DNA of 64,000 nucleotides. Origin: Phytophthora colocasiae. Its lineage: Eukaryota; Oomycota; Peronosporomycetes; Peronosporales; Peronosporaceae. The notes under the pieces are model-generated. The model was given only the letters and a program-made list of their open reading frames with translations. It ran no database searches and had not been told where the DNA came from. The stretch spans positions 1-64,000 of the forward strand of contig JAGKQI010000039.1 of NCBI GenBank assembly GCA_018806915.1. The letters run 5' to 3'. The translations under genes were made by a program, and so were the position numbers. Positions 1 through 64,000 of this stretch are shown piece after piece. Numbering within the stretch: position 1 is the first letter of the stretch; each line of letters begins with the position of its first letter.

Positions 1-1633
1 AGAATTGGGTGTGATACAGAAGCGTTAATATGCACCTTCTGAAATGTCACGTTACTCTGTTTTACCTTAGTTTTACCGCGAATGACATTATGTGCGCAAA
101 AGGCATACAAACTACTACTACAACTATTACTACTATATACCTTCTGGGTATTGCTGCTTTCTGCATCGGTGGTGGTCAGTCAGTACATGACGCGCTGTTA
201 CATGATCGTACTTGGCACACCGGCCTTCGGCGGCTGGGGGATTTCCGAACAACAATAATATAAAACATAAATATCGAACTCTCCGCAATAAATAAATACA
301 TAAATAAATAAATATATAATGTGCTCATAGAAATCCAAAAAAGTGTGTAATTTTAAGATCCCATAGTTTGCTATAGATTAACATCTATGACTTGGCATCA
401 TAACTGTATTTGCCGAATGACGGGCAAGGAACGCCTACGATCTAAAAGACAAGTGCCCCAAGAAGAAATGCAGGCGCATGCCCACCCCGACCGTGTCCCA
501 AAACATTACAGCAACAACCCCGCTGCTAAGTACCTCGACTCCTGTTTGACGCCGTGCGAGCGCATGCGCAAGCTGCTATCAGTCCAGAATGCCGGTACGG
601 TCCCTATAGTACTGATGACGGCGATACGCACGGCTGCTGAAATTGTACATGTGTGCATTTTTACATCGCCGAACTCCAACTATATCACATTGACGTAGCG
701 TGTTTTCTAATCTATTTATCGCCAATCCAGCATCGAAAAGTTGCGTGTACCACAATACAAGCAATATCGGAATAGACAACATGGGCGCGACACATGAGGC
801 GACTACCTGGGCGAATATTTATCCTACTTCACGGCACATTACGATTCTAACCAATCAACGTTTAGGAAATGTTCCTCATCGTGAATACAAGCCATTACAA
901 CGGGAAACACGCGTAGTAGTAGGCGCACTACCTAACAATACAGGTACACACGCTTTCCCCGCCCGATACACACCAGGTAGATGGTCGCGACATGGCCTGA
1001 TTATAGAGCACAAATACAACGGGTAACCAACATATATGTATAGTCAGTGCCGTGTAGTAGAAAGTCGCGAGACGTATCCATTTGGTTGTCGTACACGTCA
1101 CTCACCCGACCCATAAATATGCTGCCTCGTTATTTTTTTAAACGGTGGGAAACTGCATGATGTTCGTACCGTACAAACATCTCTATAGCAGAGAAACAGA
1201 AACGCAAAATAGCAACAGACCAGGGTTTTTGGCCTAGGGTTTTAGGTCCTCGTGGTCGTCTTTTCACGTCCTTGTAGTCGTGTCGTTCAGGGCCTCGTAG
1301 CTGCCGTTTAGGTCATGATAGCCGTCCTTCTCAGCACTTAGCAGTCCTCGTCCAGCTCCTCATGGTCGTCCGACTGGCGCCATACAGGGCTGCAGAGAGC
1401 CATCTTGTTTGGCAAGCGCCCATTGGTGGATGTACCCGAATTGTGCTTTCTGTTTGGTACGCTTTCATTGGTAGATACTCGTCAGCGATCGGCGGATGAC
1501 CGGCTATTATCTCGACATGTTACAGCATTAAGATTGTTTGAGGCCTCACCTCGAACGACTTGCTCTAAGTCGAGATTCGAGGTAAGGCCTCAAATCTCTA
1601 CACACCTTCTATCTGGTAGTCCTATATTGTTAA
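1..1633 (+). repeat. Satellite unit U0, partial and indel-rich
   Basis: Left-truncated copy of the 1.66-kb satellite unit; it begins about 108 bp into the unit and ends with the TTAA at 1630-1633 that is the target of piggyBac copy 1. Compared with the clean units downstream it has many scattered extra bases, mostly 1-3 nt insertions and few substitutions (for example around 36-42, 97-101, 165-180, 530-545). The excess of insertions looks like uncorrected long-read sequence rather than old divergence, though real decay cannot be excluded. The hairpin and 21-bp minisatellite present in every unit are recognisable here. Confidence 0.9.
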
Positions 1634-1877
1634 CCCTTATTCTCCCGTATTCTGTATTCTACAGAATAGGGAAATATGAGAGTGCATAGTATCTCGACAA
1701 GTTTCCCATCGGAGCCAACCCCCTGCATCTAATCTTTTGTATTGTTTGGGGTTCGGGAAAATTCGCATAGAAAAGACTGTGAGGGGAAGCTATGCACCAG
1801 ATAATTCCAAGTATAAAAGTTGAACGGTATAGAAATGAGTGGGAGGTAGTGTCCGTCGAGCACTCCCCCTCTTACAG

Positions 1878-4834
1878 ATGAACGAGTTCGACGGCCCCAC
1901 GAAGCGGTTCCGGAAGCTGTGGTCGAAGCTTACAGCAGCAGGGATGGAAGGCGCGAAAACCTTCAGGCTCTGAGTGGACGACCAGCACATACCTCAGACC
2001 AGGAGTGTCAGGGCGGCTAACAGCCCTGCTTAGAGGCACGGACTTCTTCGTTGGTGAGTACCATGCGTTGAAAATGAGTTTGGCGACGTCTGATGGAGTC
2101 GTTATGTGTGCCCAGGTACCGAGGAGCTTACTGAGTGATGCACCGAAGAGCTGGAATAGTCGATGATGAGGGTCCAGTGCAACTTATTGCAGCAGAGTTC
2201 AAGCACATTAAGTTGTGTACGCATGCCGTGACGGTGGCATCAGAACGGACCGCTACTCCAGCTGTTTCAGCGCAAGCCAAGTCCGTGCGTGTGCTGTTCC
2301 GGAGGATACAGAACGTTGCCAAGCCGTGTGCGAGCTGTTCCGGAGGAATACAGAATTGCCAAAGCCGTAAGTACGCGAGCTGTTTCGGAGTCTACAGAAT
2401 TGCCAAGCCGTGCGCCCGAGCTGTTCCGAGGCTGGGCAGAATTGCCAAGCCGTGTGCGAGCTGTTCCGGAGGCTACAGAATTAATGGACGTTGGAAGCTG
2501 GAGATTACGATGCACTGGATGCTTTTTGATGATGGCGCGTTCTTAAGATGCTCTTGCGTCGAGAAGTTCTTGTTTGGGAGCACCGCAGCTGACGACGTTA
2601 ACTTGTGTCGACCTGGATCTGTTGCGGAACACCTATCCGAGGATGAGGATGGAGACGAGGATGGTGCGCTGAGAGAGTGGTGGTGAAGAAGATGAAGGCA
2701 GCGGCAACGACAGCAGTGACTTCAGTTCCGAGGAAGACGAACCTGAGCCTACCTTCCGAGACAACGGAGGAGGAGCTCACGAGAGCTGACCAGCAGTGGG
2801 GTGGACAGCCTATGATCGCTGCTCATTTGCGGTAAGTCTGTACGCTACAACAGAATAACGGTGTGTTGCACGCTATACTAATTCTGGTATTATGTATTTT
2901 TACAATGCAGGTATGCTTCAGATGAGTGCAGCCGGAGATTACTATGACGGTCCTTGGGGTCCAACACGTTTCCAGCACCCTCGCATTTGCTGACTCACCG
3001 CTAGGTCTTTTCTTCTACTTCCTGCCGAAAAAACTTTGGATCCGCATTGCCGAGGAATCCAATCTGTATCGGAACGCGTAGCTGATACCACAGCTAGCGC
3101 AACAGCGTCGCGAATCACTGCTCAAGCAGCAAAGCTGACCCAAGGAAAGTTCTGTGCCCCATTATCAGAGTTGGAAGCAGAGTTTCAGCCGCTTTCAACC
3201 TATCAAACCCCATGAAATCGTCCATGTTGTGGCCCTTCTAATGGCCCGAGCTATCGCTCCAGTTCGGGACGGATTTATCCAAGCACTGGTCAACTTCGGA
3301 AGATGGTGCAGTTCCACGGGGAACGTTCTCGCGGGTACATGAAACGAGCTTCGCTTCAGAAGCCATCATCTCGATTTCTGCTTCACTTTAGCAACAACGA
3401 GGATGCTGACGCTGGTCCACGATTGCAAAGGCGTGGAAGATTCGGACCAGTGTTGGGCAAGCTGGTGGAGAAAACCTTCCGCCGTGGCTACCGCCTCCTG
3501 GCCGTGCTGCATCTCTTTTGATGAAGGTGATGGTGCCGGAACCGGTCGCGGTTCAATCCGATCAAGGTGTATATGAAGGATAAACCTTCAAAGTGGGAGT
3601 ACCAAGTTCTATCTGACATGCTGTGCTGAAACTGCCTATTGCGCTTCCCGGTAATGTGGTCTAACTTCTGTATTATCCGGTAAGAGGAGACATGGTGTAA
3701 ACTAACAACCGTGTGTGTATTCTGGATTGTACCGCTGAATAGCATTGAGAGATGTATTGCGGGGAAGAAGAATAAAGGCAAGAAGGAACAAATGCTCGGC
3801 CCTAAAGCTGTTGTTCGCAACATTACGAAAGTGCACTACGTGGACAGCCATATAAGCGCTCGATCATCACCGACAACTACTACTCCTCCATTCAGTTGTC
3901 TATCAAATTATACAATATGGGGCTCTACCACGTGGGGACTGTCAGGAAGTCGCGTCTCGGCTGGTGCCCAGACATCGAGTACAGCCAAAACAAAAGACCA
4001 AAGACTATTCCAAGAGGTCAGTATCGCATTGCCCACTCCAGGGGCAGTACCCGTACCTGGTTGCGCCTTCGCGTGGATGGACTCAAGCCGGTAAAACATG
4101 ATGCGCCACGGGTGCAGCTTTACACCAGACCACCGTCAACCGGAGAGAAAAAGGACGGCTCCGTCAAGCAGTCACGCCGTGTCCGCAGCTGGTCGTGGAT
4201 TACGCCGAAGCGCATGGGAGGTGTCGACGTCCACGATCAGCTGGCGCTTGCAGCGGTACTTCACCGCTGCAGAAGTGTGTGGCTTTCAAGAAATATTACA
4301 AGCAGCTATTCCTCGGGATTGTTGACATGGCCCTGGTGAACGGGTTTATCGTGCACAATATTGCCAAGAAGCGCGACGATGAGAAACCCACTCCACATGC
4401 CTGTTTCCTGCGGCGCTTACACAAAGACTTGCTAGCATTGCGAGACGTGCATTTTGACACATACCCTGTCGCGGAGGACTTAGTGGCAGGACCAGTGGGC
4501 CCGAGGCGACCACGCCTTGGTCAACACTAACAACCGCTACAAAACTGAAACGCAGTCGAAACGTCGCCAACATCTTTGCAAGGTGTGCTCGGCTCACAAA
4601 AGCGGAAAATCGTTTGAAACAAGCTTATTTTGCCCGACATGCAGCCATTACTTCGGCGGACGCGTTCCGCTATGCCCCAAGGTCCGTCGCCTAGCGGAAG
4701 GAAACACTCTCTCCTGTGCCCAGATATGGCACGACGTATGGAATGATGGCCGCAACATCCCCGCACACCTCAACGAGATCCGCTTCAGGAAGGAGAAGCG
4801 CAAGCGATCAGAGACGAACGACGAGGAGAGTTAG
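1878..4834 (+). pseudogene. piggyBac transposase, copy 1, multiply frameshifted
   Basis: Homologous along its length to the transposase of copies 2-4: start codon at 1878, 39-bp coding minisatellite at about 2277-2483, acidic segment, DDE core, and Cys-rich C-terminus ending at the TAG at 4832-4834. The first four-fifths is broken by dozens of 1-3 bp indels, so no exon before about 4.5 kb stays open for long. The last ~318 bp (4517-4834) keeps the C-terminal finger open. The lesion pattern fits unpolished sequence, so the call 'pseudogene' describes the sequence as given and may not hold for the real locus. Confidence 0.8.
2277..2483 (+). repeat. 39-bp coding minisatellite in copy 1
   Basis: About five 39-bp repeats equivalent to those in copy 2, with added bases that break the reading frame. 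Each repeat still contains ACAGAAT or a one-base variant. Confidence 0.8.
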
Positions 4835-5482
4835 GAGAACGAGGAGAGTAAAGAAAATGAAGAAATCTGAGAGAAAGAAGGGGGTGGGCAAAGAGAACTA
4901 AATGAATACACATTGATTGCATGTTGTGTTCGAATACTATTCCTACATTGGTTTTCATCGAAGCTTACACCTCGCGCCTTTAGTGTGCTTCTTACGGGTC
5001 ACGCTCATGTTGTCGCGCCACGAATGTACGTCTAGCGCGATCGAGCAACTACCAGCAATATCCAAAGCGCTTTCTGCGCAGAAATGAACGCAACGCAGAA
5101 GGAAGAATTGCCCAGTTCCTTCCGCTATCCCTCCAAGTTAGGAACTGGGCAAATTTTTCCTCTGCGTCCTACGAGCTGAACGTACAACCACTCATCTCGA
5201 CACAGCAATGCTAACAACTTCGACAGGAGTTGTCGAAGCACAGGTTTTCATCATCGTTGAAGATCACCGAGAACCAATGGGGTCGGTGTACTTCAGCGAA
5301 TGTTTTTCATAGAGGTGGCTGGATTGCATGTTTTCTGCTTCAAAATTGCGTGAGAGGACAAATGCCTGCCCTATTGCCGAAGAGGCTTGAACCCCACTAT
5401 TTTGTTGGGTTGACTGCGCATACTTTAACGAAATGAAATTCTAATTCTGTATGATACAGAATATGGGGCGGGACGCAAGGGG

Positions 5483-7140
5483 TTAAGCATGTTCTACTGA
5501 TTAGATGACGGGCCTTCCGGTCACGTCAAAGTGCGTAGTTCGGACGGTATCTCTACAGATATACGTAGCAGTTAGACACTTCAAAGTAAGAATTGGGTGT
5601 GATACAGAAGCGTTAATATGCACTTGAAATGTCACGTTACTCTGTTTTACCTTAGTTTTACTCGCGAATGACATTATGTGCGCAAGGCATACAAACTAAT
5701 ACTACAACTATTACTACTATATACCTTCTGGGTATTGCTGCTTTCTGCACGGTGGTGGTCGTCAGTACATGACGCGCTGTTATGATGTACTGCACACCGG
5801 CCTTCGGCGGCTGGGGGATTTCGAACAACAATAATATAAACATAAATATCGAACTCTCCGCAATAAATAAATACATAAATAAATAAATATATAATGTGCT
5901 CATAGAAACCAAAAAGTGTGTAATTTTAAGATCCCATAGTTTGCTATAGATTAACATCTATGACTTGGCATCATAACTGTATTTGCCGAATGACGGGCAA
6001 GGAACGCCTACGATCTAAAAGACAAGTGCCCCAAGAAGAAATGCGGCGCATGCCCACCCCGACCGCCCAAAACGACAGCAACAACCCCGCTGCTAGTACC
6101 TCGACTCGTTTGACGCCGTGCGAGCGCATGCGCAAGCTGCTATCAGTCCAGAATGCCGGTACGGTCCTATAGTACTGATGACGGCGATACGCACGGCTGC
6201 TGAAATTGTACATGTGTGCATTTTTACATCGCCGAACCCAACTATATCACATTGACATATGTTTTCTAATCTATTTATCGCCAATCAGCATCGATAAGTT
6301 GCGTGTACCACAATACAAGCAATATCGGAATAGACAACATGTGCGCGACACATAGGCGACTACCTGGCGAATATTTATCCTACTTCACGGCACATTACGA
6401 TTCTAACCAATCAACGTTTAGAAATGTTCTATCGTGAATACAAGCCATTACAACGGGAAACACGCGTAGTAGTAGGCGCACTACCTAACAATACAGGTAC
6501 ACGCTTTCCCGCGATACACACCAGGTAGATGGTCGCGACATGGCCTGATTATGAGCACAAATACAGGTAACCAACATATATGTATAGTCAGTGCGTGTGT
6601 AGAAGTCGCGAGACGTATCATTTGTGTCGACACGTCACTCACCCGACCCATAAATATGCTGCCTCGTTATTTTTTAAACGGTGGGAACTGCATGATGTTC
6701 GTACCGTACAAACATCTCTATAGCAGAGAAACAGAAACGCAAAATAGCAACAGACCAGGGTTTTGGCCTAGGGTTTTAGGTCCTCGTGGTCGTCTTTCAC
6801 GTCCTTGTAGTCGTCGTTCAGGGCCTCGTAGCTGTCGTTTAGGTCATGATAGCCGTCCTTCAGCACTTAGCAGTCCTCGTCCAGCTCCTCATGGTCGTCC
6901 GACTGGTACAGGGCTGCAGAGCCATCTTGTTTGGCAAGCGCCCATTGGTGGATACCCGAATTGTGCTTGTTTGGTACGCTTTCATTGGTAGATAGATACT
7001 CGTCAGCGATCGGCGGATGACCGGCTATTCTCGACATGCTACAGCATTAAATTTGAGGCCTCACCTCGAACGACTTGCTCTAAGTCGAGATTCGAGGTAA
7101 GGCTTCAAATTTAACACCTTCATCTGGTAGTCCTATATTG
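5483..7140 (+). repeat. Satellite unit U1
   Basis: First clean full unit (1,658 bp), counted from the TTAA after piggyBac copy 1. Order of landmarks in a unit: TTAAGCATG start; an ACT/ATT trinucleotide tract near +210; an AATA-rich tract near +380; the GC-rich word GCGCATGCGC near +640; a 6 x 21-bp minisatellite at about -357 to -232 from the next TTAA; a TTAA-bounded hairpin at about -94 to -27. This unit is A-type (ACAGATATACGTAGCAG, CACACCGG), has the short form GTCGACACG near 6628, a duplicated GATA near 6990, and one extra base near 5661. No convincing gene in it. Confidence 0.97.
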
Positions 7141-8798
7141 TTAAGCATGTTCTACTGATTAGATGACGGGCCTTTCGGTCACGTCAAAGTGCGTAGTTCG
7201 GACGGTATCTCTACAGATATACGTAGCAGTTAGACACTTCAAAGTAAGAATTGGGTGTGATACAGAAGCGTTAATATGCACTTGAAATGTCACGTTACTC
7301 TGTTTTACCTTAGTTTTACCGCGAATGACATTATGTGCGCAAGGCATACAAACTACTACTACAACTATTACTACTATATACCTTCTGGGTATTGCTGCTT
7401 TCTGCACGGTGGTGGTCGTCAGTACATGACGCGCTGTTATGATGTACTGCACACCGGCCTTCGGCGGCTGGGGGATTTCGAACAACAATAATATAAACAT
7501 AAATATCGAACTCTCCGCAATAAATAAATACATAAATAAATAAATATATAATGTGCTCATAGAAACCAAAAAGTGTGTAATTTTAAGATCCCATAGTTTG
7601 CTATAGATTAACATCTATGACTTGGCATCATAACTGTATTTGCCGAATGACGGGCAAGGAACGCCTACGATCTAAAAGACAAGTGCCCCAAGAAGAAATG
7701 CGGCGCATGCCCACCCCGACCGCCCAAAACGACAGCAACAACCCCGCTGCTAGTACCTCGACTCGTTTGACGCCGTGCGAGCGCATGCGCAAGCTGCTAT
7801 CAGTCCAGAATGCCGGTACGGTCCTATAGTACTGATGACGGCGATACGCACGGCTGCTGAAATTGTACATGTGTGCATTTTTTACATCGCCGAACCCAAC
7901 TATATCACATTGACATATGTTTTCTAATCTATTTATCGCCAATCAGCATCGATAAGTTGCGTGTACCACAATACAAGCAATATCGGAATAGACAACATGT
8001 GCGCGACACATAGGCGACTACCTGGCGAATATTTATCCTACTTCACGGCACATTACGATTCTAACCAATCAACGTTTAGAAATGTTCTATCGTGAATACA
8101 AGCCATTACAACGGGAAACACGCGTAGTAGTAGGCGCACTACCTAACAATACAGGTACACGCTTTCCCGCGATACACACCAGGTAGATGGTCGCGACATG
8201 GCCTGATTATGAGCACAAATACAGGTAACCAACATATATGTATAGTCAGTGCGTGTGTAGAAGTCGCGAGACGTATCATTTGTGTCGTACACGTCACTCA
8301 CCCGACCCATAAATATGCTGCCTCGTTATTTTAAACGGTGGGAACTGCATGATGTTCGTACTGCACAAACATCTCTATAGCAGAGAAACAGAAACGCAAA
8401 ATAGCAACAGACCAGGGTTTTGGCCTAGGGTTTTAGGTCCTCGTGGTCGTCTTTCACGTCCTTGTAGTCGTCGTTCAGGGCCTCGTAGCTGTCGTTTAGG
8501 TCATGATAGCCGTCCTTCAGCACTTAGCAGTCCTCGTCCAGCTCCTCATGGTCGTCCGACTGGTACAGGGCTGCAGAGCCATCTTGTTTGGCAAGCGCCC
8601 ATTGGTGGATACCCGAATTGTGCTTGTTTGGTACGCTTTCATTGGTAGATAGATACTCGTCAGCGATCGGCGGATGACCGGCTATTCTCGACATGTTACA
8701 GCATTAAATTTGAGGCCTCACCTCGAACGACTTGCTCTTAAGTCGAGATTCGAGGTAAGGCTTCAAATTTAACACCTTCATCTGGTAGTCCTATATTG
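7141..8798 (+). repeat. Satellite unit U2
   Basis: 1,658 bp, A-type, with TTTCGG near 7172 instead of TTCCGG and the long form GTCGTACACG near 8286. It carries a private CTGCAC for CCGTAC change near 8361, a shortened T run near 8330, and one extra T in the hairpin loop near 8739. Confidence 0.97.
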
Positions 8799-10461
8799 TT
8801 AAGCATGTTCTACTGATTAGGATGACGGGCCTTTCGGTCACGTCAAAGTGCGTAGTTCGGACGGTATCTCTACAGATATACGTAGCAGTTAGACACTTCA
8901 AAGTAAGAATTGGGTGTGATACAGAAGCGTTAATATGCACTTGAAATGTCACGTTACTCTGTTTTACCTTAGTTTTACCGCGAATGACATTATGTGCGCA
9001 AGGCATACAAACTACTACTACAACTATTACTACTATATACCTTCTGGGTATTGCTGCTTTCTGCACGGTGGTGGTCGTCAGTACATGACGCGCTGTTATG
9101 ATGTACTGCACACCGGCCTTCGGCGGCTGGGGGATTTCGAACAACAATAATATAAACATAAATATCGAACTCTCCGCAATAAATAAATACATAAATAAAT
9201 AAATATATAATGTGCTCATAGAAACCAAAGTGTGTAATTTTAAGATCCCATAGTTTGCTATAGATTAACATCTATGACTTGGCATCATAACTGTATTTGC
9301 CGAATGACGGGCAAGGAACGCCTACGATCTAAAAGACAAGTGCCCCAAGAAGAAATGCGGCGCATGCCCACCCCGACCGCCCAAAACGACAGCAACAACC
9401 CCGCTGCTAGTACCTCGACTCGTTTGACGCCGTGCGAGCGCATGCGCAAGCTGCTATCAGTCCAGAATGCCGGTACGGTCCTATAGTACTGATGACGGCG
9501 ATACGCACGGCTGCTGAAATTGTACATGTGTGCATTTTTTACATCGCCGAACCCAACTATATCACATTGACATATGTTTTCTAATCTATTTATCGCCAAT
9601 CAGCATCGATAAGTTGCGTGTACCACAATACAAGCAATATCGGAATAGACAACATGTGCGCGACACATAGGCGACTACCTGGCGAATATTTATCCTACTT
9701 CACGGCACATTACGATTCTAACCAATCAACGTTTAGAAATGTTCTATCGTGAATACAAGCCATTACAACGGGAAACACGCGTAGTAGTAGGCGCACTACC
9801 TAACAATACAGGTACACACGCTTTCCCGCGATACACACCAGGTAGATGGTCGCGACATGGCCTGATTATGAGCACAAATACAGGTAACCAAACATATATG
9901 TATAGTCAGTGCGTGTGTAGAAGTCGCGAGACGTATCATTTGTGTCGTACACGTCACTCACCCGACCCATAAATATGCTGCCTCGTTATTTTTTAAACGG
10001 TGGGAACTGCATGATGTTCGTACCGTACAAACATCTCTATAGCAGAGAAACAGAAACGCAAAAATAGCAACAGATCAGGTTTTGGCCTAGGGTTTTAGGT
10101 CCTCGTGGTCGTCTTTCACGTCCTTGTAGTCGTCGTTCAGGGCCTCGTAGCTGCCGTTTAGGTCATGATAGCCGTCCTTCAGCACTTAGCAGTCCTCGTC
10201 CAGCTCCTCATGGTCGTCCGACTGGTACAGGGCTGCAGAGCCATCTTGTTTTGGCAAGCGCCCATTGGTGGATACCCGAATTGTGCTTGTTTGGTACGCT
10301 TTCATTGGTAGATAGATACTGTCAGCGATCGGCGGATGACCGGCTATTCTCGACATGTTACAGCATTAAACATTTGAGGCCTCACCTCGAACGACTTGCT
10401 CTAAGTCGAGATTCGAGGTAAGGCTTCAAATTTAACACCTTCATCTGGTAGTCCTATATTG
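8799..10461 (+). repeat. Satellite unit U3
   Basis: 1,663 bp, A-type, TTTCGG variant. Private indels: extra G near 8820, loss of two A near 9226, ACACACGC near 9813, and an altered start of the hairpin near 10370 (inserted CA), which weakens its outermost base pairs. Confidence 0.97.
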
Positions 10462-12120
10462 TTAAGCATGTTCTACTGATTAGATGACGGGCCTTCCGGT
10501 CACGTCAAAGTGCGTAGTTCGGACGGTATCTCTACAAATATACGTATCAGTTAGACACTTCAAAGTAAGAATTAGGGTGTGATACAGAAGCGTTAATATG
10601 CACTTGAAATGTCAGCGTTACTCTGTTTTACCTTAGTTTTACCGCGAATGACATTATGTGCGCAAGGCATACAAACTACTACTACAACTACTACTACTAT
10701 ATACCTTTGGGTATTGCTGCTTTCGCACGGTGGTGGTCGTCAGTACATGACGCGCTGTTATGATGTACTGCATACCGGCCTTCGGCGGCTGGGGATTTCT
10801 TGAACAACAATAATATAAACATAAATATCGAACTCTCCGCAATAAATAAATACATAAATAAATAAATATATAATGTGCTCATAGAAACCAAAAAGTGTGT
10901 AATTTTAAGATCCCCATAGTTTGCTATAGATTAACATCTATGACTTGGCATCATAACTGTATTTGCCGAATGACGGGCAAGGAACGCCTACGATCTAAAA
11001 GACAAGTGCCCCAAGAAGAAATGCGGCGCATGCCCACCCCGACCGCCCAAAACGACAGCAACAACCCCGCTGCTAGTACCTCGACTCGTTTGACGCCGTG
11101 CGAGCGCATGCGCAAGCTGCTATCAGTCCAGAATGCCGGTACGGTCCTATAGTACTGATGACGGCGATACGCACGGCTGCTGAAATTGTACCTGTGTGCA
11201 TTTTTACATCGCCGAACCCAACTATATCCACATTGACATATGTTTTCTAATCTATTTATCGCCAATCAGCATCGATAAGTTGCGTGTACCACAATACAAG
11301 CAATATCGGAATAGACAACATGTGCGCGACACATAGGCGACTACCTGGCGAATATTTATCCTACTTCACGGCACATTACGATTCTAACCAATCAACGTTT
11401 AGAAATGTTCTATCGTGAATACAAGCCATTACAACGGGACACACGCGTAGTAGTAGGCGCACTACCTAACAATATAGGTACACGCTTTCCGCGATACACA
11501 CCAGGTAGATGGTCGCGACATGGCCTGATTATGAGCACAAATACAGGTAACCAAACATATATGTATAGTCAGTGCGTGTGTAGAAGTCGCGAGACGTATC
11601 ATTTGTGTCGTACACGTCACTCACCCGACCCATAAATATGCTGCCTCGTTATTTTTTAAACGGTGGGAACTGCATGATGTTCGTACCGTACAAACATCTC
11701 TATAGCAGAGAAACAGAAACGCAAAATAGCAACAGACCAGGGTTTGGGCCTAGGGTTTTAGGTCCTCGTGGTCGTCTTTCACGTCCTTAGTCGTCGTTCA
11801 GGTCCTCGTAGCTGTCGTTTAGGTCATGATAGCCGTCCTTCAGCACTTAGCAGTCCTCGTCCAGCTCCTCATGGTCGTCCGACTGGTACAGGACTGCAGA
11901 GCCATCTTGTTTGGCAAGCGCCCATTGGTGGATACCCGAATTGTGCTTGTTTGGCACGCTTTCATTGGTAGATAGATACTCGTCAGCGATCGGCGGATGA
12001 CCGGCTATTCTCGACATGCTACAGCATTAAATTTGAGGCCTCACCTCGAACGACTTGCTCTAAGTCGAGATTCGAGGTAAGGCCTCAAATTTAACACCTT
12101 CATCTGGTAGTCCTATATTG
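10462..12120 (+). repeat. Satellite unit U4 (B-type)
   Basis: 1,659 bp. Carries the B-type markers ACAAATATACGTATCAG (near 10535), an all-ACT trinucleotide tract, and CATACCGG near 10771. It is the only B-type unit lying far upstream of piggyBac copies 2-4, so the variant is older than the modules in which it is now concentrated. Confidence 0.97.
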
Positions 12121-13778
12121 TTAAGCATGTTCTACTGATTAGATGACGGGCCTTCCGGTCACGTCAAAGTGCGTAGTTCGGACGGTATCTCTACAGATAT
12201 ACGTAGCAGTTAGACACTTCAAAGTAAGAATTGGGTGTGATACAGAAGCGTTAATATGCACTTGAAATGTCACGTTACTCTGTTTTACCTTAGTTTTTAC
12301 CGCGAATGACATTATGTGCGCAAGGCATACAAACTACTACTACAACTATTACTACTATATACCTTCTGGGTATTGCTGCTTTCTGCACGGTGGTGGTCGT
12401 CAGTACATGACGCGCTGTTATGATGTACTGCACACCGGCCTTCGGCGGCTGGGGGATTTCGAACAACAATAATATAAACATAAATATCGAACTCTCCGCA
12501 ATAAATAAATACATAAATAAATAAATATATAATGTGCTCATAGAAACCAAAAAGTGTGTAATTTTAAGATCCCATAGTTTGCTATAGATTAACATCTATG
12601 ACTTGGCATCATAACTGTATTTGCCGAATGACGGGCAAGGAACGCCTACGATCTCAAAGACAAGTGCCCCAAGAAGAAAATGCGGCGCATGCCCACCCCG
12701 ACCGCCCAAAAACGACAGCAACAACCCCGCTGCTAGTACCTCGACTCGTTTGACGCCGTGCGAGCGCATGCGCAAGCTGCTATCAGTCCAGAATGCCGGT
12801 ACGGTCCTATAGTACTGATGACGGCGATACGCACGGCTGCTGAAATTGTACATGTGTGCATTTTTTACATCGCCGAACCCAACTATATCACATTGACATA
12901 TGTTTTCTAATCTATTTATCGCCAATCAGCATCGATAAGTTGCGTGTACCACAATACAAGCAATATCGGAATAGACAACATGTGCGCGACACATAGGCGA
13001 CTACCTGGCGAATATTTATCCTACTTCACGGCACATTACGATTCTAACCAATCAACGTTTAGAAATGTTCTATCGTGAATACAAGCCATTACAACGGGAA
13101 ACACGCGTAGTAGTAGGCGCACTACCTAACAATACAGGTACACGCTTTCCCGCGATACACACCAGGTAGATGGTCGCGACATGGCCTGATTATGAGCACA
13201 AATACAGGTAACCAACATATATGTATAGTCAGTGCGTGTGTAGAAGTCGCGAGACGTATCATTTGTGTCGACACGTCACTCACCCGACCCATAAATATGC
13301 TGCCTCGTTATTTTTTAAACGGTGGGAACTGCATGATGTTCGTACCGTACAAACATCTCTATAGCAGAGAAACAGAAACGCAAAATAGCAACAGACCAGG
13401 GTTTTGGCCTAGGGTTTTAGGGTCCTCGTGGTCGTCTTTCACGTCCTTGTAGTCGTCGTTCAGGGCCTCAGTAGCTGTCGTTTAGGTCATGATAGCCGTC
13501 CTTCAGCACTTAGCAGTCCTCGTCCAGCTCCTCATGGTCGTCCGACTGGTACAGGGCTGCAGAGCCATCTTGTTTGGCAAGCGCCCATTGGTGGATACCC
13601 GAATTGTGCTTGTTTGGTACGCTTTCATTGGTAGATACTCGTCAGCGATCGGCGGATGACCGGCTATTCTCGACATGTTACAGCATTAATTTGAGGCCTC
13701 ACCTCGAACGACTTGCTCTAAGTCGAGATTCGAGGTAAGGCTTCAAATTTAACACCTTCATCTGGTAGTCCTATATTG
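12121..13778 (+). repeat. Satellite unit U5
   Basis: 1,658 bp, A-type, short GTCGACACG form. Several private single-base insertions (near 12297, 12677, 12710, 13420, 13470) give it an indel load above that of the later units. Confidence 0.97.
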
Positions 13779-15446
13779 TTAAGCATGTTCTACTGATTAG
13801 ATGACGGGCCTTTCTGGTCACGTCAAAGTGCGTAGTTCGGACGGTATCTCTACAGATATACGTAGCAGTTAGACACTTCAAAGTAAGAATTGGGTGTGAT
13901 ACAGAAGCGTTAATATGCACTTGAAATGTCACGTTACTCTGTTTTACCTTAGTTTTACCGCGAATGACATTATGTGCGCAAGGCATACAAACTACTACTA
14001 CAACTATTACTACTATATACCTTCTGGGTATTGCTGCTTTCTGCACGGTGGTGGTCGTCAGTACATGACGCGCTGTTATGATGTACTGCACACCGGCCTT
14101 CGGCGGCTGGGGGATTTCGAACAACAATAATATAAACATAAATATCGAACTCTCCGCAATAAATAAATACATAAATAAATAAATATATAATGTGCTCATA
14201 GAAACCAAAAAGTGTGTAATTTTAAGATCCCATAGTTTGCTATAGATTAACATCTATGACTTGGCATCATAACTGTATTTGCCGAATGACGGGCAAGGAA
14301 CGCCTACGATCTAAAAGACAAGTGCCCCAAGAAGAAATGCGGCGCATGCCCACCCCGACCGCCCAAAACGACAGCAACAACCCCGCTGCTAGTACCTCGA
14401 CTCGTTTGACGCCGTGCGAGCGCATGCGCAAGCTGCTATCAGTCCAGAATGCCGGTACGGTCCTATAGTACTGATGATTTATGATACGCACGGCTGCTGA
14501 AATTGTACATGTGTGCATTTTTTACATCGCCGAACCCAACTATATCACATTGACATATGTTTTCTAATCTATTTATCGCCAATCAGCATCGATAAGTTGC
14601 GTGTACCACAATACAAGCAATATCGGAATAGACAACATGTGCGCGACACATAGGCGACTACCTGGCGAATATTTATCCTACTTCACGGCACATTACGATT
14701 CTAACCAATCAACGTTTAGAAATGTTCTATCGTGAATACAAGCCATTACAACGGGAAACACGCGTAGTAGTAGGCGCACTACCTAACAATACAGGTACAC
14801 ACGCTTTCCCGCGATACACACCAGGTAGATGGTCGCGACATGGCCTGATTATGAGCACAAATACAGGTAACCAAATATATATGTATAGTCAGTGCGTGTG
14901 TAGAAGTCGCGAGACGTATCATTTGTGTCGTACACGTCACTCACCCGACCCATAAATATGCTGCCTCGTTATTTTTTAAACGGTGGGAACTGCATGATGT
15001 TCGTACCGTACAAACATCTCTATAGCAGAGAAAGCAGAAACGCAAAAATAGCAACAGACCAGGGTTTTGGCCTAGGGTTTTAGGTCCTCGTGGTCGTCTT
15101 TCACGTCCTTGTAGTCGTCGTTCAGGGCCTCGTAGCTGTCGTTTAGGGTCATGATAGCCGTCCTTCAGCACTTAGCAGTCCTCGTCCAGCTCCTCATGGT
15201 CGTCCGACTGGTACAGGGCTGCAGAGCCATCTTGTTTGGCAAGCGCCCATTGGTGGATACCCGAATTGTGCTTGTTTGGTACGCTTTCATTGGTAGATAG
15301 ATACTCGTCAGCGATCGGCGGATGACCGGCTATTCTCGATATGCTACAGCATTAAATTTCGAGGCCTCACCTCGAACGACTTGCTCTAAGTCGAGATTCG
15401 AGGTAAGGCCTCAAATTTAACACCTTCATCTGGTAGTCCTATATTG
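13779..15446 (+). repeat. Satellite unit U6
   Basis: 1,668 bp, the longest uninterrupted unit. A-type with private TTTCTGG near 13812. At about 14476-14482 the usual GACGGCGATACG is replaced by GATTTATGATACG, a clustered change not shared with any other unit. A C is inserted in the hairpin arm near 15360. Confidence 0.97.
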
Positions 15447-17105
15447 TTAAGCATGTTCTACTGATTAGATGACGGGCCTTCCGGTCACGTCAAAGTGCGT
15501 AGTTCGGACGGTATCTCTACAGATATACGTAGCAGTTAGACACTTCAAAGTAAGAATTGGGTGTGATACAGAAGCGTTAATATGCACTTGAAATGTCACG
15601 TTACTCTGTTTTACCTTAGTTTTACCGCGAATGACACATTATGTGCGCAAGGCATACAAACTACTACTACAACTATTACTACTATATACCTTCTGGTATT
15701 GCTGCTTTCTGCACGGTGGTGGTCGTCAGTACATGACGCGCTGTTATGATGTACTGCACACCGGCCTTCGGCGGCTGGGGGATTTCGAACAACAATAATA
15801 TAAACATAAATATCGAACTCTCCGCAATAAATAAATACATAAATAAATAAATATATAATGTGCTCATAGAAACCAAAAAGTGTGTAATTTTAAGATCCCA
15901 TAGTTTGCTATAGATTAACATCTATGACTTGGCATCATAACTGTATTTGCCGAATGACGGGCAAGGAACGCCTACGATCTAAAAGACAAAGTGCCCCAAG
16001 AAGAAATGCGGCGCATGCCCACCCCGACCGCCCAAAACGACAGCAACAACCCCGCTGCTAGTACCTCGACTCGTTTGACGCCGTGCGAGCGCATGCGCAA
16101 GCTGCTATCAGTCCAGAATGCCGGTACGGTCCTATAGTACTGATGACGGCGATACGCACGGCTGCTGAAATTGTACATGTGTGCATTTTTTTACATCGCC
16201 GAACCCAACTATATCACATTGACATATGTTTTCTAATCTATTTATCGCCAATCAGCATCGATAAGTTGCGTGTACCACAATACAAGCAATATCGGAATAG
16301 ACAACATGTGCGCGACACATAGGCGACTACCTGGCGAATATTTATCCTACTTCACGGCACATTACGATTCTAACCAATCAACGTTTAGAAATGTTCTATC
16401 GTGAATACAAGCCATTACAACGGGAAACACGCGTAGTAGTAGGCGCACTACCTAACAATACAGGTACACACGCTTTCCCGCGATACACACCAGGTAGATG
16501 GTCGCGACATGGCCTGATTATGAGCACAAATACAGGTAACCAACATATATGTATAGTCAGTGCGTGTGTAGAAGTCGCGAGACGTATCATTTGTGTCGAC
16601 ACGTCACCACCCGACCCATAAATATGCTGCCTCGTTATTTTTTAAACGGTGGGAACTGCATGATGTTCGTACCTCGTACAAACATCTCTATAGCAGAGAA
16701 ACAGAAACGCAAAATAGCAACAGACCAGGGTTTTGGCCTAGGGTTTTAGGTCCTCGTGGTCGTCTTTCACGTCCTTGTAGTCGTCGTTCAGGGCCTCGTA
16801 GCTGTCGTTTAGGTCATGATAGCCGTCCTTCAGCACTTAGCAGTCCTCGTCCAGCTCCTCATGGTCGTCCGACTGGTACAGGGCTGCAGAGCCATCTTGT
16901 TTGGCAAGCGCCCATTGGTGGATACCCGAATTGTGCTTGTTTGGTACGCTTTCATTGGTAGATACTCGTCAGCGATCGGCGGATGACCGGCTATTCTCGA
17001 CATGCTACAGCATTAATTTGAGGCCTCACCTCGAACGACTTGCTCTAAGTCGAGATTCGAGGTAAGGCCTCAAATTTAACACCTTCATCTGGTAGTCCTA
17101 TATTG
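15447..17105 (+). repeat. Satellite unit U7
   Basis: 1,659 bp, A-type. It shares the deletion TTCTGGTATTG (near 15692) and ACACACGC with U25, and AGACAAAGTG with U18. These shared private variants show exchange or segment duplication over tens of kilobases of the array. Confidence 0.97.
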
Positions 17106-18765
17106 TTAAGCATGTTCTACTGATTAGATGACGGGCCTTCCGGTCACGTCAAAGTGCGTAGTTCGGACGGTATCTCTACAGATATACGTAGCAGTTAGAC
17201 ACTTCAAAGTAAGAATTGGGTGTGATACAGAAGCGTTAATATGCACTTGAAATGTCACGTTACTCTGTTTTACCTTAGTTTTACCGCGAATGACATTATG
17301 TGCGCAAGGCATACAAACTACTACTACTACAACTACTACTACTATATACCTTCTGGGTATTGCTGCTTTCTGCACGGTGGTGGTCGCCAGTACATGACGC
17401 GCTGTTATGATGTACTGCACACCGGCCTTCGGCGGCTGGGGGATTTCGAACAACAATAATATAAACATAAATATCGAACTCTCCGCAATAAATAAATACA
17501 TAAATAAATAAATATATAATGTGCTCATAGAAACCAAAAAGTGTGTAATTTTAAGATCCCATAGTTTGCTATAGATTAACATCTATGACTTGGCATCATA
17601 ACTGTATTTGCCGAATGACGGGCAAGGAACGCCTACGATCTAAAAAGACAAGTGCCCCAAGAAGAAATGCGGCGCATGCCCACCCCGACCGCCCAAAACG
17701 ACAGCAACAACCCCGCTGCTAGTACCTCGACTCGTTTGACGCCGTGCGAGCGCATGCGCAAGCTGCTATCAGTCCAGAATGCCGGTACGGTCCTATAGTA
17801 CTGATGACGGCGATACGCACGGCTGCTGAAATTGTACATGTGTGCATTTTTTACATCGCCGAACCCAACTATATCACATTGACATATGTTTTCTAATCTA
17901 TTTATCGCCAATCAGCATCGATAAGTTGCGTGTACCACAATACAAGCAATATCGGAATAGACAACATGTGCGCGACACATAGGCGACTACCTGGCGAATA
18001 TTTATCCTACTTCACGGCACATTACGATTCTAACCAATCAACGTTTAGAAATGTTCTATCGTGAATACAAGCCATTACAACGGGAAACACGCGTAGTAGT
18101 AGGCGCACTACCTAACAATACAGGTACACACGCTTTCCCGCGATACACACCAGGTAGATGGTCGCGACATGGCCTGATTATGAGCACAAATACAGGTAAC
18201 CAACATATATGTATAGTCAGTGCGTGTGTAGAAGTCGCGAGACGTATCATTTGTGTCGACACGTCACTCACCCGACCCATAAATATGCTGCCTCGTTATT
18301 TTTTAAACGGTGGGAACTGCATGATGTTCGTACCGTACAAACATCTCTATAGCAGAGAAACAGAAACGCAAAATAGCAACAGACCAGGGTTTTGGCCTAG
18401 GGTTTTAGGTCCTCGTGGTCGTCTTTCACGTCCTTGTAGTCGTCGTTCAGGGCCTCGTAGCTGTCGTTTAGGTCATGATAGCCGTCCTTCAGCACTTAGC
18501 AGTCCTCGTCCAGCTCCTCATGGTCGTCCGACTGGTACAGGGCTGCAGAGCCATCTTGTTTGGCAAGCGCCCATTGGTGGATACCCGAATTGTGCTTGTT
18601 TGGTACGCTTTCATTGGTAGATACTCGTCAGCGATCGGCGGATGACCGGCTATTCTCGACATGCTACAGCATTAAATTTGAGGCCTCACCTCGAACGACT
18701 TGCTCTAAGTCGAGATTCGAGGTAAGGCTTCAAATTTAACACCTTCATCTGGTAGTCCTATATTG
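17106..18765 (+). repeat. Satellite unit U8
   Basis: 1,660 bp, A-type with one extra ACT in the trinucleotide tract near 17320, shared with U23. The spacing of indels leaves a 189-codon open frame at 18051-18620 on the plus strand. I do not read that as a gene: it runs antisense through the 21-bp minisatellite and is broken in most other units. Confidence 0.97.
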
Positions 18766-20066
18766 TTAAGCATGTTCTACTGATTAGATGACGGGCCTTT
18801 CGGTCACGTCAAAGTGCGTAGTTCGGACGGTATCTCTACAGATATACGTAGCAGTTAGACACTTCAAAGTAAGAATTGGGTGTGATACAGAAGCGTTAAT
18901 ATGCACTTGAAATGTCACGTTACTCTGTTTTACCTTAGTTTTACCGCGAATGACATTATGTGCGCAAGGCATACAAACTACTACTACAACTATTACTACT
19001 ATATACCTTCTGGGTATTGCTGCTTTCTGCACGGTGGTGGTCGTCAGTACATGACGCGCTGTTATGATGTACTGGTACACTGGCCTTCGGCGGCTGGGGA
19101 TTTCGAACAACAATAATATAAACATAAATATCGAACTCTCCGCAATAAATAAATACATAAATAAATAAATATATAATGTGCTCATAGAAACCAAAAGTGT
19201 GTAATTTTAAGATCCCATAGTTTGCTATAGATTAACATCTATGACTTGGCATCATAACTGTATTTGCCGAATGACGGGCAAGGAACGCCTACGATCTAAA
19301 GACAAGTGCCCCAAGAAGAAATGCGGCGCATGCCCACCCCGACCGCCCAAAACGACAGCAACAACCCCGCTGCTAGTACTCGACTCGTTTGACGCCGTGC
19401 GAGCGCATGCGCAAGCTGCTATCAGTCCAGAATGCCGGTACGGTCCTATAGTACTGATGACGGCGATACGCACGGCTGCTGAAATTGTACATGTGTGCAT
19501 TTTTTACATCGCCGAACCCAACTATATCACATTGACATATGTTTTCTAATCTATTTATCGCCAATCAGCATCGATAAGTTGCGTGTACCACAATACAAGC
19601 AATATCGGAATAGACAACATGTGCGCGACACATAGGCGACTACCTGGCGAATATTTATCCTACTTCACGGCACATTACGATTCTAACCAATCAACGTTTA
19701 GAAATGTTCTATCGTGAATACAAGCTTGTTTTTTTACAACGGGAAACACGCGTAGTAGTAGGCGCACTACCTAACAATACAGGTACACGCTTTCCCGCGA
19801 TACACACCAGGTAGATGGTCGCGACATGGCCTGATTATGAGCACAAATACAGGTAACCAACATATATGTATAGTCAGTGCGTGTGTAGAAGTCGCGAGAC
19901 GTATCATTTGTGTCGTACACGTCACTCACCCGACCCATAAATATGCTGCCTCGTTATTTTTTAAACGGTGGGAACTGCATGATGTTCGTACCGTACAAAC
20001 ATCTCTATAGCAGAGAAACAGAAACGCAAAATAGCAACAGACCAGGGTTTTGGCCTAGGGTTTTAG

Positions 20067-20192
20067 GTCCTCGTGGTCGTCTTTCACGTCCTTGTAGTCG
20101 TCGTTCAGGGCCTCGTAGCTGTCGTTTAGGTCATGATAGCCGTCCTTCAGCACTTAGCAGTCCTCGTCCAGCTCCTCATGGTCGTCCGACTG
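20067..20192 (-). repeat. 6 x 21-bp diverged minisatellite (heptad-like on minus strand), representative
   Basis: Six consecutive 21-bp repeats, each close to GTCCTCGTAGTCGTCGTTCAG. The same array occurs in every unit, about 357 to 232 bp before the next TTAA. Read on the minus strand in one frame, each repeat gives a heptad with a leading Leu or Val and acidic and aromatic residues (LKDGYHD, LNDSYEA, LNDDYKD, VKDDHED), as in a leucine-zipper coiled coil. A TAA stop interrupts the second heptad and, in most units, a TAG follows soon after the sixth. It looks like a relic of coding sequence rather than a working gene. Confidence 0.75.
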
Positions 20193-20329
20193 GTACAGGG
20201 CTGCAGAGCCATCTTGTTTGGCAAGCGCCCATTGGTGGATACCCGAATTGTGCTTGTTTGGTACGCTTTCATTGGTAGATACTCGTCAGCGATCGGCGGA
20301 TGACCGGCTATTCTCGACATGCTACAGCA

Positions 20330-20397
20330 TTAAATTTGAGGCCTCACCTCGAACGACTTGCTCTAAGTCGAGATTCGAGGTAAGGCCTCAAATTTAA
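20330..20397. repeat. 68-bp TTAA-bounded hairpin, representative
   Basis: Inverted repeat that begins TTAAATTTGAGGCCT and ends AGGCCTCAAATTTAA. By eye the stem is 15 + 8 + 6 base pairs, interrupted by one C/A mismatch and a 3-nt AGA bulge, with the 5-nt loop GCTCT. Every unit carries it just upstream of the piggyBac target TTAA. In about half the units the 3' arm reads AGGCTTC instead of AGGCCTC, which turns one pair into G-U in RNA and leaves the stem intact. The size is pre-miRNA-like, but nothing here shows transcription. Confidence 0.8.
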
Positions 20398-20442
20398 CAC
20401 CTTCATCTGGTAGTCCTATATTGTTAACCCTTATTCTCCCGT

Positions 20443-20461
20443 ATTCTGTATTCTACAGAAT
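20443..20461. repeat. Left subterminal palindrome, copy 2
   Basis: ATTCTGTATTCTACAGAAT: two inverted 8-bp half-sites separated by 3 bp, starting 15 bp inside the left end. Equivalent palindromes: copy 1 1649-1667, copy 3 29123-29141, copy 4 36176-36194 (copy 4 has one extra T just outside it). Inferred to be a transposase-binding site. Confidence 0.8.
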
Positions 20462-20600
20462 AGGAAATATGAGAGTGCATAGTATTCGACAAGCTTCCCA
20501 TCGGAGCCAACCCCCGCATCTAATCTTTTGTATTGTTTGGGGTTCGGGAAAATTCGCATAGAAAGACTGTGAGGGGAAGCTATGCACAGATAATTCCAAG

Positions 20601-20608
20601 TATAAAAG
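20601..20608 (+). promoter_or_regulatory. TATA box of transposase, copy 2
   Basis: TATAAAAG lies 62 bp upstream of the ATG at 20663, a plausible spacing for a start site near 20630. It is conserved in copy 1 (1812-1819), copy 3 (29281-29288) and copy 4 (36332-36339). Confidence 0.6.
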
Positions 20609-21046
20609 GAACGGTATAAATGAGTGGGAGGTAGTGTCCGTCGAGCACTCCCCCTCTTACAGATGAACGAGTTCGACGGCCCCACGAAGCGGTTCCGGAA
20701 GCTGTGGTCGAAGCTTACAGCAGCAGGATGGAAGGCGCGAAAACCTTCAGGTCTGAGTGACGACCACACATACCTCAGACCAGGAGTGTCAGGGCGGCTA
20801 ACAGCCCTGCTTAGAGGCACGGACTTCTTCGTTGGTGAGTACCATGCGTTGAAAATGAGTTTGCGACGTCTGATGAGTCGTTATGTGTGCCCAGGTACCG
20901 AGGAGCTTACTGAGTATGCCCGAAGAGCTGGAATAGTCGATGATGAGGGTCCAGTACTTATTGCAGCAAGTTCAAGTACACCAAGTTGTGTGCATGCCGT
21001 GACGGTGGCATCAGAACGGACCGCTACTCCAGCTGTTTCAGCGCAG

Positions 21047-21241
21047 CCAAGTCGTGCGTGTGCTGTTCCGGAGGATACAGAATTGCCAAGCCGTGTGCGA
21101 GCTGTTCCGGAGGATACAGAATTGCCAAGCCGTGTGCGAGCTGTTTCGGAGTCTACAGAATTGCCAAGCCGTGCGCGAGCTGTTCCGGAGGCTACAGAAT
21201 TGCCAAGCCGTGTGCGAGCTGTTCCGGAGGCTACAGAATTA
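21047..21241 (+). repeat. 39-bp coding minisatellite, copy 2
   Basis: Five tandem 39-bp repeats encoding 13-residue units such as PSRVRAVPEDTEL. Because 39 is divisible by 3, and by chance no stop occurs in any forward frame, all three frames stay open. Each repeat contains TACAGAAT, at 21076, 21115, 21154, 21193 and 21232. Confidence 0.93.
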
Positions 21242-21575
21242 ATGGACGTTGAAGCTGGAGATTACGATGCACTGGATGCTTTTGATGATGGCGCGTTCTT
21301 AGATGCTATGCGTCGAGAAGTTCTGTTTGGGAGCACCGCAGCTGACGACGTTAACTTGTGTCGACCTGGATCTGTTGCGGAACACCTATCCGAGGATGAG
21401 GATGGAGACGAGGATGGTGCGCTGAGGAGTGGTGGTGAAGATGAAGGCAGCGGCAACGACAGCAGTGACTTCAGTTCCGAGGAAGACGAACCTGAGCCTA
21501 CCTTCGAGACAACGGAGGAGGAGCTACGAGAGCTGACCAGCAGTGGGTGGACAGCCTATGACGCTGCTCATTGCG

Positions 21576-21646
21576 GTAAGTCTGTACGCTACAGAATACG
21601 GTGTTGCACGCTATACTAATTCTGTATTATGTATTTTACAATGCAG
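21576..21646 (+). other. Intron 1 of transposase, copy 2
   Basis: 71 bp, GTAAGT...GCAG. Removing it joins exon 1 codon base 1 (phase 1) to GT of exon 2 and continues directly into MLQMSAAGDYYDGPW. It contains TACAGAAT at 21590-21597 and ATTCTGTA at 21619-21626, in inverted orientation. It shares the 12-mer CTAATTCTGTAT with the right end of the element. Equivalents: copy 3 30253-30323, copy 4 37303-37373. Confidence 0.85.
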
Positions 21647-22352
21647 GTATGCTTCAGATGAGTGCAGCCGGAGATTACTATGACGGTCCTTGGGGTCCAA
21701 CACGTTCAGCACTCGCATTTGCTGACTCACCGCTAGGTCTTTTCTTCTACTTCCTGCCGAAAAAACTTTGGATCCGCATTGCCGAGGAATCCAATCTGTA
21801 TCGAACGCAGCTGATACCACAGCTAGCGCAACAGCGTCGCGAATCACTGCTCAAGCAGCAAGCCAAGGACCCAAGAAAGTCTGTGCCCCCATTATCAGAG
21901 TTGGAAGCAGAGTTTCGCCGCTTTCAACCTATCAAACCCCATGAAATCGTCCATGTTGTGGCCCTTCTAATGGCCCGAGCTATCGCTCCAGTTCGGGACG
22001 GTTTATCCAAGCACTGGTCAACTTCGGAAGATGGTGCAGTTCCACGGGGAACGTTCTCGCGGTACATGAAACGAGCTCGCTTCGAAGCCATCACTCGATT
22101 TCTTCACTTTAGCAACAACGAGGATGCTGACGCTGTCCACGACAAGGCGTGGAAGATTCGACCAGTGTTGCAAGCTGTGGAGAAAACCTTCCGCCGTGGC
22201 TACCGCCTCGGCCGCTGCATCTCTTTTGATGAAGGTATGGTGCCGAACCGGTCGCGGTTCAATCCGATCAAGGTGTATATGAAGGATAAACCTTCAAAGT
22301 GGGGTACCAAGTTCTATCTGACATGCTGTGCTGAAACTGCCTATTGCGCTCG

Positions 22353-22438
22353 GTAATGTGGTCTATTCTGTATTATCCGTAAGAGGAGACATGGTGTAAA
22401 CTAACAACCGTGTGTGTATTCTGGATTGTACTGAATAG
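22353..22438 (+). other. Intron 2 of transposase, copy 2
   Basis: 86 bp, GTAATG...ATAG, inferred because the conserved core runs from YCAR straight to IEVYCGKK when it is removed (phase 2). It contains ATTCTGTA at 22365-22372 and shares ATTCTGTATTAT with intron 1. Equivalents: copy 3 31030-31115, copy 4 38081-38166. Confidence 0.8.
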
Positions 22439-23765
22439 CATTGAGGTGTATTGCGGGAAGAAGAATAAAGGCAAGAAGGAACAAAATGTCGGCCCTAAAG
22501 CTGTTGTTCGCAACATTACGAGCACTACGTGGACAGCCATATAAGCGCCTGATCATCACCGACAACTACTACTCCTCCATTCAGTTGTCTATCAAATTAT
22601 ACAATATGGGGCTCTACCACGTGGGGACTGTCAGGAAGTCGCGTCTCGGCTGGTGCCCAGACATCGAGTACAGCCAAAACAAAAGACCAAAGACTATTCC
22701 AAGAGGTCAGTATCGCATTGCCCACTCCAGGCAGTACCCGTACCTGGTTGCGCTCGCGTGGATGGACTCCAAGCCGGTAAACATGATCGCCACGGGTGCA
22801 GCACACACCAGACCACCGTCAACCGGAGAGAAAAGGACGGCTCCGTCACAGTCACGCCGTGTCCGCAGCTGGTCGTGGATTACGCCGAAGGCATGGGAGG
22901 TGTCGACGTCCACGATCAGCTGCGCTTGCAGCGGTACTCACTGCAGAAGTGTGTGGCTTTCAAGAAATATTACAAGCAGCTATTCCTCGGGATTGTTGAC
23001 ATGGCCCTGGTGAACGGGTTTATCGTGCACAATATTGCCAAGAAGCGCGACGATGAGAAACCCACTCCACATGCCTGTTTCCTGCGGCGCTTACACAAAG
23101 ACTTGCTAGCATTGCGAGACGTGCATTTTGACACATACCCTGTCGCGGAGGACTTAGTGGCAGGACCAGTGGCCCGAGGCGACCACGCCTTGGTCAACAC
23201 TAACAACCGCTACAAAACTGAAACGCAGTCGAAACGTCGCCAACATCTTTGCAAGGTGTGCTCGGCTCACAAAAGTGGAAAATCGTTTGAAACAAGCTAT
23301 TTTTGCCCGACATGCAGCCATTACTTCGGCGGACGCGTTCCGCTATGCCCCAAGGTCCGTCGCCTAGCGGAAGGAAACACTCTCTCCTGTGCCCAGATAT
23401 GGCACGACGTATGGAATGATGGCCGCAACATCCCCGCACACCTCAACGAGATCCGCTTCAGGAAGGAGAAGCGCAAGCGATCAGAGACGAACGACGAGGA
23501 GAGTTAGGAGAACGAGGAGAGTAAAGAAAATGAAGAAATCTGAGAGAAAGAAGGGGGTGGGCAAAGAGAACTAAATGAATACACATTGATTGCATGTTGT
23601 GTTCGAATACTATTCCTACATTGGTTTTCATCGAAGCTTACACCTCGCGCCTTTAGTGTGCTTCTTACGGGTCACGCTCATGTTGTCGCGCCACGAATGT
23701 ACGTCTAGCGCGATCGAGCAACTACCAGCACATCCAAAGCGCTTTCTGCGCAGAAATGAACGCAA

Positions 23766-23838
23766 CGCAGAAGGAAGAATTGCCCAGTTCCTTCCGCTAT
23801 CCCTCCAAGTTAGGAACTGGGCAAATTTTTCCTCTGCG
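23766..23838. repeat. 27-bp inverted repeat in 3' region, copy 2
   Basis: Arms 23766-23792 and 23812-23838, with perfect pairing of the inner 11 bp (GCCCAGTTCCT / AGGAACTGGGC) and of the outer CGCAGA/TCTGCG, and mismatches between. It lies 260-330 bp after the stop codon. Equivalent positions: copy 3 32449-32521, copy 4 39497-39569. It could act in 3'-end formation or as a subterminal transposition site; unknown. Confidence 0.7.
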
Positions 23839-23889
23839 TCCTACGAGCTGAACGTACAACCACTCATCTCGACACAGCAATGCTAACAA

Positions 23890-23910
23890 CTTCGACAGGA
23901 GTTGTCGAAG
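23890..23910. repeat. Small hairpin in 3' region, copy 2
   Basis: CTTCGACA, loop GGAGT, TGTCGAAG: a perfect 8-bp stem about 245 bp inside the right end, conserved in all copies. Confidence 0.6.
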
Positions 23911-24117
23911 CACAGGTTTTCATCATCGTTGAAGATCACCGAGAACCAATGGGGTCGGTGTACTTCAGCGAATGTTTTTCATAGAGGTGGCTGGATTGCA
24001 TGTTTTCTGCTTCAAAATTGCGTGGAGAGGACAAATGCCTGCCCTATTGCCGAAGAGGGCTTGAACCCCACTATTTTGTTGGGTTGACTGCGCATACTTT
24101 AACGAAATGAAATTCTA

Positions 24118-24136
24118 ATTCTGCATGATACAGAAT
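24118..24136. repeat. Right subterminal palindrome, copy 2
   Basis: ATTCTGCATGATACAGAAT. In copies 1, 3 and 4 (5444-5462, 32801-32819, 39849-39867) the left half-site is intact (ATTCTGTA). Copy 2 has a T-to-C change in it. Confidence 0.8.
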
Positions 24137-24156
24137 ATGGGGCGGGACGCAAGGGG

Positions 24157-25812
24157 TTAAGCATGTTCTACTGATTAGATGACGGGCCTTCCGGTCACGT
24201 CAAAGTGCGTAGTTCGGACGGTATCTCTACAGATATACGTAGCAGTTAGACACTTCAAAGTAAGAATTGGGTGTGATACAGAAGCGTTAATATGCACTTG
24301 AAATGTCACGTTACTCTGTTTTACCTTAGTTTTACCGCGAATGACATTATGTGCGCAAGGCATACAAACTACTACTACAACTATTACTACTATATACCTT
24401 CTGGGTATTGCTGCTTTCTGCACGGTGGTGGTCGTCAGTACATGACGCGCTGTTATGATGTACTGCACACCGGCCTTCGGCGGCTGGGGGATTTCGAACA
24501 ACAATAATATAAACATAAATATCGAACTCTCCGCAATAAATAAATACATAAATAAATAAATATATAATGTGCTCATAGAAACCAAAAAGTGTGTAATTTT
24601 AAGATCCCATAGTTTGCTATAGATTAACATCTATGACTTGGCATCATAACTGTATTTGCCGAATGACGGGCAAGGAACGCCTACGATCTAAAAGACAAGT
24701 GCCCCAAGAAGAAATGCGGCGCATGCCCACCCCGACCGCCCAAAACGACAGCAACAACCCCGCTGCTAGTACCTCGACTCGTTTGACGCCGTGCGAGCGC
24801 ATGCGCAAGCTGCTATCAGTCCAGAATGCCGGTACGGTCCTATAGTACTGATGACGGCGATACGCACGGCTGCTGAAATTGTACATGTGTGCATTTTTAC
24901 ATCGCCGAACCCAACTATATCACATTGACATATGTTTTCTAATCTATTTATCGCCAATCAGCATCGATAAGTTGCGTGTACCACAATACAAGCAATATCG
25001 GAATAGACAACATGTGCGCGACACATAGGCGACTACCTGGCGAATATTTATCCTACTTCACGGCACATTACGATTCTAACCAATCAACGTTTAGAAATGT
25101 TCTATCGTGAATACAAGCCATTACAACGGGAAACACGCGTAGTAGTAGGCGCACTACCTAACAATACAGGTACACACGCTTTCCCGCGATACACACCAGG
25201 TAGATGGTCGCGACATGGCCTGATTATGAGCACAAATACAGGTAACCAACATATATGTATAGTCAGTGCGTGTGTAGAAGTCGCGAGACGTATCATTTGT
25301 GTCGTACACGTCACTCACCCGACCCATAAATATGCTGCCTCGTTATTTTTTAAACGGTGGGAACTGCATGATGTTCGTACCGTACAAACATCTCTATAGC
25401 AGAGAAACAGAAACGCAAAATAGCAACAGATCAGGGTTTTGGCCTAGGGTTTTAGGTCCTCGTGGTCGTCTTTCACGTCCTTGTAGTCGTCGTTCAGGGC
25501 CTCGTAGCTGTCGTTTAGGTCATGATAGCCGTCCTTCAGCACTTAGCAGTCCTCGTCCAGCTCCTCATGGTCGTCCGACTGGTACAGGGCTGCAGAGCCA
25601 TCTTGTTTGGCAAGCGCCCATTGGTGGATACCCGAATTGTGCTTGTTTGGTACGCTTTCATTGGTAGATACTCGTCAGCGATCGGCGGATGACCGGCTAT
25701 TCTCGACATGTTACAGCATTAATTTGAGGCCTCACCTCGAACGACTTGCTCTAAGTCGAGATTCGAGGTAAGGCTTCAAATTTAACACCTTTCATCTGGT
25801 AGTCCTATATTG
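24157..25812 (+). repeat. Satellite unit U10 (A-type, first after copy 2)
   Basis: 1,656 bp. Marker set: TTCCGG, ACAGATATACGTAGCAG, CACACCGG, ACACACGC, GTCGTACACG, hairpin arm AGGCTTC. The same combination is found in U13 and U15, the first units after copies 3 and 4. It shares AGATCAGGG near 25428 with U15 but not U13. Confidence 0.97.
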
Positions 25813-27453
25813 TTAAGCATGTTCTACTGATTAGATGACGGGCCTTCCTGTCACGTCAAAGTGCGTAGTTCGGACGGTATCTCTACAGATATACGTATCA
25901 GTTAGACACTTCAAAGTAAGAATTGGGTGTGATACAGAAGCGTTAATATGCACTTGAAATGTCACGTTACTCTGTTTTACCTTAGTTTTACCGCGAATGA
26001 CATTATGTGCGCAAGGCATACAAACTACTACTACAACTACTACTACTATATACCTTTGGGTATTGCTGCTTTCTGCACGGTGGTGGTCGTCAGTACATGA
26101 CGCGCTGTTATGATGTACTGCATACCGGCCTTCGGCGGCTGGGGGATTTCGAACAACAATAATATAAACATAAATATCGAACTCTCCGCAATAAATAAAT
26201 ACATAAATAAATAAATATATAATGTGCTCATAGAAACCAAAAAGTGTGTAATTTTAAGATCCCATAGTTTGCTATAGATTAACATCTATGACTTGGCATC
26301 ATAACTGTATTTGCCGAATGACGGGCAAGGAACGCCTACGATCTAAAAGACAAGTGCCCCAAGAAGAAATGCGGCGCATGCCCACCCTGACCGCCCAAAA
26401 CGACAGCAACAACCCCGCTGCTAGTACCTCGACTCGTTTGACGCCGTGCGAGCGCATGCGCAAGCTGCTATCAGTCCAGAATGCCGGTACGGTCCTATAG
26501 TACTGATGACGGCGATACGCACGGCTGCTGAAATTGTACATGTGTGCATTTTTTACATCGCCGAACCCAACTATATCACATTGACATATGTTTTCTAATC
26601 TATTTATCGCCAATCAGCATCGATAAGTTGCGTGTACCACAATACAAGCAATATCGGAATAGACAACATGTGCGCGACACATAGGCGACTATTTATCCTA
26701 CTTCACGGCACATTACGATTCTAACCAATCAACGTTTAGAAATGTTCTATCGTGAATACAAGCCATTACAACGGGAAACACGCGTAGTAGTAGGCGCACT
26801 ACCTAACAATACAGGTACACGCTTTCCCGCGATACACACCAGGTAGATGGTCGCGACATGGCCTGATTATGAGCACAAATACAGGTAACCAACATATATG
26901 TATAGTCAGTGCGTGTGTAGAAGTCGCGAGACGTATCATTTGTGTCGACACGTCACTCACCCGACCCATAAATATGCTGCCTCGTTATTTTTTAAACGGT
27001 GGGAACTGCATGATGTTCGTACCGTACAAACATCTCTATAGCAGAGAAACAGAAACGCAAAATAGCAACAGACCAGGGTTTTGGCCTAGGGTTTTAGGTC
27101 CTCGTGGTCGTCTTTCACGTCCTTGTAGTCGTCGTTCAGGGCCTCGTAGCTGTCGTTTAGGTCATGATAGCCGTCCTTCAGCACTTAGCAGTCCTCGTCC
27201 AGCTCCTCATGGTCGTCCGACTGGTACAGGGCTGCAGAGCCATCTTGTTTGGCAAGCGCCCATTGGTGGATACCCGAATTGTGCTTGTTTGGTACGCTTT
27301 CATTGGTAGATACTGTCAGCGATCGGCGGATGACCGGCTATTCTCGACATGTTACAGCATTAAATTTGAGGCCTCACCTCGAACGACTTGCTCTAAGTCG
27401 AGATTCGAGGTAAGGCTTCAAATTTAACACCTTCATCTGGTAGTCCTATATTG
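25813..27453 (+). repeat. Satellite unit U11 (B-type)
   Basis: 1,641 bp, the shortest unit, owing to an 11-bp deletion (GGCGACTATTTATCC near 26684-26698; the usual CCTGGCGAATA is missing). B markers: GTATCAG near 25897, an all-ACT tract and CATACCGG near 26121. Confidence 0.97.
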
Positions 27454-29103
27454 TTAAGCATGTTCTACTGATTAGATGACGGGCCTTCCGGTCACGTCAA
27501 AGTGCGTAGTTCGGACGGTATCTCTACAAATATACGTATCAGTTAGACACTTCAAAGTAAGAATTGGGTGTGATACAGAAGCGTTAATATGCACTTGAAA
27601 TGTCACGTTACTCTGTTTTACCTTAGTTTTACCGCGAATGACATTATGTGCGCAAGGCATACAAACTACTACTACAACTACTACTACTATATACCTTCTG
27701 GGTATTGCTGCTTTCTGCACGGTGGTGGTCGTCAGTACATGACGCGCTGTTATGATGTACTGCATACCGGCCTTCGGCGGCTGGGGATTTCGAACAACAA
27801 TAATATAAACATAAATATCGAACTCTCCGCAATAAATAAATACATAAATAAATAAATATATAATGTGCTCATAGAAACCAAAAAGTGTGTAATTTTAAGA
27901 TCCCATAGTTTGCTATAGATTAACATCTATGACTTGGCATCATAACTGTATTTGCCGAATGACGGGCAAGGAACGCCTACGATCTAAAAGACAAGTGCCC
28001 CAAGAAGAAATGCGGCGCATGCCCACCCCGACCGCCCAAAACGACAGCAACAACCCCGCTGCTAGTACCTCGACTCGTTTGACGCCGTGCGAGCGCATGC
28101 GCAAGCTGCTATCAGTCCAGAATGCCGGTACGGTCCTATAGTACTGATGACGGCGATACGCACGGCTGCTGAAATTGTACATGTGTGCATTTTACATCGC
28201 CGAACCCAACTATATCACATTGACATATGTTTTCTAATCTATTTATCGCCAATCAGCATCGATAAGTTGCGTGTACCACAATACAAGCAATATCGGAATA
28301 GACAACATGTGCGCGACACATAGGCGACTACCTGGCGAATATTTATCCTACTTCACGGCACATTACGATTCTAACCAATCAACGTTTAGAAATGTTCTAT
28401 CGTGAATACAAGCCATTACAACGGGAAACACGCGTAGTAGTAGGCGCACTACCTAACAATACAGGTACACGCTTTCCCGCGATACACACCAGGTAGATGG
28501 TCGCGACATGGCCTGATTATGAGCACAAATACAGGTAACCAACATATATGTATAGTCAGTGCGTGTGTAGAAGTCGCGAGACGTATCATTTGTGTCGACA
28601 CGTCACCACCCGACCCATAAATATGCTGCCTCGTTATTTTTTAAACGGTGGGAACTGCATGATGTTCGTACCGTACAAACATCTCTATAGCAGAGAAACA
28701 GAAACGCAAAATAGCAACAGACCAGGGTTTTGGCCTAGGGTTTTAGGTCCTCGTGGTCGTCTTTCACGTCCTTGTAGTCGTCGTTCAGGGCCTCGTAGCT
28801 GTCGTTTAGGTCATGATAGCCGTCCTTCAGCACTTAGCAGTCCTCGTCCAGCTCCTCATGGTCGTCCGACTGGTACAGGGCTGCAGAGCCATCTTGTTTG
28901 GCAAGCGCCCATTGGTGGATACCCGAATTGTGCTTGTTTGGTACGCTTTCATTGGTAGATACTCGTCAGCGATCGGCGGATGACCGGCTATTCTCGACAT
29001 GCTACAGCATTAAATTTGAGGCCTCACCTCGAACGACTTGCTCTAAGTCGAGATTCGAGGTAAGGCCTCAAATTTAACACCTTCATCTGGTAGTCCTATA
29101 TTG
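27454..29103 (+). repeat. Satellite unit U12 (B-type), upstream flank of copy 3
   Basis: 1,650 bp. Full B-type markers (ACAAATATACGTATCAG, all-ACT tract, CATACCGG), GGGGATTT with one G lost, and hairpin arm AGGCCTC. The next TTAA at 29104-29107 is occupied by piggyBac copy 3. Confidence 0.97.
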
Positions 29104-29341
29104 TTAACCCTTATTCTCCCGTATTCTGTATTCTACAGAATAGGAAATATGAGAGTGCATAGTATTCGACAAGCTTCCCATCGGAGCCAACCCCCGCATC
29201 TAATCTTTTGTATTGTTTGGGGTTCGGGAAAATTCGCATAGAAAGACTGTGAGGGGAAGCTATGCACAGATAATTCCAAGTATAAAAGGAACGGTATAAA
29301 TGAGTGGGAGGTAGTGTCCGTCGAGCACTCCTCTCTTACAG

Positions 29342-32187
29342 ATGAACGAGTTCGACGGCCCCACGAAGCGGTTCCGGAAGCTGTGGTCGAAGCTTACAGC
29401 AGCAGGATGGAAGGCGCGAAAACCTTCAGGTCTGAGTGACGACCACACATACCTCAGACCAGGAGTGTCAGGGCGGCTAACAGCCCTGCTTAGAGGCACG
29501 GACTTCTTCGTTGGTGAGTACCATGCGTTGAAAATGAGTTTGCGACGTCTGATGAGTCGTTATGTGTGCCCAGGTACCGAGGAGCTTACTGAGTATGCCC
29601 GAAGAGCTGGAATAGTCGATGATGAGGGTCCAGTACTTATTGCAGCAAGTTCAAGTACACCGTTGTGTGCATGCCGTGACGGTGGCATCAGAACGGACCG
29701 CTACTCCAGCTGTTTCAGCGCAGCCAAGTCGTGCGTGTGCTGTTCCGGAGGATACAGAATTGCCAAGCCGTGTGCGAGCTGTTCCGGAGGATACAGAATT
29801 GCCAAGCCGTGTGCGAGCTGTTTCGGAGTCTACAGAATTGCCAAGCCGTGCGCGAGCTGTTCCGGAGGCTACAGAATTGCCAAGCCGTGTGCGAGCTGTT
29901 CCGGAGGCTACAGAATTAATGGACGTTGAAGCTGGAGATTACGATGCACTGGATGCTTTTGATGATGGCGCGTTCTTAGATGCTATGCGTCGAGAAGTTC
30001 TGTTTGGGAGCACCGCAGCTGACGACGTTAACTTGTGTCGACCTGGATCTGTTGCGGAACACCTATCCGAGGATGAGGATGGAGACGAGGATGGTGCGCT
30101 GAGGAGTGGTGGTGAAGATGAAGGCAGCGGCAACGACAGCAGTGACTTCAGTTCCGAGGAAGACGAACCTGAGCCTACCTTCGAGACAACGGAGGAGGAG
30201 CTACGAGAGCTGACCAGCAGTGGGTGGACAGCCTATGACGCTGCTCATTGCGGTAAGTCTGTACGCTACAGAATACGGTGTTGCACGCTATACTAATTCT
30301 GTATTATGTATTTTACAATGCAGGTATAAGCTTCAGATGAGTGCAGCCGGAGATTACTATGACGGTCCTTGGGGTCCAACACGTTCAGCACTCGCATTTG
30401 CTGACTCACCGCTAGGTCTTTCTTCTACTTCCTGCCGAAAAACTTTGGATCCGCATTGCCGAGGAATCCAATCTGTATCGAACGCAGCTGATACCACAGC
30501 TAGCGCAACAGCGTCGCGAATCACTGCTCAAGCAGCAAGCCAAGGACCCAAGAAAGTCTGTGCCCCCATTATCAGAGTTGGATGCAGAGTTTCGCCGCTT
30601 TCAACCTATCAAACCCCATGAAATCGTCCATGTTGTGGCCCTTCTAATGGCCCGAGCTATCGCTCCAGTTCGGGACGGTTTATCCAAGCACTGGTCAACT
30701 TCGGAAGATGGTGCAGTTCCACGGGGAACGTTCTCGCGGTACATGAAACGAGCTCGCTTCGAAGCCATCACTCGATTTCTTCACTTTAGCAACAACGAGG
30801 ATGCTGACGCTGTCCACGACAAGGCGTGGAAGATTCGACCAGTGTTGCAAGCTGTGGAGAAAACCTTCCGCCGTGGCTACCGCCTCGGCCGCTGCATCTC
30901 TTTTGATGAAGGTATGGTGCCGAACCGGTCGCGGTTCAATCCGATCAAGGTGTATATGAAGGATAAACCTTCAAAGTGGGGTACCAAGTTCTATCTGACA
31001 TGCTGTGCTGAAACTGCCTATTGCGCTCGGTAATGTGGTCTATTCTGTATTATCCGTAAGAGGAGACATGGTGTAAACTAACAACCGTGTGTGTATTCTG
31101 GATTGTACTGAATAGCATTGAGGTGTATTGCGGGAAGAAGAATAAAGGCAAGAAGGAACAAAATGTCGGCCCTAAAGCTGTTGTTCGCAACATTACGAAA
31201 GCACTACGTGGACAGCCATATAAGCGCCTGATCATCACCGACAACTACTACTCCTCCATTCAGTTGTCTATCAAATTATACAATATGGGGCTCTACCACG
31301 TGGGGACTGTCAGGAAGTCGCGTCTCGGCTGGTGCCCAGACATCGAGTACAGCCAAAACAAAAGACCAAAGACTATTCCAAGAGGTCAGTATCGCATTGC
31401 CCACTCCAGGCAGTACCCGTACCTGGTTGCGCTCGCGTGGATGGACTCCAAGCCGGTAAACATGATCGCCACGGGGTGCAGCACACACCAGACCACCGTC
31501 AACCGGAGAGAAAAGGACGGCTCCGTCACAGTCACGCCGTGTCCGCAGCTGGTCGTGGATTACGCCGAAGGCATGGGAGGTGTCGACGTCCACGATCAGC
31601 TGCGCTTGCAGCGGTACTCACTGCAGAAGTGTGTGGCTTTCAAGAAATATTACAAGCAGCTATTCCTCGGGATTGTTGACATGGCCCTGGTGAACGGGTT
31701 TATCGTGCACAATATTGCCAAGAAGCGCGACGATGAGAAACCCACTCCACATGCCTGTTTCCTGCGGCGCTTACACAAAGACTTGCTAGCATTGCGAGAC
31801 GTGCATTTTGACACATACCCTGTCGCGGAGGACTTAGTGGCAGGACCAGTGGCCCGAGGCGACCACGCCTTGGTCAACACTAACAACCGCTACAAAACTG
31901 AAACGCAGTCGAAACGTCGCCAACATCTTTGCAAGGTGTGCTCGGCTCACAAAAGTGGAAAATCGTTTGAAACAAGCTATTTTTGCCCGACATGCAGCCA
32001 TTACTTCGGCGGACGCGTTCCGCTATGCCCCAAGGTCCGTCGCCTAGCGGAAGGAAACACTCTCTCCTGTGCCCAGATATGGCACGACGTATGGAATGAT
32101 GGCCGCAACATCCCCGCACACCTCAACGAGATCCGCTTCAGGAAGGAGAAGCGCAAGCGATCAGAGACGAACGACGAGGAGAGTTAG
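29342..32187 (+). pseudogene. piggyBac transposase, copy 3 (exon 3 intact, exons 1-2 frameshifted)
   Basis: Exons 29342-30252, 30324-31029, 31116-32187. Exon 1 lacks 2 bp near 29661. Exon 2 has 2 extra bp near 30328, creating an early stop, and single-base losses near 30420 and 30438. Exon 3 is fully open and carries the second catalytic Asp (IITDNYYSS, D582), the GGVDVHDQ motif with D697 and D700, and the C-terminal finger CKVC...CPTC...C (C812, C815, C830, C833, C844), with further Cys and His downstream. Numbering is for the composite 896-residue product, much longer than the usual ~600 for the family because of the N-terminal additions. The spacing of the Asp residues (83 and 115) is close to that of classical piggyBac (78 and 101). 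Confidence 0.9.
29724..29918 (+). repeat. 39-bp coding minisatellite, copy 3
   Basis: Five 39-bp repeats, the same number as copy 2 and nearly identical. Because of the upstream 2-bp loss, a ribosome starting at 29342 would read them in a different but still open frame. Confidence 0.93.
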
Positions 32188-32839
32188 GAGAACGAGGAGA
32201 GTAAAGAAAATGAAGAAATCTGAGAGAAAGAAGGGGGTGGGCAAAGAGAACTAAATGAATACACATTGATTGCATGTTGTGTTCGAATACTATTCCTACA
32301 TTGGTTTTCATCGAAGCTTACACCTCGCGCCTTTAGTGTGCTTCTTACGGGTCACGCTTTGGCGTTGTCGCGCCACGAATGTACGTCTAGCGCGATCGAG
32401 CAACTACCAGCAATATCCAAAGCGCTTTCTGCGCAGAAATGAACGCAACGCAGAAGGAAGAATTGCCCAGTTCCTTCCGCTATCCCTCCAAGTTAGGAAC
32501 TGGGCAAATTTTTCCTCTGCGTCCTACGAGCTGAACGTACAACCACTCATCTCGACACAGCAATGCTAACAACTTCGACAGGAGTTGTCGAAGCACAGGT
32601 TTTCATCATCGTTGAAGATCACCGAGAACCAATGGGGTCGGTGTACTTCAGCGAATGTTTTTCATAGAGGTGGCTGGATTGCATGTTTTCTGCTTCAAAA
32701 TTGCGTGGAGAGGACAAATGCCTGCCCTATTGCCGAAGAGGGCTTGAACCCCACTATTTTGTTGGGTTGACTGCGCATACTTTAACGAAATGAAATTCTA
32801 ATTCTGTATGATACAGAATATGGGGCGGGACGCAAGGGG

Positions 32840-34495
32840 TTAAGCATGTTCTACTGATTAGATGACGGGCCTTCCGGTCACGTCAAAGTGCGTAGTTCGG
32901 ACGGTATCTCTACAGATATACGTAGCAGTTAGACACTTCAAAGTAAGAATTGGGTGTGATACAGAAGCGTTAATATGCACTTGAAATGTCACGTTACTCT
33001 GTTTTACCTTAGTTTTACCGCGAATGACATTATGTGCGCAAGGCATACAAACTACTACTACAACTATTACTACTATATACCTTCTGGGTATTGCTGCTTT
33101 CTGCACGGTGGTGGTCGTCAGTACATGACGCGCTGTTATGATGTACTGCACACCGGCCTTCGGCGGCTGGGGGATTTCGAACAACAATAATATAAACATA
33201 AATATCGAACTCTCCGCAATAAATAAATACATAAATAAATAAATATATAATGTGCTCATAGAAACCAAAAAGTGTGTAATTTTAAGATCCCATAGTTTGC
33301 TATAGATTAACATCTATGACTTGGCATCATAACTGTATTTGCCGAATGACGGGCAAGGAACGCCTACGATCTAAAAGACAAGTGCCCCAAGAAGAAATGC
33401 GGCGCATGCCCACCCCGACCGCCCAAAACGACAGCAACAACCCCGCTGCTAGTACCTCGACTCGTTTGACGCCGTGCGAGCGCATGCGCAAGCTGCTATC
33501 AGTCCAGAATGCCGGTACGGTCCTATAGTACTGATGACGGCGATACGCACGGCTGCTGAAATTGTACATGTGTGCATTTTTACATCGCCGAACCCAACTA
33601 TATCACATTGACATATGTTTTCTAATCTATTTATCGCCAATCAGCATCGATAAGTTGCGTGTACCACAATACAAGCAATATCGGAATAGACAACATGTGC
33701 GCGACACATAGGCGACTACCTGGCGAATATTTATCCTACTTCACGGCACATTACGATTCTAACCAATCAACGTTTAGAAATGTTCTATCGTGAATACAAG
33801 CCATTACAACGGGAAACACGCGTAGTAGTAGGCGCACTACCTAACAATACAGGTACACACGCTTTCCCGCGATACACACCAGGTAGATGGTCGCGACATG
33901 GCCTGATTATGAGCACAAATACAGGTAACCAACATATATGTATAGTCAGTGCGTGTGTAGAAGTCGCGAGACGTATCATTTGTGTCGTACACGTCACTCA
34001 CCCGACCCATAAATATGCTGCCTCGTTATTTTTTAAACGGTGGGAACTGCATGATGTTCGTACCGTACAAACATCTCTATAGCAGAGAAACAGAAACGCA
34101 AAATAGCAACAGACCAGGGTTTTGGCCTAGGGTTTTAGGTCCTCGTGGTCGTCTTTCACGTCCTTGTAGTCGTCGTTCAGGGCCTCGTAGCTGTCGTTTA
34201 GGTCATGATAGCCGTCCTTCAGCACTTAGCAGTCCTCGTCCAGCTCCTCATGGTCGTCCGACTGGTACAGGGCTGCAGAGCCATCTTGTTTGGCAAGCGC
34301 CCATTGGTGGATACCCGAATTGTGCTTGTTTGGTACGCTTTCATTGGTAGATACTCGTCAGCGATCGGCGGATGACCGGCTATTCTCGACATGCTACAGC
34401 ATTAAATTTGAGGCCTCACCTCGAACGACTTGCTCTAAGTCGAGATTCGAGGTAAGGCTTCAAATTTAACACCTTCATCTGGTAGTCCTATATTG
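32840..34495 (+). repeat. Satellite unit U13 (A-type, first after copy 3)
   Basis: 1,656 bp. Same marker combination as U10 and U15, except for AGACCAGGG rather than AGATCAGGG near 34110. Confidence 0.97.
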
Positions 34496-36155
34496 TTAAG
34501 CATGTTCTACTGATTAGATGACGGGCCTTCCGGTCACGTCAAAGTGCGTAGTTCGGACGGTATCTCTACAAATATACGTATCAGTTAGACACTTCAAAGT
34601 AAGAATTGGGTGTGATACAGAAGCGTTAATATGCACTTGAAATGTCACGTTACTCTGTTTTACCTTAGTTTTACCGCGAATGACATTATGTGCGCAAGGC
34701 ATACAAACTACTACTACAACTACTACTACTATATACCTTCTGGGTATTGCTGCTTTCTGCACGGTGGTGGTCGTCAGTACATGACGCGCTGTTATGATGT
34801 ACTGCATACCGGCCTTCGGCGGCTGGGGGATTTCGAACAACAATAATATAAACATAAATATCGAACTCTCCGCAATAAATAAATACATAAATAAATAAAT
34901 ATATAATGTGCTCATAGAAACCAAAAAGTGTGTAATTTTAAGATCCCATAGTTTGCTATAGATTAACATCTATGACTTGGCATCATAACTGTATTTGCCG
35001 AATGACGGGCAAGGAACGCCTACGATCTAAAAAAGACAAGTGCCCCAAGAAGAAATGCGGCGCATGCCCACCCCGACCGCCCAAAACGACAGCAACAACC
35101 CCGCTGCTAGTACCTCGACTCGTTTGACGCCGTGCGAGCGCATGCGCAAGCTGCTATCAGTCCAGAATGCCGGTACGGTCCTATAGTACTGATGACGGCG
35201 ATACGCACGGCTGCTGAAATTGTACATGTGTGCATTTTTTACATCGCCGAACCCAACTATATCACATTGACATATGTTTTCTAATCTATTTATCGCCAAT
35301 CAGCATCGATAAGTTGCGTGTACCACAATACAAGCAATATCGGAATAGACAACATGTGCGCGACACATAGGCGACTACCTGGCGAATATTTATCCTACTT
35401 CACGGCACATTACGATTCTAACCAATCAACGTTTAGAAATGTTCTATCGTGAATACAAGCCATTACAACGGGAAACACGCGTAGTAGTAGGCGCACTACC
35501 TAACAATACAGGTACACGCTTTCCCGCGATACACACCAGGTAGATGGTCGCGACATGGCCTGATTATGAGCACAAATACAGGTAACCAACATATATGTAT
35601 AGTCAGTGCGTGTGTAGAAGTCGCGAGACGTATCATTTGTGTCGTACACGTCACTCACCCGACCCATAAATATGCTGCCTCGTTTTTTTTTAACGGTGGG
35701 AACTGCATGATGTTCGTACCGTACAAACATCTCTATAGCAGAGAAACAGAAACGCAAAATAGCAACAGACCAGGGTTTTGGCCTAGGGTTTTAGGTCCTC
35801 GTGGTCGTCTTTCACGTCCTTGTAGTCGTCGTTCAGGGCCTCGTAGCTGTCGTTTAGGTCATGATAGCCGTCCTTCAGCACTTAGCAGTCCTCGTCCAGC
35901 TCCTCATGGTCGTCCGACTGGTACAGGGCTGCAGAGCCATCTTGTTTGGCAAGCGCCCATTGGTGGATACCCGAATTGTGCTTGTTTGGTACGCTTTCAT
36001 TGGTAGATACTCGTCAGCGATCGGCGGATGACCGGCTATTCTCGACATGTTAAAGAGCATTAAATTCTGGAGGCCTCACCTCGAACGACTTGCTCTAAGT
36101 CGAGATTCGAGGTAAGGCCTCAAATTTAACACCTTCATCTGGTAGTCCTATATTG
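34496..36155 (+). repeat. Satellite unit U14 (B-type), upstream flank of copy 4
   Basis: 1,660 bp, full B-type markers. Private changes: CTAAAAAAGAC near 35028, an expanded T run near 35683, and a damaged hairpin start near 36051-36070 (TTAAAGAGCATTAAATTCTGG), which disrupts the outer stem. Confidence 0.97.
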
Positions 36156-36391
36156 TTAACCCTTATTCTCCCTGTATTCTGTATTCTACAGAATAGGAAA
36201 TATGAGAGTGCATAGTATTCGACAAGCTTCCCATCGGAGCCAACCCCGCATCTAATCTTTGTATTGTTTGGGGTTCGGGAAAATTCGCATAGAAAGACTG
36301 TGAGGGGAAGCTATGCACAGATAATTCCAAGTATAAAAGGAACGGTATAAATGAGTGGGAGGTAGTGTCCGTCGAGCACTCCCTCTTACAG

Positions 36392-39237
36392 ATGAACGAG
36401 TTCGACGGCCCCACGAAGCGGTTCCGGAAGCTGTGGTCGAAGCTTACAGCAGCAGGATGGAAGGCGCGAAAACCTTCAGGTCTGGAGTGACGACCACACA
36501 TACCTCAGACCAGGAGTGTCAGGGCGGCTAACAGCCCTGCTTAGAGGCACGGACTTCTTCGTTGGTGAGTACCATGCGTTGAAAATGAGTTTGCGACGTC
36601 TGATGAGTCGTTATGTGTGCCCAGGTACCGAGGAGCTTACTGAGTATGCCCGAAGAGCTGGAATAGTCGATGATGAGGGTCCAGTACTTATTGCAGCAAG
36701 TTCAAGTACACCAAGTTGTGTGCATGCCGTGACGGTGGCATCAGAACGGACCGCTACTCCAGCTGTTTCAGCGCAGCCAAGCCGTGCGTGTGCTGTTCCG
36801 GAGGATACAGAATTGCCAAGCCGTGTGCGAGCTGTTCCGGAGGATACAGAATTGCCAAGCCGTGTGCGAGCTGTTTCGGAGTCTACAGAATTGCCAAGCC
36901 GTGCGCGAGCTGTTCCGGAGGCTACAGAATTGCTGCCGTGTGCGAGCTGTTCCGAGGCTACAGAATTAATGGACGTTGAAGCTGGAGATTACGATGCACT
37001 GGATGCTTTTGATGATGGCGCGTTCTTAGATGCTATGCGTCGAGAAGTTCTGTTTGGGAGCACCGCAGCTGACGACGTTAACTTGTGTCGACCTGGATCT
37101 GTTGCGGAACACCTATCCGAGGATGAGGATGGAGACGAGGATGGTGCGCTGAGGAGTGGTGGTGAAGATGAAGGCAGCGGCAACGACAGCAGTGACTTCA
37201 GTTCCGAGGAAGACGAACCTGAGCCTACCTTCGAGACAACGGAGGAGGAGCTACGAGAGCTGACCAGCAGTGGGTGGACAGCCTATGACGCTGCTCATTG
37301 CGGTAAGTCTGTACGCTACAGAATACGGTGTTGCACGCTATACTAATTCTGTATTATGTATTTTACAATGCAGGTATGCTTCAGATGAGTGCAGCCGGAG
37401 ATTACTATGACGGTCCTTGGGGTCCAACACGTTCAGCACTCGCATTTGCTGACTCACCGCTAGGTCTTTTCTTCTACTTCCTGCCGAAAAAACTTTGGAT
37501 CCGCATTGCCGAGGAATCCAATCTGTATCGAACGCAGCTGATACCACAGCTAGCGCAACAGCGTCGCGAATCACTGCTCAAGCAGCAAGCCAAGGACCCA
37601 AGAAAGTCTGTGCCCCCATTATCAGAGTTGGAAGCAGAGTTTCGCCGCTTTCAACCTATCAAACCCCATGAAATCGTCCATGTTGTGGCTCCTTCTAATG
37701 GCCCGGGCAATCGCTCCACTTAGGGACGGTTTATACAAACAAAGGTCAACATCGGAAGAAGGTGCAGTTACACGGGGAACGTTCACGCGGTACATGAAAC
37801 GAGCTCGCTTCGAAGCCATCACTCGATTTCTTCACTTTAGCAACAACGAGGATGCTGACGCTGTCCACGACAAGGCGTGGAAGATTCGACCAGTGTTGCA
37901 AGCTGTGGAGAAAACCTTCCGCCGTGGCTACCGCCTCGGCCGCTGCATCTCTTTTGATGAAGGTATGGTGCCGAACCGGTCGCGGTTCAATCCGATCAAG
38001 GTGTATATGAAGGATAAACCTTCAAAGTGGGGTACCAAGTTCTATCTGACATGCTGTGCTGAAACTGCCTATTGCGCTCGGTAATGTGGTCTATTCTGTA
38101 TTATCCGTAAGAGGAGACATGGTGTAAACTAACAACCGTGTGTGTATTCTGGATTGTACTGAATAGCATTGAGGTGTATTGCGGGAAGAAGAATAAAGGC
38201 AAGAAGGAACAAAATGTCGGCCCTAAAGCTGTTGTTCGCAACATTACGAAAGCACTACGTGGACAGCCATATAAGCGCCTGATCATCACCGACAACTACT
38301 ACTCCTCCATTCAGTTGTCTATCAAATTATACAATATGGGGCTCTACCACGTGGGGACTGTCAGGAAGTCGCGTCTCGGCTGGTGCCCAGACATCGAGTA
38401 CAGCCAAAACAAAAGACCAAAGACTATTCCAAGAGGTCAGTATCGCATTGCCCACTCCAGGCAGTACCCGTACCTGGTTGCGCTCGCGTGGATGGACTCC
38501 AAGCCGGTAAACATGATCGCCACGGGGTGCAGCACACACCAGACCACCGTCAACCGGAGAGAAAGGACGGCTCCGTCACAGTCACGCCGTGTCCGCAGCT
38601 GGTCGTGGATTACGCCGAAGGCATGGGAGGTGTCGACGTCCACGATCAGCTGCGCTTGCAGCGGTACTCACTGCAGAAGTGTGTGGCTTTCAAGAAATAT
38701 TACAAGCAGCTATTCCTCGGGATTGTTGACATGGCCCTGGTGAACGGGTTTATCGTGCACAATATTGCCAAGAAGCGCGACGATGAGAAACCCACTCCAC
38801 ATGCCTGTTTCCTGCGGCGCTTACACAAAGACTTGCTAGCATTGCGAGACGTGCATTTTGACACATACCCTGTCGCGGAGGACTTAGTGGCAGGACCAGT
38901 GGCCCGAGGCGACCACGCCTTGGTCAACACTAACAACCGCTACAAAACTGAAACGCAGTCGAAACGTCGCCAACATCTTTGCAAGGTGTGCTCGGCTCAC
39001 AAAAGTGGAAAATCGTTTGAAACAAGCTATTTTTGCCCGACATGCAGCCATTACTTCGGCGGACGCGTTCCGCTATGCCCCAAGGTCCGTCGCCTAGCGG
39101 AAGGAAACACTCTCTCCTGTGCCCAGATATGGCACGACGTATGGAATGATGGCCGCAACATCCCCGCACACCTCAACGAGATCCGCTTCAGGAAGGAGAA
39201 GCGCAAGCGATCAGAGACGAACGACGAGGAGAGTTAG
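36392..39237 (+). pseudogene. piggyBac transposase, copy 4 (frameshifts in all three exons)
   Basis: Exons 36392-37302, 37374-38080, 38167-39237. Exon 1 has an extra G near 36484, putting the first ~31 codons out of frame with the rest, and loses 2 + 1 bp in the last minisatellite repeat, keeping frame. Exon 2 has an extra T near 37690 at the edge of a diverged patch. Exon 3 loses one A near 38562, which truncates before the GGVDVHDQ motif. The first two catalytic regions (SFDEG near 37950, TDNYY near 38290) are unchanged. As given it cannot make a full transposase. Confidence 0.9.
36777..36968 (+). repeat. 39-bp coding minisatellite, copy 4
   Basis: Five repeats. The last has lost 3 bp in total and reads ELLPCASCSEATEL in place of ELPSRVRAVPEATEL. 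All five TACAGAAT words remain. Confidence 0.92.
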
Positions 39238-39887
39238 GAGAACGAGGAGAGTAAAGAAAATGAAGAAATCTGAGAGAAAGAAGGGGGTGGGCAAAGAGAA
39301 CTAAATGAATACACATTGATTGCATGTTGTGTTCGAATACTATTCCTACATTGGTTTTCATCGAAGCTTACACCTCGCGCCTTTAGTGTGCTTCTTACGG
39401 GTCACGCTCATGTTGTCGCGCCACGAATGTACGTCTAGCGCGATCGAGCAACTACCAGCAATATCCAAAGCGCTTTCTGCGCAGAAATGAACGCAACGCA
39501 GAAGGAAGAATTGCCCAGTTCCTTCCGCTATCCCTCCAAGTTAGGAACTGGGCAAATTTTTCCTCTGCGTCCTACGAGCTGAACGTACAACCACTCATCT
39601 CGACACAGCAATGCTAACAACTTCGACAGGAGTTGTCGAAGCACAGGTTTTCATCATCGTTGAAGATCACCGAGAACCAATGGGGTCGGTGTACTTCAGC
39701 GAATGTTTTTCATAGAGGTGGCTGGATTGCATGTTTTCTGCTTCAAAATTGCGTGGAGAGGACAAATGCCTGCCCTATTGCCGAAGAGGGCTTGAACCCC
39801 ACTATTTTGTTGGGTTGACTGCGCATACTTTAACGAAATGAAATTCTAATTCTGTATGATACAGAATATGGGGCGGGACGCAAGGGG

Positions 39888-41544
39888 TTAAGCATGTTCT
39901 ACTGATTAGATGACGGGCCTTCCGGTCACGTCAAAGTGCGTAGTTCGGACGGTATCTCTACAGATATACGTAGCAGTTAGACACTTCAAAGTAAGAATTG
40001 GGTGTGATACAGAAGCGTTAATATGCACTTGAAATGTCACGTTACTCTGTTTTACCTTAGTTTTACCGCGAATGACATTATGTGCGCAAGGCATACAAAC
40101 TACTACTACAACTATTACTACTATATACCTTCTGGGTATTGCTGCTTTCTGCACGGTGGTGGTCGTCAGTACATGACGCGCTGTTATGATGTACTGCACA
40201 CCGGCCTTCGGCGGCTGGGGGATTTCGAACAACAATAATATAAACATAAATATCGAACTCTCCGCAATAAATAAATACATAAATAAATAAATATATAATG
40301 TGCTCATAGAAACCAAAAAGTGTGTAATTTTAAGATCCCATAGTTTGCTATAGATTAACATCTATGACTTGGCATCATAACTGTATTTGCCGAATGACGG
40401 GCAAGGAACGCCTACGATCTAAAAGACAAGTGCCCCAAGAAGAAATGCGGCGCATGCCCACCCCGACCGCCCAAAACGACAGCAACAACCCCGCTGCTAG
40501 TACCTCGACTCGTTTGACGCCGTGCGAGCGCATGCGCAAGCTGCTATCAGTCCAGAATGCCGGTACGGTCCTATAGTACTGATGACGGCGATACGCACGG
40601 CTGCTGAAATTGTACATGTGTGCATTTTTTACATCGCCGAACCCAACTATATCACATTGACATATGTTTTCTAATCTATTTATCGCCAATCAGCATCGAT
40701 AAGTTGCGTGTACCACAATACAAGCAATATCGGAATAGACAACATGTGCGCGACACATAGGCGACTACCTGGCGAATATTTATCCTACTTCACGGCACAT
40801 TACGATTCTAACCAATCAACGTTTAGAAATGTTCTATCGTGAATACAAGCCATTACAACGGGAAACACGCGTAGTAGTAGGCGCACTACCTAACAATACA
40901 GGTACACACGCTTTCCCGCGATACACACCAGGTAGATGGTCGCGACATGGCCTGATTATGAGCACAAATACAGGTAACCAACATATATGTATAGTCAGTG
41001 CGTGTGTAGAAGTCGCGAGACGTATCATTTGTGTCGTACACGTCACTCACCCGACCCATAAATATGCTGCCTCGTTATTTTTTAAACGGTGGGAACTGCA
41101 TGATGTTCGTACCGTACAAACATCTCTATAGCAGAGAAACAGAAACGCAAAATAGCAACAGATCAGGGTTTTGGCCTAGGGTTTTAGGTCCTCGTGGTCG
41201 TCTTTCACGTCCTTGTAGTCGTCGTTCAGGGCCTCGTAGCTGTCGTTTAGGTCATGATAGCCGTCCTTCAGCACTTAGCAGTCCTCGTCCAGCTCCTCAT
41301 GGTCGTCCGACTGGTACAGGGCTGCAGAGCCATCTTGTTTGGCAAGCGCCCATTGGTGGATACCCGAATTGTGCTTGTTTGGTACGCTTTCATTGGTAGA
41401 TACTCGTCAGCGATCGGCGGATGACCGGCTATTCTCGACATGCTACAGCATTAAATTTGAGGCCTCACCTCGAACGACTTGCTCTAAGTCGAGATTCGAG
41501 GTAAGGCTTCAAATTTAACACCTTCATCTGGTAGTCCTATATTG
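39888..41544 (+). repeat. Satellite unit U15 (A-type, first after copy 4)
   Basis: 1,657 bp. Marker set identical to U10, including AGATCAGGG, which makes module 4 closest to module 2. Confidence 0.97.
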
Positions 41545-43199
41545 TTAAGCATGTTCTACTGATTAGATGACGGGCCTTCCGGTCACGTCAAAGTGCGTAG
41601 TTCGGACGGTATCTCTACAAATATACGTATCAGTTAGACACTTCAAAGTAAGAATTGGGTGTGATACAGAAGCGTTAATATGCACTTGAAATGTCACGTT
41701 ACTCTGTTTTACCTTAGTTTTACCGCGAATGACATTATGTGCGCAAGGCATACAAACTACTACTACAACTACTACTACTATATACCTTTTGGGTATTGCT
41801 GCTTTCTGCACGGTGGTGGTCGTCAGTACATGACGCGCTGTTATGATGTACTGCATACCGGCCTTCGGCGGCTGGGGGATTTCGAACAACAATAATATAA
41901 ACATAAATATCGAACTCTCCGCAATAAATAAATACATAAATAAATAAATATATAATGTGCTCATAGAAACCAAAAAGTGTGTAATTTTAAGATCCCATAG
42001 TTTGCTATAGATTAACATCTATGACTTGGCATCATAACTGTATTTGCCGAATGACGGGCAAGGAACGCCTACGATCTAAAAGACAAGTGCCCCAAGAAGA
42101 AATGCGGCGCATGCCCACCCCGACCGCCCAAAACGACAGCAACAACCCCGCTGCTAGTACCTCGACTCGTTTGACGCCGTGCGAGCGCATGCGCAAGCTG
42201 CTATCAGTCCAGAATGCCGGTACGGTCCTATAGTACTGATGACGGCGATACGCACGGCTGCTGAAATTGTACATGTGTGCATTTTTTACATCGCCGAACC
42301 CAACTATATCACATTGACATATGTTTTCTAATCTATTTATCGCCAATCAGCATCGATAAGTTGCGTGTACCACAATACAAGCAATATCGGAATAGACAAC
42401 ATGTGCGCGACACATAGGCGACTACCTGGCGAATATTTATCCTACTTCACGGCACATTACGATTCTAACCAATCAACGTTTAGAAATGTTCTATCGTGAA
42501 TACAAGCCATTACAACGGGAAACACGCGTAGTAGTAGGCGCACTACCTAACAATACAGGTACACGCTTTCCCGCGATACACACCAGGTAGATGGTCGCGA
42601 CATGGCCTGATTATGAGCACAAATACAGGTAACCAACATATATGTATAGTCAGTGCGTGTGTAGAAGTCGCGAGACGTATCATTTGTGTCGTACACGTCA
42701 CTCACCCGACCCATAAATATGCTGCCTCGTTATTTTTTAAACGGTGGGAACTGCATGATGTTCGTACCGTACAAACATCTCTATAGCAGAGAAACAGAAA
42801 CGCAAAATAGCAACAGATCAGGGTTTTGGCCTAGGGTTTTAGGTCCTCGTGGTCGTCTTTCACGTCCTTGTAGTCGTCGTTCAGGGCCTCGTAGCTGTCG
42901 TTTAGGTCATGATAGCCGTCCTTCAGCACTTAGCAGTCCTCGTCCAGCTCCTCATGGTCGTCCGACTGGTACAGGGCTGCAGAGCCATCTTGTTTGGCAA
43001 GCGCCCATTGGTGGATACCCGAATTGTGCTTGTTTGGTACGCTTTCATTGGTAGATACTCGTCAGCGATCGGCGGATGACCGGCTATTCTCGACATGCTA
43101 CAGCATTAAATTTGAGGCCTCACCTCGAACGACTTGCTCTAAGTCGAGATTCGAGGTAAGGCTTCAAATTTAACACCTTCATCTGGTAGTCCTATATTG
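41545..43199 (+). repeat. Satellite unit U16 (B-type)
   Basis: 1,655 bp, full B markers, with CCTTTTGGG near 41786 in place of CCTTCTGGG. Confidence 0.97.
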
Positions 43200-44854
43200 T
43201 TAAGCATGTTCTACTGATTAGATGACGGGCCTTCCGGTCACGTCAAAGTGCGTAGTTCGGACGGTATCTCTACAAATATACGTAGCAGTTAGACACTTCA
43301 AAGTAAGAATTGGGTGTGATACAGAAGCGTTAATATGCACTTGAAATGTCACGTTACTCTGTTTTACCTTAGTTTTACCGCGAATGACATTATGTGCGCA
43401 AGGCATACAAACTACTACTACAACTACTACTACTATATACCTTCTGGGTATTGCTGCTTTCTGCACGGTGGTGGTCGTCAGTACATGACGCGCTGTTATG
43501 ATGTACTGCATACCGGCCTTCGGCGGCTGGGGGATTTCGAACAACAATAATATAAACATAAATATCGAACTCTCCGCAATAAATAAATACATAAATAAAT
43601 AAATATATAATGTGCTCATAGAAACCAAAAGTGTGTAATTTTAAGATCCCATAGTTTGCTATAGATTAACATCTATGACTTGGCATCATAACTGTATTTG
43701 CCGAATGACGGGCAAGGAACGCCTACGATCTAAAAGACAAGTGCCCCAAGAAGAAATGCGGCGCATGCCCACCCCGACCGCCCAAAACGACAGCAACAAC
43801 CCCGCTGCTAGTACCTCGACTCGTTTGACGCCGTGCGAGCGCATGCGCAAGCTGCTATCAGTCCAGAATGCCGGTACGGTCCTATAGTACTGATGACGGC
43901 GATACGCACGGCTGCTGAAATTGTACATGTGTGCATTTTTACATCGCCAGAACCCAACTATATCACATTGACATATGTTTTCTAATCTATTTATCGCCAA
44001 TCAGCATCGATAAGTTGCGTGTACCACAATACAAGCAATATCGGAATAGACAACATGTGCGCGACACATAGGCGACTACCTGGCGAATATTTATCCTACT
44101 TCACGGCACATTACGATTCTAACCAATCAACGTTTAGAAATGTTCTATCGTGAATACAAGCCATTACAACGGGAAACACGCGTAGTAGTAGGCGCACTAC
44201 CTAACAATACAGGTACACGCTTTCCCGCGATACACACCAGGTAGATGGTCGCGACATGGCCTGATTATGAGCACAAATACAGGTAATCAACATATATGTA
44301 TAGTCAGTGCGTGTGTAGAAGTCGCGAGACGTATCATTTGTGTCGACACGTCACTCACCCGACCCATAAATATGCTGCCTCGTTATTTTTAAACGGTGGG
44401 AACTGCATGATGTTCGTACCGTACAAACATCTCTATAGCAGAGAAACAGAAACGCAAAATAGCAACAGACCAGGGTTTTGGCCTAGGGTTTTAGGTCCTC
44501 GTGGTCGTCTTTCACGTCCTTGTAGTCGTCGTTCAGGGCCTCGTAGCTGTCGTTTAGGTCATGATAGCCGTCCTTCAGCACTTAGCAGTCCTCGTCCAGC
44601 TCCTCATGGTCGTCCGACTGGTACAGGGCTGCAGAGCCATCTTGTTTGGCAAGCGCCCATTGGTGGATACCCGAATTGTGCTTGTTTGGTACGCTTTCAT
44701 TGGTAGATAGATACTGTCAGCGATCGGCGGATGACCGGCTATTCTCGACATGTTACAGCATTAAATTTGAGGCCTCACCTCGAACGACTTGCTCTAAGTC
44801 GAGATTCGAGGTAAGGCCTCAAATTTAACACCTTCATCTGGTAGTCCTATATTG
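43200..44854 (+). repeat. Satellite unit U17 (B/A recombinant)
   Basis: 1,655 bp. It has ACAAATATACG (B) followed by GTAGCAG (A), then an all-ACT tract and CATACCGG (B), then a short GTCGACACG and GATA duplication as in U18. The mixture suggests a crossover between unit types. Private: CGCCAGAACCC near 43947 and GGTAATCAAC near 44282. Confidence 0.97.
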
Positions 44855-46511
44855 TTAAGCATGTTCTACTGATTAGATGACGGGCCTTCCGGTCACGTCA
44901 AAGTGCGTAGTTCGGACGGTATCTCTACAGATATACGTAGCAGTTAGACACTTCAAAGTAAGAATTGGGTGTGATACAGAAGCGTTAATATGCACTTGAA
45001 ATGTCACGTTACTCTGTTTTACCTTAGTTTTACCGCGAATGACATTATGTGCGCAAGGCATACAAACTACTACTACAACTATTACTACTATATACCTTCT
45101 GGGTATTGCTGCTTTCTGCACGGTGGTGGTCGTCAGTACATGACGCGCTGTTATGATGTACTGCACACCGGCCTTCGGCGGCTGGGGGATTTCGAACAAC
45201 AATAATATAAACATAAATATCGAACTCTCCGCAATAAATAAATACATAAATAAATAAATATATAATGTGCTCATAGAAACCAAAAAGTGTGTAATTTTAA
45301 GATCCCATAGTTTGCTATAGATTAACATCTATGACTTGGCATCATAACTGTATTTGCCGAATGACGGGCAAGGAACGCCTACGATCTAAAAGACAAAGTG
45401 CCCCAAGAAGAAATGCGGCGCATGCCCACCCCGACCGCCCAAAACGACAGCAACAACCCCGCTGCTAGTACCTCGACTCGTTTGACGCCGTGCGAGCGCA
45501 TGCGCAAGCTGCTATCAGTCCAGAATGCCGGTACGGTCCTATAGTACTGATGACGGCGATACGCACGGCTGCTGAAATTGTACATGTGTGCATTTTTACA
45601 TCGCCGAACCCAACTATATCACATTGACATATGTTTTCTAATCTATTTATCGCCAATCAGCATCGATAAGTTGCGTGTACCACAATACAAGCAATATCGG
45701 AATAGACAACATGTGCGCGACACATAGGCGACTACCTGGCGAATATTTATCCTACTTCACGGCACATTACGATTCTAACCAATCAACGTTTAGAAATGTT
45801 CTATCGTGAATACAAGCCATTACAACGGGAAACACGCGTAGTAGTAGGCGCACTACCTAACAATACAGGTACACGCTTTCCCGCGATACACACCAGGTAG
45901 ATGGTCGCGACATGGCCTGATTATGAGCACAAATACAGGTAACCAACATATATGTATAGTCAGTGCGTGTGTAGAAGTCGCGAGACGTATCATTTGTGTC
46001 GACACGTCACTCACCCGACCCATAAATATGCTGCCTCGTTATTTTTAAACGGTGGGAACTGCATGATGTTCGTACCGTACAAACATCTCTATAGCAGAGA
46101 AACAGAAACGCAAAATAGCAACAGACCAGGGTTTTGGCCTAGGGTTTTAGGTCCTCGTGGTCGTCTTTCACGTCCTTGTAGTCGTCGTTCAGGGCCTCGT
46201 AGCTGTCGTTTAGGTCATGATAGCCGTCCTTCAGCACTTAGCAGTCCTCGTCCAGCTCCTCATGGTCGTCCGACTGGTACAGGGCTGCAGAGCCATCTTG
46301 TTTGGCAAGCGCCCATTGGTGGATACCCGAATTGTGCTTGTTTGGTACGCTTTCATTGGTAGATAGATACTCGTCAGCGATCGGCGGATGACCGGCTATT
46401 CTCGACATGCTACAGCATTAAATTTGAGGCCTCACCTCGAACGACTTGCTCTAAGTCGAGATTCGAGGTAAGGCCTCAAATTTAACACCTTCATCTGGTA
46501 GTCCTATATTG
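44855..46511 (+). repeat. Satellite unit U18
   Basis: 1,657 bp, A-type, short GTCGACACG, GATA duplication, hairpin arm AGGCCTC. Shares AGACAAAGTG near 45392 with U7. Confidence 0.97.
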
Positions 46512-48168
46512 TTAAGCATGTTCTACTGATTAGATGACGGGCCTTCCGGTCACGTCAAAGTGCGTAGTTCGGACGGTATCTCTACAGATATACGTAGCAG
46601 TTAGACACTTCAAAGTAAGAATTGGGTGTGATACAGAAGCGTTAATATGCACTTGAAATGTCACGTTACTCTGTTTTACCTTAGTTTTACCGCGAATGAC
46701 ATTATGTGCGCAAGGCATACAAACTACTACTACTACAACTACTACTATATACCTTCTGGGTATTGCTGCTTTCTGCACGGTGGTGGTCGTCAGTACATGA
46801 CGCGCTGTTATGATGTACTGCATACCGGCCTTCGGCGGCTGGGGATTTCGAACAACAATAATATAAACATAAATATCGAACTCTCCGCAATAAATAAATA
46901 CATAAATAAATAAATATATAATGTGCTCATAGAAACCAAAAAGTGTGTAATTTTAAGATCCCATAGTTTGCTATAGATTAACATCTATGACTTGGCATCA
47001 TAACTGTATTTGCCGAATGACGGGCAAGGAACGCCTACGATCTAAAAGACAAGTGCCCCAAGAAGAAATGCGGCGCATGCCCACCCCGACCGCCCAAAAC
47101 GACAGCAACAACCCCGCTGCTAGTACCTCGACTCGTTTGACGCCGTGCGAGCGCATGCGCAAGCTGCTATCAGTCCAGAATGCCGGTACGGTCCTATAGT
47201 ACTGATGACGGCGATACGCACGGCTGCTGAAATTGTACATGTGTGCATTTTTACATCGCCGAACCCAACTATATCACATTGACATATGTTTTCTAATCTA
47301 TTTATCGCCAATCAGCATCGATAAGTTGCGTGTACCACAATACAAGCAATATCGGAATAGACAAACATGTGCGCGACACATAGGCGACTACCTGGCGAAT
47401 ATTTATCCTACTTCACGGCACATTACGATTCTAACCAATCAACGTTTAGAAATGTTCTATCGTGAATACAAGCCATTACAACGGGAAACACGCGTAGTAG
47501 TAGGCGCACTACCTAACAATACAGGTACTACACGCTTTCCCGCGATACACACCAGGTAGATGGTCGCGACATGGCCTGATTATGAGCACAAATACAGGTA
47601 ACCAACATATATGTATAGTCAGTGCGTGTGTAGAAGTCGCGAGACGTATCATTTGTGTCGTACACGTCACTCACCCGACCCATAAATATGCTGCCTCGTT
47701 ATTTTTTAAACGGTGGGAACTGCATGATGTTCGTACCGTACAAACATCTCTATAGCAGAGAAACAGAAACGCAAAATAGCAACAGACCAGGGTTTTGGCC
47801 TAGGGTTTTAGGTCCTCGTGGTCGTCTTTCACGTCCTTGTAGTCGTCGTTCAGGGCCTCGTAGCTGTCGTTTAGGTCATGATAGCCGTCCTTCAGCACTT
47901 AGCAGTCCTCGTCCAGCTCCTCATGGTCGTCCGACTGGTACAGGGCTGCAGAGCCATCTTGTTTGGCAAGCGCCCATTGGTGGATACCCGAATTGTGCTT
48001 GTTTGGTACGCTTTCATTGGTAGATACTCGTCAGCGATCGGCGGATGACCGGCTATTCTCGACATGCTACAGCATTAAATTTGAGGCCTCACCTCGAACG
48101 ACTTGCTCTAAGTCGAGATTCGAGGTAAGGCCTCAAATTTAACACCTTCATCTGGTAGTCCTATATTG
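46512..48168 (+). repeat. Satellite unit U19
   Basis: 1,657 bp, mixed: ACAGATATACGTAGCAG (A) with CATACCGG (B) and a rearranged trinucleotide tract with the extra ACT upstream. Private insertions near 47363 and 47527. Confidence 0.97.
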
Positions 48169-49822
48169 TTAAGCATGTTCTACTGATTAGATGACGGGCC
48201 TTTCGGTCACGTCAAAGTGCGTAGTTCGGACGGTATCTCTACAGATATACGTAGCAGTTAGACACTTCAAAGTAAGAATTGGGTGTGATACAGAAGCGTT
48301 AATATGCACTTGAAATGTCACGTTACTCTGTTTTACCTTAGTTTTACCGCGAATGACATTATGTGCGCAAGGCATACAAACTACTACTACAACTATTACT
48401 ACTATATACCTTCTGGGTATTGCTGCTTTCTGCACGGTGGTGGTCGTCAGTACATGACGCGCTGTTATGATGTACTGCACACCGGCCTTCGGCGGCTGGG
48501 GGATTTCGAACAACAATAATATAAACATAAATATCGAACTCTCCGCAATAAATAAATACATAAATAAATAAATATATAATGTGCTCATAGAAACCAAAAA
48601 GTGTGTAATTTTAAGATCCCATAGTTTGCTATAGATTAACATCTATGACTTGGCATCATAACTGTATTTGCCGAATGACGGGCAAGGAACGCCTACGATC
48701 TAAAAGACAAGTGCCCCAAGAAGAAATGCGGCGCATGCCCACCCCGACCGCCCAAAACGACAGCAACAACCCCGCTGCTAGTACCTCGACTCGTTTGACG
48801 CCGTGCGAGCGCATGCGCAAGCTGCTATCAGTCCAGAATGCCGGTACGGTCCTATAGTACTGATGACGGCGATACGCACGGCTGCTGAAATTGTACATGT
48901 GTGCATTTTTTACATCGCCGAACCCAACTATATCACATTGACATATGTTTTCTAATCTATTTATCGCCAATCAGCATCGATAAGTTGCGTGTACCACAAT
49001 ACAAGCAATATCGGAATAGACAACATGTGCGCGACACATAGGCGACTACCTGGCGAATATTTATCCTACTTCACGGCACATTACGATTCTAACCAATCAA
49101 CGTTTAGAAATGTTCTATCGTGAATACAAGCCATTACAACGGGAAACACGCGTAGTAGTAGGCGCACTACCTAACAATACAGGTACACGCTTTCCCGCGA
49201 TACACACCAGGTAGATGGTCGCGACATGGCCTGATTATGAGCACAAATACAGGTAACCAACATATATGTATAGTCAGTGCGTGTGTAGAAGTCGCGAGAC
49301 GTATCATTTGTGTCGACACGTCACTCACCCGACCCATAAATATGCTGCCTCGTTATTTTTTAAACGGTGGGAACTGCATGATGTTCGTACCGTACAAACA
49401 TCTCTATAGCAGAGAAACAGAAACGCAAAATAGCAACAGACCAGGGTTTTGGCCTCGGGTTGTAGGTCCTCGTGGTCGTCTTTCACGTCCTTGTAGTCGT
49501 CGTTCAGGGCCTCGTAGCTGTCGTTTAGGTCATGATAGCCGTCCTTCAGCACTTAGCAGTCCTCGTCCAGCTCCTCATGGTCGTCCGACTGGTACAGGGC
49601 TGCAGAGCCATCTTGTTTGGCAAGCGCCCATTGGTGGATACCCGAATTGTGCTTGTTTGGTACGCTTTCATTGGTAGATACTCGTCAGCGATCGGCGGAT
49701 GACCGGCTATTCTCGACATGCTACAGCATTAAATTTGAGGCCTCACCTCGAACGACTTGCTCTAAGTCGAGATTCGAGGTAAGGCTTCAAATTTAACACC
49801 TTCATCTGGTAGTCCTATATTG
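48169..49822 (+). repeat. Satellite unit U20
   Basis: 1,654 bp, A-type with TTTCGG. Two nearby substitutions at about 49456-49462 (CCTCGGGTTGTAGG for CCTAGGGTTTTAGG) remove the TAG that elsewhere follows the minus-strand heptads. Confidence 0.97.
49325..49552 (-). other. 75-codon open frame over the heptad minisatellite in U20
   Basis: Starting at the ATG at 49552, the minus strand reads four leucine or valine heptads (LKDGYHD, LNDSYEA, LNDDYKD, VKDDHED) and continues past the usual stop because of two substitutions specific to this unit. The heptad part has coiled-coil character; the tail shows no family I recognise. It may be a chance opening in a relic and is listed for its repeat structure, not as a confident gene. 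Confidence 0.2.
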
Positions 49823-51473
49823 TTAAGCATGTTCTACTGATTAGATGACGGGCCTTTCGGTCACGTCAAAGTGCGTAGTTCGGACGGTATCTCTACAGAT
49901 ATACGTAGCAGTTAGACACTTCAAAGTAAGAATTGGGTGTGATACAGAAGCGTTAATATGCACTTGAAATGTCACGTTACTCTGTTTTACCTTAGTTTTA
50001 CCGCGAATGACATTATGTGCGCAAGGCATACAAACTACTACTACAACTATTACTACTATATACCTTCTGGGTATTGCTGCTTTCTGCACGGTGGTGGTCG
50101 TCAGTACATGACGCGCTGTTATGATGTACTGCACACCGGCCTTCGGCGGCTGGGGGATTTCGAACAACAATAATATAAACATAAATATCGAACTCTCCGC
50201 AATAAATAAATACATAAATAAATAAATATATAATGTGCTCATAGAAACCAAAAAGTGTGTAATTTTAAGATCCCATAGTTTGCTATAGATTAACATCTAT
50301 GACTTGGCATCATAACTGTATTTGCCGAATGACGGGCAAGGAACGCCTACTATCTAAAGACAAGTGCCCCAAGAAGAAATGCGGCGCATGCCCACCCCGA
50401 CCGCCCAAAACGACAGCAACAACCCCGCTGCTAGTACCTCGACTCGTTTGACGCCGTGCGAGCGCATGCGCAAGCTGCTATCAGTCCAGAATGCCGGTAC
50501 GGTCCTATAGTACTGATGACGGCGATACGCACGGCTGCTGAAATTGTACATGTGTGCATTTTTACATCGCTGAACCCAACGATTTCACATTATCATATGT
50601 TTTCTAATCTATTTATCGCCAATCAGCATCGATAAGTTGCGTGTACCACAATACAAGCAATATCGGAATAGACAACATGTGCGCGACACATAGGCGACTA
50701 CCTGGCGAATATTTATCCTACTTCACGGCACATTACGATTCTAACCAATCAACGTTTAGAAATGTTCTATCGTGAATACAAGCCATTACAACGGGAAACA
50801 CGCGTAGTAGTAGGCGCACTACCTAACAATACAGGTACACGCTTTCCCGCGATACACACCAGGTAGATGGTCGCGACATGGCCTGATTATGAGCACAAAT
50901 ACAGGTAACCAACATATATGTATAGTCAGTGCGTGTGTAGAAGTCGCGAGACGTATCATTTGTGTCGACACGTCACTCACCCGACCCATAAATATGCTGC
51001 CTCGTTATTTTTAAACGGTGGGAACTGCATGATGTTCGTACCGTACAAACATCTCTATAGCAGAGAAACAGAAACGCAAAATAGCAACAGACCAGGGTTT
51101 TGGCCTAGGGTTTTAGGTCCTCGTGGTCGTCTTTCACGTCCTTGTAGTCGTCGTTCAGGGCCTCGTAGCTGTCGTTTAGGTCATGATAGCCGTCCTTCAG
51201 CACTTAGCAGTCCTCGTCCAGCTCCTCATGGTCGTCCGACTGGTACAGGGCTGCAGAGCCATCTTGTTTGGCAAGCGCCCATTGGTGGATACCTGAATTG
51301 TGCTTGTTTGGTACGCTTTCATTGGTAGATACTCGTCAGCGATCGGCGGATGACCGGCTATTCTCGACATGCTACAGCATTAAATTTGAGGCCTCACCTC
51401 GAACGACTTGCTCTAAGTCGAGATTCGAGGTAAGGCTTCAAATTTAACACCTTCATCTGGTAGTCCTATATTG
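49823..51473 (+). repeat. Satellite unit U21
   Basis: 1,651 bp, A-type with TTTCGG. Shares GCTGAACCCAACGATTTC near 50569 with U24, three units away. Private: TACTATCTAAAGAC near 50348, CATTATCAT near 50588, ATACCTGAATTG near 51290. Confidence 0.97.
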
Positions 51474-53128
51474 TTAAGCATGTTCTACTGATTAGATGAC
51501 GGGCCTTTCGGTCACGTCAAAGTGCGTAGTTCGGACGGTATCTCTACAGATATACGTAGCAGTTAGACACTTCAAAGTAAGAATTGGGTGTGATACAGAA
51601 GCGTTAATATGCACTTGAAATGTCACGTTACTCTGTTTTACCTTAGTTTTACCGCGAATGACATTATGTGCGCAAGGCATACAAACTACTACTACAACTA
51701 TTACTACTATATACCTTCTGGGTATTGCTGCTTTCTGCACGGTGGTGGTCGTCAGTACATGACGCGCTGTTATGATGTACTGCACACCGGCCTTCGGCGG
51801 CTGGGGGATTTCGAACAACAATAATATAAACATAAATATCGAACTCTCCGCAATAAATAAATACATAAATAAATAAATATATAATGTGCTCATAGAAACC
51901 AAAAAGTGTGTAATTTTAAGATCCCATAGTTTGCTATAGATTAACATCTATGACTTGGCATCATAACTGTATTTGCCGAATGACGGGCAAGGAACGCCTA
52001 CGATCTAAAAGACAAGTGCCCCAAGAAGAAATGCGGCGCATGCCCACCCCGACCGCCCAAAACGACAGCAACAACCCCGCTGCTAGTACCTCGACTCGTT
52101 TGACGCCGTGCGAGCGCATGCGCAAGCTGCTATCAGTCCAGAATGCCGGTACGGTCCTATAGTACTGATGACGGCGATACGCACGGCTGCTGAAATTGTA
52201 CATGTGTGCATTTTTTACATCGCCGAACCCAACTATATCACATTGACATATGTTTTCTAATCTATTTATCGCCAATCAGCATCGATAAGTTGCGTGTACC
52301 ACAATACAAGCAATATCGGAATAGACAACATGTGCGCGACACATAGGCGACTACCTGGCGAATATTTATCCTACTTCACGGCACATTACGATTCTAACCA
52401 ATCAACGTTTAGAAATGTTCTATCGTGAATACAAGCCATTACAACGGGAAACACGCGTAGTAGTAGGCGCACTACCTAACAATACAGGTACACGCTTTCC
52501 CGCGATACACACCAGGTAGATGGTCGCGACATGGCCTGATTATGAGCACAAATACAGGTAACCAACATATATGTATAGTCAGTGCGTGTGTAGAAGTCGC
52601 GAGACGTATCATTTGTGTCGTACACGTCACTCACCCGACCCATAAATATGCTGCCTCGTTATTTTTTAAACGGTGGGAACTGCATGATGTTCGTACCGTA
52701 CAAACATCTCTATAGCAGAGAAACAGAAACGCAAAATAGCAACAGACCAGGGTTTTGGCCTAGGGTTTTAGGTCCTCGTGGTCGTCTTTCACGTCCTTGT
52801 AGTCGTCGTTCAGGGCCTCGTAGCTGTCGTTTAGGTCATGATAGCCGTCCTTCAGCACTTAGCAGTCCTCGTCCAGCTCCTCATGGTCGTCCGACTGGTA
52901 CAGGGCTGCAGAGCCATCTTGTTTGGCAAGCGCCCATTGGTGGATACCCGAATTGTGCTTGTTTGGTACGCTTTCATTGGTAGATACTCGTCAGCGATCG
53001 GCGGATGACCGGCTATTCTCGACATGCTACAGCATTAAATTTGAGGCCTCACCTCGAACGACTTGCTCTAAGTCGAGATTCGAGGTAAGGCCTCAAATTT
53101 AACACCTTCATCTGGTAGTCCTATATTG
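51474..53128 (+). repeat. Satellite unit U22
   Basis: 1,655 bp, A-type with TTTCGG and GTCGTACACG. No private indel seen; close to the consensus. Confidence 0.97.
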
Positions 53129-54785
53129 TTAAGCATGTTCTACTGATTAGATGACGGGCCTTCCGGTCACGTCAAAGTGCGTAGTTCGGACGGTATCTCT
53201 ACAGATATACGTAGCAGTTAGACACTTCAAAGTAAGAATTGGGTGTGATACAGAAGCGTTAATATGCACTTGAAATGTCACGTTACTCTGTTTTACCTTA
53301 GTTTTACCGCGAATGACATTATGTGCGCAAGGCATACAAACTACTACTACTACAACTACTACTACTATATACCTTCTGGGTATTGCTGCTTTCTGCACGG
53401 TGGTGGTCGTCAGTACATGACGCGCTGTTATGATGTACTGCACACCGGCCTTCGGCGGCTGGGGGATTTCGAACAACAATAATATAAACATAAATATCGA
53501 ACTCTCCGCAATAAATAAATACATAAATAAATAAATATATAATGTGCTCATAGAAACCAAAAAGTGTGTAATTTTAAGATCCCATAGTTTGCTATAGATT
53601 AACATCTATGACTTGGCATCATAACTGTATTTGCCGAATGACGGGCAAGGAACGCCTACGATCTAAAAGACAAGTGCCCCAAGAAGAAATGCGGCGCATG
53701 CCCACCCCGACCGCCCAAAACGACAGCAACAACCCCGCTGCTAGTACCTCGACTCGTTTGACGCCGTGCGAGCGCATGCGCAAGCTGCTATCAGTCCAGA
53801 ATGCCGGTACGGTCCTATAGTACTGATGACGGCGATACGCACGGCTGCTGAAATTGTACATGTGTGCATTTTTTACATCGCCGAACCCAACTATATCACA
53901 TTGACATATGTTTTCTAATCTATTTATCGCCAATCAGCATCGATAAGTTGCGTGTACCACAATACAAGCAATATCGGAATAGACAACATGTGCGCGACAC
54001 ATAGGCGACTACCTGGCGAATATTTATCCTACTTCACGGCACATTACGATTCTAACCAATCAACGTTTAGAAATGTTCTATCGTGAATACAAGCCATTAC
54101 AACGGAAACACGCGTAGTAGTAGGCGCACTACCTAACAATACAGGTACACGCTTTCCCGCGATACACACCAGGTAGATGGTCGCGACATGGCCTGATTAT
54201 GAGCACAAATACAGGTAACCAACATATATGTATAGTCAGTGCGTGTGTAGAAGTCGCGAGACGTATCATTTGTGTCGACACGTCACTCACCCGACCCATA
54301 AATATGCTGCCTCGTTATTTTTTTAAACGGTGGGAACTGCATGATGTTCGTACCGTACAAACATCTCTATAGCAGAGAAACAGAAACGCAAAATAGCAAC
54401 AGACCAGGGTTTTGGCCTAGGGTTTTAGGTCCTCGTGGTCGTCTTTCACGTCCTTGTAGTCGTCGTTCAGGGCCTCGTAGCTGTCGTTTAGGTCATGATA
54501 GCCGTCCTTCAGCACTTAGCAGTCCTCGTCCAGCTCCTCATGGTCGTCCGACTGGTACAGGGCTGCAGAGCCATCTTGTTTGGCAAGCGCCCATTGGTGG
54601 ATACCCGAATTGTGCTTGTTTGGTACGCTTTCATTGGTAGATACTCGTCAGCGATCGGCGGATGACCGGCTATTCTCGACATGCTACAGCATTAAATTTG
54701 AGGCCTCACCTCGAACGACTTGCTCTAAGTCGAGATTCGAGGTAAGGCTTCAAATTTAACACCTTCATCTGGTAGTCCTATATTG
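53129..54785 (+). repeat. Satellite unit U23
   Basis: 1,657 bp, A-type with the extra ACT shared with U8. One G lost in ACAACGGAAACACG near 54103 and an expanded T run near 54317. Confidence 0.97.
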
Positions 54786-56439
54786 TTAAGCATGTTCTAC
54801 TGATTAGATGACGGGCCTTTCGGTCACGTCAAAGTGCGTAGTTCGGACGGTATCTCTACAGATATACGTAGCAGTTAGACACTTCAAAGTAAGAATTGGG
54901 TGTGATACAGAAGCGTTAATATGCACTTGAAATGTCACGTTACTCTGTTTTACCTTAGTTTTACCGCGAATGACATTATGTGCGCAAGGCATACAAACTA
55001 CTACTACAACTATTACTACTATATACCTTCTGGGTATTGCTGCTTTCTGCACGGTGGTGGTCGTCAGTACATGACGCGCTGTTATGATGTACTGCACACC
55101 GGCCTTCGGCGGCTGGGGGATTTCGAACAACAATAATATAAACATAAATATCGAACTCTCCGCAATAAATAAATACATAAATAAATAAATATATAATGTG
55201 CTCATAGAAACCAAAAAGTGTGTAATTTTAAGATCCCATAGTTTGCTATAGATTAACATCTATGACTTGGCATCATAACTGTATTTGCCGAATGACGGGC
55301 AAGGAACGCCTACGATCTAAAAGACAAGTGCCCCAAGAAGAAATGCGGCGCATGCCCACCCCGACCGCCCAAAACGACAGCAACAACCCCGCTGCTAGTA
55401 CCTCGACTCGTTTGACGCCGTGCGAGCGCATGCGCAAGCTGCTATCAGTCCAGAATGCCGGTACGGTCCTATAGTACTGATGACGGCGATACGCACGGCT
55501 GCTGAAATTGTACATGTGTGCATTTTTACATCGCTGAACCCAACGATTTCACATTGACATATGTTTTCTAATCTATTTATCGCCAATCAGCATCGAAAAG
55601 TTGCGTGTACCACAATACAAGCAATATCGGAATAGACAACATGTGCGCGACACATAGGCGACTACCTGGCGAATATTTATCCTACTTCACGGCACATTAC
55701 GATTCTAACCAATCAACGTTTAGAAATGTTCTATCGTGAATACAAGCCATTACAACGGGAAACACGCGTAGTAGTAGGCGCACTACCTAACAATACAGGT
55801 ACACGCTTTCCCGCGATACACACCAGGTAGATGGTCGCGACATGGCCTGATTATGAGCACAAATACAGGTAACCAACATATATGTATAGTCAGTGCGTGT
55901 GTAGAAGTCGCGAGACGTATCATTTGTGTCGTACACGTCACTCACCCGACCCATAAATATGCTGCCTCGTTATTTTTTAAACGGTGGGAACTGCATGATG
56001 TTCGTACCGTACAAACATCTCTATAGCAGAGAAACAGAAACGCAAAATAGCAACAGACCAGGGTTTTGGCCTAGGGTTTTAGGTCCTCGTGGTCGTCTTT
56101 CACGTCCTTGTAGTCGTCGTTCAGGGCCTCGTAGCTGTCGTTTAGGTCATGATAGCCGTCCTTCAGCACTTAGCAGTCCTCGTCCAGCTCCTCATGGTCG
56201 TCCGACTGGTACAGGGCTGCAGAGCCATCTTGTTTGGCAAGCGCCCATTGGTGGATACCCGAATTGTGCTTGTTTGGTACGCTTTCATTGGTAGATACTC
56301 GTCAGCGATCGGCGGATGACCGGCTATTCTCGACATGCTACAGCATTAAATTTGAGGCCTCACCTCGAACGACTTGCTCTAAGTCGAGATTCGAGGTAAG
56401 GCCTCAAATTTAACACCTTCATCTGGTAGTCCTATATTG
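54786..56439 (+). repeat. Satellite unit U24
   Basis: 1,654 bp, A-type with TTTCGG. Shares the GCTGAACCCAACGATTTC variant with U21, and CATCGAAAAGTTGC near 55602 with U0 and U27. Confidence 0.97.
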
Positions 56440-58096
56440 TTAAGCATGTTCTACTGATTAGATGACGGGCCTTCCGGTCACGTCAAAGTGCGTAGTTCGG
56501 ACGGTATCTCTACAGATATACGTAGCAGTTAGACACTTCAAAGTAAGAATTGGGTGTGATACAGAAGCGTTAATATGCACTTGAAATGTCACGTTACTCT
56601 GTTTTACCTTAGTTTTACCGCGAATGACATTATGTGCGCAAGGCATACAAACTACTACTACAACTATTACTACTATATACCTTCTGGTATTGCTGCTTTC
56701 TGCACGGTGGTGGTCGTCAGTACATGACGCGCTGTTATGATGTACTGCACACCGGCCTTCGGCGGCTGGGGGATTTCGAACAACAATAATATAAACATAA
56801 ATATCGAACTCTCCGCAATAAATAAATACATAAATAAATAAATATATAATGTGCTCATAGAAACCAAAAAGTGTGTAATTTTAAGATCCCATAGTTTGCT
56901 ATAGATTAACATCTATGACTTGGCATCATAACTGTATTTGCCGAATGACGGGCAAGGAACGCCTACGATCTAAAAGACAAGTGCCCCAAGAAGAAATGCG
57001 GCGCATGCCCACCCCGACCGCCCAAAACGACAGCAACAACCCCGCTGCTAGTACCTCGACTCGTTTGACGCCGTGCGAGCGCATGCGCAAGCTGCTATCA
57101 GTCCAGAATGCCGGTACGGTCCTATAGTACTGATGACGGCGATACGCACGGCTGCTGAAATTGTACATGTGTGCATTTTTTACATCGCCGAACCCAACTA
57201 TATCACATTGACATATGTTTTCTAATCTATTTATCGCCAATCAGCATCGATAAGTTGCGTGTACCACAATACAAGCAATATCGGAATAGACAACATGTGC
57301 GCGACACATAGGCGACTACCTGGCGAATATTTATCCTACTTCACGGCACATTACGATTCTAACCAATCAACGTTTAGAAATGTTCTATCGTGAATACAAG
57401 CCATTACAACGGGAAACACGCGTAGTAGTAGGCGCACTACCTAACAATACAGGTACACACGCTTTCCCGCGATACACACCAGGTAGATGGTCGCGACATG
57501 GCCTGATTATGAGCACAAATACAGGTAACCAACATATATGTATAGTCAGTGCGTGTGTAGAAGTCGCGAGACGTATCATTTGTGTCGTACACGTCACTCA
57601 CCCGACCCATAAATATGCTGCCTCGTTATTTTTAAACGGTGGGAACTGCATGATGTTCGTACCGTACAAACATCTCTATAGCAGAGAAACAGAAACGCAA
57701 AATAGCAAACAGACCAGGGTTTTGGCCTAGGGTTTTAGGTCCTCGTGGTCGTCTTTCACGTCCTTGTAGTCGTCGTTCAGGGCCTCGTAGCTGTCGTTTA
57801 GGTCATGATAGCCGTCCTTCAGCACTTAGCAGTCCTCGTCCAGCTCCTCATGGTCGTCCGACTGGTACAGGGCTGCAGAGCCATCTTGTTTGGCAAGCGC
57901 CCATTGGTGGATACCCGAATTGTGCTTGTTTGGTACGCTTTCATTGGTAGATACTCGTCAGCGATCGGCGGATGACCGGCTATTCTCGACATGTTACAGC
58001 ATTAAATTTGAGGCCTCACCTCGAACGACTTGCTCTAAGTCGAGATTCGAGGTAAGGCCTCAAATTCTAACACCTTCATCTGGTAGTCCTATATTG
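56440..58096 (+). repeat. Satellite unit U25
   Basis: 1,657 bp, A-type. Shares TTCTGGTATTG near 56684 and ACACACGC with U7. Private extra A near 57708, and CAAATTCTAAC at the hairpin end near 58063, which breaks the outer base pair. Confidence 0.97.
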
Positions 58097-59749
58097 TTAA
58101 GCATGTTCTACTGATTAGATGACGGGCCTTCCGGTCACGTCAAAGTGCGTAGTTCGGACGGTATCTCTACAGATATACGTAGCAGTTAGACACTTCAAAG
58201 TAAGAATTGGGTGTGATACAGAAGCGTTAATATGCACTTGAAATGTCACGTTACTCTGTTTTACCTTAGTTTTACCGCGAATGACATTATGTGCGCAAGG
58301 CATACAAACTACTACTACAACTATTACTACTATATACCTTCTGGGTATTGCTGCTTTCTGCACGGTGGTGGTCGTCAGTACATGACGCGCTGTTATGATG
58401 TACTGCACACCGGCCTTCGGCGGCTGGGGGATTTCGAACAACAATAATATAAACATAAATATCGAACTCTCCGCAATAAATAAATACATAAATAAATAAA
58501 TATATAATGTGCTCATAGAAACCAAAAGTGTGTAATTTTAAGATCCCATAGTTTGCTATAGATTAACATCTATGACTTGGCATCATAACTGTATTTGCCG
58601 AATGACGGGCAAGGAACGCCTACGATCTAAAAGACAAGTGCCCCAAGAAGAAATGCGGCGCATGCCCACCCCGACCGCCCAAAACGACAGCAACAACCCC
58701 GCTGCTAGTACCTCGACTCGTTTGACGCCGTGCGAGCGCATGCGCAAGCTGCTATCAGTCCAGAATGCCGGTACGGTCCTATAGTACTGATGACGGCGAT
58801 ACGCACGGCTGCTGAAATTGTACATGTGTGCATTTTTTACATCGCCGAACCCAACTATATCACATTGACATATGTTTTCTAATCTATTTATCGCCAATCA
58901 GCATCGATAAGTTGCGTGTACCACAATACAAGCAATATCGGAATAGACAACATGTGCGCGACACATAGGCGACTACCTGGCGAATATTTATCCTACTTCA
59001 CGGCACATTACGATTCTAACCAATCAACGTTTAGAAATGTTCTATCGTGAATACAAGCCATTACAACGGGAAACACGCGTAGTAGTAGGCGCACTACCTA
59101 ACAATACAGGTACACGCTTTCCCGCGATACACACCAGGTAGATGGTCGCGACATGGCCTGATTATGAGCACAAATACAGGTAACCAACATATATGTATAG
59201 TCAGTGCGTGTGTAGAAGTCGCGAGACGTATCATTTGTGTCGTACACGTCACTCACCCGACCCATAAATATGCTGCCTCGTTATTTTTAAACGGTGGGAA
59301 CTGCATGATGTTCGTACCGTACAAACATCTCTATAGCAGAGAAACAGAAACGCAAAATAGCAACAGACCAGGGTTTTGGCCTAGGGTTTTAGGTCCTCGT
59401 GGTCGTCTTTCACGTCCTTGTAGTCGTCGTTCAGGGCCTCGTAGCTGTCGTTTAGGTCATGATAGCCGTCCTTCAGCACTTAGCAGTCCTCGTCCAGCTC
59501 CTCATGGTCGTCCGACTGGTACAGGGCTGCAGAGCCATCTTGTTTGGCAAGCGCCCATTGGTGGATACCCGAATTGTGCTTGTTTGGTACGCTTTCATTG
59601 GTAGATACTCGTCAGCGATCGGCGGATGACCGGCTATTCTCGACATGCTACAGCATTAAATTTGAGGCCTCACCTCGAACGACTTGCTCTAAGTCGAGAT
59701 TCGAGGTAAGGCCTCAAATTTAACACCTTCATCTGGTAGTCCTATATTG
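58097..59749 (+). repeat. Satellite unit U26
   Basis: 1,653 bp, A-type, ACCAAAAGTG near 58521, shortened T run near 59283, hairpin arm AGGCCTC. Confidence 0.97.
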
Positions 59750-60137
59750 TTAAGCATGTTCTACTGATTAGATGACGGGCCTTCCGGTCACGTCAAAGTG
59801 CGTAGTTCGGACGGTATCTCTACAGATATACGTAGCAGTTAGACACTTCAAAGTAAGAATTGGGTGTGATACAGAAGCGTTAATATGCACTTGAAATGTC
59901 ACGTTACTCTGTTTTACCTTAGTTTTACCGCGAATGACATTATGTGCGCAAGGCATACAAACTACTACTACAACTATTACTACTATATACCTTCTGGGTA
60001 TTGCTGCTTTCTGCACGGTGGTGGTCGTCAGTACATGACGCGCTGTTATGATGTACTGCACACCGGCCTTCGGCGGCTGGGGGATTTCGAACAACAATAA
60101 TATAAACATAAATATCGAACTCTCCGCAATAAATAAA
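59750..60137 (+). repeat. Satellite unit U27, left part
   Basis: First 388 bp of an A-type unit, cut in its AATA-rich tract by the Helitron. The last base before the insertion is A (60137). Confidence 0.96.
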
Positions 60138-60160
60138 TCTTAAAAATGAGGAGAGCATGG

Positions 60161-60184
60161 TGTCTGTCTGTCTGTCTGTCTGTC
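60161..60184 (+). repeat. (TGTC)6 microsatellite near Helitron 5' end
   Basis: Six perfect TGTC repeats followed by CGTC, 23 bp inside the 5' terminus. Confidence 0.9.
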
Positions 60185-60446
60185 CGTCACACGGATCACC
60201 ATATCGATTTTAGCCAATTATATGTTTTAAATATTTTTAACCAATTAGTTGCTGCCGAGCGCAGCGAAGGCGGCTACAAAGCACTTTTCAGCTAATTTTG
60301 CTTTTTATGTCAATTTTTACTTTTTACTGTTATTTGTTTTTACTTTTTTACTTTTGTTATAACCGAATTTACTTTTATTTTTTTTGTTTTATTTGTTTTA
60401 CTTTTTTGTTATTATTTTGCTTTAACGTTTTTATTTGTTTGTTTAA

Positions 60447-61210
60447 CCCCTCTACTCCCAACGTCGTATCTTACGCCATAGCAAAATCACTATGTCGTAA
60501 GTTACGACATACGGCAATTAACAATAGAAAATAGATCGGGCAATACTTTAATCAAGTCTAAATTGGAGCATAAGATGCTAGAGGTGATTTGGACCACCTT
60601 CAGAACCAGGACGATCTATCTTGATGATTTGAAAGCGGGAAAGAATCCAGGTGCCGACAGTCACACAAACCATTCATTAGCTCAATGGCGCACATCTGAC
60701 AAGCCGCAGAACAAAGGAATCCGCTGTCGAGGTGGCACGTGACATTGATTTTGGACATTTCAGGCGTCAACTAAAGCCTGTGGGTTGGTCCTTAACTCGG
60801 GAATGGAGCCTGATGGGGGGTTTTGTAGGCCAGGGTGCAGTACAGTATTGTGTAGTGGAATACATACTGTATACGCTCAAAGCAATAAGAGGCCTGCGTG
60901 TCAATTGATGAGTGTTAGGAAGTGTCGAGTTGTAACACACACTTCCTTGAATTGGTGTACCTTTTGTTGCCATGACTGCAGTTATGTTCTTGTCTGATCT
61001 GAAATAGTGGCGGTAAGTTACGACATTGAGGACTCAATGTGATCGACAAAGGTGTATATTAGACGACATTGAAAATAAAACCTTTTGAAAATTAATACAC
61101 CGATCTTCATGTCGTGGCTATGCATCATACAAACTCGAAGTAATGTGCGTATGGTGTACTTATGACGTTCATTAGCGTGTTATGGTGTATATTTCTTGGG
61201 AACCAAGGGG
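60447..61210. mobile_element. Nested piggyBac-like MITE, 764 bp
   Basis: Flanked by TTAA at 60443-60446 and 61211-61214. The left end reads CCCCTCTACTCCCAA; the right end, read inward, reads CCCCTTGGTTCCCAA (11 of 15 matching). The large piggyBac elements show the same layout of C-run, T and TCCC. A subterminal palindrome, ATGTCGTAAGTTACGACAT, lies near 60492-60510, with a degenerate copy near 60463 and a half-site (AAGTTACGACAT) near 61014-61025. Too short for a transposase gene; probably an internally deleted derivative of a second piggyBac family. Confidence 0.75.
60737..60997 (+). pseudogene. Possible transposase remnant inside the MITE
   Basis: A forward frame from about 60737 reads ARDIDFGHFRRQLKPVGWSL, loosely like the FRKLW..L...GW start of the large transposase. 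After one frame change near 60822 it runs to a Cys-rich end (WCTFCCHDCS) and a stop at 60997, reminiscent of the C-terminal finger. If real, it would be the two ends of a transposase joined by an internal deletion. The similarity is weak and was judged by eye only. Confidence 0.25.
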
Positions 61211-61543
61211 TTAACTCTCTTCTTGCTTTTTACTTTATTGTTACTGTTGTGTCACGCGTCAATGGCCCCTACCCCGAGAGCAGAGCGACGCGTTCTTCGC
61301 CGCGAAAGGTGAAAGCGGGAATCGTGCGGGAATCGAAGTCCCCGCACTCGACACTAACCTTTCTCTTACAGACAACGACGGCACTCACTGGAAAATATCT
61401 TCCACAAATGACACGACAGGAAAATCCGCCAAGAATAAAACCCTCTAAAACTATGTCTAAAGAAATAGATGTATATACAAATTTGTAACTTGGTCATCTT
61501 CAAGTGATTTCACTCACCGTTGTTGTTTTCTGCTTTACACTTA

Positions 61544-61767
61544 CACCTGAAGACTCTGGAAGCACTCAAGCAACTCGCCCGTCAAGGCGCACTGAAGGAC
61601 ATGCCAATTTATTGTACTTCAGGAACCTACTTTAGGATGGTGATTTTTACTTCAACGATGTAAACGCGATCCGTGTCATCATTTCCCGAATTGACAGGCG
61701 AGCAGCAGGACGGGTTCGAGCCGGAGGCGGAAACGAACATGTTTATTTGTCTACAGTTCTTCTCTAG
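61544..61767 (+). pseudogene. Possible captured gene fragment in Helitron
   Basis: Two abutting open stretches with protein-like composition. 61544-61636 reads HLKTLEALKQLARQGALKDM and onward; from 61636 another frame reads DGDFYFNDVNAIRVIISRID and onward for 43 codons to the TAG at 61765-61767. A single-base indel near 61634 would join them. The region is richer in G+C than the AT-rich sequence around it. Helitrons often carry pieces of host genes; I do not recognise the family. Confidence 0.3.
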
Positions 61768-61827
61768 AGCTGCCCATGTTCTACAAATGGTTTAGCGGGA
61801 AGGAAGAAACCGGTATAGGTTTGCGCT

Positions 61828-61830
<3 letters not shown>

Positions 61831-61893
<63 letters not shown>
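61831..61893 (+). repeat. (GT)n microsatellite, about 31 repeats
   Basis: Uninterrupted GT dinucleotides, able in principle to form Z-DNA and likely length-variable. Confidence 0.97.
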
Positions 61894-61894
<1 letters not shown>

Positions 61895-61951
61895 AAATTA
61901 AGTACGCAAGTCCGTAAGGACGTAAGTCAGTGAGAGCAAGCTAGGAAGCGA

Positions 61952-61989
61952 GTGAGAGTGGGTGAGTGAGTGAGTGAGAGTGAGTAAGA

Positions 61990-62021
<32 letters not shown>

Positions 62022-62065
62022 CAGTCAGTCAGCCAGTCAGTCAGTCAGTGTCAGTCAGTCAGTCC
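61952..62065 (+). repeat. Serial tetranucleotide tract GTGA, GTAA, GTCA
   Basis: Three related 4-bp repeats follow one another in fixed register: mainly GTGA to about 61985, GTAA to about 62020, then GTCA to about 62065. The third base changes block by block, as expected if point mutations spread by slippage. Confidence 0.92.
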
Positions 62066-62457
62066 GACGACTCGCGGGTGAATGATTTCAATGTGCGTGC
62101 AAGACAGGAAGTCAAAAAGATGTATAGGAAAGCAGGTGTTTAAAACGTTATGTGTAAAGCTAACCTGAAAACTACCCTTTATTGTGTGGTACAAAATAAC
62201 TTTTACGCTGTTAAAATAATTTGCCGTAAACATTCTTTTAAATACCATATGTCAAAACGAACTCTACCCTAGATGGCTGTGCAACGTGTGTTTGAAATGT
62301 GGATTCCTGGTTCGAACCTCTTACTTTTACAAACATAATATTTTCAAGTTTGACAAATATTAAACGTGAAAATTAAAACTGAAAATCTTTTTAAAAAATT
62401 GCTTTTTAAATATAAAAAAATACTTTTTACTGACCAAAGCCTTACAACCCAAACACA
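62066..62457. other. AT-rich Helitron 3' region
   Basis: About 390 bp without a recognisable gene; A/T homopolymer-rich from 62330. A minus-strand open frame at 62051-62248 has no recognisable features. Confidence 0.7.
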
Positions 62458-62474
62458 CCGCCGCGTAGCGGCGG
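62458..62474 (+). terminator. Helitron 3' terminal hairpin
   Basis: CCGCCGC, loop GTA, GCGGCGG: a perfect 7-bp GC stem ending 7 nt before CTAG. In Helitrons this hairpin marks the end of rolling-circle transfer. Confidence 0.88.
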
Positions 62475-62485
62475 CGCCCGGCTAG

Positions 62486-63758
62486 TACATAAATAAAAAA
62501 ATATATAATGTGCTCATAGAAACCAAAAAGTGTGTAACTTTAAGATCCCATAGTTTGCTATAGATTAACATCTATGACTTGGCATCATAACTGTATTTGC
62601 CGAATGACGGGCAAGGAACGCCTACGATCTAAAAGACAAGTGCCCCAAGAAGAAATGCGGCGCATGCCCACCCCGACCGCCCAAAACGACAGCAACAACC
62701 CCGCTGCTAGTACCTCGACTCGTTTGACGCCGTGCGAGCGCATGCGCAAGCTGCTATCAGTCCAGAATGCCGGTACGGTCCTATAGTACTGATGACGGCG
62801 ATACGCACGGCTGCTGAAATTGTACATGTGTGCATTTTTTACATCGCCGAACCCAACTATATCACATTGACATATGTTTTCTAATCTATTTATCGCCAAT
62901 CAGCATCGAAAAGTTGCGTGTACCACAATACAAGCAATATCGGAATAGACAACATGTGCGCGACACATAGGCGACTACCTGGCGAATATTTATCCTACTT
63001 CACGGCACATTACGATTCTAACCAATCAACGTTTAGAAATGTTCTATCGTGAATACAAGCCATTACAACGGGAAACACGCGTAGTAGTAGGCGCACTACC
63101 TAACAATACAGGTACACACGCTTTCCCGCGATACACACCAGGTAGATGGTCGCGACATGGCCTGATTATGAGCACAAATACAGGTAACCAACATATATGT
63201 ATAGTCAGTGCGTGTGTAGAAGTCGCGAGACGTATCATTTGTGTCGTACACGTCACTCACCCGACCCATAAATATGCTGCCTCGTTATTTTTTAAACGGT
63301 GGGAACTGCATGATGTTCGTACCGTACAAACATCTCTATAGCAGAGAAACAGAAACGCAAAATAGCAACAGACCAGGGTTTTGGCCTAGGGTTTTAGGTC
63401 CTCGTGGTCGTCTTTCACGTCCTTGTAGTCGTCGTTCAGGGCCTCGTAGCTGTCGTTTAGGTCATGATAGCCGTCCTTCAGCACTTAGCAGTCCTCGTCC
63501 AGCTCCTCATGGTCGTCCGACTGGTACAGGGCTGCAGAGCCATCTTGTTTGGCAAGCGCCCATTGGTGGATACCCGAATTGTGCTTGTTTGGTACGCTTT
63601 CATTGGTAGATAGATACTCGTCAGCGATCGGCGGATGACCGGCTATTCTCGACATGTTACAGCATTAAATTTGAGGCCTCACCTCGAACGACTTGCTCTA
63701 AGTCGAGATTCGAGGTAAGGCCTCAAATTTAACACCTTCATCTGGTAGTCCTATATTG
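62486..63758 (+). repeat. Satellite unit U27, right part
   Basis: Unit resumes at TACATAAATAAA. Together with 59750-60137 it makes 1,661 bp. Differences just after the junction (AAAAAAATATATA, GTGTGTAACTTT) are not in neighbouring units. Shares CATCGAAAAGTTGC with U24, ACACACGC, GTCGTACACG and a GATA duplication near 63612. Confidence 0.96.
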
Positions 63759-64000
63759 TTAAGCATGTTCTACTGATTAGATGACGGGCCTTCCGGTCAC
63801 GTCAAAGTGCGTAGTTCGGACGGTATCTCTACAGATATACGTAGCAGTTAGACACTTCAAAGTAAGAATTGGGTGTGATACAGAAGCGTTAATATGCACT
63901 TGAAATGTCACGTTACTCTGTTTTACCTTAGTTTTACCGCGAATGACATTATGTGCGCAAGGCATACAAACTACTACTACAACTATTACTACTATATACC
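63759..64000 (+). repeat. Satellite unit U28, partial at window edge
   Basis: First 242 bp of an A-type unit; the array continues beyond the window. Confidence 0.97.

Follow-up and report, generated by a model that had tools for sequence, protein, structure and literature searches.

Terminal-palindrome arms in the transposase introns of piggyBac-like elements of Phytophthora colocasiae are probably kept by selection and may self-limit expression

The piggyBac-like elements described here share with T. ni piggyBac the TTAA target, a DDE transposase, a C-terminal cysteine-rich finger, and two 19-bp palindromes, one close to either end, set at unequal distances. They differ in that the present families repeat the site in introns and, in some cases, in a coding linker, and to our knowledge the T. 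ni piggyBac transposase gene has no introns at all. The T. ni CRD dimer binds left-end bp 17-33, as passages of PMC7351741 describe. Extra copies of the terminal site inside the element recall piggyBat of Myotis lucifugus, a likeness that is here one of sequence only, and in piggyBat an additional transposase-binding site within the element holds activity down (PMC11707139); however, that site lies subterminally, at bp 99-120 of the left end, away from introns and splice sites. In the Drosophila P element, according to passages of PMC7776569, intron retention limits transposase and the shorter product acts as a repressor that binds the element's DNA, and a 1995 title cited there concerns P-element repressor autoregulation with reduced third-intron splicing. 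A limit on transposase output through an intron is likewise proposed here, although the silencer described for the P element is an RNA site within an exon, recognised by proteins of the host, rather than a set of intronic end-site copies. Competition for binding sites limits Hsmar1 transposition (PMC3687335, in part), an autoregulation that the same passages describe for the ends, with internal sites not mentioned in them. Introners, in which DNA transposon ends are linked to introns (passages of PMC9860276), are also comparable, but at our locus neither TTAA nor terminal repeats occur at the intron borders, and the introns lie within the transposase gene itself. Titles and abstract openings, with subscription papers mostly outside this coverage, yielded no transposase-site arrays in transposase introns.

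The window, the whole 64,000-nucleotide stretch of contig JAGKQI010000039.1 that was analysed, holds four copies of the element on the + strand: copy 1 at 1630..5486, copy 2 at 20424..24160 (TTAA to TTAA, with empty target sites), copy 3 at 29104..32843, and copy 4 at 36156..39891. TTAA flanks both ends of copies 1-4, and the window also contains 24 clean, unoccupied copies of this target site, with a single TTAA. In copy 3, PF13843 (DDE_Tnp_1_7) matched the exon 2 piece (E 1.3e-22) and exon 3 (E 7.5e-24); sequence search of the transposase matched the piggyBat and piggyBac entries of the PDB, as did Foldseek, with a model of exon 3 only, a pTM of 0.45, and a poor whole-chain fit. Exon 1 returned no family in the Pfam search, and the whole window gave no Rfam match at the gathering threshold. 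Exon 1 of copy 2 (20663..21575, +) is open and takes in both a probable early intron, hereafter intron 0 (20835..20894, +; 60 bp, GTGAGT..CAG), used as a negative control, and a coding 39-bp minisatellite (21045..21239, +) of five VPEDTELPSR-like units with TACAGAAT in each. Intron 1 (21576..21646, +) and intron 2 (22353..22438, +) have borders predicted from frame and GT-AG, with homologous proteins crossing the intron-2 junction, and the C-terminal cysteine-rich finger was placed at approximately 23244..23405 (+) by alignment, with piggyBat/piggyBac matches. The left-end 19-bp palindrome, ATTCTGTATTCTACAGAAT (20443..20461), begins at bp 16 of the element, which is comparable to the T. ni CRD site, and its right-end counterpart (24118..24136), with one arm mutated, starts at bp 21 as counted inwards from the right. 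In size and position, the end palindrome resembles the 19-bp T. ni repeat bound by the C-terminal finger.

The original prediction held that a single 8-bp word, TACAGAAT, marks both ends, both introns, and every minisatellite unit of copy 2. Its list of sites was reproduced in full, at 20443 (-), 20454 (+), 21076 (+), 21115 (+), 21154 (+), 21193 (+), 21232 (+), 21590 (+), 21619 (-), 22365 (-), and 24129 (+), as was the mutated twelfth site at 24118, which reads ATTCTGCA in copy 2 and is kept in copies 1, 3, and 4 (5444, 32801, and 39849). The marking of both introns holds for copies 2-4 (copies 3 and 4 have intron and end sites as in copy 2) but not for copy 1, which has no exact intron sites because small insertions disrupt them. 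Exact TACAGAAT occurs 42 times in the window, each time within one of the four copies, against a mean of 2.61 and a maximum of 10 in 100 dinucleotide shuffles of the window; in the interior of copy 2, with 70 bp trimmed per end, the proposed comparison with shuffled controls gave 8 against 0.13. A chance origin of the internal words was rejected by these shuffle controls. Since the five minisatellite sites represent one tandem-duplication event, the independent internal events number about four, namely, the minisatellite, intron 1 twice, and intron 2. Two internal palindromes had gone unremarked: the 21590 site is one arm of a palindrome matching at 15/16 arm positions, AGTCTGTA-CGC-TACAGAAT (21579..21597), which starts at intron position +4, and a degenerate 14/16 palindrome, ATTCTGGA-TTG-TACTGAAT (22418..22436), adjoins the 3' splice site of intron 2 and stops 2 bases short of the intron end. 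The remaining intron sites are half-sites, one at 21619..21626 (-) that overlaps a branch-point-like CTAAT (CTAATTCTGTAT) in intron 1 and one, ATTCTGTA, at 22365..22372 (-) in intron 2.

Sixteen related piggyBac families, all from one genome, were compared. From 123 exon-3 matches, 20 loci were newly examined (L055-L074) in addition to the window and L051-L054, of which L052 and L054 also fall on matches of that list. The comparison comprises A (copy 2), L052, L056, L058, L059, and L062-L072; left out were the internally deleted L051 and L053 (the latter kept in the codon count), the further A copies L054, L055, and L060, L057 and L061 as members of the L056 and L059 families, L073, whose left end is missing, and L074, of the L070 family, whose intron 2 agrees. 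Outside A, the start of exon 1 was estimated from where BLAST matches begin, as were many ends of exon 3, and one outer boundary each of L056, L070, and L071 is a guess, an uncertainty that touches compartment lengths and leaves the introns unaffected. The right part of L056 contains a second exon-1-like stretch. Protein relatives amounted to at least 120 among the matches listed (of 199), and none of 11 pattern matches to relatives in viral contigs was confirmed. Across loci L021-L050, a word count alone found exact TACAGAAT in 3 of 30, including L033, which is the L052 element.

The end palindromes of the 16 families fall into four word classes, TAC (TACAGAAT), CCGG, GCAG, and TCG, and 9 of the 16 families have ends of a class other than TAC. 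A 19-bp palindrome lies near each end at unequal distance (left/right offsets of 16/21 in A, 17/21 in L052, and 16/21 in L062). Where located, the TAC-type left palindrome starts at bp 16-17 and the right one at bp 21 (bp 19 in L053), and the right palindrome of L069 and L071 is at bp 43. The left palindromes of L058 and L064 are degenerate and were read by eye, and in each of L056, L057, L070, and L071 one of the two ends was not located. The Cys/His pattern of the finger is present in 15 of the 16 families, the open frame of L056 stopping within the finger, and the residues flanking the finger vary by word class in the alignment. On this comparison, TACAGAAT would be one arm of a transposase-recognition palindrome, and the C-terminal cysteine-rich finger most likely reads the 8-3-8 bp site as a dimer.

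The sites are concentrated in introns. Across introns 1 and 2 (1,283 bp), exact TAC-class half-sites number 28, versus 2 across exons 2 and 3 (12,466 bp), an approximately 136-fold higher density; per kb, there are 25 in intron 1, 20 in intron 2, 1.7 in exon 1, 0.2 in exon 2, 0.13 in exon 3, 0.7 in the 5' non-coding part, and 0 in the 3' non-coding part. Exon 1 holds 11 exact sites, 5 of which are the A minisatellite, and the flanks hold 1 in 1,456 bp (5') and 0 in 3,647 bp (3'; still 0 in the 3,021 bp that remain when L056, with its uncertain right end, is left out). In the separate count of internal words with 70 bp trimmed per end, the values for L059 and L061 include their left-end palindrome. 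The exact counts of 12 in intron 1 and 16 in intron 2 compare with shuffled values of 0.16 and 0.26 and were reached in 0 of 500 shuffles each, while control intron 0 of the TAC class shows no excess (2 versus 1.99 shuffled).

The prediction of one recognition site at ends and introns extended to the other classes, whose introns carry their own word above shuffles, mostly as one-mismatch half-sites: in intron 2, with one mismatch, 8 versus 0.58 shuffled for CCGG, 7 versus 0.79 for GCAG, and 6 versus 0.83 for TCG (0/500 each). The contrary case that it had named, introns keeping the TAC word under different end palindromes, was seen in 0 of 10 loci of the other-end classes, as judged by exact TACAGAAT. 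Additional introns, two in L067 and one in L068, gave 12 sites versus 2.72 shuffled (0/500). Own-class half-sites (at least 7/8) average 3.7 (TAC), 2.2 (CCGG), 1.7 (GCAG), and 2.1 (TCG) in intron 2, and half-sites of the other classes' words average 0.43, 0.36, 0.15, and 0.10, respectively; foreign words with one mismatch include 7 of GCAG type versus 30 own in TAC intron 2 and 3 of GCAG type versus 6 own in TCG intron 2. A general base-composition bias is unlikely, given that these introns contain the words of other classes less often, and a general oomycete splice signal is unlikely since the word varies with class and is not in excess in intron 0. The end-intron match is weakest in CCGG, where intron 2 has no exact terminal half-site and the best intron palindromes reach 11-12/16, with none at the 3' splice site. 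Exact own-word matches in intron 2 number 1 each in GCAG and TCG, and the D element L053, from which introns 1 and 2 are absent, has no exact internal word. In a permutation test, the end-intron matching was equalled in 0 of 20,000 permutations, a certainty that is overstated since the test treats families as independent. The tree places CCGG amid the TAC families, in a region of poor resolution, and gives GCAG and TCG branches of their own; word class tracks the tree, so the independent changes of word number only about three.

Several sites also keep a register with splice sites. TACAGAAT stands at +15 of intron 1, within a palindrome starting at +4, in all seven TAC families, with 100% identity of the word across the seven families and 34% in the following 15 columns, and in 5 of the 7 the intron-2 palindrome spans the 3' splice site, ending 3 bases beyond the acceptor; intron 0 offered one 12/16 stretch, in L059. 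Taken together, the enrichment, the class matching, the register, and the likeness to the piggyBac finger site suggest that the internal words most likely serve as sites for transposase binding, retained in introns through selection. Selection would thereby keep site copies in introns 1 and 2, several in fixed splice-site register, and lineages whose ends bear another word carry that word in their introns. It is unlikely that the internal sites instead act on transposition, recruiting or titrating transposase as an enhancer or inhibitor, with the introns merely free to vary. This reading would fit the limitation of piggyBat activity by an extra subterminal site (PMC11707139), the 5 exact own sites in the 3' non-coding part of the GCAG class, the 11 exact sites in TAC exon 1 (5 from the A minisatellite), and the tandem amplification of intron 1 in short B-family copies (8 of 20 loci, L001-L020, with 2-4 matching tandem units of 83 bp), the last of which also speaks for the preferred reading, but the TAC flanks are nearly empty against 28 sites in 1,283 bp of introns, intron 0 has no excess, and the splice-site register is left unexplained. 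The register also bears on the preferred reading, since a DNA-level block would need no splice-site register, which counts against it, as do the GCAG sites in the 3' non-coding part.

An action of the words in RNA, as hairpins over splice sites or as splicing signals for host factors, would account for sites that overlap the 5' splice region, the branch-point-like CTAAT, and the TACAG acceptors. Some introns folded better than their shuffles, with z of about -3 in A, L052, and L062 and -4.2 in L065 for intron 2, and -3.4 in L059 for intron 1; however, intron 2 of GCAG and TCG shows no folding excess (z -1.04 to 0.20) despite carrying own words, several intron sites are single arms, and a host splicing signal should not follow each class's terminal word. 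We consider an RNA role improbable overall, and hairpins weak as a general explanation because excess folding varies from intron to intron and is lacking in two of the classes. Descent of the introns from transposon ends, with the words as introner-like relics, is very improbable. Intron 1 was observed in the TAC class alone, being absent from CCGG and from GCAG and TCG families with a readable exon 1-2 junction (that of L071 is unreadable), an end-type palindrome lies near its start, and introners derived from DNA transposons are known (PMC9860276, in part); against this, the likeness is confined to the 8-3-8 site, and inspection by eye found neither TTAA nor tip sequence where introns 1 and 2 begin and end. 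Because intron 2 is common to the four classes and carries its own word in each, ongoing selection or repeated conversion would also be needed.

The coding minisatellite is less clear-cut. Of the claim made for it, the part that stood is that the Thr codon mostly follows the word; the protein motif, in contrast, is shared with CCGG, and the B family lacks the word. The chances are about even that the word is incidental here, a by-product of coding for a conserved linker peptide, (I/V)P(E/D)DTE(L/Q). That peptide is common to TAC and CCGG families despite their different ends, TACAGAAC or TACAGAGC stands in the 42-bp repeats of L053, L062, and L064, and the B family (L056, L051) writes DTEQ with ACG, so that the word is absent there. 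On the other side, Thr in the TAC class is ACA in 25 of 27 TE pairs (coding frame, L056 included) or 21 of 22 repeats (first pattern, L056 left out) against an exon-3 background of 36/151, whereas CCGG uses ACA in 0/6 (first pattern) or 0/8 TE+TV pairs against a background of 15/65, and in L058 the peptide is altered to ILYPTEQ, with ATTCTGTATCCTACAGAAC as its DNA. Since the families are related, these Thr codons may be inherited. Tandem Repeats Finder, run at the default score on L072 and at score 40 on L067, reported no array in either. The minisatellite may be an additional array of the same sites, accommodated in the latitude that a disordered linker allows.

For the intron sites, self-limiting expression is the best, though unproven, function. 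The transposase would bind its intron sites and, a step with less support, accumulated transposase could occupy the introns of its own gene and lower the yield of full-length transposase, either by blocking transcription or by disturbing splicing, so that expression limits itself. Judged from sequence comparison, it is moderately probable that arms of the recognition palindrome are kept by selection in the transposase introns, and expression may thereby be self-limiting. A more tentative possibility is that the end code has been reused as a splice-control code, whereby transposase bound at the palindromes tied to intron 1's 5' splice region and intron 2's 3' splice site would directly regulate the maturation of its own transcript and a change of finger specificity would rewrite ends and introns together. 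The class-specific residues beside the finger and the four words constitute a natural data set for the recognition code of piggyBac-type fingers, and the matched ends, introns, and fingers across a natural series of families make intron-based self-limitation directly testable, which bears on how eukaryotic DNA transposons restrain themselves.

The 8-bp word TACAGAAT, one arm of the 19-bp (8-3-8) end palindrome, occurred 42 times as an exact match in the window against 2.61 expected from shuffles, and all 42 occurrences fell within four piggyBac-like copies, each with TTAA at both ends (copy 1, 1630-5486; copy 2, 20424-24160; copy 3, 29104-32843; copy 4, 36156-39891). Each site that the original prediction assigned to copy 2 was present, and the interior of that copy, ends excluded, held more exact sites than shuffled controls (8 versus 0.13); the five minisatellite sites were reckoned as a single event. 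The claim that both introns carry the word failed for copy 1, where small insertions have removed the exact intron sites. Relative to copies 2-4, this copy, located close to the contig start, carried 81 to 87 small indel events alongside 60 to 73 substitutions. The indels nearly always added bases to it (gains of 124 to 128 against 4 to 9 in the opposite direction), an excess attributable either to assembly error or to insertion-biased mutation. A unit of ~1,656 bp is repeated in tandem across the window, the listed repeat families giving it 26 to 29 copies. All four elements occupy the same TTAA of this unit, and the 24 units empty there have a single TTAA each; the simplest reading is one insertion multiplied by array turnover.

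Exons 2 and 3 matched DDE_Tnp_1_7, and exon 3 resembled PDB entries of the piggyBat and piggyBac transposases both in sequence and in fold. Homologous proteins with species names came from oomycetes, mainly Phytophthora, with some each from Pythium, Lagenidium and Nothophytophthora (120 listed of 199). In the genome (92.5 Mb, 105 contigs) the left palindrome occurred 68 times as an exact match, and at least 123 stretches were related to exon 3; further piggyBac-type genes there have very long open frames, reaching 1,167 aa (L026-L050). End palindromes are an ordinary piggyBac feature: the C-terminal finger of Trichoplusia ni piggyBac is described as binding, as a dimer, to a 19-bp palindromic repeat at left-end bp 17-33 (PMC7351741). 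Where located in TAC-type loci, the left palindrome started at bp 16-17; on the right the start was at bp 21, or at bp 19 in the internally deleted L053.

The end words of 16 compared families formed four classes, namely TAC, which bears TACAGAAT (7 families), CCGG (L063, L065, L072), GCAG (L066-L068) and TCG (L069-L071). The Cys/His pattern of the finger was found in 15 of the 16 aligned families, the frame of L056 stopping within the finger, and the neighbouring residues varied with word class. The right-end palindrome of the TCG class (L069, L071) lay at bp 43, not bp 21, nearer to the T. ni arrangement, and the GCAG-class left ends carried a second palindrome with a different word, of AAACTGAATATATTCAGTTT type, at ~bp 47-49.

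The expectation that end and intron words change together was borne out, as relatives with differing ends held their own class's word in their introns and none of the 10 loci fetched for the other three classes contained an exact TACAGAAT. When intron 2 of each of the 16 families was compared with all terminal palindromes (half-site, at least 7/8), own-class half-sites averaged 3.7 (TAC), 2.2 (CCGG), 1.7 (GCAG) and 2.1 (TCG), against 0.43, 0.36, 0.15 and 0.10 for other classes' words. None of 20,000 permutations of the class labels matched the observed difference, but the families are related, so this test overstates the certainty. Dinucleotide shuffles of the introns agreed class by class (0/500 reached the observed value in each). 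CCGG was the weakest class, with 8 one-mismatch half-sites versus 0.58 in shuffles and no exact own half-site in intron 2. Foreign words were rarer yet present, with GCAG-type one-mismatch matches numbering 7 versus 30 own in TAC intron 2 and 3 versus 6 own in TCG intron 2. On the tree, GCAG and TCG form branches of their own, and CCGG is placed within a poorly resolved part together with the TAC families. This gives about three independent word changes, each with a matching change in the introns.

A role of the internal sites in transposition only, and not in expression, is the main rival explanation; the distribution of sites in TAC elements argues against it. Exact half-sites there were concentrated in intron 1 (12 in 477 bp) and intron 2 (16 in 806 bp), whereas the non-coding flanks were nearly empty (one in 1,456 bp on the 5' side, 0 in 3,647 bp on the 3' side) and the nearby early intron 0, within exon 1, showed no excess (2 versus 1.99 in shuffles). 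Exons 2 and 3 together held 2 in 12,466 bp, and exon 1 held 11 in 6,593 bp, 5 of them in the family A minisatellite. Allowing one mismatch left a smaller contrast, the introns having 37 to 40 sites per kb and the flanks and exon 3 having 3.3 to 6.9. Extra introns, two in L067 and one in L068, were likewise dense in their own class's word (12 versus 2.72); the GCAG 3' non-coding part held 5 exact sites, so internal sites are not strictly confined to introns in that class.

The intron sites also keep register with the splice sites, with borders inferred from the reading frame and GT-AG. In all seven TAC families the intron-1 palindrome started at +4, matching at 13 to 15 of 16 arm positions, and TACAGAAT stood at +15, 100% kept versus 34% identity over the following 15 columns. 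At the intron-2 acceptor a palindrome (14-15/16) spanned the junction as TACAG/AGT in 5/7 TAC families; that of family A (14/16) stopped 2 bases short of the intron end, and L056 had a half-site alone nearby. In two of three TCG introns a palindrome matching at 12-13 of 16 positions stopped 0 or 4 bases short of the intron end, all three GCAG introns had a half-site ~10 bases before it (by eye; two with one mismatch), and none was found near it in the three CCGG families. The intron-2 junction pattern was matched by 20 of the 120 listed homologous proteins (of 199), 14 of them continuous over the junction.

The proposal that the coding minisatellite expanded as a carrier of the word was upheld in part. 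The family A repeat encodes VPEDTEL-type units, and similar linkers recur in L052, L053, L062 and L064; the CCGG class has them too, written in other bases. The protein motif is therefore conserved. Conservation of the DNA as well is pointed to by the threonine codon ACA, used in 21/22 TAC repeats (first pattern, L056 left out) or 25/27 TE pairs in the coding frame (L056 included) against 36/151 in TAC exon 3, and in 0/6 or 0/8 CCGG cases by pattern used (background 15/65), and by L058, whose altered peptide still leaves a 15/16 palindrome. The B family (L056, L051) encodes DTEQ with ACG, and the word is therefore absent from its linker. The evidence for a DNA-level role of the minisatellite is suggestive only. 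In short B-family copies, another minisatellite bearing the word proved to consist of tandem copies of intron 1, with 2 to 4 matching units in 8 of the 20 loci L001-L020; this array, of 83-bp units, was seen in short non-autonomous elements (L051, 969-1248; also L001, L002, L005, L006, L007, L016, L017 and L019).

Our searches of titles and abstract openings, which covered few subscription papers, returned nothing comparable, and to our knowledge end-type sites in introns that follow the end word in splice-site register are new. A class-specific palindrome is common to ends and introns; its placement is fixed, and its conservation resembles that expected under selection. Action of the words as RNA hairpins is a weaker explanation because two word classes lack any folding excess. 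Binding by the transposase finger would account for both end palindromes and intron sites, and, more tentatively, transposase bound at the intron sites may reduce the making of full-length transposase. Functional precedents for such limits are described for piggyBat, in which an extra internal binding site limits activity (PMC11707139), and for the P element, in which a repressor made when an intron is retained binds the element's DNA (PMC7776569).
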